Assembly: GCA_006384855.1 (NCBI GenBank)
Contig: VCJN01003029.1
Location: 62,001-126,000, forward strand
Length of the DNA: 64,000 bases
DNA from: Tetraselmis striata
Taxonomy: Eukaryota > Chlorophyta > Chlorodendrophyceae > Chlorodendrales > Chlorodendraceae
Reading direction: 5' to 3'
Each line of letters opens with the position of its first letter. The first letter of the stretch is position 1. The translations under genes were made by a program, and so were the position numbers. The notes beneath the pieces are model-generated. The model did not search any database, was not told the DNA's origin, and saw only the letters and a list, made by a program, of their open reading frames with translations. Below are positions 1-64,000 of this stretch, one piece after another.

Positions 1-357
1 GGTGCGCACGCGGCCGGTGAGAGCCTGCGCCGCAGCGGCTGTGTCTCCCGCATGCTCAGCTACCGAGACTGTCATATCCTCTGCTTTCTGTCGCGAGGCT
101 TTTAGGGCTCTGATGATGGGGGTACGCGCTATGCCAGGACGTGCGTATTAAGAGGGGATAAAACAAGAGAGTATAGGGAGTAGTGTAGGTTAGGTAGTGT
201 AGTAGTGCAGCGTTGGATAAGGTCAGATGAATCAGGAGGGGGTGCCAATGCCGATTGGGCAGCACAGAGGATTACCATAACAGCATGCCATCAAGCGAGA
301 CAGCCTGCTGAAAATTATGTTGGGGTGCCATTTCAATCAGGGCATGGCACGGGTCTT

Positions 358-405
358 TACCCTAAAACAGAATACCTAACCCTAAACCCTAAATTCCTTT
401 ACCCT
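358..405 (+). repeat. Interstitial plant-type telomere repeats (CCCTAAA)
   Basis: Several perfect and near-perfect CCCTAAA units lie together (CCTAACCCTAAACCCTAAA and flanking ACCCTAAA copies). Smaller groups occur at about 892-905 and 1024-1052, and in the opposite sense at about 31470-31495. The unit is that of Arabidopsis-type telomeres, which are found in many green algae. The arrays are short and degenerate, so this is an interstitial or subtelomeric trace and not a chromosome end. Confidence 0.7.
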
Positions 406-521
406 AAACAGGGAGGAATTCATGGTATGGCAGTGAGGTGGAATAGAACACGCGATGCGGGGGGGTAGGTAGGAATGGGAGCATGATAATTTGCCGCTAC
501 TGATGAATACTGAAAGAGGCG

Positions 522-560
522 ACAGTGGAGGGGGGTGGGGGTGGGGGTGGGGGAGGGGGC
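522..560 (+). repeat. G-rich GGGGGT tract
   Basis: A run of G blocks separated by single T or A bases, which could form a G-quadruplex. It lies about 165 bases upstream of the first proposed exon of the IQ/PHD gene. I see no coding sign in bases 1-720 apart from overlapping low-complexity reading frames; the stretch otherwise holds only the telomere-like repeats. Confidence 0.5.
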
Positions 561-725
561 GCTGATCCGGACGGACATGACAGCCAGGTGATGACCCCAC
601 ATGGTATGATGAGTAGTGAGTGGAGATATAGGATAGTGGGTAGGAGAGCTTGATGGCGACTCTGCGCTGCCCCCCTTCCCACCTTGGGTCTCTCCTCCTG
701 ATCCCCTGATGCGCCGCCGCAGGTC

Positions 726-3687
726 ATGAAGCGGCGCAGCAGCAGCGCAAGCGGCGATGAGCCGCCGCCGCTCGTGATGACGCTCGGCAGCGGTGGCCCC
801 CCCTCTGCGGGGTACTCGTTCACCCAGCAAGGCAAGACACGCAAAAAGGTGCGTGATGGAACAGCACGCATGCCGCTCTGGCAGAGGCTGCCGAAACCCT
901 AAACCCTATAAAGATGAACCAAAACCGCAAATGCTGTGGTCACTGAAGTACTCGTATTTGCAAATGCTATCATCCGTACAGCATTCCATTTCATATCCAT
1001 TATATCTAACGGTTGTCGTGCGATAAACCCTTTTTAAACCCACATAAACCCTAGCCTATCTACTCGCAAAGTGCTGTACGAGACGGGTACCCAGGTACCT
1101 GTAGTGCCACTTCATTCATATCTCGCTCGGTGTAACCCTTTGGCCCTAATTTGGCACTCTTGTGGCCTTGGCAATGCGAAATCGACCACTGACAAATATT
1201 AACGTGCCTTCACACATTGAAACAACGAACCCAACTAGATACCAGTGAAGAGGACTAAAACTTAGTTTGCATTTTATCGGTAATCTGATGTAGATTTAGC
1301 GGGTCCCAAGAGTAATGTGAATTGGTTTGCGCAGCATCGACTCAGAGTTTCCGTGATAAATGTCACTGTTTTTTGTAGTAGTGACTTCTGAATATAACTT
1401 TTCCTTCTTTGCGAGGGAGGTCAAAAGCAATAATGCGCACCAAACCCACAGCGTGGATACAGCGGGTGTGACGCTGATGTGCGTGAGGAATGAGCCGAGC
1501 ATCGTGGCTGGCTGGCGCTGTAGGGGCGGCCCGTCATCGCCCGCCTGACGACCACCGTGCTGCGCGGCGGCGCGGCGGCCACGACGGGCCCCCGGCTGTG
1601 GGCACCCGCCTCGACGCTGGAGGCGGCGCTGATGTCGGTGGAGCTGCTCGGCGCAGAGGTGGACGGCTGCCTGGCGGGCCTCGTCGCGGAGGTGTCGGGC
1701 GTGAGCGGGGCGACGCTGGCGCTGGGCTGGGAGCGGCTGCCGCAGGACGCGCAGGTGAGTTGGCGGCGTCTCTTGGTAATTTGACAGTATACGGTGAGTC
1801 GGCTCGTATACAGCGCCGGATGGTGTGTAGCGAGGTGGTGTACAATTAGTCGGCTGTGCCCTTCCGCGGGATAGTCGCAAAAAGACAATCGCAGCAAAAG
1901 AGCGATCGCTGTCTACCATCGACGCCTAGTCATGGTTGTGTGGGCACGAGTACGAGGACATAGCGGATGCTGGGGCTCTAGGTGCTGGCTGTGAGGGAGT
2001 TGCTGTGCGTCCCCGGCTTCGCCAACAGCTTCGTCAGCGGAACAATGATGTTATCGAAGTATGCCATCCTTAGGTGGTTGTTACGAGGGGTAGCATGCAT
2101 GCGGTAGTCAGATATATCTGGGGCATAATTTTGTAGCGACAAAATCCTCTGGGTGTTTTGTTGATTTATCAGCAGCATCGGCGGCGGCTTGAAATGCCAC
2201 TGCTGAAACCACTTCCTTTCTCACATCATTAATATATAAAGTTTTGACAATATTATCCGTGAACGACAATATTCGTGAACATCAATAATGATACCCGTAA
2301 TCGTGTCGGCCATTTGCATGTAGTGACTACGGCCACCCCGGTACTGGTTGACCGTGACAAATACCTGCAATGTTACCCAAGCAGATACCCTAAGATCCTC
2401 ACATAAACTAACCCAACACCGCGTCATTGACCCCACTAGACCAAAATAGGACGAACGGCAGCACAGGGGTGCCATCATTCAGCAGACCCAGAACCAACAT
2501 GATGCGTCGTTGAGACCGTAATGGTGGATATTACTGCCGCCGGCCGGCTACTCGCGAGATCTAAGATCTCGCGCTGCTGCCCCTCCGTGCCCGCTTGCGT
2601 AATGCGTAGAGCATGGAGACGATCGCCATTACCTGCGTGACCAGGTACCTGCTCAAGTGGCTCCACCGCGGCAAGTTTCTGCGCCAGAAGCGCGCCGCCG
2701 CCACGCTGCAAAGGTCGGGCAATCCTTCCGCCGTGCGCCACAGTCATCGTGAATGACACGGCATGCTTGAAATCTATTCATCACATCCACCATGCCTGAA
2801 CCACGACGATGCGACAGCAGGGCATCACTCAACGCCGTTTTACTGTACTGAAGGCGGCCTCGGCTGCGGTGTGAGCGGGGCGTGGAACTGACTGTGCACT
2901 GCATCCAGGGTGTGGCGGGGCCGCACCGCCCGCATCCTCACGGATCATATGCGGCAGACTCGGGCCGCCATCGCTATCCGTGCGCATCCCAGCGCCTTAA
3001 CCCCCCCCCCCCCCCCCCCCCCAACAATTGCCTCACCATCAAATCCATGCCCCGCAGTACGTTGTGCCATACAGTTAGTCGCCCTGTCATGATCGCTTAC
3101 CAAGTATTGTCTCTGTGACATTTGTCTCTATCTGCTCACTGGAATCGCGTCCTCTTATAAGTAATGCGCCGTGTGACACTATGCCATACATGTGGTGTTA
3201 CATGTACTCTAAGGCATGTCCGCTCGTGTCATCACTGGCGTGCGCCTGTCATGGATCACCCGCGCATATGCGACACCTTTCTAACTACTGAACGTGCAGC
3301 GCCACCGTCATTTATAGTCACCCATCTCGGGGCTTCTCACCACGTCAATGCCGCACTGAACAAATGGGGGGCATTCCCGCGCTTGTTCTATGTCACTGGT
3401 GGCACTGATGACTGGGGTGGATCGCCGATGGCCGCCTCCTCAGAGCGGCGGGCGCGAGGCATGGAGGCGCGGCGAGCGGTGGACGGAATGCGGAAGGAGC
3501 GCCACCGGCAGGCTGTGGAGCGCGCCGAGGCGCAGCGTTTGTTTGTGAGCCCTGGGGGCACCATTGTCACCATATGTCACCCCAGCTGTAAGCATAGGAC
3601 CACTACTGTGGGCACAATGAACACAATTGCGACCGGAAAGAAGCCAACCGTCTCCATTTGTTTATTCTCTCTCGAGGTGTGTGTGTG

Positions 3688-3723
<36 letters not shown>

Positions 3724-6700
3724 GTTTTAAGCCGCTCTGGCTTTAGGGCATGGTTTTGGAGCTTGTACCATCCCTCCAGTAAACGGGCGGCACTTTGCAT
3801 GGTTTGGGCACCTGCGCAGCATATAAGCCGCGTTCTCCCTATCGCATGCCGAGGCAATCCTCCCTGCTATGGATCATCCTTGGTTGAGATCCGGGCGCTC
3901 GTGGCCTTCCCCTATCTGTTTAACGCTGCTGACGGTGTGCTGTCGCCCATCGTGCGCCGCAGGCTGCCGCCCAAGTCATCCAGGCGATGGTACGCGGCTG
4001 GCTCGCACGCCGCAGGCACTCGGCCTACGTGTCTGGTGCCCCCATGTCGCGCATCTGCTTCTGCGGCAGGCCGCCATTTGGGCAGGTGAGCTCGCCAGCG
4101 CGCCTTATTGCGGCTGGACCCCCAGAATGTTGCCGATTCCGATATATTGCCTAGTGCCTAATGCGAGCCCCAACTTCCGCTCATCCGGCGCAAGGCTTCA
4201 TCGCTCTGTACATACTATTAATGCATACCATTGGACGCTCTCGAAGGTCTGCTATGACTAGTTAGGGCACAGATTCAGCACCGGTCGTACTCCAAACCCG
4301 AAAACCTCCAAACCCTATAGCAACAGTATAAATCTCGAAATGGCCTTGACACATGTGGCCTTGGCACTGAATGTAGCGGTCATTTGGTACAGACTTCGAG
4401 CAGTATCGCATGCAATCGCGAATGGTTGCGCATGATAAATAATACTGTACTGTCATTCACTACACAGTCAAGGCGCTCGGCACTGGGCAGCGCTGCTCCA
4501 GGACATGGCGTTCCTATAGCGGCAAAATTGACCGCGCTATAGTCCACGCTAATGTGCAACTACTTGATATACCAGCGAAAGTATACAGCACCCCGAATTA
4601 CGTGGAATGTCAAAAATAGAGCGAAGCCGTACAGTTTTAGCCCCGCCGATGACAAACTGATGTTAGATATATGTAAGAAGTATATCTACAATAATAGTAG
4701 ATACATAAAATGTAAATTTAATACGAAATTACGAAATATATAAACTGATGCAAGGTCCTCATTTCAGATATTCGATATGGTTTTTGATGGTGCTTCGTTT
4801 TAATACATGCAGTGCGAAGTACTGTCAGCAATATATAAAGCAAAACCGTAGGTGCTTCCAGTGCAAGTACTGCCCGACACAGAAGTGTTTCCTACTAGTT
4901 TGATGATGCCCTGCAACCGTACCGCATGTCGGATTTTTATTTTCGTCCTCTATTTTGGTATAGTGGCATACTGCATAAATTACTAGCTAGCACCGTCACG
5001 TGTACTTCGGGCGCTATTGCTGTAAATGGTAGCCGTCCTACTAGGTTTAGTCTGATGAAGCAGCAGGCACTGCGCTTCTATCTGCACGGTGCTTGAATTG
5101 CTGCGCTGTTTGACGAATTGCGATGTTGCAATGGCGCAATCTGGCAGGTGATCAGCTGCGCGTCATGCTTCGACTTCTACCACGCAGGATGGTGCGCGCC
5201 CCCGCCCACCCCCAGCCCCCTTAAGTCCTCCGCCCCTCTTGCGGCAAGCTCCCCGCTGCGGTTGTAGCTGCGGCCCGCCTACTGAGGAAGGGGACTATCT
5301 TGCACCATGCTGGTCTGCAGCTGCCGCAAAATCCGTTTTGTGTTCCGAAACCACGCAGTGTAACAATCGGGGCGACAAGCGTCTCAGAATCACAACGCCT
5401 GCCACTCGCCGTAACCTCAGGTTCACATCGTAATTGTCACACCAAGCATGCCTAGTTTGCTGCGCATACTGACACATATGGACGCCAATAATAAATAAGG
5501 TCACTGCACTGTCTTCTACACTGTGAGATCATCTATCTACCTGCAAAGTATAGATAGATAAATAAATAGATAACGCTGATGCTTACATCATCAGCATATC
5601 TCAGCATATTCATGCCTACACCGATCCACAAAATCCCGTAAATATTGCGGAATAAAGCAGCAGCACATTGTTGGTCCCCTGCCTATACCCCATGTAAAAC
5701 ACTGCTCCTTGGGTCCGCATGCTGTGTGATAAAGTACGGATGAATTGATATGATAGACTGCATTGCAGGATTTCAATTATTTGACCCTGCATATAAATAT
5801 ATCGCTCCATGATTAGTTACTGGCAGAGTTTATTATGCCTATTCTGTCCATATTATTCAGAGCAAATTGTTCTCCCTTTAATGCAGAGTGTAATATGTTC
5901 ATGCCTGCCGGCCTGGATTCGGCCGGCTTGAACTGTATGTGTTGCCGGGGGACAGCGGCTTAAGCACGCCCCACCAGCCGCTGACGCGCATTCCCCTGCC
6001 CGCGCCAGCCTTGGGCGCAGCACCAGCGCCGGTGTGCCCCTGGGCTGGCTGTGCCCAGAGTGCGTGGAGAAGCGCCGCAAGGCAAAGGCGGCTGCAGCGG
6101 CCGCGGCGCGCTCGCCGTCCCGCGGCGTGCTCGCACAGGGCGCGCTGCTGGAGGTGGGCGCTGGCGCTGCGGCTCCGGCGCGCCCTATGACGCCGCTGGA
6201 CCCCGCCGCGGTCATCGCGGAGCTGGCCGCTCGCGACAAGGCGGCGCAGGCCAAAGCCAAGGCCGAAGCCAACGCTGCCTTGCCGCCAGCAGAAGTCGGC
6301 GCGGAGAGTGTCGGCTTCGCTGGTGTCTCCGGGGAAGTTCCCGCTGATGGCGCCGCCTGTCAAGCCCTTGCTGCAAGCGCCTCCGGCCCCGGCTGCCAGG
6401 ACGAGGCTGGGCCTCGTACGGGGCGGAGCATGCAGAGCACTCGACACCAAGGGACGGCAGGCGCGGGAGCAGGTGATCTGCGCATGTACCCCTGCCCTCT
6501 GGGTATCGGCAGTAGACCGTAATACCCGCGCATGACTCTCGGAGACACAGCCATCATTCTGGTTCGGTGCCCATTGGCGGTGCATCACGCCGGCCAAGGA
6601 ACGGTACGCAGTCGCCAATATGCTTTTGCTACCGGTGCACATCTTAACCCAGCAATTAGCCGTCCACGGTGTGGTCATGTACATCATCAAAGAGTACGTA

Positions 6701-8631
6701 GTCATGTACATATAGGAGTGGTTCACTCGCGGTATCTGCCACGGAATCATTACGCGTCCTGCTCGGTGACCGGCACGCCTGCAGTACTCATAACACCACT
6801 CGATGATGTGCGCTACGGACGTGCGATGCGGTCGCCCCGTGCCCGCACCTTGCCCGTTTGCATTGCTGTTGCTGTGCACGGATTGGGTGGAATAGATTTA
6901 TGTCGCGTAATTGAGATAATAAAATGAATGAAATTTAAAACAAAATGAATGAGATTTAAACTGAATGGCGGAATGGGTGCATCAGGTTAATATCAATGAG
7001 CACATCGCAAAATAATACAAACATCTTTTGTAATGTGCTCATGAATAACTCTGATGCATCCATTCCGCCATTCATTTTGAACTTTATTCTATGTTTTGTC
7101 ACAAAATTGAAATGCAGTAAATTTACGACTGTCTGAGACTAGCGCCTAAGGAGGCCCTGCAAGCAGTGAAATTGCAGTTGACTGGCATATGTGCGCCCTT
7201 TGATGCTGTGCAGGAAATGGGGTTCTTGCTGTTGACCCCGCGGAAGTGTCTGCAGCAGAGCCTCGTGCTGAGGCTGCCGCAGCTGATGCAGTATCCATCC
7301 AGGATGCTGAACACGTCCAAGCGGGAGGGGACGGTGCCGCTAGGGGTCAAACCACGGAGTCTCGACCTGATGGAGGGGGTGACGGACCTGTCGATCATGG
7401 CAAGTTGAAGTCGGGACGTGCCGATGTAGATGCCGATGCTGTTGCTGACACAGCGCCTGGGGCGCGGTTTGGGCGAAGCGCGGTGGAGGTGGTTGTGGCC
7501 GCGAGCGGCGACTCTCCCGCCTCTTCGCCCAAGCCCAAACCTAAGGCGACCGCCTCACGAGCAGCTCGCAACCCCAGCGACTTGATTGCCCTCTCTGCGC
7601 TCGGGAGCTTGTCTTCGCTGCGCAAGACGCCGATGCCTCTGAGCGAGGCTCCGAGTCCGGCGGACGTGCGGCGGCTGCGTGTCATGCGCGGCGTATTGTC
7701 GGCCGGCCCAAGCCGCAAGGGTCGCCGTGGCGAGCGCGGAATAGCGCTCATGCAGCGCCGGGCGACATTTGGCAATGCTACGCATCTGGACGCTGTGGCG
7801 CAGCCCGAAGACGTCGGTGCCGATGGGCCGGCGCTGCAGGCGCTGCTCGCTGACGCGGAGCCTGTCCGGATGCTGTACGTCCCTGACGGCCAGAGCGAGC
7901 GCCTCTCGTCGGCGGCTGATTACATCGCGGAGTCGGCTCGGCGCTGGGGGCTGCCGATGCCTTCAGACAGCACAGATGCAGCTCCGTTACCGCGTGAAGA
8001 AGATCCGTCTGCGGGCGCCATGCACAGCTACACTATGGCGCGGGGGGGAGTGCGTGTGGAGCTGCCGGCAGTGACGAACACACTGCCACCGAGGCCGCCT
8101 TCGAGTGACGACGGAGGTGACGCCGTCACACCGGCGCCGCCTTTGAGCTTCGTGACCTCAAGCGTCGCAGCGGGCAGCGTTCCACCTGGCGAGATCAAGG
8201 TGTTCTACGTGGCGCCATCGTCCACGTCGCACAGGCAGGTGACGCCGGTAGAGGTGCCCAAGGTGGTCGGAGAGAGCGACGGGCAAATCGGGGCGTCCGC
8301 ATCACGTGATGGAACTCGGCAGGGCTCGTCGGACGCGGGCACAAAAGCTATGCCGCCCTTCGAGAGACGGACGGACCTGCCGCAGGGGGCCTCCTTCACA
8401 TCGACGTCAGCACCTCACAATCCAGAGAGCCTACTAGGCCAGGTCGAGAATGTCCCACCCAAGCCGCTCTCTCATGGATCGCCGCTGCCGCCGCTGCGAG
8501 GCCCCACAAGCGTTAGAATAAAGCTGCCCCCTCTAGGTGGCTTACCGATGCCGGCAGCAATGCCAACGCCAACGGACTTGATATTCACCTCCACTGTGCC
8601 GTCACTTCCTCCAATAAATTCTAGGCGATGA
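726..8631 (+). CDS. Multi-exon gene: three IQ motifs plus PHD finger protein
   Basis: Proposed exons: 726-848, 1524-1754, 1982-2073, 2612-2713, 2909-2979, 3444-3544, 3963-4085, 5148-5224, 6021-6472 and 7214-8631, all GT-AG with consistent phase (about 929 aa). Joining exons 4 to 7 yields three IQ motifs near residues 178-191 (LQRVWRGRTAR), 203-217 (IQRRARGMEARR, made only by splicing 2979 to 3444) and 241-257 (VIQAMVRGWLARR). Exons 7 to 9 then form a PHD-like zinc finger: C272-x-C274, C285-xx-C288, H293, C297 and WLCPEC at 316-321. The rest is Ala/Pro/Ser-rich low complexity. IQ motifs bind calmodulin-like light chains and PHD fingers usually read histone tails; having both suggests a calcium-responsive chromatin factor, which is inference. 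Weak points: the first three exons and the start (ATG 726, which follows a good acceptor-like tract, so exons further upstream are possible), the H-xxx-C spacing in the finger, and the acceptor at 6020 versus 6026. Confidence 0.6.
3001..3022 (+). repeat. Poly-C tract, 22 bases
   Basis: Uninterrupted C run, 22 bases downstream of the proposed 5' splice site at 2980 and therefore inside an intron of the IQ/PHD gene. On the sense strand it is poly-C, like the other intronic tracts in this window. Confidence 0.9.
3305..3725 (+). repeat. Segment duplicated at 20.05-20.47 kb (copy 1)
   Basis: This stretch is repeated in inverted orientation at about 20050-20470. Shared text includes the GGCACTGATGACTGGGGTGG block, the coding run with MRKERHR and VERAEAQR, and the downstream TTTGTTTA...CTCTCGAG part. 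It contains the exon 3444-3544 proposed for the IQ/PHD gene, so a piece of that gene has been copied elsewhere, or both copies come from a repeat that supplied the exon. Confidence 0.75.
3677..3723 (+). repeat. (GT)n microsatellite
   Basis: About 23 GT dinucleotides with one GC interruption, in an intron of the IQ/PHD gene. It produces spurious Val-Cys reading frames on the plus strand and Thr-His frames on the minus strand. Confidence 0.95.
6957..7081. mobile_element. MITE-like hairpin in the last intron of the IQ/PHD gene
   Basis: Two arms of about 46 bases, 6960-7005 and 7032-7078, are near-perfect reverse complements (core TGAATGGCGGAATGG, ending GAGCACAT at the loop side), separated by about 26 bases. 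The size, the AT-rich loop and the intronic position fit a miniature inverted-repeat transposable element. No transposase is encoded. A clear target-site duplication could not be fixed by eye because the flanks are themselves AATGAATG-like repeats. Confidence 0.65.
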
Positions 8632-8686
8632 TGGGCCTTGAAGTAGCTAGCAGGACATCGCTTGAAGTCATGTATAGGGTATTGCA

Positions 8687-8873
8687 TTTTTGGAAGGGCT
8701 GGGCCTCACTCCAGTGAGATGTAATCACAGTACCTGTACATTACAGTGTTTGCTCGAAGTGGTCCCTGCCGCACGTAGTTTTAGGCCAGTCCGAGGTTCC
8801 GGCTCTAGCTTCATCGATAGGTATTCGATATTATCAAAGAGCAGCCAATACCTTAGACCTGACTCCTACTCCT
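8687..8873 (+). repeat. Direct repeat, copy 1 (about 185 bp)
   Basis: Starts just downstream of the IQ/PHD stop codon. It matches 9257-9435 closely, including TTTGCTCGAAGTGG, CCGGCTCTAGCTTCATC and CTTAGACCTGACTC. Copies share orientation and are about 565 bases apart. They could be a tandem duplication of the gene's 3' flank or the ends of a small element. Confidence 0.8.
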
Positions 8874-9256
8874 CTGGCTTATATTCGCGTAGGGCGAGGT
8901 GGGCATGGGGCGATTTAAAAGCCGGAACTGAGCCGGATCTTGCAGACCCTAACTATTTGTAGTGGGATATAGCCGAGGCTCCTACGACCCCTGCGGCCCG
9001 CTACACCCTGACCTAGTGTCGCTTGATCTTCCTCTTCCGTCGCTCCTGCGGTTGTCTCCCGTTGGAGGGCAACGCTTCTCCAGCTAGTTCAGCTGCCGCA
9101 GCAGCTCTCGGTAGGTGTTGAATAATTAGTTAAACAATTATTCTAAACGCCGCCTGCTAAGCGGAAAGCGCGCGACGCGCGCGGCCGTGTCCCCCCTTCC
9201 AGAAACACAATTCCCCCGCCACTGTCACCACAGCTCGGCAATCGGTGAAGCAGACC

Positions 9257-9435
9257 TTTTTGGAGGGGCTGGGACACACTCAATGGACATGTAACCACAG
9301 TGCATGACAGTTTTTGCTCGAAGTGGACCCTGCCCCACAGTAGTTTTAGCCAGTCCGAGGTGCCGGCTCTAGCTTCATCAATAGGTGTTCGATATTATCG
9401 AAGAGCAGCCAATGCCTTAGACCTGACTCGAAACG
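9257..9435 (+). repeat. Direct repeat, copy 2 (about 180 bp)
   Basis: Partner of 8687-8873, with scattered substitutions and small indels. The 380 bases between the copies hold no recognisable gene. The region 9436-9820 that follows also shows nothing I can identify. Confidence 0.8.
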
Positions 9436-9837
9436 ACTCCCACATACTATTGGGTTACGTCGTTGGTAACGACGCCAGTTTCAACCCCCGCCGGGCCAGG
9501 TAAGTGTACGCCGACGTATACGCGGTTGCGAAATCCGCAGCGTCATCAGCGGCGTGATCCCCGCCGGGAAGCTAGCAGTTCCGGGTGCACTTCCGCCTGC
9601 GACCCCTGCTCCGTGCAGGTGCGCATCCTCGGTCTGTACTTCGGGTGCCACTCGAACTAACCCCTCACAGGACCTGTGAGGTACGCCGGCGGGTGCGCGC
9701 GGTGTACAGCGGGGGGTCATGAGCGGAGAAGTCATCCGCCGGAAAATTTCGACCGTGTAGTCGCTAGGCTCACGCAACGCGATCGTGCACGGAACGACGG
9801 AACGCATTTGCGGAAGTACAGGTATGAAACGTGCCTT

Positions 9838-10075
9838 TTCACGACCACAGCATAGATAGAAGCATATTTTATTGAGCCGGACACTGAACCGCGCGGTGCG
9901 CGCGAATGTACCCCGGTCCTCGCTCTCCCTGCGCCCCTCGCGGGGCGCGTGTAACCTAGCGTCCTACCCGCATTACCTAGGGCTTACACGCCCAGCCGCG
10001 CGGTGCAACGATATATCGTTTGAAATATTCAAATATCCAACACTGACATTTGCCGCAGTCGCCGGGCGCGAGGTC
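9838..10075 (+). repeat. Left inverted repeat arm of the tnp2-type element
   Basis: Pairs with 15795-16045 as reverse complement. Shared runs include TATTGAGCCGGACAC, AATGTACCCCGGTCCTCG, ACCTAGCGTCCTACCCGCA, GGGCTTACACGCCCAGCCG and GCAGTCGCCGGGCGCGAGGT, with small indels between them. Confidence 0.85.
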
Positions 10076-10457
10076 GGTGATGGAATCACCCTGGACAGCT
10101 ACTACGGACGGTTGATGTCTAGTACTTAACGGGCAGCGGGTCCCGGGTGCTGACATACTTGTCCCATTTGTCGTCTCCTACTCACGCCCGTACGTACCAA
10201 CTGCCTCGGGTAGCCGAATGTACTTCATCTCTCCAGTAGGATGTGCGTCGCTGATATTGTGGTGATACGCTACTTATCCTTTTAAACTTCACCGCGCTCG
10301 CGGGCGGACATCACCACAACACAACGTCAGAGCCGCCGTCGCAGGGTGGGCCACCGGCCGCGGGCGGGCCACTGAAGCCACCGGGATCGACACGTCAGCC
10401 GCGCCGCCATGCGGGGCAGCGGAATGTACGGATGCAGATTCCAGGCGATCGCGTGGG

Positions 10458-12546
10458 GTGGACACCACTTCCGGCGTCATTCAGCTGGGCGGAAACCGCA
10501 TACAATGCAACTCATGCCACATGATGCTAGCGCGGAGCATCGTCCACTCATGGCCACACAAGTGGTACAGTGCTTGCGCTCTCCCTCCCGGGCAAGCCCC
10601 CCTCCCCGGCGAGCATGGTCCTAGTCAAACCCAACAGCCAGCATCTCGCGGTTCGAGGCGTGCCCCTACTCGCCATGGGGCGCAGCCCGACGACCCCCCG
10701 CCGTCGTCACCGACCTCGTCCCGCCCTTCACATGCCCCGTCCCCGCCGTCACCCACCCGTAGCCCCGCCGGCCCCGGCCTCTGCAGCGACGAGGTTGAGA
10801 TGGACGCTGGGGATTCCGACCCCATCGGCGCCGATGCTAACGGGTATGTCGGGCTTCTCGTGACGAAGTCGTTCGGAGAGGATGGCGATTGGTTCGGACA
10901 GTTGGGCCGCGCTCTCGCACGCACCCGTAGCCCCATATATATCCAGCGGGCCGCATTTTCTCATTTTACAGGCTCGCCCCCTCGCTCGTGCCATCCGCGG
11001 TGGCCAGATCACTTCATGTCGGAGAGACTCGCGTGGAGTTCTTTATAGGATAGATTACGCGGACAGCGACTAGGAGGACCTCACACAGCAACGGCTGGAG
11101 CGGATTTTGATATCTCGGGAGTAGCTACAGGGGTTCGTCGCGCAGATGCCGCGAGAGGATATGGAGGAGGTACCCACAGTATGTGCCCGGCGGAAATGCT
11201 TTGCACTTGCTCGCGTGTCATTGTGAACCCTGAAAGTGGCATGTGGCATGCATGAGCTTAAAGAGCTACTTGCCGAGGACGGCGGGGCTGTGGGCAACGA
11301 AGAATGGGAGGCAGAGCACTTGCTGAGGCGGGACTTGGGCGGGCCCGAGGACGAGCTGGAAGATGATGACGACGACTACTTCTTCGAGACCGAGTCAACG
11401 ACTGTCCGGGGAAAGTTTGACAACGCGAGACGTGCACCTCCCCCATAGCTAGGCTTGCTCGTGACGCCCGTTGCCCGGCGGCTTGCTTTATAGCTTAAAC
11501 GCTCGATATCCACGTGCCGCCCCCGAGCGCAGGCGTGGCCCGTTATATGTCGACGCCGACTACACGCCGTCGATGATGGCAACAGTTATACACCTCGCGG
11601 AGTGGAAGGTGTGCCACAACGTGAAGACTTGCAGATTCGAGAAGCTGCTGAAGCTGCTGCGGGGCTTTGTGTGGCCGCGGCGAGAGTGCGCCCTCCCCGA
11701 GACGTGGTACTCCGTCGAGCAATGCTTGAACGTGCCCGATGTCAAGCAGTACATTAGGCAAAATTGCCCCTGCGATAGGCATGCGTACTCTATGGACGAT
11801 TGGCATAACGGTGTTTGGTCTTGGGATGACAAGTGACCTCAGTGTCACATTCCAAGATGGGCTCCTGAGTCACCGAGGCGGCGGACAGGGACCAAGACCA
11901 GCGGCCAGCGGCCAAGGAAATGTTCTACGACTTAGGCGTCAAGCATGTAGCGAGCACGCGCCATGTTTGGCTTGCTTGATGCACAACAGCAAATGGTATT
12001 TTCTGAACAATACATTTGTGTTGCTACAGGTAGTGAGTCAATTCTTCTGGGATGAGCAATGGTGCAAGCGGCGGGGGACACACCGGGACAACAGTGACAA
12101 CAACTTCAGGACTTCTGAGCAGTGCCGAGCCATGGACGCTGCCACAGATGGGGGCTCATCGCACCGGACAATGGAGTTTACGACCTAAGTGCTGATGGGG
12201 TGGAGCTCTTCGCCAGCAAGTTATATTCCTGATGGATATTCGCCACCAGGTGGGGCACTACTGAAGTTGCCCTCCGCCCTGTGATGTCACTATTTATATA
12301 TGTGTACTGAATAGCCCATTGATGTGTCAATGTTTTGTCATGAGCCATGACCAGCCATCATCCCACGGAGGAGAGAAGAAGAATAGGACGGTCGTGTTGA
12401 TTATCCCTGGCCCCTTTGCACCCAAGGACATCGACGTCTACGTGGAGGACACATGCAGGGGGATCGCCAGCACTCAGAGCGAGGAAGGAGCGCTCGTGGT
12501 CCAGAATATGGTGGAGGAGAGCCCAGCAGCTGGCGGACCGGATTGA
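10458..12546 (+). pseudogene. tnp2-type transposase (Transposase_21 / CACTA superfamily), fragmentary
   Basis: Coding pieces in order: 10458-11048 with a CNSC zinc-knuckle-like start and a Pro/Ser-rich linker; 11236-11448, acidic; 11471-11836 with LPETWYSVEQCL followed by a Cys-rich stretch; about 12160-12232 reading NGVYDLSADGVELFASKLYS; and 12319-12546 with VVLIIPGPFAPKDIDVY. The last two match the layout of tnp2 proteins, which carry a DG-x-x-F segment and an IIPGP-x-x-P-x-DID segment before the catalytic core. Introns or frameshifts separate the pieces. The DDE catalytic core downstream is missing; the tandem array starts at 12550. Recognition rests on motifs seen by eye. Confidence 0.6.
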
Positions 12547-12549
12547 TGC

Positions 12550-13290
12550 GATACAACGTGACTAACACTGTTGTGCGGTCGGGACCTACTGTCCGGGATT
12601 GATGATCACAGCTACATACTTAGATGGACAACTCTGGGTGATTAATGTATTGCCGCACCTGTAACGACTTAACGTTGACACGATATATCGTTACTAATAC
12701 TGTCGGGACATAATGTCCATCGTTCACCACTTGTAACGATTTCGCGTTGAGATATAGCATGCTGACCACTATCCGGGTTGGTGACATACTCCTATATGAA
12801 CGATCGTGCTGGGTGTTTAAAAGCTACTGCACTTGTAACGATGTATCGTTGACACGATATATCGTTTCTAACACTACGCGATCGAAACATAATGTCCGGG
12901 GTTGATGATAACATCGACATACTTGTCGGCAACGACCGTGGGTGATAAAGTATACTACCGCACCCGTACGTTGAAACGATTTATAGTTGACATTTACATT
13001 TACTTACTAATCTTGTCGGGACATAATGTCCATCGTTCACCACTTGTAACGATTTCCCGGTGACCCGATATAGCGTGCTGACTACTGTCCGGGTTGGTGA
13101 CATATTATACTCCTACTAACGATTGTGGGTGATGAAAAGCTACCGCACTTGTAACGATTTATTGTTGATGCGAAAAAAGCGTGACTAACACTGTGCGGTC
13201 GGGACATATTGTCGCCGGGGATTAATGATAACAACGACATACTTGTATGAACGACCGCATGTGATAAAATACTACCGCACCTGTCCCCTT
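12550..13290 (+). repeat. Tandem array, ~310-bp unit built from ~155-bp halves
   Basis: The phrase GTCGGGACATAATGTCCAT recurs at 12701 and 13014 (period 313). A diverged GGTCGGGACNTANTGTC half-unit recurs near 12573, 12880 and 13192. Each half carries CTTGTAACGAT and a TTGAC...CGATATATCGTT dyad. Just over two full units are present. The dyad also occurs in the inverted arms at 10010 and 15870, tying the array to the transposon. Confidence 0.8.
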
Positions 13291-14108
13291 GACCTTCGCC
13301 ACAGTGCGACTAGACCAATCCGCGTCCGGGAAGCGGTCTCTCCGGTTTGGAGATTCGTCACAACCCATGGGGGAGTCGCACGAACCGAGCATAATACCGT
13401 CCGCATTGTCGTAGCACTTCACAAATCCGAAACCCACAATGACAAAGTCTTTGTGATTTGTGTGAGTCTTGTGTGCATGCGCAACGTAGGGGGGCTTGCG
13501 GCCGTCGGGAGAGACGCGCAAAAGCCGCCGGTCATGGGGTGGCATCCGATCCCATAAGGGCTCCGGGGCGTGCGTGAGCGTCATGCTGCTTGCCGGGCGA
13601 GGGCGGCTCTTGGGGCTCGTCGGGCGCGGGAGCCTCGCTTGGCTCTCCTCCCGACGGTGGCGCGACATGTCGCCGGGTGACGCTCGCCGAGGGAGTGCGT
13701 GACCCAAGATTCGCCAACAACATCTTATGCACACCATTCGACTCCTTTGGCACCTTGGTTATGCGCCTATACCGTCACATGCGTCCTTGATGCGACCCTT
13801 GTTGATGCATGTTGTAGTCGCCAAAAGCATGGTGTGGACGATCGCCGAGTGACGGCAGCACTACAAGAGGGTGGTCGAGGGCAAAGGGCGGCCGTTCAAA
13901 ATAATTGAATATGAAGTAACTTGGCAGTTGAATCAGCGATTCGTCGATTTTTCAGAAAATTTTAAAGGAACGGGTTCTATATCGCTGGCCTACAGTTCCA
14001 TGAATTGCATTGCCAGCGCTTTGAAGTAGCGACTAGGACGAACTCGCGTGTGACTTCATGCATAGAAGTCATCAGGCGCAGTAGCGTTTCGAGCGGCGGC
14101 TCCACCGG

Positions 14109-14180
14109 ATTATAGTACTTAGTAGTACAGGTCAGTAGATAAGCGCTTGTGACGACTAGCGAGTACCATTTTTTTTTCCA
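14109..14180 (+). repeat. Short direct repeat (TAGTACTTAGTAGTACA family), copy 1
   Basis: A block of about 70 bases beginning GATTATAGTACTTAGTAGTACA and ending in a T tract recurs at about 14350-14428. A shorter version lies at 15617-15665. All three share orientation and flank the Harbinger fragment. The region between the first two copies carries the GCCAGTCCTGTCCCGGGGG box found elsewhere in the window. Confidence 0.75.
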
Positions 14181-14234
14181 TTACCAGCAGCGAGGAGCGA
14201 GTAGTCGCTAATCCTTGCTGCCTAAACGGCCGTC

Positions 14235-14300
14235 GTAGAGACGCTGCAAGGGTTTCACTGGTGCCAGTCCTGTCCCGGGGGCGAAAAAAAAAGGTCGCTA
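14235..14300 (+). repeat. Dispersed GCCAGTCCTGTCCCGGGG box, copy 1
   Basis: A conserved stretch around GACGCTGCAAGGGTTTCACT and GCCAGTCCTGTCCCGGGGGC recurs at 38305-38375 (plus), 56425-56460 (plus, partial) and about 59775-59835 (minus). It appears to be the best-preserved part of an old dispersed repeat. Confidence 0.75.
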
Positions 14301-14349
14301 ATCCTTACCAGTGGCGAGTACAGGTACGGTAGCGAGCACCAGTAGCGAG

Positions 14350-14428
14350 CTCCCCCAGATTACAGTACTTAGTAGTACATGTCAGCAGATAAGCGCTTGT
14401 GACGACTAGCGCGAGTACCATTTTTTTT
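14350..14428 (+). repeat. Short direct repeat (TAGTACTTAGTAGTACA family), copy 2
   Basis: Second copy of the block at 14109-14180, differing by a few substitutions and a two-base insertion, and ending in a run of T before CCATTACC. It precedes the PIF/Harbinger fragment. Confidence 0.75.
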
Positions 14429-14758
14429 TTCCATTACCCCTTTTTAGGATGAGAAATACCTTGTTCTCGGTTGCCGCCCGGTTAAAGCCCGCGCTGCCGC
14501 TCCACGTCAGCATTCGGCAGGAGCTGCCCCAGCGGGAGTTCCCCGTATTTCAGAAATACGGAATATTTCGCCACTCCCGGTATCCGCGCGCACGTGGACC
14601 CCCGCCCGCGCGTCGCCGGCGCGTCCCAGCGCGCGTGAGTGGCAGCCATTTCAAACTCAAAGCTAATAAGCCAACCGCTCCGCCTGATGCGCTCACTCGA
14701 CTACCGCCAACACGGCACTCCAACGCTTGCACTGCCTCTCCCCAGAATTCGAGTCGCC

Positions 14759-15515
14759 ATGGCACCCTCGGCGAAAGATCCTGACACAGAACGTCGCATG
14801 AACCTGGCGATGTGCCTCGTGACGCTGCTCGTGGCTTCCCGCGTGGGGCTTTTGCCTTGCTGCTCGGTTTTCGGCGGTGCTGCTCTCGTCCAACAAAGCA
14901 GGGGCGAAGGCAAGGTCGCGCCCATCCCACAAGTGGTGATAATTCCCTCGCTTATCGCCCAGTTGGGTGACGGTGAGTCTATCGCGGTTTATGGCTGCCT
15001 AGGGAAAAACCCAGTAATGTATGATTGGGCTATGAAGTTACCTTGGCGCGAGAGGGGCGTGCTCATCCCTACTGTTGGTGGGAGAAGTCGCCGCTGTGGC
15101 ATGCGTTGGTAAACTGGCCAGACAGCGAGTTTGAGAAACGCTTGCGCCTCAAGCGCGTCGTCTTCGACGGCATGGTTACAAAGCTTGTGGCAGCCGGAGC
15201 TATTCGGAGCAACGCGTGCCAGAACTCGTTCCATAGAGTGCTAGCGTCTTTCAAGGTGGCAGTCGCAATATATCATTGTGCGCAAGGCGGGACATGGTTT
15301 ACTACTGGCTTTGTGGCCGGAATCAGCGACTCGTTAGCTTCAATGTACACCAAGGAAGTATGTACCGGAATAGCTGAGGTGCTTGGCCCCGAGTACATGC
15401 GCCCGCCTTCATCAAAGGAGGAGGCGCTGCTTGTTCAGAAAGGTTTCGAGGAGCGGCGTGGCATCGCGCACATTGGAGGAGCTGTGGATGGGACTCACGT
15501 TCCGTACCAGCAGCG
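14759..15515 (+). pseudogene. PIF/Harbinger transposase, N-terminal half
   Basis: Two overlapping frames: 14759-15112 (start MAPSAKD) and, shifted, from about 15075 to 15550. The second carries SPLWHALVNWPDSEFEKRLR, a helix-turn-helix-like stretch, then GFEERRGIAHIGGAVDGTHV. This order (N-terminal SPFW-like block, DNA-binding helices, GFEE and GA-V/I-DGTH-I/V with the first catalytic Asp) is that of HARBI1-type DDE transposases. Homology stops right after VDGTHVPY, where sequence switches to a simple AGCGAG-rich stretch, so the rest of the catalytic domain is absent. A frameshift or short intron near 15060 separates the two frames. A dead fragment nested in the tnp2-type element. Confidence 0.75.
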
Positions 15516-15585
15516 AGTAGCGAGTATCAGTGCCAGTACCTCCCAACCGTGAGATCATAATCGGACGGCTGTGTAATTAAGAACC

Positions 15586-15618
15586 GTGGGTGGGCGGGCG
15601 GGCGGGCGGGCGGGCGGG
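15586..15618 (+). repeat. (GGGC)n microsatellite
   Basis: About seven GGGC units, followed directly by a third copy of the TAGTACTTAGTAGTACA repeat. Confidence 0.9.
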
Positions 15619-15794
15619 TTGATTATAGTACTTAGTAGTACATTCCAGTAGGTAAGCGCTTTAGTCATGCACCTATAGGCCCGATCCGCAGTATACGGGT
15701 ACCCGTACGGCAATAAAGCTCACCGCCGAAAAATCGACGTTTCGCTGGATCATCGCGAGCGCGTTCTTATTTTCTGCTCTTTGAATTTGAACTC

Positions 15795-16045
15795 CTACCT
15801 CGCGCCCGGCGACTGCGGAAAATGTCACTGTTGGACATTTGAATATTTGAAACGATACATCGTTGCACCGCGATATCGTTGCACCGTGCGGCTGGGCGTG
15901 TAAGCCCTAGCTGTGCGGGTAGGACGCTAGGTTATACGTGCCCCGCGAGGGGCGCTGGGAGACCGAGGACCGGGGTACATTAGCGAGGTCAGCACCGCGC
16001 GGATCGGTGTCCGGCTCAATAATAAATGCTTATGTGGTCGTGAGA
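15795..16045 (-). repeat. Right inverted repeat arm of the tnp2-type element
   Basis: Reverse complement of 9838-10075. It includes ACCTCGCGCCCGGCGACTGC, CGGCTGGGCGTGTAAGCCCT and GTCCGGCTCAATA. Small differences include a duplicated ATATCGTTGCACCG motif on this side. Confidence 0.85.
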
Positions 16046-16046
16046 A

Positions 16047-16545
16047 GACACGTTTATTCACACACTGGTTCGCGTAGGTCCGCGTTTCTGAAGACCGTAA
16101 ACGGGTCTCAAATCCGAGATGTGTAGCTGGCAACGCTTTTTGGCTACGTGGCACGCGCTACGTGCGTAATATTAGCACGTGACCGCTCGCGCTCCTCCCT
16201 CATCATCCCGCCGCCAGCCCCATCCCCGCCCGCGACACACAAGACGATGCACTTGAACGCCACCATATGCCTACGTTAGCGTGTTGCTACCGCGGTGTGC
16301 GCGTCATGGTGCCGGCCGGTGTGTCTGGTTGGCATCGTTGGGGCGTGATGGGTTGGCGAGACGGGTGGTCACGTGGGCTCTGAGTTTTGATGAAATGACA
16401 TTATATTTGACTGTGTCAACCGGATACTATAAATCACTACTCATACTCGTTTCGGTAGTTGCGTCTCAGGATTGTGACCTCGCTATACACAGCTTCAACC
16501 CCGGGAAGATTTCATTTAGCGAGTAGCCGGGGAACCGGTGTGCAT
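16047..16545 (+). repeat. ~490-bp dispersed direct repeat, copy 1
   Basis: Matches 21765-22262 in the same orientation over almost its whole length, roughly nine bases in ten identical by eye. Shared runs include AACGGGTCTCAAATCCGAGA, GGCACGCGCTACGTGCGTAA and GGGTTGGCGAGACGGGTGG. It contains no credible gene. It abuts the right arm of the tnp2-type element and may be an element end. Confidence 0.85.
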
Positions 16546-16639
16546 ACTTCCATGCCTCCGGTACGAGGTTACTGATTGATGCGCGTGTCGCGCGCTGCGG
16601 CGCGGCGCCCGAGCGATGCTGGCTTGTAATTATAAATTA

Positions 16640-16945
16640 CGAACTAACAGCAAAATATGTGCCACAGATGTGCGAAAATTATGCGTCTATCGCATCCTCC
16701 ATGCAAGCCCAATGCCCCACGTCCGCTACCGCCAACCGCCGACTCTCGTATGCGTTCCATAACCAAGTGGCAAGCGACTTCCGGCCCGAATGGTTAGAAA
16801 CCCGTGATAAGTCCATGGTGCGGGTTGCAGCGTCCGGATGCGCCCGGACATATGCTTGCTTAAATGCTACTGAAAATCCAGCATAAGGTTTGCCAGAAAA
16901 TGTAGCATGCCTCAACCCCAGTTTGGCTGGTGGTGTGAGCAATAA
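16640..16945 (-). mobile_element. Tyrosine-recombinase fragment (Crypton or DIRS type), fossil
   Basis: The minus strand reads a stretch with RVSNHSGRKSLATWL followed about 17 residues later by DVGHW. This is the H-xx-R and (L/V)GH(S/W) pattern of the C-terminal catalytic half of tyrosine recombinases. Only the catalytic C-terminal part is recognisable and the copy looks broken. Cryptons and DIRS-like retroelements both carry such an enzyme, and this fragment cannot decide between them. Confidence 0.55.
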
Positions 16946-16949
16946 ACCG

Positions 16950-18015
16950 CCCGTCGGCGGCCGCGTAACACCTTCAACCAGGTATCGTTCTAAATGCTTG
17001 CCCCTATTATGGGACCATTATGATACTTACTTTTGTGAAAGCCCTTATGTAATAAAAAAATCGATTATGATACTTACATATAGTGATAAATGACGATTTT
17101 CAATTCCAATATTGGTGCTACTTCTCCGGTGCGAATGCAGCGTTTGTAATGATGAATTTCTCCCTCAGGCAGCACACGCAGGAGAAAGGGCTATTTCTCT
17201 TTTCCCTTTCTTTTCATCTTCAACATTATCTTTAGGGCTATTAAGTATCATAAAGTGCATTCAGGTAGCGCACTGTCGATCGAGGTAGCGACTTTCGGGC
17301 GTCGCCAGGCGATGTGGCTTTCTCATCGGCATTTTATCCGTTGCGTTATCGTATAGAGTTCGGTAATGGAAGAAATGCAGCAGGTAGAGATTTCCGCATT
17401 TTTTACGGTTGTGAATTTCATAGTTGTGAATTTCTTAGCTGTGTATTTATTCGCCATTTCGGTATTAATTATTGTAAACCCATTATTGATTAACCCCGCC
17501 CGCATTAGGTGCCGTACTAAATTCCGGCGCGCGTGTCACCCATAGTTTTTCATGAGCACGAGTAGGGATGATGAATACCGGTAGGTAGTTGTATAAATAT
17601 ACCCATCGCATGGTGTATTAATAGTTAATCACTGATTCTCCCTGCGGTCCGAGTGACCGTACCTGTAGCTTGCTATCGAGCCAGATCATCGTCTGTAGTT
17701 AACGCTAGTGCCCGGCCCGCTGCCCCAGCCCCTGTACATGATGAGGGAAGCAGCGGCGCTGGAGTGCTCAGCATCAATCGCACGGTACTGGTATACCTCG
17801 TAGCAACAGTGGCAGTGCGCTGAGTCCCGCGCCTGCCGCCGACCGCGGTCGACGAGCGGTCCGTATGGCAGCGACTACCTGCTGAAAGGCTTCATGCGCA
17901 TGCCCACCATTTCTTCGTTTATCCGCCCCGATAGCACAACAAACAAGCTGACCTGCAGGAGGCACAAGCGCTCAAAAGACACACATACACGATCAAAGTG
18001 ACCACAGGACACACT
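16950..18015. other. AT-leaning intergenic stretch, no gene seen
   Basis: Low-complexity, AT-richer DNA with short imperfect repeats (GATTATGATACTTAC, GAATTTCATAGTTGTGAATTTC). Bases 17700-18015 become GC-richer and are the likely promoter and 5' leader of the EF-hand gene. No RNA gene was recognised. Confidence 0.4.
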
Positions 18016-19341
18016 ATGGTAGCTATTTCAGCCAACTATGACGAGCCGCAGCTCTTCTGCGAGCACCTCGCGCTGTGGCGCTATGCGCGGCGGGGTGTAA
18101 TCTACGACGCCGGAGCGACCCTCTTCCGCCCCGCGGACTTCGCCGGCAAGGGCAGTGCAACGCTTGACGCACTGCGAGAGGCCCTCAAAAGCTGCAAGTG
18201 GTGTTTCTTTGGTATCGGCGAGATCGACGACCTGCTGGTTCACGTAGGACCCGCCAAGATTGTTAAACAGGAAGCCTTCTGCGACGCTTTTTGCCGCTTC
18301 GTTGCGTCGTCTATCAAACCCAAGCCCAACAATAAGACTACCCGCGCCGAGCTGCCGGTGCGGTCAAGGCTGCGACAGCGCTCGGAACCGAACGATGTGT
18401 GCTCAAGGGCACCTGCGCTCGGCAGGGCTACCGCAGTCCCTAGGCGTGCGGCCAGCGATTCTGGGACTGGCGCTATGGCGCCTTCTGAGCCCTCACCGAC
18501 GACTCGGCACTACGTCTCGTTTTCCGCCTCGCCGATGACATCCGCTCGCCCATCTTCACCCGAGTCCCTACCACCGGTCGCCTCGCGCTCCGAAGGACGC
18601 CTCCCGGTCTTCATGAAGGCGGCGCGGGGCCGACATCACTCGAGTGCAGCAAGCGTATGCTCTGCGCAAAATCGTAACCCCGGCGCGACCTCCTGCATTA
18701 GCGTCTCATCGACACGCAGCAAGCACGGGGTCATCCGGTCGTCGCAAGTCGTGGGCGGTAATGCCGCTCTGAACATGCGATCCAACAGTAGCGCCTTTCG
18801 TGCAACACGGGTCACCAAAAAGTCTATGAAGGAGTACTTCAGCATCTTCAAGGGCATGACGGTGTCCAGCAGCAGAACTGTCTCCATGGCTGACTTTGAG
18901 ACACACATGGCGCGCGCGGCGCCCGATCTGCTGCCGTACGCACAGCGCATGTACACCACCGCCTGCAAGCGGGGCTCCAAGGCTGCCAATGAGCTCAACT
19001 TTGAGAGCATGCTGCGCGTGCTGCTCCCATCAGCCACCAAGGCCGATGTGCACGAGCTGATGGAAATGGTGATGGACCGTACCACCAACAATGGCCCCAC
19101 ACCCCAGCAGGTGGATGACGCCAACACCATTTTCAAGTTGTGGAACAAAAGTGGCGACAATTTGCTGACATTTGACGAGATGGAGCATGGCCTAGAGGCG
19201 ATGAACGTGTCGGAGGAGGATATGGACGAGTGGCTGGAGCAACTATTTGGCGTCGAGGGCACGCCCGACTGCCGCACCTGTGTGAGCCCCGGAGATTTTA
19301 AGTCGTGGTTCACCAGGCACGCTGGCGAGCTTTCCCTGTAA
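18016..19341 (+). CDS. EF-hand calcium-binding protein, intronless
   Basis: Open frame of 441 aa from ATG 18016 to TAA 19341. The frame extends a few codons upstream without another ATG. Residues 1-100 form a compact, probably globular domain (EHLALWRYARRGVIYDAG, CKWCFFGIGEIDDLL) I do not recognise. Residues 100-260 are Ser/Pro/Arg-rich and likely disordered. The C-terminal 170 residues are helical. Residues 377-388 (NKSGDNLLTFDE) fit the 12-residue EF-hand calcium loop, with ligands N, S, D, T and E at positions 1, 3, 5, 9 and 12. A preceding helical pair (FSIFKGMTV...DFETHM) and a C-terminal segment (DCRTCVSPGDFKSWF) look like degenerate EF-hands. It is probably a calcium sensor; partner unknown. 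TGTAA, a common algal poly(A) signal, overlaps the stop. Confidence 0.75.
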   Translation: MVAISANYDEPQLFCEHLALWRYARRGVIYDAGATLFRPADFAGKGSATLDALREALKSCKWCFFGIGEIDDLLVHVGPAKIVKQEAFCDAFCRFVASSIKPKPNNKTTRAELPVRSRLRQRSEPNDVCSRAPALGRATAVPRRAASDSGTGAMAPSEPSPTTRHYVSFSASPMTSARPSSPESLPPVASRSEGRLPVFMKAARGRHHSSAASVCSAQNRNPGATSCISVSSTRSKHGVIRSSQVVGGNAALNMRSNSSAFRATRVTKKSMKEYFSIFKGMTVSSSRTVSMADFETHMARAAPDLLPYAQRMYTTACKRGSKAANELNFESMLRVLLPSATKADVHELMEMVMDRTTNNGPTPQQVDDANTIFKLWNKSGDNLLTFDEMEHGLEAMNVSEEDMDEWLEQLFGVEGTPDCRTCVSPGDFKSWFTRHAGELSL

Positions 19342-20049
19342 ATGCAATAGCACCAGCCGCTACTAGGCCCCATCGTTGTTACCGCTAAGGCATTGGACTA
19401 GGATTAGTTTTATTTTAAAACACTTCTGAGATCAATTTGTAACTTTATAGTTCTCACTTCGCATCATTTGAGCAATTTCATTTGATTTACTGAGGTCTAC
19501 ATGCCGCCACTCTCGCACAATCCATACACCGTTGTGAACGCACAAAGTGAAGCTGGGGGCGCCTGATAGCGCACAAGCACAAACGGTCCGCGGATAAATA
19601 TCGTTTTTGTCCCCCTCCCCCCTCACCGCGAAGAGGAAAACGGGGAATGACGTCAAAATAAATCATGAATACATCACGAATATTATGACACAAAGGTGCA
19701 TAAGGATTGATAGCATTTGACCCCAAGGACCGTAGCTAACTCTACAGTATATTTTGAATGCTTTGATTCAAAGATGTGTTGTTGCGAACAAAGAAGTAAC
19801 AGTGGTACACCTCATCCATGCTGTCCACATATAGTGCAGTGCGGTTTGCGCAATGATGGAGAGTCGAATATTAACTACTGGTGATGTATAACGCTATTAC
19901 ACATGATAATGAATGGCCTTGTCTCGCAGCCTGACGGAGAGGGGGGGGGGGGGGGGGGGGGGAGCCTGCCTCGGCTTCATGCCGGAAGGCTCCTGGGTGG
20001 TGGCTTTACTTATCGACCAGACCTCAAAAGTCGGCTTCGAAACCGAACA
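19342..20049. other. Intergenic: dispersed repeat and poly-G
   Basis: No gene seen. Bases 19560-19740 resemble 56370-56500 (GCACAAAC-GTC-GCGGATAA, then AATACATCACGA-TATT), marking another copy of that dispersed repeat. A 22-base poly-G lies at 19941-19962. Segment copy 2 of the IQ-gene duplication begins at about 20050. Confidence 0.5.
19941..19962 (+). repeat. Poly-G tract, 22 bases
   Basis: Uninterrupted G run in intergenic DNA, close to the start of the duplicated IQ-gene segment at 20.05-20.47 kb. Confidence 0.9.
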
Positions 20050-20523
20050 AATAACACATCCCTCGAGAGGGATTAAACAAACAAATAGGGACGGTCTGCT
20101 TCTTCTCAATTGAAGTTGTGCTCACTGCGCCCATTGTAATTGAAATTGACATTGCGCCCGAAGTAGTCACGCTTTCAGTTGCGGCGACATATGGTGGCAA
20201 TGGTGCCCTCCGGGGCTATGAAGTAAGCGCTGCGCCTCGGCGCGCTCCACGGCCAGCCGGTGGCGCTCCTTCCGCATGCTGTCCACCGCTTGCCGCGCCT
20301 CCATGCTGCGCGCCAAGCGCTCTTAGGAGGCGGCCATTGGCGATCCACCCCAGTCATCAGTGCCCTCAATGACAAAGAACAAGCGCAGGAATGTTCCCCT
20401 CTCCCTATTGATCAGTGCAGAATTGATACTTGACGAGAAGATCAAATGAAGCTGGGGCACTGCGCTATTGAGCAACCAGCCAGGGCGGACCTTGATGTTG
20501 AGCTGGTACGCGCGCTTGGTCAT
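20050..20523 (-). pseudogene. Duplicated fragment of the IQ/PHD gene region (copy 2)
   Basis: Inverted copy of 3305-3725. On the minus strand it reads FFVIEGTDDWGGSPMAAS, a stop, then the counterpart of the IQ exon (SMEARQAVDSMRKERHR, VERAEAQRL). The reading frame continues upstream to about 20523 (TKRAYQLNIKVRPGWLLN) beyond the similarity I can follow. The in-frame stop and the lack of neighbouring exons make it a dead fragment. Confidence 0.6.
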
Positions 20524-20579
20524 CTTGACGCGCGGTATGGTGGGTGGGGGCCACCAAGGAGGCCCCCACCCACCTGCAA

Positions 20580-21764
20580 GAATGTTTTTAGTTATTGATT
20601 GAAATAAGCTTTGCTTTCCACTGTTTTGAGTTATTATATCATACGTGAATATGATAATAATGAAGAATGTGTTTATTCAGCGACTATGATAGGTTGTTCT
20701 TACTTTTTGTGTATTATTTTGATAAGAAATAACAATGCATTTGGTTATTACATGTTGTTTTTAGTTATTACTATATCTTATTGCACATGTTGGCTATTTT
20801 GTAGCAGCATTATTAGTAACTACAATCACAGCATCAATAAATAAACATGTATGACGCAGCCAAGCGCAGAGTAGCACATATTGTTATTGGTGGTGTAGCC
20901 AGTATCGTATGCTAGCACACGTGCACTCGGCACCGCCACGGTCGCTTTAGGTGCTGGGTGCATATCTGTGTCTATCGACTGTAAATACAGGATGTGCGAT
21001 GATTCAGTAAGTTGAGCCCAGTACTAAGTAATAACAATTACCGCATGTTGCCATTGGATCAATGCACAGCGTTCGAAATGGCGGTCAACCGTGATGCCAA
21101 TATTGGCGCGCAAATAGGATGATTGAGGACGTGGTTATGTCGTGGTGCATAATCATGTAGGCATGTAGCACGGAGGGGGGGAAGCAAACATACACGACAT
21201 TTTTCAAAATTATTCTTTTGGCTCGAGTCATTGTACCATATTTAGGGTATCGCCATAGGGGTTGGAAAATGGCAATGGCACCTGTGGTGGCACCCCAGCA
21301 TAGGCAGGCGGAATGTGCATGCTTGTCGATCGCAAAACATATGTACTAGCCGTGCAGCTAGGTTGAATGCACCCAGGTGCCAACATATGCCAACATATGT
21401 TCGATAATCGATATGAAAAACTCAGGATCGACAGTTCCTAGGAGGGTCTTGAAGGACTCGAAGTTTCATATCTCCTATTTCTATCCTGGCGACGAATGAG
21501 CTGTTACATAAACTTCCAGTACTGTCCGATAGTGTATGATATTCGCTGCGCGTACAGCGCGCGGTCGTCGCTGATCGGCATGCCGGTTCCTCGGAACACA
21601 ACCTTCGACGCACCATAGCCCGGTAACGACTTGGCCTATCCTTCTGTCAGGCCTAGAAAGTAATCTTTTTGTCCATAATTGAGCATTCAGCACGTCGAAA
21701 AGTAGTCAAAATTGTGTTTCTGTGACCGTGAGAACTCTTGCTGTGGCGCTGTGCAGTGATCTGA
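20580..21764. other. AT-rich intergenic DNA
   Basis: Very AT-rich at 20580-20860 and mixed afterwards. No coding sequence, RNA gene or transposase motif recognised. Small duplications such as CCAACATATGCCAACATATG at about 21378 are present. Confidence 0.4.
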
Positions 21765-22262
21765 GACGTGTATAAATATACACACCGGTTCGCGTAGGTA
21801 CTCGTTTCTGAAGACCGAAAACGGGTCTCAAATCCGAGATGTATAGCTGGCAACTCTTTTTGGCGACGTGGCACGCGCTACGTGCGTAATATTAGCACGT
21901 GACCGCTCGCGCTCCTCCCTCATCATCCCGCCGCCAGCCCCATCCCTGCCCGCGACACACAAGACGAGGCACCTGAACGCCACCATATGCCTACGTTAGC
22001 GCGCTGCTACCGCGGTATGCGCGTGATGGTGCCGGCCGGTGTGTTCGATTGGCATCGGTGGGGCGGGATGGGTTGGCGAGACGGGTGGTCACGTGGGCTC
22101 TGAGTTTTCATCAAATTACGTTATATTTGACTGTATCAACCGGATACTAATCACAATTCGCGCTCGTTTCGGTAGTTGCATCTCAGGATTGTGACCCCGC
22201 TATACACAGCTTAAACCCCGGGAGGATTTCATTTAGCGAGTACCCGGGGAACCGGTGTGTAT
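21765..22262 (+). repeat. ~490-bp dispersed direct repeat, copy 2
   Basis: Partner of 16047-16545 in the same orientation. The match ends around CCCGGGGAACCGGTGTG at both places, a sharp common edge suggesting an element boundary. Confidence 0.85.
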
Positions 22263-22269
22263 ATTACGC

Positions 22270-25256
22270 GGTATAAATATGAACAGGTTGTAATCAGCGT
22301 GCTCGTGCAGCTCGGCAGGCACAATACACCGTCAAGCGCGACCACGTGCCCAAGGGACCACATGAGCCTAGAGCTGGTAGCTGGAGCCATAGAGTTAACG
22401 GACGCCTGTGGTGCCGACGAGAGTAAAACATCATGCCGCACCTCGATATGAGCTATTTGGGTGCCAACATGAGGGATTGCGACCCCTGCCGCCGCGGCAA
22501 GGAGTTTATGCCGGCAGCACAAATCCTTATATCCCTAGATAATAAGAGAGACCGCGTGGCCGAGTTGCATACGGTCATACGGAAGGAACTGGGCCCGTTT
22601 GAATAAAGGTCTACGTGCACTGAGCACGTCCTTTTCAGCCCGTCGACAAATAAAAGGCCTGAGAAATCGAGCCGATGTCGTATTTGTCCCCTGTACTGCG
22701 CGCATTACTGTCTATTGAAGCTGAAGCGGGGTCACATGTGACCCTTTCTACTCAAATTTCCGGAGGTATTACAGTACAAATGAAATAATCACTAGTCTTG
22801 CAAATCCTGTATTTGCTGCCGCACAATTATGCGATTGTGCATGGTAGATATGCCAAGCGGTCCCGGCTGCCCCACGCTGAGTAATAGACGACAACAACGG
22901 CCCCCAAAAAATGATTTTCTGGATTTGTCCAATAGTTTGACGCCGCAATAGGTCACGTGCGACATGTGCTCATTTGGCACTTCGCAAGCCCCTACTCCGT
23001 AAGTGCATTTTGACGATTGGCAGCTTTTTCTTTAAGCAACATGTGAGAAACCATCGTCTCCAGGCAATCCAACAAGATGTGTAACAAACAATAACGTCAC
23101 AACAGCCAAAACGTCGCCGCGACGTGCAAAGATGAAGGCAACAACGGCCGACCTCCAAGTGTGTCGGCACGCCCCACATTATCGAATTCGATCAACGCCG
23201 TGTTCGACTATATTTTCTTATTGACTAAGACACCATAGACAGACATGAGCCACCTCCCTTAGCCACTTGTCAAGTGTGCACTCTAAACAAACGGCCTAGT
23301 AAGAGGAGGCCACGTGTGACCTATTGCATATGCAAACGGTCACATGTGACATGTAGCTTCCATAAACAATACTGTGCTAAACGGCATTTAGCGACTGAGT
23401 TTTCGATGTGTAGGATGAGCGCAAAATTTAGTGTTCCAAATGTAAACCGTTATTCCGGCAATATCACATGCCGGCATTTCGCCGCTAGACAAGGTAAGTA
23501 TCACATATAAAACTTCCGATTCATCCATATCGGTGCATATTTATGTCATCATGGTGAGCGAAGCACTACGGGCGGCTCGGGCACTACCCGGTTGTTATAC
23601 CCCTCTTGGCAAGAGCTCTGAAATCAGTCCAAATTTTTCTAGTAGCCCACGCTGGTTTATTAATCGCAATGTCGTGGACATGTCGTCCACGGCCCATGCC
23701 CCCAAAAGGGGGCAAGTTTGCCGGAATACTGTCCTCTACTATCATAATGACATGTCTATTTACATTCAAATATTGGCAGCGGTGAGCCATGGATGCAGCG
23801 GCTTTCAGCAGCTCGTCAAGATATTAACCGCCACATCACTACCAAGTCCATTAACCCCCATCCAATAATATCATTCCTATTTGATTATCGAAGCCGTGTT
23901 GCGACCCATGATGTTGGTTTGGCAACAAGGCACAACCCGTCTCTTGCGAAGCATATCAATGTCGCGGATCTTCATGTGGAACATATGTACTTGGTGGTAG
24001 GCTTGCTCATCCAAGGCGAGTACTATGCGACCCCCAACCTCTACGAGTTGGTACAGCAGGACGTCAAGGATGCCGGGGACGATGACCCCATGGTTGTTAC
24101 TCACACCAACTCGGAATAGTTGGCGCAGATCGAGATCTGGAGGTTTCGCGATCTTCTGCGTCGGGCGAGCATCAAGCTCATGAATGCCATTGACACGCCC
24201 AAGGGCATGTAACCAATCGAAGTGCTGACGCCGGACGAACCGGCCAGGAAGTGGGAAAGATACCTGTCGGACCACATCATCGATTGGGTTCATAGGTTCT
24301 CATCGCTCCGACCCTTTGATAGTCTTGCTAATCCCTTCTGACAAATGGGGGCCATGAAATCCGCCGACTGCCTCAACCCAATACCGGCTCGAGAGCACAT
24401 CGCGGCTATCAACACCAGCATCAAGAGTGAGGCGGACCACATCAAGAGCCAAATGCCGGACTTGGTGATCTCCTTCTTCATGGAGTTTGCTCTTCTGGCA
24501 TGTGCTCCCGAGCGTCTCCCGATTTCCGCTCCAAATTTTCAGAGAAGCTGTGGATATGGATGAAGGTATAATATCGATCCCAAAAATGAGTTCTGAAAAC
24601 AAGTTTCATTGTGTGAGCTATTAACCCGAATCGGTTTTTGAAAACCCCGGACCGAGGAATTTCCGGTGATGCCCAAGGGCGAAGACATCTATGCTAAAGA
24701 TGATGCAGTCTATTTGAACATGGACGAGCTTTGCAAGACTTGCGTCGTGGAGGGCGACTTCAAGGCTCCCGCGACAAGAAAATTCGTTGCGGAAGCCATG
24801 TCGGAAGTTGGCGGTACCACCAAGGCCACAATAGTGCTCATTGCTGACGCGCTTTTTGGAGATGGCTCGCACACATGGGACTCGAAGGATGATGCGTGGG
24901 GCACAGTACAGGGGGCATTTTTGAGTCAAAACGGCCCTATTCCTTGCCTGGACTCAAAAAGGTGCCCCCATGTGATCGCTTAGGCTGGGATATGTACCCA
25001 CTTTTCGGGCACGTTTTAGCTGCAATGCAATACTATACGAGAGCACTAAAAATGACAGATCGGCGTGTCCTCTTCTCGCCCTCAGTCGCGTAAAGTACTA
25101 TCCGCCTCACCGAGGAAGATTGCGGACGCGAGGACGTGGCGACGGGCGGTTAAAGCCAGGAAAAAGAGCCTCACTCGCGCAGAGAAGGGGCCCCGGGCCT
25201 ATGAGTCTATCGCCGACCTCATAGATTGGGTTCGTCGCAACGAGATGCTATGTTAG
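22270..25256 (+). pseudogene. Decayed coding tract, family not recognised
   Basis: Plus-strand frames between about 23790 and 25256 show protein-like composition: an aspartate-rich piece with HINVADLHVEHMYLVVGLLI, a Lys/Glu helical piece, DIYAKDDAVYLNMDELCKTC, and a basic C-terminal piece with RKSLTRAEKGPRAY. They lie in the same order and orientation and look like one ancient open frame, now broken in several places. No family motif is visible. The first part (22270-23790) is mostly non-coding with recurrent GGTCACATGTGAC-like words. Probably mobile-element cargo, but the type is unknown. Confidence 0.35.
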
Positions 25257-25599
25257 GGTTGCGCCTAGCGACTACCCTAATACCACCACAAACCTGCGAC
25301 GTTTTATGGCCAAGTAATTATACTGTTGTACTACTGATATTTCAGCACGTCTATTATTTGCTGGTACGGCCACAACCAAACGCCAGTATTATTCCTTGTA
25401 ACATAAATACGGTACGCGCTACAACTCCTAAATCATCAAGATAGCGCTACTAGTTGCATGTCCGCGGTGCCGAGTCGGACCGCTATAGGATAAATATCCA
25501 ATGCCACCAGCATGTTGTAAGAGATTACATTCTGCAACCAACTTATTTCGCCAAAAGCTACGAGTAAGAGCCATGTTTCACTAAGTACTGCCACGAGTA

Positions 25600-26880
25600 C
25601 TTACATGCTACCTCTGACCTCTGCTGACATCGACGCGGCGTTGGGGCGAGATGTTGGCGCAAGCGGCGGTGCGGGCTTCGCGTCCCGAGATGAGGGCTCC
25701 TTCGGCGGAGATCCGGGTCGGGGAGGCGGAGATGGGGCGCCGCCACGGGAAGATGTGGCCCAACGACTCCCACCAGCGGCACCCGAAGGTGCCTGACGGC
25801 GTGACGTGGCTTCGCGTTTCGGCTTAGGCGCTTGGAAGGGGTCGTCGTCCTCCATCTCTTTCGCCATTTTTAAAGGAGGACTCGTCATGCGCTTCTTGGA
25901 ATGCTTCCTACGCAGCTTAATGGGCGACAAGGTGCCCCCCGTGCTCAACGCCCCGTGCCGGCGCTTCGTCGCACTCGAAGGCTGAGGCTCACTCGGCGGC
26001 TTGGTACTCTCCGAGGGACCAAGCCTGCTCGGGGGAGGGGGGCGGAGCTGCTCGAAGCTCCAAGAAACCTGTTGCAGCGCCGTTTTGGGAGCCATCTCCG
26101 CCGGACCCCGCTGGCGGTGGTTGAGATGCGGGCTTGGAGGACCCGCCAGCCCGACGCGGCGCCGCTACGACCTGGTAGTAGCGGTCGTCGGCCAAGACGG
26201 TGGGGGGTAGAGAGCCGGCTCGGCATGGCTGGTAGCTGTTGGTGGATTTCGTGAAGCGTTGGTTCTTGATGTGTTGGATGCCGCACCGCATCTCGTTGTC
26301 GTTGCGCCATTGGCGCACGCTGCAAATCGAGTAGCCACAATGTTTCAAAGTCTTGCTCGGGCGCTCCACGAAGAGAACGGACTCCACGGCATGTTGCCAA
26401 GATGCCTCCGGCCAGGCTCCCCGGCTGCCATTGGAGTCTTGGAGTGCGGGCTTGCGGTCGGCGTACGCGTGCTCGTTGACAGGGTCGGGGAGCGCACGCA
26501 TTGACAGCTTCCGAACTCCACTTGCATCTGTGTGCGAGAACACTTTGGTCGGCAGCATGTCGAGAGCCGACGCAATCTTGTTCGCGGCTGTCTCGGAGAA
26601 GCCAAAGTGCCTCACAATTTGCGCCAAGTTGCCCACCATGAAGGAGGTAGACTTTGTGGTCAAAGAGAAGAACTCGATGGGGAATCTCACGAGCTTCGTG
26701 GGCCAGTCTCAGCAATCTGTGCGCAATCGTGACTGTGCAATCTTCCGGAGGCGGAGAAAGCCGACCTTGTGGATGGAGACGATCCATGCCTCCTTGCACA
26801 CCTGCGGGATACCAGTCGACGTTCACACATTGATTGCTACAGCGATGCACCGCAGATTGTTGCCTTTAGGCAGGCTGTAA
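25600..26880 (-). pseudogene. Decayed minus-strand coding tract with basic C-terminal tail
   Basis: Minus-strand frames read a globular-looking piece (FGFSETAANKIASALDMLP) then a Pro/Ser-rich tail with nuclear-localisation-like clusters (KLRRKHSKKR). It follows, in the same orientation, the methyltransferase-like tract at 27.4-27.9 kb, so both may be parts of one element. No known domain recognised, and it looks broken. Bases 26990-27250 hold a small duplication of GCTGCCCCGGCCGCGGCGC. Confidence 0.35.
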
Positions 26881-27355
26881 CGGCCTAGAAGATGGCTGCC
26901 AACCTTTCAGCATGCGGATTAATATGACCAAAAGGGAATTCAATTGCGTATATGCTTTACAATATTATATAGATTGCAAGGCAGTACCGCTAACTATACC
27001 TGATATTTGCTGGCGGCACGCCGCAGATTGCTGCAGCGCTGCACCGCAAATGCTGCCTTTCGGCATGCTTTAATTGCCTAGATGGCTGCAAACCATTTAG
27101 TATGCGGGGTTGCATGAAGCACCAACATGCCCCGGCCGCGGCGCATTGGCGTCGCGCTGCCCCGGCCGCGGCGCGTTGGCGCCCCGCTGCCCCGGCCGCG
27201 CCTGCAAAGGAAATGCGGTTTGTGAAATCGACAGCCAGGAGTCTATTCAACTCTTATCTGCGGCCGAAAATGATTTGTTATTATCATTGATTATGATTAA
27301 TGAGGTATTGCCCATGGAGCTATGGCAGCGAAACTAAAGCTGCATGAATCTCCTG

Positions 27356-27868
27356 TCACGGACCATACACGAACCCACGTTGCTTGCCGAGGTGCTCCGA
27401 GAGATGCGCCGTTAAAGTCGCCGAATCTCTTCCGACGACCAACCACAAGGCGTGTGTGTTGGTGTCGGGGTTTCTTGGGTGCTCTGACGCGATGATAAGT
27501 ACACGTCCCGCTGTCAACAGACAGTCGAGGTAGTCCATTCGCGGGAGGGGCCCTTGCGTAAAGTAGGTGCTCGGAATCCGCACGCAAGAGATTTTCGCCT
27601 TTGAGGCCTCCAGCAGCGGTAGCAGCAAATCCATGTGAGTGAACCAAGGCGACGTGACAACGACAAAGGGCTCCTTGCACATGGCAGCGGCCTTGTCGTA
27701 CGTTTCCGTCGACAAGGCGCCCGCGACGAAGCGGGGCACGCGAGACGGGTTGACGTCGCTAAATAACACCCTCCTTGCCCTCCCGAAGAGAGCGTGTGCC
27801 GTGCCGGCGAAGTCGTTGCATTGATCCCACACGCAGACCTGTCGCCAGGTCTTTACGCCGGCCGTCAA
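27356..27868 (-). pseudogene. Methyltransferase-like domain in a decayed element
   Basis: A 170-residue minus-strand frame. It begins with QVCVWDQCNDFAGTAHALFG, resembling motif I of SAM-dependent methyltransferases (D-P-x-x-G-x-G), then has FSDVNPSR, an acidic motif II-like turn, and VVTSPWF, resembling the (D/N/T)-PP-(Y/F) catalytic motif of amino-methyltransferases with one Pro replaced. This order fits a DNA or RNA amino-methyltransferase fold. Flanking frames on the same strand (25.6-26.9 and 28.0-30.6 kb) suggest it was part of a larger element, now broken. The element family is not identified; DIRS-like and virus-like elements of algae can carry such enzymes. Confidence 0.4.
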
Positions 27869-28033
27869 GCATGGATACTCCGACCCTGGAGATGTGTAGA
27901 TGCAGTGCAGTGTGGGTTGTTGCCCAACATCTTTCGGTAAAGAGCGTGCCCGCGTTTCAGGGTGTGCTCCGACAAGTCACGCGCTAGGGTGTCCCCGCAG
28001 TCAAGCGAGCTGCGTACGTCGACAGCGTGCCAC

Positions 28034-30640
28034 CTATCTCCGGAAACGTCCGGCGCAACAGCATGTAAGACAAGGTTCCACCACGCACGGGAGTCGGGTA
28101 TGGAAAAGCGTCTCGTCGTTACAAGAGCTAGGAGCGACAGTACACGGGTTTGTACGCGAGAGATGCGGGCGTTCACCTGTCCCCACTGCGGAGATGCGGG
28201 TAATCCCACCCCTCACGGTTAATTCTCTCCACCCTCCGCATCTCTTGTTCGTCAGCCTTGCCAGCGGTGGCCTCGGCCACCGCTGCTTTGACGCCCGCGA
28301 GGATGCACTCGTTGTCCCCAATGTGGGCCTCCGGGTTCCAGTGCCGCATCTCTTTCGCCGCCGCCATGGTTCGCGCTATCTCATGCTTGCGACGGTGGGC
28401 CTCGTCCTCGTGGTCGACTTCAAGAAGGAAGGCAGACATGCCGGGGGCATGATAGGACAGAATTTGCCACTCCGGTCCCGGCACCTTCGCGCATGTGTTG
28501 GAATACAGGCTCTCAAAGATGATGAATCTAGGGGTGACACCCGCGAGGTCCTTGCATCTCGAGCATCATGTTGCTAACGCAGGGTCGACGCCTCCCTTGG
28601 GCGGGCTGGCGTGAACATCTTGTGCATGCAAGAGGAAAGCAAGGCCAGGGCGCGAGTATGTCGCAACGTCCTCGTTTCCTTGGCATACGTCCGTGCTAAA
28701 AGCGTTCGGCCGCGACGCCGAGGGGGACGAGAGATTTGCTCTGCGCCAAGCGCCCGGTGCAGAGATTCCGGACCTTCCGGAGCTCGGCAAGGACCTCCGG
28801 CCGATTCTGCTCCAGCCGCGGCACGTCGCCAAGCGGCGACGCTGCTGCGACTTCCCAGTGGGCGGAGATGCAAGGAGAGACATGCGCGAGGGTGAGATTC
28901 CTCCCCGACTAGCGTCTAAAACATAATGGCACTGTGGAAGGCGAAGGGGGGGGGGGGGGGGGGCTCACGATTCCATGTGCAGCCCACTTCAAGGCGTCGA
29001 CAATTGTCACATCTCGCCCCCTCCGGACGGCAATGAGTCGCGCGCAGCAATTGAGAAAGACGATGAGGAGCAGCCCCCCCCCCCCCCCCGCCACGCCGTC
29101 GACATGGGCATGACCCGAGCCGCAGTCCGGGTTTGCCATGACGAGGGCCTTGTGCCGGGCAATGTAACCAGGGGACGAGATTCGCAGCTTCCGGTGAGCT
29201 TCTTGGACATACTCGTTGTTCGTCCCCCAAAATCCCCCGCAGCTCGTACACAAGCCGGTGGTCTTCGGAGGCCAGGAAGGCCCGCATGTTCACTGTGCTC
29301 TCGTCCTCGCCCCTCCCGTGCAGTTTGAGGTCATCGGGTCTGCGGATCGTGAGGTGTTAGAGGTCGTTGGTAGACAAGGACGAAAACACGAAACGGGTGG
29401 GAAAAGGGGCGGGTGTCACCACTCATGTCGAGATATGCGCGACGGCGAGGTGCGTTTAACGCAGCCCACGGCGCCATGATGATAGATGCGAGCGAAGATG
29501 CGAGTCCGCGTACCGTTGGAGTCGCTCCTGGGAGAGCGTCCAAAGGTGGCACACCTTGAGACTGGGGGTCAGGCTGAGGCTCGTGGTGAGACGAAGACTG
29601 CGAATCTCCGGCCCCATGCCATGGCGGTCCGCTTCGATGTTGCCCACCGCTTAGCTACAAGGGCCTCATGGGCTGAGTCGTAGGTATTGGCACCTGGGAC
29701 GCCCTTCTGCCCGAACGCAAGTGCATCTACGGAGAATCTTGCGCCATGGAGGTCAGTAGCAGTATGTCGAGAACCCTCGTTGGTTCAAAACCAAGTGCAG
29801 CCACAGATGCCCCCGCCACATGACTCTGCAAGCGGGCAGAGGTGCGTTTTGCTCTGCGAGGACGGTCTGCAATAATGCTTTTGTGCACCGAGAAGCGTGA
29901 AGATGCCTCGAAGAATACAAGCGCAAGGGTGCATGCGAGTGGCAGATGAGTGAAAAGCACAGTGGCGGAGTAGCATTCGAGGCAAGAACGGTTAGCATGG
30001 AAGGGTAGCGACACATCTCGTCAAAGGGCGGTGGACATATGTGTAGTACTTTTAGTGCATGTTCATTTCACTAGCTAGGTGAATAGTACCTCGTACAGTG
30101 TTGGCAAGAAGGTGAATGTGTCAAACCTCAATTTCACACTACATTCGTATAGTACTAGGCGTAACTCAAGTTTGCACCCCCCAAAAGGGATACAAATTTG
30201 AATTGAGGGGGTAATTTTGAGTCCAAAATGTGCCAATTTTGACTCAATTATTGCCTATTTTCCTGGGGCATAGACGTGTTTGCTTTCGCCAGGCAATAAA
30301 ACCTCCCACAACCATGGTGCGTAGATGACTGTGCTTTCATATTTACATGATTTCCGACTTACCCGCGCATGCAGTTGAATATCCTTATTGGATCTTCTAA
30401 CGTCTACACTTCTCTCGATGGGTGCCATTCCTTCATTCACCTCTCGGGCCAACAGCTTGGATCCGCAAGCATAGCCGTTCAGAAACAAGCTGAGGACCTT
30501 GTCTATCACAACTTGACTTGGACCACAGATTGCGGGATGAGGATGTGCAGTTCCTTGCGTCACGATGCTATGTACTATCTCTACGTCCGGAAGCCCGCGC
30601 CCAGCATCGTAGCTGGCAACATTTGTGCCGATGATCACCG
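28034..30640 (-). pseudogene. Decayed minus-strand coding tracts upstream of the methyltransferase-like domain
   Basis: Short protein-like frames on the minus strand: 28173-28484 (SYHAPGMSAFLLEVDHEDE), 28909-29253 (a Cys/Gly-rich start) and 30255-30638 (IIGTNVASYDAGRGLPDVEI). Two homopolymers interrupt the area (poly-G 28946-28963, poly-C 29074-29089). Composition is coding-like but no family is recognised; it looks broken in several places. Confidence 0.25.
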
Positions 30641-30649
30641 AACGTGAAA

Positions 30650-32250
30650 TTTGATTCGTAGCCGGCTTATTTTAAGCATCACTGAGCCGGTTTTGCCTTT
30701 CCATGTTCTCCACGTCAATCATGCCATGCCACTTCAAAGACACCGCGAAGTTGAAGGACGAGAACATACCGACCGTGAACAAGTACCAATAGCCTATCGT
30801 GCGCTTTTCCGAGCACTTGACGATCGCGGCAACATACGGGACAACTATCGTCGACGTCACAGCCGGAACCGGGACAACCGCGGTGCGTGAGGGGTGCAAC
30901 CCGGGTGAGTGACATAACAATGCGATCAAACATACAGCAGCCCACAAAAATCTCTGCATGTTGTATTGGCGGGTATGATTTGGGTTTGGTCGCTTCTAGT
31001 CGGTAAACCCACGCATACTCTACGCCGTTGGAGCCATTGCGAGGATAACCATGAAAGAGCATGCACATGGTGTGCTAGGGCCAATGCGACGGCGCGCGTG
31101 GCACGCGCGTCGCCTGTTATGCGGCACTGCCAGTGTAACAAGTGTTGCACGGTCGGCCGGGCTGTGAACGGTTTGTGCGCACGGCACGCCGACATTTGGA
31201 CATAAAGAACCGTGTTTTTCTCCCATGGTCGCCGAGATACATGTGTTGACCACCTACCCCATGCCGCGCGGCGCATGGTTTGGAGTCTATGGTCAGCTAG
31301 CGGGCTGCATGCGACATTCGCAAACTAGTTGTTCGCCTTGCAAGAAGCAGTATGATTGCAATCACATTTAATTCATAACATTTCATTTCCGCGACCTGCG
31401 CTTTCCAACGCATTAATTTTCAGCCCAATCTGATAAAACACCGAAATATCATGGCATGTCAAAGTTACCCCCGGGTTTAGGGTTTTTAGGGTTTTGGTAT
31501 CCCAGCTAGCCCACTCACCGTGGGTGGAGGCGCATGATAGGGGCATGTAATGTGCCCTTCCACGCAAGCTCCCAGGCGCGAGGACCCCTTGGATAGCTCT
31601 CCACGTCGTGCGGACCCCGTCATCATTTTGGCTTTTCCCCTTGGATGATGGGCGACATGTGTGACAACATGCGCGCAGACCTCTGCAGCAGTGGCGACAT
31701 GCACCTATGGAATCGAAGGCACTATATGTGTGCTACTTTCACCCAGCGAGGCGCGGCCAACGGCGCTTATCTTGCGGCTTGGAAAATTGTGGGATGATTG
31801 GCCCCATCACGACGACGGGAGTAATGGCACAATCTCATGAAAATGCCACGCATTGCATCGGTAGCGTGCATGGATTGGGCTCAATCTCGGTCGTCTTACA
31901 GAGCATGCATACGTCCACCCACCACCGGCAGAGCGCGGGCATATGCGAAGGATGGTAACTACGCCGCCAACAAGCTGCCCCCTATTCATCGCTCGTTTCT
32001 TCTGTGGTTTTAGCCATGTGCCAAGCAATGCCATTGCCGAAGAACAATTCTAAAAGTGCGATAACATGGAGAAACGGCTGCCTCTTTGGCGTAGGAGGCT
32101 TGCATACACTGGATTACAAGGCTCCATGGCCCCGTGGCCCCATGGCTTGGGCACCGAGGCGAGGATACGCGCGGATTTCTATGTGCAAAGACTTATGTGG
32201 ACTGATGTATAAATTAACGCCTCATGAGGTTTGCCAAGCCTTCAGGTAGT
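30650..32250. other. No clear gene; telomere-like repeat and Cys-rich frame
   Basis: A weak Cys/His-rich plus-strand frame lies at 30966-31205 (MRHCQCNKCCTVGRAVNGLC). TTTAGGG-type units lie at about 31470-31495. Otherwise nothing recognisable. It separates the minus-strand tracts (25.6-30.6 kb) from the plus-strand tract (32.25-33.88 kb). Confidence 0.35.
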
Positions 32251-33880
32251 CGTTGCGGCTTTTTGTGCGTGCTGGAGCTAGATGCATCCGGACCACTCGT
32301 TCCCACAAAGGAAGTTGAAGACGGTCCTCATTGACAACCGAAAGACGCAAATCGCTGGGATGAAATCCAGGATGAAGTCATGGTTCAAAGAGAAGCCATG
32401 GGACGAGACCTAGGAGACATTGCGTCCATATGACTTCGAGAAGTGGCCGGGTCTACCCCCGCCAATGACCGTTGAAGAGGAGCGGGAAGAGCGTGCAGCG
32501 GCGGAGATGAGGCGGTGTCGTCACGTATTTTTCCTCGTGCGTGCCCGACGCGACGCATGCCCTGATCTTGAACCCAGCACTCGACCCCCCCCCCCCCCCC
32601 CCCCGCACACACACACACATGATCTAGCATGGGCACTGGCGTTAATAAGAACGCCTCCGTCGACGGTCCATCCCATATTCTCACGAGCTGGAGTCCACCC
32701 AAAAAGGTACAGTGAGTCGGCGGGTGGCTGACATGACTGCGTGGAGGATTTGAATTTCACGGGCGCTAACCACCCCGTGCCTCGTTTTTGTTGTTGCTCC
32801 TGCAGCTCAGGACAAGGCACTGTTGTCGGATGTCTTTGACACATGCTGGCCGCGCGACACTCGGACGGGGATCCCTTCCCCTCTGAAGAAGACGCCGAGG
32901 TTTTCCATCGCTTCGCATGCATACATCGAGCGGACATGCGACGCTACCTTCAACTACCGTGCTGGCTACACTACAGCCGCAAACCATATCTACGCCAAGG
33001 AGACCGTCATTGCCGCCCTCCGCGAGAGTACACCCCTCCCCCTTCCTTCCAACCCCACCGCGACCACCATTGTGGGTTGTGCTGACAGTGCACCTTGATT
33101 GTGATTTACAAGAAGCAGGGGAACGCGAGGAACTACCTCGCTCGGCACTACTTCCAGGATGAGGGCAAGGACGCCCAAGTAGGTAAGGAGAAGGGACCAT
33201 TGTCGAGCGAGGACCGACTCGCGAAGGCCCTCGACCTTGTAAAGGTCTGGCAGCAAAGCGAGTTGGGGAGGTACTACCAAGCCGGCAAGTCCCCCCCTCG
33301 TGACGTGATGTTCAAGGGCGAGGAGGAGGTCTGCGAGGTGACGCCGCACTGGGAAGCCGCAGTCGAGTCGCGTTTGTTTTTTCCACTTGCTCGATTTCAC
33401 AGCCACCGCCGCGACAAGCAATCAACACGCGTGCAGACTTTCGCAGTTTTGTCAGACCCCCGCCATGTCCCGACGTAGTTTCGCGGTAAGCCGATCGTAT
33501 CGAGTGCTCACAACGCAACAAGGTCTCGTCGCTGCCGCTGGTGGGCACCGCTGCGTCGCCATAGCTCCACGGCTTGGTGAGCGTGCTAGCGCAAAAACAG
33601 AAGAGGGCGGACAACACCAAGAAACTCGCCGTCACGCAAGCCGTCCCCCGCGACAATGTCGACGAGGGCAGTAGCCCGGAGCCCCGGGCGAAGAAGGCCA
33701 AGCAGCCCGCCAAGCCGGCGGCTGGAAAGTCCGCCGGGGGCTGGGGTGGTGCCCGGGCAAGGGGGCGGCGGGGCGTTCGAGCCGGCCGCCAGGCCGCGCT
33801 GGCCGCAATAGCCGCTGCCTCCACCGCGAGCAGCATGCCGGCCGCCGTGGCGGTCCCGGCCGAAACCGGATGTAAATAAT
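32250..33880 (+). pseudogene. Decayed plus-strand coding tract with basic Ala-rich tail
   Basis: Consecutive plus-strand frames: RKTQIAGMKSRMKSWFKEKP and PYDFEKWPGLPPPMTVEEER (32.3-32.5 kb), ARNYLARHYFQDEG and LAKALDLVKVWQQSELGRYY (33.1-33.3 kb), then a Lys/Ala-rich tail (PRAKKAKQPAKPAAGKSAGG) ending near 33879. Charge pattern and order suggest one former gene whose tail resembles a nuclear-targeted protein. It diverges from the minus-strand tracts at 25.6-30.6 kb. Family unknown; it looks broken. Confidence 0.35.
32585..32604 (+). repeat. Poly-C tract, 20 bases
   Basis: Uninterrupted C run followed by a short (CA)n, inside the decayed plus-strand tract. A similar 20-base C run lies at 34196-34215. 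Confidence 0.9.
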
Positions 33881-33899
33881 TCATTCCGCCCGCCCACTG

Positions 33900-35810
33900 C
33901 CACGCGCCTCGCCGCCCACTGCCGCGCGCCGCCCGCTCACTGCTGGCACTGCCGCGCGCGCTATCATCAGGCAAGAGCGCAGCAAAATTGTCAGGCTTCT
34001 AGAGGCAGATCCCGGATAGACCACCCCGGATATTGAGTTGCGCGATGACGAGTGATATATGCGTCTGATGCAGTTATTACGAGTCTCACGGAATGACTAC
34101 ATACGAGTTTCATGATACTGGTAAGATTACATGATGAATACAGCGGGTTATTACAATCTATATTTACGAAGTGATCCGGGAACCTTGTGGACCCGCCCCC
34201 CCCCCCCCCCCCCCCGGCGCGATGCGAGTGTCTGCGGAAGCAAAACCACAGCTAGGTGGCCGCAACTTATTATTTGCGGCGTCTTTGCAGGCGCGTTTAC
34301 ACCAATGTACGTCAAGACGTCTCCAAGCAATTGCCCGCGAAGTGGGCATCACTCGGATTTCTAGCCTTTCGGGCCGAAACACGCTCGTGCAGTTGATGGG
34401 GGACGCGTAATTCAGTGCACCATTGATCGCGATAGTTGGCCAGCATCGGGTCTGCCGTGCGTGAGGATGCCATGGACGCGTACTCGTCCTACCCCACTTC
34501 GATGTCTGTCATTCAACTCTTTCATTCATGGTTGCCATATAAAGCTATGTTCAATCTGCTTCCGGGCATTAATGGTTGGGCAGTAATGAAAAGGCGAATC
34601 AACACAGGGCTCCCGGCCTCATTTGATTTCGTTGTTGTTTGCGGCTGGCGTGAATTTCCCATAAGGCCCCATTAGCATCATCCCCCAAAAAATCATCCGG
34701 CAGGAATGATCTGCCATGTGTAAACGACGTCTTCGCCACAATGCGCCGGATCCGAGGCGCGAGCAATCCGATGGCAAGCCGAAGCGCGAGGTGCACCGGC
34801 CGGACTACGCCCGCGTATAACTGTGTGATATCGATAAAAAACAAAAAGCTGTGTGGTATCGTAGGTGTACTGGTTCCACACTTCCACCACTATACATCAT
34901 CCAATCATTGATATTTTTAAAAGTCGCAGAAAGCGGTGCCCGTTATACCGAATTGCGAATCCGTACCGCCGTACCCGGGCTACTGGCGGGTGGTGTACGA
35001 ATTGTACGGACGATTGGGACGATACTTATTTTCGGCACTACCCGTACCTCCTGTGATGAAACCCTAAACCTTAATACTGGATGAATATCGGAGTGTGCGA
35101 GACTGTGTGACCGCCATATTGTGCGGCTACTGTACAAGCAGTCATGCCATGGGCGGCGGCATGGAACAAATCGAGCAGTAGAATAAAATCTAGAGATATT
35201 TTCGGACAGTAAGGTACACATCGCACCGTATAATTTCGGTGTAAAATATCGACTTTGGCAGCTTGATGGGATATAGCATCATGTGTGGCCTAGTATTAAT
35301 CCTTACCTGTCAGCACCCACTCACACGTAGTAATGCATCATACATATAGAACGATACATTATATATGATATGCATTGAGCGTAAATGCATGTATTCACAT
35401 ATTATATCCATCTACAGATATATATGTATCTATTAAATATGGCGCGTTCTGCTGACGACGCTATCTTCGCGTACGGTACCTTGTACGATATACCTGTTGG
35501 ATATGCCCACAAGACCTTAATATCACCGCTCGCGCGCCCGGCGCCAACTACACCCGTCGTATTGGTACGGACGTCCTCCCAGCACGCCTGGCGTGATAAC
35601 GTCACCCCGCTTAAGCCCTTCGGCATCAGCAGACCGCCGAGAAGCAACGCACCTTTTGACGTGGTCGGGCACGAACCTCATCTAGGATTCTGCGCCTGGG
35701 CTGTCGGACCCAGTCCCTTCCCGCAGCTTTGAAGTGCTTGCTGTAGGTCCACTTGGCTCGTTTCGCCTCGTGCACACCGTCCGCCATTCTATCCATCCGG
35801 CGGACTGCTG
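33900..35810. other. Gene-poor stretch before kinase 1
   Basis: Contains the poly-C tract 34196-34215, AT-rich patches (34850-34930, 35330-35440) and one CCCTAAACC telomere-like unit near 35060. No convincing exon recognised. The last 300 bases are GC-richer and presumably hold the kinase 1 promoter. Confidence 0.35.
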
Positions 35811-37004
35811 ATGTCCCCACTCGTGTGTTTCGGCCGGTACGGAAAGGGGGGCGACTGTCTGCCAGCGGACGAGCCCCTGCCGCGGCGAAGGAGCCTGCAG
35901 CAAGTAACGGGATTCGATCCTGATGAAGAAATCCGCCATGCCAGGCGTAAAGGCGCGGGTATGCCGGAGAAGGGAGTGCCGTCCGGGAGCAGCTCGTCAG
36001 TGACCGCAACTTCACGTTTTGCTCGGCCCGACCCCCCCGGGCGAAGCGACGACCCTCCTGAAACAGTCACCGCGAAGTCGATCCGTACTGGCCCTGACGG
36101 CCTCAGCACCACCGAGGTCAACCTATCTTATCGAATCGGGCGCGGGGCTTTTGCGACCGTGCATCTGGGCGAGACGAGCTGCAGCGAGAGGGTATCGGTG
36201 GCCGTGAAGGCGATACGGTGCTCGTCCGCCGCGGACGCCGCTGCTGCTCGCCGGGAGCTCAAACTGGGCAAACTGCTCGCGTCTCGGCCGGCGTGCCGAT
36301 TCCCTGCCGTGCTGGGCAGCGACTTTACGGTCAAGCCCGGGCGTAATGCTCACGTGTACATAACCTACGAGCTGCTGCGCGGCGGCACGCTTGAGCAGCT
36401 GCTTCACTCTCGGCGCCGCCTGAGCGAGGCGGATGCTAGGCAGGTGACTTTCGAGCTGTTCTCCGCGTTGGCAGCCACTCACGCGGAGCGGGTTGTTCAC
36501 TCAGATATCAAGCCTGGGAATGTGATGTTCGCTACCCCAGGAGATCTGAAATCATTGCGAATCATCGACCTGGGGCTTGCGACGGACTTGTCGCTGGCCT
36601 CTCGCTCCGTCGACGTCGGCGGGACACGGGACTACTTCTCGCCGGAGCAGGTTCGGACCTGGTACAGCGGCAAGCCGGGGTTTGGTTTGCCGACGGACGT
36701 TTGGTCCGCGGGGGTAGTAGCGTACGAGATGCTTTGTGGGTCGCCGCCGTTCTCGGCGCGCAAGGCCAGCAAGCTGCTTCACCAGATATGCCTCACGGAA
36801 CCTGGCTTCTCTGGACCGAGCTGGGAAGGTGTGAGTTCACAAGCCAAGGACTTTGTGCGGAAAGCAATGGTGAAGGACCCCTCCCGCCGCATGACGGCAA
36901 AAGCAGCGCTCCGGCACCCATGGCTGCGTGAAGTTGGGTCAGACGCTTCGCATGCTGGGGGCTGGCTTGCGAAGCTAACTCGCCTGGGTGCGCACAAGTG
37001 CTGA
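35811..37004 (+). CDS. Protein kinase with atypical HSD and DLG motifs, copy 1
   Basis: Intronless frame of 397 aa from ATG 35811 to TGA. Residues 1-105: N-terminal MSPLVCFGR, basic RRRSLQQ, then low complexity. Kinase domain about 107-373: Gly loop GRGAFATV at 110-117, catalytic Lys133 (VAVK), HSDIKPGN at 230-237 in place of HRD-x-K-x-x-x-N, DLG at 253-255 in place of DFG, SPE at 278-280 in place of APE, DVWSAGVVAYEM with Asp296, and RR at 359-360. Lys, catalytic Asp, Asn and metal-binding Asp are all kept, so it is probably active, most like CAMK/calcium-dependent Ser/Thr kinases in layout. Upstream RRxS could be a phosphosite. A paralog lies at 44027-45151. Substrate unknown. Confidence 0.9.
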   Translation: MSPLVCFGRYGKGGDCLPADEPLPRRRSLQQVTGFDPDEEIRHARRKGAGMPEKGVPSGSSSSVTATSRFARPDPPGRSDDPPETVTAKSIRTGPDGLSTTEVNLSYRIGRGAFATVHLGETSCSERVSVAVKAIRCSSAADAAAARRELKLGKLLASRPACRFPAVLGSDFTVKPGRNAHVYITYELLRGGTLEQLLHSRRRLSEADARQVTFELFSALAATHAERVVHSDIKPGNVMFATPGDLKSLRIIDLGLATDLSLASRSVDVGGTRDYFSPEQVRTWYSGKPGFGLPTDVWSAGVVAYEMLCGSPPFSARKASKLLHQICLTEPGFSGPSWEGVSSQAKDFVRKAMVKDPSRRMTAKAALRHPWLREVGSDASHAGGWLAKLTRLGAHKC

Positions 37005-37434
37005 CGCGTATGCACCCTGGCGAATCAGAAGCTGTTAAGTTACTTCAATAAGCGGCGTAGTCGCTGCCCACCTGGCGCAGGATACCAATAGGGAATAAGA
37101 ATCCGCGCTTGCAACATCAGCCGCTGCGTGGCTGCCTGCTAGCATCAATCTGCGACAATGATTGAATAACACAGTCGATGATGTTGTCAAGTGCAGCGTG
37201 TTGATGCAGGCATTGTACAACATGCTCACCCTTGTAACCATGTTAACTACTTGTTCATCAACATCTCATCGGTGACATTTCGCAGGGACTAGCACCTGTG
37301 TTTCTAAGCGCCATGATATCATTCATCATACCGGACACAGGCAACAACTCCCGATCCACTGTGAACCAGTCACAGCGCAATGCATTGCGTAGGAGGAACA
37401 TCGTCATACGCGGGGTGCTCCAGGACAGCCGGCT

Positions 37435-37963
37435 ATGAAGAACGAGTACACCATAATTCACATGCCACTCAAATGCTGGGGGAGTGGGCAGTGTGTGGCG
37501 GCAGCTGAAACCTGGATAGTGACAGCCGGATGCTGTGCAGGTGTGCTAGCCGGACAATGGGTTGAAGGGTTACGATTATCGCCCGAGTGCTGGTGCCTTG
37601 GTTTTAGGACACCCTATGCTGTGTCGGGGGCGGCAGCGCGGCAGCTGGGCGAGCTGCTGCAAGAGCATGGTAGGCTGATGGCCATTTCCACTGTCATCTC
37701 CTGCCAAGGGGAGGGATCAGGGGCAAGGGGATTAGGGGGTGAGTTCATTGCCCGCGGGCACCCATCACGTGTCTCCAAACAGCAGCCACTGCGCCACCTC
37801 TCACCGTTATCACAGGCAGAGGCATTCGGCACAGCTGCCGCTCCGCGCGTCCCCGGGTGGCAAAGTAGTCCGCGCACGTGTGGGTGGAGTATCGCAGCCA
37901 CACGGTGGGCGCTTCTGCGCTGAAGGAGAAGCCATCCCTGAAGGTGGCCAAGCACGGCGCCGG
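37435..37963 (+). CDS. Possible two-exon gene of unknown function (doubtful)
   Basis: Two coding-like blocks on the plus strand: 37435 to about 37670 (ending YAVSGAAARQLGELLQEHG before a GTAGGC donor) and about 37874-37963 (VWVEYRSHTVGASALKEKPS, ending before GTAGGA). The second is preceded by an AAGTAG acceptor-like site. Whether they belong together and what they encode cannot be decided. The intervening sequence (37.68-37.87 kb) is GC-rich. Confidence 0.25.
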
Positions 37964-38304
37964 TAGGAGTAGTCCGTGTAATCATTTTCATCCAGTTAGA
38001 ATGGTGCTACAGATAGTGAGCGTGTATTGTGATATCATGCATAAATATGACGTATTCCGCGGGATTGGGATTGCCCCAACTCACATAACGCGAGTGGGCC
38101 GACGCCCAAACGGGCAGGGCACACCTTCTGTGGTCAGTGCCGGGTATTGTTATGGCGATGTTTTAGACGGTGATCCAACGGAGTTGGAAATTCCGTCACA
38201 ACTGGCCTTAACTTAGTGGTGCAGAATGCGTTAGCAATGTGCTGCTTGATGATTATAACGTAGCGTCGCCTACCCAGGGCTTTCCGAAACTGGATCGCTG
38301 CCTA

Positions 38305-38375
38305 CACGGCCGTCAAAGAGACGCTGCAAGGGTTTCACTGTTGCCAGTCCTGTCCCGGGGGCGAAAAAAGAAGGC
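38305..38375 (+). repeat. Dispersed GCCAGTCCTGTCCCGGGG box, copy 2
   Basis: Matches 14235-14300 almost base for base from ACGGCCGTC through GGGGGCGAAAAAA. It lies about 95 bases before the longest poly-G of the window. Confidence 0.8.
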
Positions 38376-38467
38376 TTTTTCACTGTGATAACTTGAATCT
38401 GTGTCCCTACAATAGGACTCAGAAGTAAGCCACATTTCATGCCGCCTGAGCGTGTCTCTCCGGGCCG

Positions 38468-38469
<2 letters not shown>

Positions 38470-38507
<38 letters not shown>
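38470..38507 (+). repeat. Poly-G tract, 38 bases
   Basis: Longest homopolymer of the window, intergenic, 0.3 kb beyond the 3' end of the minus-strand secreted-protein gene. Confidence 0.9.
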
Positions 38508-38508
<1 letters not shown>

Positions 38509-38803
38509 ACATAGTGGCGTTAAACACTGTAAACAAGGTCCCACCCAGTCTGTCAGGGAATATACATAGACGACACAACAGCGGCACCAAAAGTGAAACG
38601 TCCAGAAGGTAGCATGCAACACCGTTCAGAGGCCTGTATTGCGGGCTCTCAAGGATGGGTTGGCACGTGTACGGTGAGCTATAGACTACAAAGACAGCGA
38701 GCTATGGCAGCACCTACACTGGATGTTCCTATAGGTCGGATGCAGCCCCATTTAGAGGCTTATATCCGAGATCCCATAGGTGCGCCGGCACCTGCCCGCG
38801 TAG

Positions 38804-39626
38804 CTAGAACCCAGCGTTCAAAAATAGTGAACTGTGGCAGGGGGTGTGAGAGACGGGATGAGGAGCTCCCAGCTCAAGAAAGCCACCCCCTTCCTGGCCC
38901 CTGTGGCCAGCCCACCTGCTGAAGTACGACTGGCTGGCCCCCTCGGCCGCGCGGATGTCCTGGAACACGCTGTAGTACTCCGGCGGCTGCGCACTCGTGT
39001 TGCCACGGTATTGGCACAAGTTGTCGTCGCAGAGCCGGTACATCTGAGCGTCCATCGGCGTTTCTAGGTAGCTGACATCTTGGAAGGAGTAGCACAGGCC
39101 CGGCTTGCAGCCGGTCAGCTCCACGGTGCAGTAGCTCTCTGCGGCACAACATCAGGCAGCGCACATGCCGGGTCACCACGGCAGCGTGCGAGCAGCGCCC
39201 ATTGCCCTCGACATCCCTCCACGCAGGAAATTGGCAGGGAGCAGACCCCCCAGCAAAATCGGCAGCCGCCCGCGAGGAACCTCCATGCCGGGGTAGTCTA
39301 CGGCAGTCTCATTGCTGCTCAGCTGGCATGCCTTGGTGGGGTGCGGGATCAGCGTGCATGGGTTGACGGCGTTCCTGCGCATTTCCCAGCAGGCATGTCA
39401 TTCACAATGCGCGTGTGGCATTTAGTGGGATATAAGCCACTCACGCAGCAAACACACCTCCCTGCTGCAAACAGGCGCGAGGGGACTGCGACACGCCGGC
39501 AGTCTCCTGTTCCCTGCCTTAGAGCAGCCTGCCCCCAACACACCTGGACAGGAGTGCGGCCCGGCAAAAGGACAGGAGCCCCAGGCCCAGCACTGCCGCC
39601 AGCACGTCACCCCGCGTCCGAAGCAT
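38804..39626 (-). CDS. Small secreted cysteine-rich protein, four exons
   Basis: Minus-strand exons proposed: 39544-39626, 39281-39374, 38916-39136 and 38804-38831, all GT-AG with matching phases (141 aa). Exon 1 encodes a classical signal peptide (MLRTRGDVLAAVLGLGLLSF then CRAALLS). The mature part carries evenly spaced cysteines (NPCTLIPHPTKACQL; SYCTVELTGCKPGLC; LCDDNLCQYRG) consistent with disulphides, plus an NET glycosylation-type sequon, so a wall or extracellular protein is likely. I do not recognise the family. The third exon is the most coding-like; the last exon is short and least certain, as is the donor after GME in exon 2. Confidence 0.5.
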
Positions 39627-39639
39627 ATCCCCTTTCAAT

Positions 39640-40044
39640 TTGCAGCAGCGCCGCCACGCCAATGCCCGCACTGACACTGAGGCTGACGCTAAGCCAGCCA
39701 GATAGAGGCCGAAGCTGAGGCTCCGAAGCGGCGGGTTTCAATCCTGTCCGAAGCCTCTAGGCCGCTTGCCTGGGCAGTGCGCCGCGCCTCCCGAGGCTGT
39801 CCACGCCTGCAAACAGCCTGTCCGCCCTCGGCAGACTGCGCCTCAATGAGCGCGGCGAAGTCGCTGGGGAGAGCGGGCTGCCCTGCGCCCCGAAGTGCGT
39901 CGGCGACGCGGCGCCGAACGGTGCGACGGACGGCCGGCCGGCTTTGGTTGACTTCTTTAATAAAGCCCGCGCCTGACTGCTGCTGACGATCGCGACGAAT
40001 AAGGATTACAATATGATGCGCTGGGCGGTGGTACGGGTCCGCAG
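39640..40044. other. 5' flank of the secreted-protein gene
   Basis: GC-rich sequence with short imperfect repeats; no convincing exon on either strand. The dispersed repeat starting near 40045 follows. Confidence 0.3.
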
Positions 40045-40195
40045 GTACTGGTGCGAATTACAAAAAGGCCAGTAAATACGTAAAAACCCCGCCGCTAAAA
40101 CCAGTACTAAAATATCAACACAGCAAGCCGCCTACAGAGGCCCGCATCCCGCACGAGGCGGGATGGATGAGTGATGCGCATACGGTTCAGAGTCC
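40045..40195 (-). repeat. Dispersed repeat also at 63.70-63.86 kb and (edge) 53.12 kb
   Basis: The minus strand reads CTCGTGCGGGATGCGGGCC, GTAGGCGGCTT, TTTTAGCGG-GGG and TACTGGCCTTTTTGTAAT, in the same order as the plus strand at 63700-63855. Next to it, about 40165-40207, a 40-base stretch with ACGGTTCAGAGTCCGGGCCA also starts the 286-bp insertion at 53121. These look like pieces of one mobile repeat family. Confidence 0.65.
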
Positions 40196-40209
40196 GGGCC
40201 ACGCGTGCA

Positions 40210-41518
40210 CGTGTATGCGAAGCGAACCTCGGACGTGTTGTGCAGCTTCGGCAACGGGATGGCGGGCGAATGTGCACCGTCTGATGGGGCAAGGAGCACG
40301 TTCTCGAGCCGCCACCAATCTCGGAGGAAATCTTGCGAGTAAGGCCTCCTGGTGAGCTCGGGTGGTGCACCGAGTGCGATGCACCGCGATGAGAGAGCAC
40401 CCCGATTCGCGGCCAAGCATGCGACACCGCGCACAATGCGGCGCACCCCCTTGCTCACCTCACCCACTGTGCCAAAGACCGTGCTCGTATAATCCGACAT
40501 GTCCAGGATTTCTCGAAGAGGACCCTTATGATGTCCCGGCCAAGCAAGTGTTATTAATAGATTTGTGCCACGCCGCATCCAGCATTGCCAATTCCCATGG
40601 TATGTGGCCCAGCATGGAGCGCTCAAACCGATCCACTGCCGTGGCCCGTGTCACCTCAGTGTACTTGACCCCATATATACGGCCGTACCACATAGTCTTG
40701 GCATATTATCTCCACCAGCGTGGACTTCAATGAAGCTCCAGGGATCATACATCCTGGTCACGACGTTGAACGCCGGGAAGGAGAGCTCTGCGTCCGGCAC
40801 TAGGTCCTTGAGTTCATCCATGGGTACGGTGTTGCCGCGAGGCACTGCCCGTTGGAACAAGCCAGCTACATGACTACCCATCTTGTGAACACACTGATCG
40901 TGGAAGGCGTCTGCGATAGTGTCGTATTGTACACACCAGCCAGTGAGCGTCTCCAGGTGGCGGCCGGGAGTTTCTTGAGAATGTCGCCATAGAGATCGAA
41001 AGTGGCGCGGGGTTGTGCTCTGTCGAGGGCATAATGATTTGGCTCCCAACCACCGGGGGCCAGGTATGGGCTAGGCAGAAATAAATATCCGGCAGCGACC
41101 TACTCTCGCAGCTCATTATTTTGGAGTCATGACCGTCCGCGCGGTGGGGATGGCCACCGTCCACATGCCTGACGTTGCGTCGAGCTGGCCGAACAAGACG
41201 TGTTCCTTGCATGTGACAGGGAGAGTTCTCACCTCGTTATGAAGCCGAGAGTTGTTGGCCTTGTCTAGGATTGCCGTCAACTCCCTTTGCGAGCCCGACC
41301 TAGCCTCCGCCCCCTGCTTCATCACGCGGACACCCGCATCGCTGAGGTGGCAGCAATAGCCGCCTAGAGGCGGCCGCACGCCTCGCGCACCGCCGCAGCG
41401 TTACGGCGTAGCTGGCCGACCGACGATGATCGTTGAGAAAGTGGTCATACTTGCGGGCGGAAGAAGTTGCGTTGGAGTTGCCTCGGCCAAGTACGGACTC
41501 ATGCTGTGGGTCAAACAA
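40210..41518 (-). mobile_element. Decayed retroelement-like coding tract, fossil
   Basis: Minus-strand frames 41300-41518, 41116-41379, 40651-41049 and 40132-40626 follow one another. The piece reading GQLDATSGMWTVAIPTARTV then MTPKEF resembles the segment downstream of the reverse transcriptase domain in some algal and protist retroelements (a W-L/T-x-x-P-T...E-F-x pattern). That is a weak, by-eye resemblance. Other pieces (AFHDQCVHKMGSHVAGLFQR, DLVPDAELSFPAFNVV) are coding-like but unrecognised. It looks broken in several places. Confidence 0.3.
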
Positions 41519-41519
41519 A

Positions 41520-42498
41520 CCATGGCTATTTGGGTGCTGGTGTCGGAGTTCCTAGTGAGGAACCTCGAAAGGAATAAAGGATGTCGTTCATGCAGCCGAT
41601 GAAGGCGGCGTCACGAACGGTAGTCATGCGGTGGATGCTAGGGCCCTTCAACCAAGCGGGGAGGTACTGCTGCTACCCGTACCGCTGCGATATAACCAAT
41701 GCGCAGTATTATATGTATGGGCGGTTGTTTTATTGATAATACATGCAAGGCGGAATCAAGAGAATTGTCCCGGAAATGTTGGAATTCCTGTAGGACAGAA
41801 ATCGCATTAGCCCTTCGGGGTTCGAATGAGGCAATGGTCGTCGGGCTATGCTAGACCTGCGACTGCAGTTGGCGCAAGAGGTCAAGCGCGGGAGCGGCTT
41901 CGGCGGATGTCCGGGGCGAACTGCACCCTTGCACATGAGTTTGGGGTCCCTTTTCGGCAGTCTCAAGACTTCAGAAGTCTAGGGTACATGAACGTAGGGT
42001 ATATGAGATGAAACCCTGGAATCTCGAGGGGTTTATAAAACTTGCATAACGAGTGCCTCAAACCGAAGCTTAACGGCCTTGACTAGGGTGTCACGCTGCA
42101 CTTGGTGCGTGGATGGGCGTCGCTTGCAACTGCACCAAAACCGGGGTCGGTATCACGCACACGCCGACGCGCGTGAATAGACAACCAAACGGCGGGATGG
42201 CCATGAACGCGTGAGAAAACACATGGCGAGGGGCTCGGGTGCATTTGGTTGGGGTGCAGCCGTGTGGGTGGCGGCCAGTACATGTCGCGTTGGGATACTG
42301 GCGTTGCATCAGTGTCGGCCACGCGCAGCAACACCCCCTTGGCTTTAAAACGCTATAAAACGTTATAACTCCTCAGGGTTTGCTTAGAAAACGCTATAAC
42401 TTCTCAGGGTTTGCTTAGAAAACCTTTTTGAAAATACCACGCGATTCCTCGTTCAAATCTGCGTCGAAAACAATCATCAAAATCAAAAAATCGATTTT
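41520..42498. other. Non-coding stretch with a small tandem duplication
   Basis: No gene recognised. At about 42361-42424 a 33-base unit containing ATAACT-CTCAGGGTTTGCTTAGAAAAC is present twice in tandem. Confidence 0.4.
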
Positions 42499-43068
42499 TT
42501 GGGTCCCCGGGAAAAATCCCCAAACATGATCATCCAAGTTGCCCCTCACTGCCTCATGTGCCCACCCATATCGGGCGCGTGCCTTTGCGCCAAGTGCGTG
42601 TCTAAGCCCCATACTCAGTTGCGCGAGAGCGTTATGTATGTGGATGACCACGGAAAACCAACACTTGGCATGTACATACAGTCATCTCCTAGCGATACAC
42701 ACATCTACAAGCCAAAATGCCACTTTCCACAGCATTTTTCAAGGAATTTCATATTAATCAAAAATCCGCGCCCCTACCGCGCCACCCCGCCCACGAAACG
42801 GTGCAACTGGCATTCCACCACGCGCCCCCATAGTAAAGCATTGCCCTACGCCAAGGGGGCCATCGAGCGCCTCTCCTACGTGCGTTCGCCACAGATTCAG
42901 CAGCATTTTCACCCCAAAATTGCTCCCCACAGTGACCAACTTGTCGTTGGGGTGTCACGTCGTGCCTATAGCGACATGCTTTCAGTGGCCTACATGCACG
43001 GTGTGTGCAACTTATGCCAAGGGCCGTATCCACCGAGTTTGGTGCGACGAGTGCCGCTATTTCCATAG
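42499..43068 (+). CDS. Hypothetical open frame, 189 aa
   Basis: Uninterrupted plus-strand frame in sequence of average composition. It contains two Cys clusters (CLMCPPISGACLCAKC near the start; CNLCQG near the end), which could bind zinc, and many His/Tyr/Lys residues. No family recognised; no adjacent exon or clear start context. It could be a relic of an element, since the neighbouring tract at 40-41.5 kb is, or a chance frame. Confidence 0.25.
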   Translation: MGPREKSPNMIIQVAPHCLMCPPISGACLCAKCVSKPHTQLRESVMYVDDHGKPTLGMYIQSSPSDTHIYKPKCHFPQHFSRNFILIKNPRPYRATPPTKRCNWHSTTRPHSKALPYAKGAIERLSYVRSPQIQQHFHPKIAPHSDQLVVGVSRRAYSDMLSVAYMHGVCNLCQGPYPPSLVRRVPLFP

Positions 43069-43214
43069 GTTTGGACGGTTGGCGCAACCCACAACTTTCT
43101 AGCTCCAACGCATCATGCATTGATTTCGCGTTTTTGAAAGGGCGCCCACAAATGGTCGTGTTGTCGCGCGGGTGGGTATAAAGCGCACAATAGGCGTTCG
43201 CCCGAACTATTCCC

Positions 43215-44026
43215 ACTATAGTTAGCATGTATGCACCTGCAGCCGGCGTTATCCTCGCCCATGCATGCGCTTTGCGATCGAAAATGCAAAACCCGGACTT
43301 ATGTGGAGGGGTGTATTTTTACAGTCAGTTAGGCTTACTTAATAAGCACTGAAGCCGCTGCGATATCGGCAGCAGCCGCTGGCACTCGTCTGTCGTCGCC
43401 ATATCGCTGTGGCACTGTACAGATATATTATATGGCGACCATATACACATCAAATCTTGATTTTTGCAGCTAGCGCACATGTATTAATCATATACTCATA
43501 AAATACTGCGCAATACAGTTCCAATGAACAGAAAACTTAGTTCGAAAAATATCTGATGTCTCGCCCGTTCGTCCGTTGTGTTTCTTAGGCCTTTCTATCG
43601 ACCTACTCGCCACATGTCCCTTAGTTATTTATAATATGTTCAGCTGCACCTTGGCATGCGTCAGCATCCCATACGAAAGGATTTTTTGCTCCTAGATCTT
43701 CCGTACGGATTCGTACCACACAATCATCATACCCCTGCATCAAGCCGGCAGGCCCGTGCAGGGCGAATACTAGCCGCTTATATCCACCCGGCCCGGTACC
43801 TGTCTACGATACCGGCACGACGTCGTCAATACATGCATGTCCAGGTACCTCACTGTGGTAGCTCCGAGCAGCTATCGAATGTCCACATAATCCAACTCCC
43901 CACCTCAACCCTATATTGCACCCTTTCTCAGCTAGGAGGTCAGAGCAGCATCCCTCCCCCCCTTGCGCCGTTTTCGAGTACCCTCTTACCCGCCCCTGTC
44001 CAGACTTCAGCGTGCAATCTGTCACT
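43215..44026. other. Intergenic region upstream of kinase 2
   Basis: AT-rich to about 43640, then CT-rich sequence leading into the kinase start, presumably promoter and 5' leader. No other gene seen. Confidence 0.35.
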
Positions 44027-45151
44027 ATGTCGCCGCTTGCGTGCTTTGGCCGGGCCTGCTTCCCCGCTCGGGACGGCACGCTCCCCCGCCACAAGAGTGT
44101 CCATCAAATTGCGCACTATGACCCCGAGGCCCTGTTTGCCGACATTGCCGCCGAGAAAGCGCACGGCAGCCACGCCGCAAGGCCTGTATCCGAAGTCAGC
44201 GATGGCTCTGTACAGAGCCTGGTTCGCGCCGAGTCTACTGCCAGCACAACCTTCGAATCCGAAATCGAAGTCGAGCTGTCTGGTGACAGTGAGCTCGTCC
44301 CTCTGACCCGTCAAGGCTCTTCCTCCGTTGTTCACGTGGAGCGGCCTAGCACGAGCGGCAGCGCTGTCGCGGTAAAGGAAATTCCATGTACCACTTCCGA
44401 GGAGGAGGCAGCCGCTAGCCGCGAGCTAGAGTTGGGCCGGCTGCTATCGTCGCGGCCTGAGTGCCGTTTCCCGGCCGTACTTGACAGCGACTTCTCGGGC
44501 AGGCCCGGTCCTGACGGCCACGTGACGATCACGTACGAGCTTCTCCAGGGCGGCACCGTGGAACAGCTACTGCGGAAGCGACGTTTGAGCGAGGGCGAGG
44601 CGAAAATCATCGCTCACGCGCTTTTCTCCGCACTGGCGGCGATTCATCGCGAGGAGGTAGTCCACTCTGATATCAAGCCTGGTAACCTTATGTTCGCCGA
44701 GGCGGGGTCGTTGGCCTCGCTGCGGGTTGTGGATCTTGGCCTGGCGGCCCTACGTTCAGTGTACCGCTCGGCGGACGTGGGCGCTCTGTCCGCCTACTCT
44801 TCACCTGAGCAGGTGCGGACAAAGTACACAGGCGTTCCCGGGTTCGGCACCGCTTCCGACGTCTGGTCCGCGGGCGTTGTCGTTTTCGAGTTGCTTTCCG
44901 GAAAGGCGCCCTTCAAGTCCCGGAACGTGGAGAAAATGCTACAACAGATTCTGGCGTCGCAGCCCAGCTTCGCCGCGCTGTCCTGGGAGCTTGTCAGCGA
45001 CGAGGCGAAAGATTTCGTTGAACGCGTGATGCATAAAGATCCCGCAAGGCGCCTTACTGCAAAGGCAGCCCTGAAGCACGCGTGGCTGGCTGGCATCGAC
45101 TCGAGAGGCAGCAAGAACGGCCTGCTGTCCAAGCTCATGCGCCGCAAGTAG
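44027..45151 (+). CDS. Protein kinase with atypical HSD and DLG motifs, copy 2
   Basis: Intronless, 374 aa from ATG 44027; the frame is open further upstream, but this ATG reproduces the MSPLxCFGR start of the paralog at 35811. N-terminus: MSPLACFGRACF, LPRHKSVHQ (aligned with LPRRRSLQQ in copy 1), acidic Ser-rich linker to about residue 90. Kinase domain about 91-355: Gly loop degenerate (TRQGSSSVV, 94-102, lacking the GxGxxG pattern), Lys117 (VAVK), HSDIKPGN at 213-220, DLG at 236-238, SPE at 259-261, DVWSAGVVVFEL from Asp278, RR at 341-342. Catalytic residues are kept but the poor Gly loop suggests weaker ATP binding or altered regulation. Clear duplicate of copy 1, 8 kb apart, same strand. 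Confidence 0.9.
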   Translation: MSPLACFGRACFPARDGTLPRHKSVHQIAHYDPEALFADIAAEKAHGSHAARPVSEVSDGSVQSLVRAESTASTTFESEIEVELSGDSELVPLTRQGSSSVVHVERPSTSGSAVAVKEIPCTTSEEEAAASRELELGRLLSSRPECRFPAVLDSDFSGRPGPDGHVTITYELLQGGTVEQLLRKRRLSEGEAKIIAHALFSALAAIHREEVVHSDIKPGNLMFAEAGSLASLRVVDLGLAALRSVYRSADVGALSAYSSPEQVRTKYTGVPGFGTASDVWSAGVVVFELLSGKAPFKSRNVEKMLQQILASQPSFAALSWELVSDEAKDFVERVMHKDPARRLTAKAALKHAWLAGIDSRGSKNGLLSKLMRRK

Positions 45152-47630
45152 TTTGGCCACCGTCCCCAACCCATCTTATATCCATAAATACGGAGAGCAA
45201 AAGCGATTTAGAGTTTGATAGGCATACATACTGTGAATAAATATGTTGAAAGCAGAAAATATCTCTCCCTGGGCATGGGTTTGCCCCTGGGCTGTCCTTG
45301 ACAGCAACCCGTTTAAAATCCATTTGGACCTGTAATTACACATCACTCCACTGATGAAATTCACCAATGGCAGTGCCTGCGGAACATTTGCTGCTGAAAA
45401 TTTGGTAGACATGTTGAGTACGAAGCCCTACGGCCTCTCCTGCTTCTGCACATTCGATTTGAGTACGAATTCTAAGCAAGCGTACATCACTTATTTAGTC
45501 CGTCTTCAGGTCTGCCTGAAGGAAGCTGCAGGTACTGCACAAAAGCAAACCCAGTCCACTGAAAATGTTGGCGTTTGAGCCAGTGCGAATGAAGACGGAG
45601 GGAGCCCCTCGCAGGCAATTATTATTTCTCGGTATATCTGGCAATTCCGGAATTGCTCGCAGGCAGCCCTACTTGTAAGTTGAATGCCGCTGCGAGAAAT
45701 GAACTCACCCATAATTTGAAGTCCATTAAAACACCCATAATTGGAAGTCCATTAAAACAGGACGGGGCATTCTTGCACCACTACAATGCAGAGCATAGAC
45801 AGCCGCGGGCTGGCAAAGTTGAGGTGCCTGGATCCTGCTGGAAAGGACCATGCAAAACAGGCAGCCAACATGTGCTGTTGTGGGTGGGAGCTACTTCCGG
45901 AGTGAACCGGCATGGCGGCTTGATATTATGGGTTGATGGCGGATGGCCTCCGTTATTCATGGCCCGGCCGCAGACCGCAGACTCAGCCAGTCACCCATTA
46001 CACCCGTCCTTGACAGAAATGGCAATGACGATAGGCCAAAAACAGTCTCCCATGCATAGAATCTCAGAGACCAGGTTTTGTACCAAGTTTTTGCGTACAA
46101 GTGAAATACAAACTCTAATTCAAATTTAGATCATGAGTCATCACATCGCTGAGTCCGGGTTGTCCAGACGCGTTACTCGGGCAGACATGTATGAAGGACC
46201 GGCAGCGAAGGGGGGGGGACACTTGTGGAGAGCGCGGTTTATCCTTCACAGCTTGGTGACGCACAGTACCTGGTAGGCACCGTGATGGTGAGCACACACC
46301 ACAGACTGCCGGTGGAAAAACACTCTAGTAAGTTTCAAGCTTTGCACCCTGTCCAACCTCCATGGTGTATGTTTGGGCTAGTGCGTTTTACAAAAACGTC
46401 AAGTGGGATGCACTTTCGCTCTGCCGGTCGTGGCAATGATACTCGCCGTAAGCATGCTGTAGTGCCAGCTCTCGCCTTCTCGACTGCCTCTCATGTGCCA
46501 ACACGCAAGCTGGGAAACCTGCAACGTGCGGCAGCTAAAGACTTCTTTAAAAGCTTGTTGTGCTGATGTACCCGGTATTTACAGGCTGGACAACATACGC
46601 ATGATGCACCGCTCCAGTACGTGCAAATTAATAGGAGCTCCAAGTGGGTCGTTATGTATCTGTTGTGCATACATGTTGGCCGTGGTCCGCGCACTCCCTT
46701 AGCGCCATACATATAATAATAAAAATATACCAAGCGCATCGTTTATAATGATCAGCAAACCCTGATATTCTTGCAGCGAGCTTCCACGGTACATGCATGA
46801 GCAGATCATTCACACCATATATTGTCCACAACTAAAAGCACTAGTAGCCAAAAACTGCAGGGGGATTGTCTGACCTGTATCGACCAGTACGCTTCACTGC
46901 TACACAGAGTCAATGACCCTGGGATCATATATACACAATAAACCTCATGTATTGAGCGACTATCTCACTGTCATGTGCATAATTGCCATCGCATACTTTG
47001 CTGCCCCCTGCGCGCAGTATATGATGCGTAAACAGCAGCATGATAAAGCCAAGTTTCCAGCTGCTCTGACGGGTGCTGACGCAGTAAACATAACACCGCG
47101 AATGAAACCTTTACATGCCTGGCGGCCGGAGGTGAAGTGTAGACGAAACTACATCGGATGTTTACATAGGTTGCATGCAAACCCAATCTGAGGCTTAGAA
47201 CAATAAGAACACTGCGAATGGGAACTCTCCATGCATGGCGTTGGGCTCTAGCACTACATATGCACGTTATGGGCTGGTTGAGCGTAACCCCGGCCGGCAG
47301 CGACCCGCCCCACACGCAGCGGTACGGGTGCCTCAGCCCCGTCCCCGAACGTGAAAGCTCGATAGGGCAGCCCCCCCGCCCCCAACCCCTAGTACCACTT
47401 TGATTTAACATCTACATGATTCAAGTTCCCTCGTTGGAACCCGTGAGAAAACACTCCGGTGGGTGGGCGCGGGGCGGGCAATGCCTAGTAGTCGGTACTC
47501 CGGAAGTGAAGGTGTACCAAAAGTATTGCTGACGCTCTTCTTAGTATCTTCCACCACACGCAGTCAATCTCCCTGGTTCCGGATCTAGTCAAAATCCAGC
47601 CAGGGTTGCGGGGCCTGAAAGCCCTGCCCC
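45152..47630. other. Gene-poor intergenic DNA
   Basis: No convincing gene. About 47125-47200 carries the AAGTGTAGAC-GAAACTACA...GAGGCTTA repeat also seen near 56300 and 38740. A tandem CCATTAAAACACCCATAATTGGAAGT-like duplication (about 45716-45760) is present. Short frames here lack coding character. Confidence 0.4.
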
Positions 47631-47639
47631 AAGGCTTGG

Positions 47640-48030
47640 TATCATGTTTGCTACTGGCAGTTGGGGTTTCCTTTGTACTCCCTTGTCTAGTTAGCATGCG
47701 CGGTAGTGGGGCGGTACGGCACAAGTTTCCACGTGTGTCCACGTGGCGTGCTGCCCGCACCGCCCGAGGCGTTGCACCAACCCTACAGCAAGTCGGCATT
47801 TTTATCGTTGACGCACTGCCACGGGCGGAAGCTGCCTGCCGTATGACCATACGGCACTACCCTGCCTGTGGTTTGCGACTCAGCCATCCCGGGTAGCGCT
47901 GCTCCTGCTGAAGCGTTGCTGCTTTGCCGTGTGTTTAAACGCATCAGGTGGGCTTGTCTCTCCCCAGAATCTTCCTGTGTTGCCGCGCATCCACCATGGG
48001 GTCGCGCCGCGACAGAGGTCGTGTCGTCGT
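47640..48030 (+). repeat. Left direct repeat flanking the 67-bp minisatellite
   Basis: Matches 49910-50400 in the same orientation: TTTCCACGTGTNTCCACGTG, GTGGCGTGCTGCCC, TTTTATCGTTGACGCACTGCC, GCCATCCCGGGTAGCGCTGC, then a CACCATGG-GTCGCGCCGCGACAG end. The arrangement is two direct repeats around a tandem array. Confidence 0.8.
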
Positions 48031-48369
48031 GACATGCAAGGTCTTCAGTGTACACGCCACTCAGAAGTGATGCCCGGCGCCCAGCTCAAGGACATGTCTC
48101 GCTGGCTGGAAAGCGGTCGACGACTGTCCAGAGCACACCGAGCGCCGGCTCCCCGAGCCCACAACCAGTGTCTCACACAGACGACCATTCAACTGATACA
48201 GGGGGAACGCTCTTCACGCCTTGCGACGCAAGAGCCCCCATGCTGCTGGCCTTCGGCTCGCCGGCAAAGAAGGCTGTCAACTCCGGGCATGAACGATCCA
48301 TGCGCCGGTGGTATGTGCATCCGCAACGCTCTCCGCGCCAGAATCATCGGGCTACCCCTCGCAGCCCCT

Positions 48370-49700
48370 GATTCACGCAGCTGGTCGGCGCTAACCGGCC
48401 ACCGTTGTCTACCGCCCTTGCCCAGGCTACCCACGCAGTCGGTGGGAGCCATTAAGCCGCCATTGCACGCAGCTGGTCGGCGCCAACGGGCCGCCACTGC
48501 ACCATGTGCCCCGGTTGCCCTTGCAGCCCGGGCACGCAGCTTGTCGGCGCCACCACCCTGTCACTGCGCCATGTGCCGTGGTCGATTCCGCAGCCCTAGC
48601 ACGCAGCTGGTTGGCGCCAACGGGCGGGCCCCCCTCACTACACCATATGCCCCGGTTGCCCCTGCAGCCCGGGCACGCATCTGGTCGGCGCCAACAAGCC
48701 GCCACTGCATCTTGTGCCCCGGTTGCTCTCACAGCCCGAGCAAGCAGTTGGTCGGCGCCAACGTACCGCCGCTTCACCATTCATGTGCCCCGGTTACTTC
48801 ACAACCTAGGCCCGCAGCTGGTCGGCGCCATCTGGCCGCCACTATACCATGTGCCCCGGTTGCCCTTGCAGCCCGGGCACGCAGCTGGTTGGCGCCAACT
48901 GGTCGCCACTGCACCATGTGCCCCGGTTGCCCTTGCAGCCCTGGCACGCAGCTTGTCGGCGCCACCACCCTGTCACTGCCCCATGTGCCGTGGTCGATTC
49001 CGCAGCCCTAGCACGCAGCTGGTCGGCGCCAACGGGCCGCCACTGCATTTTATGCCCCGGTTGCTCCCACAGCCCTAGCACGCAGCTGGTCGGCGCCAAC
49101 GGGCCGCCGCTTTAACATTCATGTGCCCCGGTTACTTCGCAGCCCGGGCATGGAGCTCATCGGCGCCAACGGGCCGCCACTGCACCTTGTGTACCGGTTG
49201 CCCCGGTTGCCCCGCGACCCGCATGGTGCCCCTGCAGCCAGGGCACGCGGCTGGTCGGCGCCATGACGCTGTCACTGCGCCATTTGCCCCGGTCGCTTCC
49301 GCGGCCCGGGCAAGCAGCATGATGTAAGCGCCAAGAGGGTAACGATCCGCCACTGCGCCATCATCCCTGTTTGCTCTTGCCGCTAGAGCACGCAGCAGGT
49401 CGGCACCACGGGGCTGCCTCAGCACATTGTGCCCTGTCACTTCCGCAGTCCTGGCATGCAGTTGGTCGACGCCAACGGCCCGCCACTCCCAAGCTGTGCC
49501 CCGCCGGGTACTTCGCAGCCCGGGCACGCAGTTCGTTGCCACCGACAGACCGCAGCTGCACCTTGTGCCCGGGTTGCTTCCACAGCCCGAGCAAGCAGTT
49601 GGTCAACGCCGATGGGCCGTCACTCCACCCTCTGGCCAGGTCGCTCCTGCGCTTCCGGCATGCAGTCGGTCGGCAACATCAGGCCACTGCCGCACCCCTC
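48370..49700 (+). repeat. GC-rich minisatellite, 67-bp unit, about 20 copies
   Basis: Unit begins GCTGGTCGGCGCCAACGGGC and ends CAGCCCGGGCACGCA. It is repeated head to tail with a variable middle (CCATGTGCCCCGGTTGCCCT or GTGCCGTGGTCGATTCCGC). Because 67 is not a multiple of three, repeats rotate through reading frames and create long spurious Pro/Ala/Cys-rich frames on both strands. No unique spacers, so it is not a CRISPR array. Confidence 0.9.
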
Positions 49701-49909
49701 GCTCGGCTGCCCCCTGCAGCCCCAGCCCGGCGCAGAGCTGGCTACATACTACGACGTCAACTTCCCCCCGCCCGTCCTCCGCGTATCCCGCCACGCAATG
49801 TATGCTAGCAATTTTCTTTGGGGCAGTCGCTGCCGTCCCACCCGGCGGATGCCCTGCGGCCGCCGCACAAGATCGGTGTCGGCAGGATGCATGCGCCCCC
49901 CTCTCTCTC

Positions 49910-50400
49910 GAAATGTTTACTACAAGTAGTGGGGGTTTCCCGTGTCTACTTAACAAGCGCGGCACATCACTAGTTTCCACGTGTATCCACGTGGCGTGCT
50001 GCCCACACCACCCGAGGCGCTGTATCAACCCAGCAGCAGCTCAACATTTTCATCGTTGACGCACTTCCATGGGCGGAGCTCCCTGCCGTGCGACCGTACG
50101 GCACCACCCCGCGTGCGGTTCCCGACGCAGCCATCCCGTGGCGTACTGCCCACACCACCCGAGGCGCTGTATCAACCCAGCAGCAACTCAACATTTTCAT
50201 CGTTGACGCACTTCCACTGGCGGAGCTCCCTGCCGTGCGACTGTACGGCACCACACCGCGTGCGGTTCCCGCCGCAGCCACCCCGGGTAGCGCTGCTCCC
50301 GCATGCTGCTTCATCGTGTGCTTAAAAGCACCAGGGAGCTTGTCTGTCCCCATCTCCCTTTGTCGCGGCGCACCCACCATGGAGTCGCGCCGCGACAGCT
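49910..50400 (+). repeat. Right direct repeat with internal 147-bp tandem duplication
   Basis: Partner of 47640-48030. Here the segment starting GTGGCGTGCTGCCCACACC (49991) is duplicated in tandem starting at 50138, so the module with CAACATTTTCATCGTTGACG appears twice. Confidence 0.8.
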
Positions 50401-50501
50401 ACACCCACCCTTCCTCACTTTCATTTCTCGGGTCTGCTTTCTAGGCTTTCTAGCGCCTGCCAAATCTTGTAATGAACCCAAATTATCTTTTCGGCAACAT
50501 G

Positions 50502-50524
50502 CCCCCCCCCCCCCCCCCCCCCCC
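50502..50524 (+). repeat. Poly-C tract, 23 bases
   Basis: Uninterrupted C run between the minisatellite block and the LINE fragment. Confidence 0.9.
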
Positions 50525-50689
50525 ATCCCTCTCTTATTGAACTCCCGGTTTGGGTGCGCTAGGCCAAAACCCTGGACTTGGCACCTGAGCTTGGTCTGGA
50601 GACACTAATACCTTTATTACAATGAATCCCCCTTTAGTGAACCTACCCTGAGCCACCGCATCCACACGGTCCGCTTCGCAAAGCTCGAT

Positions 50690-52010
50690 GCGCGTATGCC
50701 TACAAGCGGCCCTGACAGTGACCGCTTCCGGGGCCGCCTCTTAAGCGATGCGACAGCGTTCCTGGTGACTGATCCTCCAAGTGAGGGTCGCCTTGGCGAA
50801 GTCCGTGAGCGTTCCCCCGATACTACGATGCCATTTTCCGCGTTGCCGCTTGCCGCCCACTCGGCCTTCCGTGGCTCCTGTCCTCTCCCTCGGAGAGCCC
50901 TGTCCTTGTGGTTTTTGCCCCTTCTCGGTACAAGGCATTCTGGCCCGTTTTGAGGCTGCTCGCGTGGAGTTCACTCCTTCATATTGGGCGGTCACGTACG
51001 CTGATCACGTGGCACGTTGCTATGGGGGCGACTGCAATCACGCCGCACACAATGGGCGGCACATGGTCTTTCCGACGTTTGCCACGACGTGAAGTCCGCC
51101 CTGGGCGTGGGTGTCTAGATCCTCACGGACCCGTCGGTGCTTGTTTCTCTTCCGAAGGGCAACGACGGCCAGCCGGCCGATGTTGGGCTTTCCGGGTATG
51201 GTGGTATTCGCGGGAACACGGTTGCTGTCGATACCACCATTGCTCCTATCCGTGTCAAGGCAGCTAGGATCCAACGACTGCATTGCGGGCCGCACAGCGC
51301 CACAAAAATCCAAAAGTATGACGAGTGTGAGGCGCAGTAGTGCAGTGCCGTATTGAGACAAGGACAAGTGGTTTGAGCAGACGGATTCTGGTTACATGCC
51401 GGCTGACCGCCGGCTTATAACTGGAAGGTCGTGGCAGATTGGGCTAGAGGTCACGGATGACCGGGCAGTAGCAGTCAGATGGCACCACATGCAATATTAT
51501 TATAACAGATGTAGGCCGCGGGGATTACCCTCGGGCGCTGGGCGCATGCAAGCATACGAGTATAGTCGAAAAGATAATGAGGACGATGGATTACAAGTAT
51601 TATGTAAATGATGATATATGTAACACAGTGGTACGGATATAGGTGCATGCATAGGTAGGGTTGGGGAACATACCCGAACAACGAGGGTGTCCGAAACGCC
51701 GCCGGCATGCTTCGCTTTGTTCCTTTCGCCGTCTCCGAGAACGGCTCGTTGGCCCCGCACGGTGAGCCTTCTTGGTGCAACTCGCGAAAGCTAGCCACAC
51801 GCACACTGGCCAGAAAATCGACCAGCTTTTCCCTGCGTGGCGGCGCCGTTTCTGCTTGCTCATCAACATGGCACATGCAGACAACGTGCTTGGCGGGGTC
51901 GCGGCGGCGCGCGCGGCACGTGTTGGTGCTCCTGCGACTCGCTCGTCAGCATGTGTTGCTATGACCTGGGTCATCGGCTGCAAGCGCCCTCGCCGCGGCT
52001 GATGGCCCAC
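50690..52010 (+). mobile_element. LINE 3' end (C-terminal reverse-transcriptase ORF region), plus copy
   Basis: Plus-strand frames, after removing the insertion at 51326-51680, read a Cys/His knuckle (HVARCYGGDCNHAAHNGRHM), then GGIRGNTVAVDTTIAP, KIQKYDE, and then FVPFAVSE with a G-S-L-A-P-H segment. The order knuckle, V-D-x-T-I, K-x-x-K-Y, F-V-P-F-A-x-x is that of the C-terminal region of non-LTR retrotransposon ORF2-type proteins. The reverse transcriptase core is absent, so this is a 5'-truncated copy, as is usual for LINEs. It has frame disruptions. An inverted second copy lies at 52436-53700. Confidence 0.6.
51326..51680. mobile_element. Probable solo LTR inserted in the LINE copy, fossil
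   Basis: About 355 bp that interrupt the LINE fragment. The insert starts TGTGAGG and ends GAACA (TG...CA termini) and is flanked by ACGAG at 51321-51325 and 51681-51685, a 5-bp target duplication. The inverted LINE copy at about 52755-52770 keeps the uninterrupted site, with ACGAG present once. TG...CA ends plus a 5-bp duplication fit a solo long terminal repeat; no internal coding region is present. Confidence 0.6.
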
Positions 52011-52436
52011 CCCTGGCTAGGCGGTGGTCACCTTTGGTTTCCTATTCCCCTTTCGGGTTATTTCTGGTCTTACCTTGGCTTTCAGTGTTTCCCTGGACCC
52101 TTTGGTTCCTTGGCAACTTGGTGACTTCTTGGTTCTCATGGCTCTTCCTTGGTTTTGAGTTCCTGGCCTGCTTGACCCTTGGTTCCAGGCTTATATTTCT
52201 CTTTTCTGGCAACCTTTCACAATTGCTTTTTTATTTATTATAGAAGGGCTTTCACAAAAGCGCAGTACAAACAGAACTAACAGCAACTATGAAAGGTTTC
52301 CAGCGAAAGAGAGACATAAGCATGAAACCAAGGTCGAGCAGGAGGTTAGGGAGCCAAGAACTAAGAAGGAGGCAAGGGAACCACGAAGTCACTTAGCTGC
52401 CAGGAACCAAAGGGACCCCCGCCCCGGGGTAGGCTA
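52010..52436. repeat. Centre of a large imperfect palindrome
   Basis: The two LINE copies face away from this spacer. The spacer is itself partly self-complementary: CCTTTGGTTCCTTGGCAACT and following text at about 52100 pair with AGTCACTTAGCTGCCAGGAA and following text at about 52390. The whole 51.2-52.9 kb block is thus an imperfect inverted repeat. Confidence 0.65.
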
Positions 52437-52860
52437 TCAGCCGCGGCGAGGACGCTTGCAGCCAATGACCCGGGTCATAGCAACACAAATCGACGAGCGA
52501 CGCGACGCGGGCGCAGGAGCACCATCACGTGCCGCACGCGCGGCCGCGACCCCGCCAAGCACGTTGTCTGCATGTGCCATGTTGATGAGCAAGGAGAAAC
52601 GGCGGCGCCACGCATACAAGAGCTGGCCGATTTTTTGGCCAGTGTGTGTGGCTAGCTTTCGCGAGCTCCACCAAGAAAGCCTCGGCGTGCGGGACCAGCG
52701 AGCCAAACTCGGAAACGGCGAAAGGAACAAAGCGAAGCATGCCGCCGGCGTTTCGGACACCCTCGTCATACTTTTGGATTTTGTGGCGCTCTCCAGCCGG
52801 CAAAGCAGTCGTTGGATCCGAGCTTGACACGCCGAGGATAGGGGCAATGGTGGTATCGAC

Positions 52861-53619
52861 CAAGGTTGGGCTGCAGTCCACTTTCCAGTACTGCATGCTG
52901 CAGTGCAGTACTGCAGGCTGCAGGCAGGCTGCAGTATTGCAGGCTGCAGGCAAGCTGCAGTGCAGGCTGCAGTGCAGGCTGCAGTCAACATGCTGCAGTA
53001 CTGCAGGCCGCAGGCAGGCTGCAGTGCAGGCTGCAGTCATCAGGCTGCAGTACTGCAGGCTGCAGTGCATGATACAGTGCAGACTGCAGTAGCACTAAAA
53101 CTGTTGATTATAGGGAAGGGATGAGTGATGTGCACACGGTTCAGAGTCCGGGCCACGTGTGAGGGGATGCACTTATGGTGGCAAGAGTCTGTGCTACTCC
53201 GAGGTTGTGAGGGTGAATGTATCGTGGGATCGAACCCAATGCCTGGTGCGTTTTGCGCATTATCCTTACAGTTGGTGCTTCTACGCACGCGGATCCGGGT
53301 TCGATCCCGCGGAGAAACATACAATATGATATGATATCCCGCAATGCTGGACGACCCGGCCAACGCGGATCGCCACCGAATCCAAGCCGAAACGTTGCTG
53401 GAGGAGCAGGCTGCAGTGCATGATACAGTGCAGACTGCAGTAGCACTAAAACTGTTGATTATAGGGAAGGGCGGGACAGAGAAGGGCATATTTGTGGGGC
53501 ACTTTGGGTAACTGCACTGCAGCCCCTTTTCGGGAAATACCGCAGGCTGCAGTGCAGTAGCTTAACTGCAGGCTGCAGTTTCTGCAGTCTGCAGTGCAGT
53601 AGATACTGCAGCCCAACCC
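52861..53619. mobile_element. CTGCAG-rich inverted-terminal-repeat element with 10-bp target duplication
   Basis: 759 bp flanked by TGGTATCGAC at 52851-52860 and 53620-53629. The ends are inverted repeats: GGTTGGGCTGCAGT at the left and its reverse complement ACTGCAGCCCAACC at the right. The LINE plus copy (about 51220-51245) shows the uninterrupted site with TGGTATCGAC once. The interior is mostly degenerate CTGCAG(T/G) repeats that can fold on themselves. No coding capacity. A 9-11-bp duplication fits a Mutator-like or foldback non-autonomous DNA transposon. A 286-bp sequence is nested inside (53121-53406). Confidence 0.7.
53121..53406. mobile_element. 286-bp insertion flanked by a 65-bp direct repeat
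   Basis: The 65 bases 53056-53120, ending TTGATTATAGGGAAGGG, recur at 53407-53471, so the intervening 286 bp look inserted or framed by a local duplication. The insert starts ATGAGTGATG and carries the GGTTCAGAGTCCGGGCCACG word shared with 40165-40207, plus two GGGTTCGATCCC-type palindromic words (one as its complement). They resemble tRNA T-arms but do not complete a tRNA fold. Possibly a tRNA-related SINE. Confidence 0.5.
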
Positions 53620-53699
53620 TGGTATCGACAGCAACCGTGTTTCCGCGGGTACCGATTGCTGTCACAATTGCTTTTTGTTCTGCTTTTAGTGCGTACATG

Positions 53700-54576
53700 T
53701 TCAAGCACTGCTGATGTAACCCCTATAGCGAACGAGGGGAAGCGGGGGCACGAATGTGCTTGCCAGTACTTGACTCCATACCCCTAAATGAACCCAACCC
53801 TTGAGTGAACAGTGGGGAGGGGCCCCGAATTTTCACGGTTAAAAAAAATACCCCGCCACTACAGTGGAGGTAATCCTTACCTGATATATGTAGATATGGA
53901 GCATAATTTTGCAAAATTAATGCATGCCGGGCGGTAATCCCTCGCTGCTACGCGGTACATTCTCGTACGTACTATTCCTCGTACGGACTCGCCGACTCTG
54001 TAGTCAAAATAACTACACTAGTGATCGTGCACGGATCCGTGCAAATATAAAACGGCACCTGTACTCATTCGTGATTCATCGTCTGCTGCTGATGGACGAG
54101 CAAACACCATTACGAGTAGTACGTCTCCGCGCCGCCTTATTGGATGTAGTTCTATGTATGGGCCACATATAGTTGCTATATATGGGCGGGCGCTCCGTTG
54201 TCGCTTTCGGAATTGCCTGCTACAGATGGGGTACCAGAACTTATACCAGTACTTATACCTGGTTGTACCGAACTGGAACCTCGTCAGGATGGGCGTAGGT
54301 ATTTTAAACGACGACGTCGTGCGCGTATTGAAACGAGTTTGCACTGCCCCCTACCCCTCGCGGCCTCGCGCTCGAGCTTTGCCGTACACCACTCGAAGCG
54401 GACAAAGTAAGTCTGTCAGTTCTCTGAGAGTTGTCCCGTACTCGCTCTGTCACGCACGCGTTCACGGCTCAAGAGAGGGAGAGCGGACGGTGGCAGAGCA
54501 GCAGGCCTCTGGCAACCCGACGCCCCCCCCGAGCGCCTACTCCGCCAGTCGCGCGAGTCCGCGCACAGCTGGCTAG
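53700..54576. other. Intergenic region upstream of Elf1
   Basis: No gene recognised. The last 250 bases are GC- and CT-rich and probably hold the Elf1 promoter and 5' leader. An open plus-strand frame overlapping the leader (54154-54576) lacks recognisable features. Confidence 0.35.
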
Positions 54577-55357
54577 ATGGGCAAGCGCAAGTCGTCCAAG
54601 CCGCCGCCACCGAAGAAGAGGTCCAAGATGGAAACCACCTTCACTTGCCCCTTCTGCAACCACGAGAAGAGCATTCAGGTCACGATACACCGCCAGCCCC
54701 AGAACACCTTACGTGGCACCTTCTGTAGGGTGCTTGCATGTAGAGAAGGCCAAGTTCGCTGCGCACATATTGTTTAGTTGTTTTACAATTCTACCACCCG
54801 TATACTTGAAAGAGCGAAGCACCCCTGCTACTACATAAAGTGCTAACCTGCGCTGCCGCTGGCGAAACAAGTGTGCCCTGTGTGCCCGCGGGTGCACAAA
54901 ACTCCCACACCGAGAGTGGCGATGTTCGACCACGAACGCGGTATCTTTCTCGGGGCAGGTTCACCGGCATAATCGGCATAAACGTCATCAGCCAGTGGCG
55001 TTTTCCGCAGCCCATATCACAGTCAGGCCCAGTGCGCCGGTTTGAGCCGGTGCGCGCCACTGTTTGTGAGTGGCCTCACAAGCTCCACACAAGTCGGCAG
55101 TGGGAAGCGCAGTGAAGGGAAGTGGGCGGGGGGCGGGGAGGCGCCTGGACTCGCGCGCAAGCTGGGCTGAGCTAGCTAGCGGGGCTGAGCTGCTTGCTGC
55201 GGATGACGTTCAGGTGAAGATGCTGTTCAAGACGAAGCGCGCGGAGGCCAAGTGCTCCACCTGCGGGGAGTACTTCAACTGCGATATCACCAACATTAGT
55301 GAGGAGATAGATGTGTACAGCGAGTGGATAGACGCGTGCGAAAAGGTGAACGGGTGA
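54577..55357 (+). CDS. ELF1: Transcription elongation factor Elf1 (ELOF1), two exons
   Basis: Exons 54577-54678 and 55214-55357 with a 535-bp GT-AG intron in phase 0; 81 aa, close to the 83 aa of human ELOF1. It starts [17 protein letters not shown], the basic tail typical of the family. Then [11 protein letters not shown] provides the first zinc-binding pair (C24-xx-C27); exon 2 gives CSTCGEYF (C48-xx-C51), then [17 protein letters not shown], the most conserved stretch of Elf1. The protein binds the RNA polymerase II elongation complex in the nucleus, aids passage through nucleosomes and takes part in transcription-coupled repair. All four zinc cysteines are present. The stop follows VNG directly, so a further exon is unlikely. 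Confidence 0.95.
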
Positions 55358-55359
55358 GG

Positions 55360-55926
55360 TGGAGGGCGGCGGCGCTGGCTGACTGTTTTAAGTACATTTG
55401 TCCTTCTGGTTTGCCCTGGCTCGGAGTGCAGTGCTCCGGCAGCGCATGAGTCGGCTGGCCGGACCAACTGGCCCGGCGTGTGGGTCATCCGACATGGTAT
55501 GCGCGTGCACCCCATTGGTAGATTCGCGGGGTTGCCGGGGTGGGGGGTGGGGGGGGGGTGGGGGGGGGACGCGGCATTGCGCACGATCTATATGGGAAAA
55601 CAGAGTGACTGCATCACAGCCACAGGAAGGCACATGGAGCAAAATGGGACTGCATTGCTATGTACGGACGGAAGAAGCGCCTTCGGCAACGGCATGCGAT
55701 ACATTGTGGCAGGGCATGACACATGCACGCACGCCCTGTGCAGTAAGTACAGACAGCCGCAAAACGACGCCAAGCGGATGGTGAAGCCCCATCAACAGAG
55801 CTTGATAACATTCATGACAGCGCTCAGGGCGGCAAGCAGCTCCGGCAGCAGCATGGCATGCACGGCGACGGCGTGTGGTGTGGCACGCACAACCATTCGC
55901 CCCCTAGTGCAGCCCTGGAACGGCGC
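55360..55926. other. 3' intergenic region between convergent genes
   Basis: Lies between the ends of Elf1 (plus) and the carrier gene (minus). A near-continuous G tract with T interruptions sits at about 55540-55569. No exon seen. Confidence 0.5.
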
Positions 55927-58502
55927 CTAGGGCGCAAAGCGGCTGTCGAGGACCTTGGCGACCTCCTCGTACGTGAGGAAGCCGATGGCGGAGCCGGGCA
56001 CAGCGCGCGCGAGCTTCAGGCCAAAGCCTCGGTAGAAGGCGCGCAGCGGGTTGCCGCCGGTCTCGCGCAGCATGTCGGACGCTGTCTCACTCACGCTGGG
56101 CACGCGGCCGCCCGCAGCCGCTGCTGCCTGCAGGATAGGGGGAAGGTCGCACAAGGTAGTTAGAGACAGGGGCGGAGAAGAGGGGGGGGGGGGGGGATTT
56201 CAGGGGACTGAAGGAAGTCGGTCAATAATGCGTACGAGTGCCGACGCGGTGATCAGACCACTACCTTCTGCGGATGAGAGCCTGCCCTGCCTGTCAGAGG
56301 TCAAATGTAGACAGAACTACAGCGAAACTATAGCGAATGTTCCTATAGGCTGCAAGCAAGCCCAACTTGAGGCTTATTCCGTACAAACACAAACAGTCTG
56401 CGGATAATCAACGTTTTGGAACTCCCTCCTGTTGCCAGTCCTGTCCCGGGGCCGAAAAATCAGAAAAATGCAAGAATACATCACGAGTATTCCGGCGCGA
56501 TGGTGCCAAACGAAGTTTTTGGCCCCACCGAACGAAGACAATTTGAGGGCAATAAGGGTTCTTATGGGAGTTGGCCGTGGTAGTGGCACCTGGGCGATGC
56601 AACATGTGCTGTACTGGGGCACATGCGCGGGTGCGCTCCTGTGTGGGTAACTGTGGATGCCTACCATTGAGTGGGGTTCCCAGATCCCAACACTATGCAG
56701 GAGTTTGAAGCATGTCATTGTAGGTTAAGTGGAGTTTTCCTGGTGTATTCTGATACATTTCAAGGTCAATGTCACTGTATCTATCCATTTTCACGCAGGT
56801 AGGGGCGGCCGCTCAAAAACAGCAATACCAGTGTGTGCTGCTCGCGAGCCCAAAGCGCGGTTGTTTGCCTACGGCGGCCATGCGCAAGCATGCAGGGGGG
56901 GGGGGGGGGGGGGCGGGGGGGGGGTGGCTGACCTGGATGCGGGTCTTGATGGGGTCGAAGGGGTAGCCGACCGCCCAGGCAACGGTGGCGGCAAAGGCTC
57001 CGGCCGTGAGCGGTACCCACATTGGCGGCGCTGCCTCCGCACTGTCCTGGGATGCGCTCTCTGTGCGAGGCATCATCTTCTGCTTTGACCATTCGTATGA
57101 CGCAAACCTGGCAGCAGGCAAAAAGGAAGATCAGGGGGGGCGACGGGGGCGGCAAGGGTTGTGTGCAACGTAACGCAATGAGTCTTGTCAGGTGTTTAAG
57201 TACAGTGGGAGGACAGGTAGGGCACACGGGACAGCTGCAATGTAGGACTCATGAAGATCGTGGTCGGTAATACTATTGAGCAAAGATAAGAGCCGGAAAA
57301 GACTGGGTTGGGAAGGGGTCAAAAGCAACGAGGGCGAAAATGCAGCAAGACGGGGCCGGCTGCAGGTGAGGACAAGGTGGGTCTCTCACCAGACGCCGTG
57401 CGGCATGCCATCCCGCAGGAGCGTGGCGCTGAGGCCGCGCCAGAGCGCAGGCGCGCCGATGCTGGTGCGGATGGAGCGAGCGGTGGCCGCGAGGCTCCCA
57501 CCCAGGGTCTGCTGCCTGATCTTCATGAGCTCAATCGGCGACACGACAAAGGACTGCAGCACGCCACCCACGAAGCCGCCGGCCATCACCGGCAGCAGCG
57601 ACGCGCTTGCGTGCGGGTCGTCCGATTCCGCCGCCATCTTTTTCCCCCATCTCTCGCCCACGCCATACCTGGACACTCACAGCGGTGTGGGATCAAACAA
57701 TCAGATTGCAGTGGAGGTCGGCGGTCATACCGCAAGGCGGCATAGGGCCGAAATTTGCGAATCTGGCAAGTGTGTGCCATGCGTGCGAAATGCAGGGGAC
57801 ATAGGCCAGCCCCAAGTGTTGAGGCTAGATGACTAGAGGTTAGGCACCTCCCCCTATACCAAGACAAGCACAGCCAAAGCCAAGGCATGCCCCGAACGTA
57901 GGGCACTGCGAGAGGCAGCTTTACTCACCCCACAAATAGTAGCGCGTTCTGGAACGGGACCACCTGCACAGTTCACGGCCAAGCACCGGGCCAGGTAGAA
58001 CCAACGTCAGCGCCACTGAGGTATTCAGCTATGTACTGTATTACTAAATGGGGAGAGGCGGTGGGGCGCCGAGAAGCCGTCAAATGCTGCAACGAACTCT
58101 GCAGTGTCTCCTGGGAATAGCTTTCCGTCGACTGCGAATAATTCAAGCACGTGAATACGCAGGCGAATCGTGCGCACGTGAGCGATGTTTATTGCAGTGT
58201 AGTAGCTATGTGTCCCCGACAGAGTGGCGGCGGCAGTGGCGTCGCACCATCGTCATCGGCGCGCTGCCGCGCCAGAGCGCCCTCGTACCGCCCTCCATCA
58301 GCACGCGGGAGGCTTGGGTCAGTGCCGGATTGCGGACTGCCCCCGAGCCTCCCGGAATCTGCGCCGCTATTGACGGTGTGGCGCTGGCCACCTGCAGGCG
58401 GGTGAGGATGGTGTCGGCGGGCTGGCAGAGCAGCACGGAGGCGGCGCCGGACGCCCAGCCCGCGCCGGCATCCACCAGAAAGTCCCGCACTCCGAAAGAC
58501 AT
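55927..58502 (-). CDS. Mitochondrial carrier family (SLC25) protein, five exons
   Basis: Exons on the minus strand: 58248-58502, 57929-57963, 57390-57668, 56933-57107 and 55927-56127, all GT-AG with matching phases, giving 314 aa (family ~300). Three repeats show the signature: QPADTILTRLQ (P28), SPIELMKIRQQ (P141) and YPFDPIKTRIQ (P239), each followed by a G-x-x-(A)-L/F-W/Y-R-G segment (ALWRG, ALWRG, AFYRG). Six transmembrane helices in the inner mitochondrial membrane are expected. The second and third signatures resemble the carnitine/acylcarnitine-ornithine-type branch (SLC25A20/29/45), but substrate cannot be settled. Odd: in the first signature the basic residue of Px(D/E)xx(K/R) is Leu. 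Intron 4 carries two poly-G tracts and a dispersed repeat. An exon of only 35 bp (VVPFQNALLFVG) is needed to complete repeat 1. Confidence 0.92.
56182..56196 (+). repeat. Poly-G tract, 15 bases (intron 4 of the carrier)
   Basis: Poly-C on the sense strand of the gene, about 55 bases before the 3' splice site at 56128. Confidence 0.9.
56280..56500 (+). repeat. Dispersed repeat inside carrier intron 4
   Basis: Contains GTCAAATGTAGACAGAACTA, GTTCCTATAGGCTGCAAGCA, ACTTGAGGCTTATT, CACAAACAGTCTGCGGATAA and GCCAGTCCTGTCCCGGGG. Parts recur at 19.56-19.74, 38.3-38.8 and 47.12-47.2 kb, suggesting an old repeat family of at least 200 bp. Confidence 0.65.
56895..56924 (+). repeat. Poly-G tract interrupted by one C (intron 4 of the carrier)
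   Basis: 19 G, one C, 10 G. On the sense strand it is poly-C, beginning eight bases inside the intron after the 5' splice site at 56932. Confidence 0.9.
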
Positions 58503-58868
58503 CGTCGGCAAGAATGGCGAAGGGGCGAAGGTTCATGTGCAGGTGATCTGATGGACGCTAGTGCTGCTGTTGCCTCGGGAACTCGCTCTGGATAGATGGC
58601 GAGAACTGTCATCTCGCAAACGGCAGCAGCTTTATCATCAGGAAACAGCAGTTGCCAACGAACTGAGCATCGTCCGTGCCAAACCGCCATAGATACTACG
58701 GTAGTAAAGATTCGCCGGATGAGCATATGATTACATGAGCTAGACGCAACATTCAAGAAATCCACACAGAAATCCACACAGAAATCCAGAAGGAAATCCA
58801 GCTATCGATACTGCTAGCACAACTCCTGCATATTAATAATATCTGTAGAATATTAATAAGCAGAATAA

Positions 58869-59175
58869 CATCAGCCCCCACCCCCGCGCCAACACCTGCC
58901 CCCACCCCCGTGCCAACACCAGCCCCCACCCCCGCGCCAACACCCGCCCCCACCCCCGCGCCAACACCCGCCCCACCCCCGTGCCAACACCAGCCCCCAC
59001 CCCCGCGCCAACACCCGCCCCCACCCCCGTGCCAACACCAGCCCCCACCCCCGCGCCAACACCAGCCCCACCCCCGCGCCAACACCAGCCCCCACCCCCG
59101 CGCCAACACCAGCCCCCACCCCCGCGCCAACACCAGCCCCCACCCCCGCGCCAACCCCAGCACCAACACCAGCCC
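58869..59175 (+). repeat. Minisatellite, ~24-bp unit CCCCCACCCCCGCGCCAACA
   Basis: About a dozen tandem units of 23-24 bases (CCCCCACCCCCGCGCCAACA plus CCAG or CCCG). Most are 24 bp and so encode Pro-Thr-Pro-Ala repeats on the plus strand and Val-Gly-Ala-Gly on the minus strand; the 23-bp units shift the frame. Confidence 0.95.
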
Positions 59176-59362
59176 CACACCAGCTGTCCTGGCAATTCTG
59201 GAGCCAGTCTCCAATGTAATTTCGCAAGCCCTTCCAACTGGGAGTCTGCAGAATATAGAGAGCGCTTCCGAGCGGCTGGATCCCCTAATTGTAGACGCTG
59301 CCTTCCTGACGGTCTCAAATGCGCAGTCTGCGGAAGACATCGCGGGGGCGTCTCAGTCGTGA
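58870..59362 (+). CDS. Possible Pro/Thr/Ala-repeat protein (doubtful)
   Basis: A plus-strand frame runs through the 24-bp minisatellite and continues past it for about 60 residues of ordinary composition ([20 protein letters not shown], then [20 protein letters not shown]) to a stop at 59362. Proline-repeat stalks followed by a globular part occur in algal wall glycoproteins. However, frame changes inside the array, no start codon and no upstream exon leave it uncertain. Confidence 0.25.
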
Positions 59363-61199
59363 GTACAATCACCGGATTTACAAGTCGGGGGTGTCTCAGT
59401 CGTGATCCCTGTCCGCAAGGACAGCGGGGAACTGTAGGCAATTCCAGGGTCTGATCGCCCGTGCTAAATCAGTGCTGAATGTCTCAGATTAGACCAACAT
59501 GGAGACCTGCTCCTTCACACCTTCTACTATGGCACTATCGCACTGTACGCCTGCCTACATCCGAGTTACTCGCCACCCCTACCGGGCTGTAACCATTATC
59601 CTTTAGCTCCATGCACCTCAATAACTGCTTCTGTCATACATAAACAATGTGAAGTGTAACAGGCACTAGTACGGTCACCCCGATCAGCCCCAAGTGCTAA
59701 TTTGTGCGGCGCTACTCGCGGATGGGATCTTCGCGCGGGCAACGCCCACGTGGCTGGAGCACGCGCGCGCTTTTTATTTTCCTGTTTCTCTCGCCCTGCC
59801 GGGGACAGGACTGGAGACCCTTGCACTGTCTCTATAATTTGTCTGGCAATGCTCCCAACACCAGCCGTATCAACTGCTGCGCGGCACGTTATTGCCAATA
59901 TACAGTAATATGTACGCCGCTTGCGCCCATGATTTGGTGGCCCTTGAGTGCGTGAGCATCTGGCACCCGAGCACTCAAGGAGCCGAGTTGCGGCGCACTT
60001 TCGGGGCATTTTACGTAATTACAATTTGCTGCCGTTATTCTTGAGTTGGATGTGATGACCCTAGCGCACCAGATAAAATGTGCGGCACTTTGCTTGGCAC
60101 ATATCAGACTGTTCTTTATTGTCACTAGTCAGCCAGAGTAATGGCATGTGCTCGCTCGCAGTGAAACAACAGACAAACCGATGATGTATCGGGGGGCTGT
60201 CAAAAAATAAACCCTCTGCTATGTTTCCAGTGTTTATACTCCACCTGTTGCTCGAGTGCTTTCAAATTTACGGCGTGTATGGATTCGTCCACGACGACGA
60301 TTTTGAAGCGACGGAATGAGCATGCCTTCATTGTTGGATTGTCCTGATAGTACACGCCGCAGCTGCGTATCTGCTACGCGTGTACACATAACCATTCATT
60401 ATCCACCCACACTGTCAGAAGTATCATTTTTTAAATCAAGCTTACTCCAATCCCTAGCTAGCAAAAGAACATGGTTACTATGACACATTGATACATCGAT
60501 GATTCCAACGTGTGTATATGGTGTATATGGAGTCATGATTATGCGCGAATGTGAAGTGTGTCCACGGTGCCCTTGCCTTTCAACTATAGTACATCGACTA
60601 CAGTTCATTCCTCACCAACTGCTTAGATAGTGACTACCTCCTATCCACCGCACACTGCGATTATCAGGCAGCTTCCTGTGAGAGTATCACGCAATATTCA
60701 TCAGCATGCAGCATCGTTACCTTACAATCCTTGCGGCTGGGTGTAGTGATTCTTGATGGGAGCGAGACTGCAGACTCGAAAATGTGTTATTGCAGGAATG
60801 GCACGCAGGTTCTTTCTGGTCCTTCAGCATTCCCCCCATACAAGGGCATTCACCTGATGTCTTGCCATGTATTCAATTTCATACCACCTCCTCCTCTGAA
60901 AGTAGTCTCACAACGCAATGCCACACATGATTGTCTCAGGGCGGTGCACTGACACATCGACACGATCACCAATGGCATGAGCATGGCAAGCAATCCATTT
61001 TGCGGAACCAATTATTTACAATGTTTTTACTTTACAATTGCATATATGTACTCATCATATGCCATGGGATCCCGGCATATCACAGTGTACAGAAATAAAG
61101 GTCATTCATGTGGTACTTTGCTGCTATCCATGTGTAAGGTAGGTTTACATATTGTTTCTATGTTTGCAGGTTCAAACCCGCAGCCCCGCATTTTCATAC
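59363..61199. other. Gene-poor intergenic DNA
   Basis: Bases 59775-59835 carry the minus-strand copy of the GCCAGTCCTGTCCCGGGG box (CGGGGACAGGACTGG then GACCCTTGCA). The remainder (60000-61199) is AT-richer with no gene, RNA gene or element recognised. Confidence 0.4.
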
Positions 61200-62311
61200 T
61201 CAGAGCTTCTTTGCTTGCCGGCAGGCAGCACGGAACAACCATGCGTTGTTCTGCACGAAGGACGACGACTGGCCGGGGCGTTTGCACCAGAGGGGGTCGT
61301 CTGAGAAGAGGCAGGGCAAGGCCGGAGGCCCGAGCACGGAGGTGGCTCGGCCGAGGGCAGCTAATGTAAACAGGGCGGCCACATGCGATACCAGTCCCGA
61401 TTCCACCTGCTTGTCAAGTGCAGACCTGCAGGAACGGCGAACATTATATCCAGTAAACACCCGCGGGCAAGCACAGTTTGCCGATAAACAACAGAATTCC
61501 AACGACGAGACGTCATAGTGTCGCAGTGGCCACTCAGGCGCACTCACCAGCCAGTGGCCTTCTCGTAAGCCGCGTCGCACAGCACCCACGCGCCTCGCCA
61601 GATCATGACGCACGACATGGCCATGCCATACACCGTGCCAAACCGCACCAGCGGCGAGAGTACCTTGCCCTTGTTTAAACAGCGCAAAAGCCGCGGCGCC
61701 ACCACTTGCTGGTTGAGCACCAGGCCGCCGGTGCCGAGCGCCAGTGAGGCCGCACCCGAGGCCGTCAGGTCGTCGGGAAACAGGGTGCCGTCCAGCACGT
61801 ACCAGGCGCCGCGCCAAAACCCAGCGACACCGGCCGCTACTGCCACCTGCAGAGTGGGCAAATCGTCCATTAGAGAGCCTCCTACGCGGGCAGAATGCCA
61901 ATGCCGACACAGAAACGACTGAAAACAGGGTGCCGCCAAGCAGGACAAATAGAAGTGTCTCTCGATTCATCGAGCGGTGCTGTTCGCTTCCGCGCGCCGG
62001 AGGGTTGGGGGGGGGGGGGGGGGGGGGGCACGAGAAGGTCTATCGCGCGAGCCTTCTCATTGCTGGACCCGAGATTTATAAGATAATCACGCACTGCATC
62101 CAGTGCTACTCGCCGTGTGTGCTGCTTGGAAGGGGAGGGAAAGATGGGGGACTGATCGCACCTGCAGGGGTACGACGGCGTAAGGGTGCGCGGTTGCAGG
62201 CCCGGCCGCGCCCAGCCCCGAGGCGGCGAAGCTTCCTGTCAGAGTGGCCACGCCACTCGACTGCGTCACTGCATGCTGCAAGGCCCGCGCCTTAGCTGCC
62301 TCAAACCGCAT
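61200..62311 (-). CDS. Multi-pass membrane protein with two WRGxW motifs, three exons
   Basis: Exons on the minus strand: 62162-62311, 61548-61846 and 61200-61425, all GT-AG with agreeing phases; 224 aa. Start MRFEAAKARALQHAV, then alternating hydrophobic segments at about 45-60, 80-105, 115-132 and 160-185. The motif WRGAW occurs twice, at residues 61-65 (followed by YVLDGTLFPDD) and 133-137 (followed by VLCDAAYEKATGW). This gives an internal twofold repeat, each motif next to a membrane segment. The WRGxW-L-x-D pattern recalls the fuseless family of small multi-pass membrane proteins known from animals and protists, but I cannot confirm this by eye. Intron 1 has a 22-base poly-C on the sense strand. 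An alternative start at 61870 would drop exon 1. Confidence 0.65.
62007..62028 (+). repeat. Poly-G tract, 22 bases (intron 1 of the WRGxW gene)
   Basis: Poly-C on the sense strand of the gene, about 130 bases inside intron 1 from its 5' splice site. Confidence 0.9.
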
Positions 62312-63160
62312 GGCGAGCGTGTTTCCGCTTACTACCAGGTACCGGGAAGAGCGGCACGGGTGGGTGAGGGTGTGGGTGTACGAGTGGGAGAGGTACCGCT
62401 GTCGGAGTTGCCTGAATATTCTGGATCTACAGAATCTGTACCTGTACCCTACGGTAGCCGCGACCGATCGCCAGGATAGAGGGCGGGTATTTCTGCAGCC
62501 ACGTATACCGGTGTGAATTACAAAAAGGGCAGTTCCCCAGAATTAGAATTAGCCACGTATACCGGTATGGTGCTAGTATCCTGCTGCCAGCGCTGGAGGC
62601 TCCGGAGCTTTACGGTATCCCGCCCTTGAAGGTACCGTACCTGCCATCGTGTCCGGACGAGTATTAATCCCGCAAGGTACAAAAGGGCCGGGCGATGCGA
62701 TGTTTATTTGTTAGTACTTGAAAATAGTGCTTGATGACAATACTCAGAAGTCCTTACCCACGGCCCACGGGGCCCCGGGCGGGTCTGGACAGGGGAAGAT
62801 GTTTTTAACGGTTACTATGTGTTGAGACAGATTGGCACGAAGAGCACATGGAGCCCATGTGACACAGTGAAGTATTTGGACGATATTCGCTGTACTCATC
62901 GTGGTATGAATTATTATCCTATTTGAGTATATTATTCGCATAGAAAAGGACACAATAAATACGGTACTGATAACTGATAATAGGCTCCAAATACTAGTAA
63001 ATACTGCGACCGGTATCAGGACCCGTCGTACGCGTATATCAGTACCGGCACCTGCACCGTCCATATTCCCCTACCTCCTTGGGTTGAGCGGAGGAAAAGG
63101 AGAGCCGCGTCCGAAATATCCTGGAATATGAGAGAATCGATCCCGGTTACAATACGGTTT
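62312..63160. other. Upstream flank of the WRGxW gene, no gene seen
   Basis: Contains two ACGTATACCGGT words (about 62502 and 62552) and AATTACAAAAAGGGCAGT, related to the TTACAAAAAGGCCAGTA word in the repeats at 40.05 and 63.8 kb. No convincing coding sequence. Confidence 0.35.
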
Positions 63161-63175
63161 TATGACGGATTTTTA

Positions 63176-63265
63176 GGCGTCCATCCGTCCATCCGTCCTC
63201 CGTCCCTCCGTCCTCCGTCCGTCCGTCCTCCGTCCGTCCGTCCTCCGTCCGTCCGTCCTCCGTCA
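63176..63265 (+). repeat. CCGTCCGTCCGTCCT minisatellite
   Basis: Tandem CCGTCCGTCCGTCCT-like units, 15 bases long in the cleanest part, over about 90 bases. It gives a spurious Gly-Arg-Thr-Asp repeat on the minus strand. Confidence 0.9.
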
Positions 63266-63699
63266 TACGTGCTTCGTGTATGAACCGTCATACGTTCGGT
63301 CTTCGATCGTTTGATTTCACGGTACTGGTACGTGTGTAGCAAGATTCTATATGGATGCGCGTGTATTCTAGCCCAGGCACGTCATATATTCGTCTTAAAA
63401 GGCAAAATAACGCGGTCCCGCAGCGCGTTTTTACTGCTGAATCAGCACGCGAGACTTGCCCTCTATTAAAACAGCGACTATACGGTTGTTGAAGTAGCGA
63501 CTATATGCTGTAAAATGATGCTGTAAAAAGGGGTCGCCGCGGTGCGGGGGCAGTCCGCCGACCCGGGGCCCGGCGTCCGTCGACGGACGGGCGACGGTCG
63601 AACGACGGCGTCCGGCGTCCGGTGCCGGTACAGGCGGCGGGCACGGCGATTCGCGCCGTGCCCACCCCGTAGACCTGACGACCGGCCCGACCTGCGCGG

Positions 63700-64000
63700 C
63701 CTCGTGCGGGATGCGGGCCGCCTGTAGCCCAGTAGGCGGCTTTTACTGTATTGCTGATCTTGTAGTGCTGCTTTTTTTTAGTTTTTTGGGGTAGTACAAC
63801 TTTTAGCGGTGGGTTGGTACTGGCCTTTTTGTAATGCACACCAGTAGTCAGCGGCCCGCTTTTACGCGGCTTGCAGATTTAATCTGTTTTACAAAATTAC
63901 AAAATAATACTTCTCTTAAAAATAAATTACTGACAAATCTAACGCTAAAAGGAGTATTACCCGGAAACAACAGTATTACAAGATCAACACAACAAGCCGG
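63700..64000 (+). repeat. Dispersed repeat shared with 40.05-40.17 kb
   Basis: 63700-63855 matches the minus strand of 40045-40165. The end of the window (about 63965-64000, AGTATTACAAGATCAACACA...) is a partial reverse complement of 63745-63775, so an inverted arrangement begins here and probably continues beyond the window. Confidence 0.6.

What the first reader, a model, noticed from the sequence alone, without database searches (positions are those of the whole stretch)
726..8631. A predicted IQ-motif plus PHD-finger protein
Splicing by signal and phase alone rebuilds three IQ motifs and then a PHD-type C-x-C, C-xx-C, H, C, C-P-x-C finger spread over three exons. One IQ motif (IQRRARGMEARR) and the finger exist only after splicing, which argues the model is real. 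IQ motifs bind calmodulin or related light chains and PHD fingers read histone tails; I know of no common protein class with tandem IQ motifs directly before a PHD finger. A calcium-responsive chromatin reader would be new.
Basis: partly seen in the sequence, partly recalled or inferred. Interest (0 to 1): 0.75.

Follow-up and report, generated by a model that had tools for sequence, protein, structure and literature searches.

The report
Algal-type protein with IQ and PHD
A real-looking, intron-rich gene appears to encode calmodulin-binding-type motifs placed directly before a zinc finger of the kind usually found in chromatin proteins; the combination is unusual, but nothing yet shows that the finger reads histones or responds to calcium.

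Summary
Ten phase-consistent exons (726-8631, nine GT-AG introns) give 917 aa with three consensus IQ motifs (aa 176, 201, 241) and then one complete C4HC3 PHD finger (aa 267-309), both above Pfam cut-offs, the PHD only just in the full protein. IQ motif 3 and the finger's first C-x-C share one uninterrupted exon (3963-4085). Shuffles gave the PHD pattern in 1 of 600 and both upstream IQ motifs in 0 of 400. The 'calcium-responsive chromatin reader' is not shown: the cage Trp of methyl-K4 readers is Phe here, and IQ motifs commonly bind calcium-free calmodulin (recalled). The IQ array resembles the myosin-5 neck most, but no motor domain precedes it in the window. A plausible 3' splice site lies just before the proposed ATG, so the protein may begin upstream. 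No homologue and no paper on IQ-PHD proteins was found, but eukaryotic protein databases were not available. Verdict: probably a real gene with an uncommon pairing of two ordinary domains; most likely a platform loaded with calmodulin-type light chains that carries a PHD docking finger.

The parts
726..848 (+). exon 1 of the model (aa 1-41); possibly an internal exon starting at 723 in phase 0
   Evidence: phase, GC3 0.83; the AG at 721-722 scores in the top 2.4% of AG sites with a matrix trained on nine other acceptors of the model
1524..1754 (+). exon 2 (aa 42-118), no recognised domain
   Evidence: GC3 0.97; donor GTGAGT; no Pfam hit for frame 1524-1781
1982..2058 (+). exon 3 (aa 119-143); 3' end uncertain (weak donor)
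2612..2713 (+). exon 4: degenerate IQ-like helix from aa 153 and the LQ start of IQ motif 1; 5' end uncertain (weak acceptor; 2610 is an alternative if exon 3 ended earlier)
2909..2979 (+). exon 5: rest of IQ motif 1 and the start of IQ motif 2
   Evidence: its donor at 2980 is weak
3444..3544 (+). exon 6: rest of IQ motif 2 (IQRRARGMEARR)
   Evidence: codon CAG split c|ag at the junction; decayed copy on the minus strand at 20171-20393
3963..4085 (+). exon 7: IQ motif 3 and the first C-x-C of the PHD finger in one exon
   Evidence: IQ 23.9 bits, cut-off 20.3, in the unspliced frame 3933-4154; single-sequence model, mean pLDDT 79.4, helical over residues 3-24
5148..5191 (+). exon 8: C-xx-C-x4-H of the PHD finger
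   Evidence: its acceptor is weak by the small matrix
6009..6472 (+). exon 9: completes C291 and holds the last two Cys of the PHD finger (WLCPEC), basic KRRKAK stretch, start of the low-complexity tail; an acceptor that starts the exon at 6021 also gives a PHD pattern
7214..8631 (+). exon 10: low-complexity C-terminal tail and TGA stop
   Evidence: open frame; no Pfam hit; single-sequence model mean pLDDT 39.6

Best explanation
It is a real spliced gene of a eukaryote, probably a green alga. It encodes a protein, or the C-terminal 917 residues of a longer one, in which an array of three consensus IQ motifs plus one degenerate one is followed at once by a canonical C4HC3 PHD finger, a basic stretch and a long, probably disordered tail. 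Shown by sequence: reading frame, domains, their order. Inferred: the IQ helix is loaded with calmodulin or a calmodulin-like light chain (centrin, CML), which stiffens it and may move with calcium; the PHD finger is a protein-docking module, most likely in the nucleus as for most PHD proteins, so that light-chain binding next to the finger could tune its access to a partner. Reading of methylated H3K4 is not predicted by its residues.
For: Phase-consistent ten-exon model and GC contrast of exons and introns; Pfam IQ and PHD above cut-offs; eight zinc ligands in PHD spacing; the best-matching solved sequences for the finger are TAF3 and ING1, E 2e-6 and 7.6e-6; for the IQ array the myosin-5A neck, E 8.6e-7; IQ motif and start of the PHD in one exon; shuffle controls; basic stretches RKKGR at 39 and KRRKAK at 312.
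Against: No transcript. No homologue, whose collections are prokaryotic, viral and phage. The full-length PHD score only just passes its cut-off. Four of the splice sites are weak by the small matrix: acceptors 5148 and 2612, donors 2980 and 2059. The decayed exon-6 copy shows no clear sign of purifying selection. Nuclear location and light-chain binding are inferred.
Confidence: 0.55

Rival explanations
1. Calcium-responsive chromatin reader: the PHD finger binds a histone H3 tail and calcium-calmodulin on the IQ array switches this binding.
For: Both domains present and adjacent; the best-scoring solved fingers, TAF3 and ING1, belong to histone readers (recalled); basic stretches. The lack of an acidic residue does not exclude H3 binding, since passages of PMC5415848 say that fingers binding bent or extended H3 lack it too.
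Against: The Trp that marks methyl-K4 readers is Phe (F286 against TAF3); no acidic residue between C267 and C283, so it is not of the helical-H3 class of PMC5415848 (passages); IQ motifs often bind calmodulin without calcium (recalled).
Confidence: 0.12
2. Cytoskeletal or ciliary IQ scaffold, in which the PHD-type finger is a structural or protein-docking zinc module outside the nucleus.
For: The IQ array aligns best with the myosin-5 neck over about 100 residues; methyl-K4 Trp absent.
Against: Only IQ and PHD-type families matched the 917 aa at E up to 10; PHD fingers are mostly nuclear (recalled).
Confidence: 0.22
3. C-terminal part of a larger protein (for example with a catalytic or motor domain) whose first exons lie upstream of the window. 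This can be true together with the best explanation.
For: The AG at 721-722 before the ATG scores in the top 2.4% of AG sites; possible donors upstream of it are at 17 (top 6% of GT sites) and 588 (top 4.3%).
Against: The 149 aa before the IQ array match no Pfam family and no PDB chain, so a myosin motor does not directly precede them; both possible donors are unremarkable; the ATG at 726 is usable.
Confidence: 0.4
4. Chance or pseudogene: IQ and PHD patterns assembled by free choice of splice sites.
For: A single-exon IQ match is expected about once per window by chance, and the 3-exon PHD pattern arises in 1 of 600 shuffles with any GT/AG; at least one upstream IQ joins in phase in 15 of 400 shuffles with unrestricted sites; several splice sites are weak; exon 6 has a decayed copy elsewhere.
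Against: 0 of 400 shuffles give both upstream IQ motifs under either site rule; GC-rich exons with GC3 0.64-0.97 and AT-richer introns; ten exons without a frameshift or stop.
Confidence: 0.04

Closest known systems
PHD fingers of TAF3 and ING1/ING4
   Same: best sequence matches among solved structures; the TAF3 alignment keeps C-xx-C-x4-H-xx-C and W-x-C-xx-C and basic residues after the finger
   Different: Phe in place of the Trp before Tyr-His; TAF3 and ING have no IQ motifs (recalled)
Myosin-5A neck (IQ array)
   Same: alignment over aa 153-254; 25 residues between IQ motifs 1 and 2
   Different: no motor domain found in the visible protein, 40 residues before IQ motif 3, PHD finger instead of coiled coil and globular tail
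CAMTA transcription factors (recalled)
   Same: IQ motifs in a nuclear regulator
   Different: no CG-1, TIG or ankyrin match listed at E up to 10; PHD finger instead
Plant IQD (IQ67) proteins (recalled)
   Same: three IQ motifs, basic protein
   Different: IQ starts 25 and 40 residues apart, not the fixed IQ67 spacing (recalled); IQD proteins have no PHD (recalled)

Membership tests
IQ-motif protein | [FILV]Qxxx[RK]Gxxx[RK], Pfam IQ above cut-off | tested here: met
   three motifs; 29.2 bits against 20.3
IQ-motif protein | binds calmodulin or a light chain | not testable with these tools
   needs protein
PHD finger | eight ligands C4HC3 in PHD spacing with W two before the seventh | tested here: met
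   C267 C269 C280 C283 H288 C291 C306 C309, W304 (and the sequence)
PHD finger | Pfam PF00628 above cut-off | tested here: met
   24.6 bits against 24 in the full protein, only just; 31.3 in the segment
H3K4me3-reading PHD | Trp in the C-xx-C-xx-W-Y-H position | tested here: not met
   Phe in the TAF3 alignment; the conserved Trp as a mark of methyl-K4 readers from passages of PMC5415848, its exact column recalled
[quoted passage not shown]
   no D or E between C267 and C283; definition from passages of PMC5415848
Any histone-tail-binding PHD | measured binding to a histone peptide | not testable with these tools
   needs protein; lack of the acidic residue does not exclude bent or extended H3 binding (passages)
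Myosin | motor domain directly before the IQ neck | tested here: not met
   no Myosin_head listed at E up to 10 and no PDB match for aa 1-149 at E up to 10; sequence upstream of the window not seen
RING-variant (RINGv) | Pfam RINGv match | tested here: not met
   not among the matches listed up to E 10; HMMER filters drop most above 0.1

The most novel reading that the evidence does not exclude
A new class of algal nuclear protein in which calmodulin-type light chains on a lever-like IQ array directly gate a PHD finger, so that a calcium signal changes what the finger binds on chromatin.
Probability: 0.12. Interest if true: 0.7.

Novelty: new variant of a known kind. Interest (0 to 1): 0.38.

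Why it matters
If the architecture is conserved and the finger binds chromatin, it would be a direct physical link between calmodulin-type signalling and a chromatin docking module in one polypeptide, a link usually made through kinases or CAMTA-type factors (recalled). As it stands it is a well-supported gene model with an uncommon pairing of two common domains.

Tried and rejected
Myosin with a PHD tail: considered because the IQ array aligns best with myosin-5A (4 of 4 listed sequences; 4 of 5, the fifth a chance match at E 0.54). Rejected for the visible part, since aa 1-149 match no PDB chain and no Myosin_head is listed. A term search in two myosin surveys, of which I saw passages only, counts 0 occurrences of 'PHD' in the main text (PMC3942036; PMC2375034); figures are not held.

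Minus-strand frames over the locus (5902-6897 and 1299-1925): no Pfam match, taken as shadow frames of GC-rich exons.

Selection test from the decayed exon-6 copy: 13 differences in 101 exon bases (codon positions 1, 2, 3: 4, 3, 6) against 7 in 72 of the intron-5 flank, and 9 in 49 and 25 in 99 of the intron-6 flank. This shows no clear purifying constraint and is uninformative about the gene itself.

Homologue searches gave nothing: genome contigs twice, viral contigs, phages. Literature: searches found 0 papers. Searches listed 1, 7, 4 and 15 (of 20) papers; no listed title or abstract start names an IQ-PHD protein. Of these I saw passages of four (PMC11231147; PMC3942036; PMC2375034; PMC5415848); the others were not opened.

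Full report
The window is eukaryotic by its introns. No genome is held for it, and no tRNA and no Rfam family at gathering score was found. Green-algal origin is inferred from CCCTAAA-type repeats (for example 380-393), GC-rich codons and a TGTAA at 8720 (that TGTAA is the green-algal polyadenylation signal is recalled). The organism was not identified.

Gene model. Ten exons from 726 to 8631 join in phase over nine GT-AG introns of 195-1062 bases and give 917 aa without a stop. Exons are 0.57-0.79 GC with GC3 0.64-0.97, introns 0.46-0.58 GC; in exons 6, 9 and 10 GC1 exceeds GC3. Uncertain points, by a small matrix trained on the model's own sites: acceptors 5148 and 2612 are matched or beaten by 13% and 12% of all AG sites, donors 2980 and 2059 by 10% and 9% of all GT sites. 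2610 is an alternative acceptor to 2612 if exon 3 ended earlier. An exon start at 6021 instead of 6009 keeps the finger pattern. The AG directly before 723 is a fair acceptor (top 2.4% of AG sites), with only unremarkable donors upstream (17, top 6%; 588, top 4.3%), so exon 1 may or may not be internal.

Domains. Pfam finds IQ (three stretches, 29.2 bits, cut-off 20.3) and PHD (24.6 bits, cut-off 24) in the full protein; segments score 40.9 and 31.3 bits. The eight zinc ligands C267 C269 C280 C283 H288 C291 C306 C309 and W304 fit a PHD finger. IQ motifs start at aa 176, 201 and 241. A degenerate IQ-like segment from aa 153 aligns with an IQ motif of the myosin-5A neck.

Chance. With any GT and AG allowed and introns of 60-1300 bases, the three-exon PHD pattern appears at this locus on the plus strand (two variants), not on the minus strand, and in 1 of 600 shuffled windows; with GTGNG/YAG sites in 0 of 40 and GT/NAG in 0 of 10. 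Both upstream IQ motifs joined in phase to exon 7 appear in 0 of 400 shuffles of 2400-3962 under each of two site rules; at least one appears in 2 of 400 (restricted) and 15 of 400 (unrestricted). A lone single-exon IQ match is expected about once per window (mean 0.95 in 60 shuffles) and is weak evidence alone.

What the finger is. Its best matches among solved structures are TAF3 and ING1 (E 2e-6 and 7.6e-6; 106 sequences up to E 1, 60 shown). In the printed TAF3 alignment the Trp before Tyr-His is Phe here. Passages of PMC5415848 name a conserved Trp as the mark of methyl-K4 recognition (its exact column is recalled) and an acidic residue as the mark of helical-H3 binders; the finger has neither. 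The same passages say that fingers which bind bent or extended H3 also lack the acidic residue, so H3 binding is neither predicted nor excluded.

What the IQ array is. The best solved match is the myosin-5A neck (E 8.6e-7; myosin-5 again). No motor is found in the 149 aa before it. IQ motifs commonly hold calcium-free calmodulin (recalled), so a calcium response is a guess. The tail after the finger is rich in A, G, P and S (0.49), and exon 10 folds with mean pLDDT 39.6 as a single sequence, which is consistent with disorder but no proof, since single-sequence models are often poor.

Mechanism. Most likely a light-chain-loaded helical platform that carries a PHD docking finger, probably nuclear. 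The reading frame and domains are shown by sequence; light-chain binding, nuclear place and any coupling between the two are inferred.

Novelty. Known domains, uncommon order. No paper on an IQ-PHD protein was recognised in the listings (open-licence library only), and no homologue was found (prokaryote, viral and phage collections). Eukaryotic proteomes and InterPro were not searchable, so the order may already be listed there.

Noticed in passing
window 20171-20393 (-), alignment extends 20044-20440: A decayed partial copy of intron 5 - exon 6 - intron 6 of the gene, 86.5% identical over 223 nt; the donor GT has become CA, the acceptor CAG has become AAG (AG kept).
   Followed up: yes
window 35733-37001 and 43862-45148 (+): Two protein kinase frames without introns over the kinase domain (Pkinase 6.5e-49 and 5.2e-41), sharing a repeat of 81 nt at 75%; the best PDB matches of the first are calmodulin-dependent kinases.
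   Followed up: partly
window 17935-19338 (+): A 468-aa frame with EF-hand matches below the Pfam cut-offs. In all, 20 frames of the window were scanned for neighbours, of 207 of 100 aa or more.
   Followed up: no
window 16060-16546 and 21780-22263; 9901-10086 and 15785-15985: Dispersed repeats, each in two pieces: direct copies 90-94% alike, and inverted copies 89-93% complementary, perhaps mobile elements.
   Followed up: no
window 51681-52016 and 52423-52766: Long inverted repeat in three pieces, arms 87-91% complementary, 406 nt between the innermost arms.
   Followed up: no
window 6955-7081: Self-complementary stretch of about 124 nt, 79% identical to its own reverse complement, inside intron 9.
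   Followed up: no
window 48465-49203 and 58867-59184: Minisatellites of 67 and 24 bases; the second reads in one frame as a Pro-Thr-Ala repeat.
   Followed up: no
window 8687-8865 and 9257-9429: Repeat of about 180 nt directly after the gene, 86% identical; each copy holds a TGTAA (8720, 9290), the first of which could be the polyadenylation signal.
   Followed up: partly
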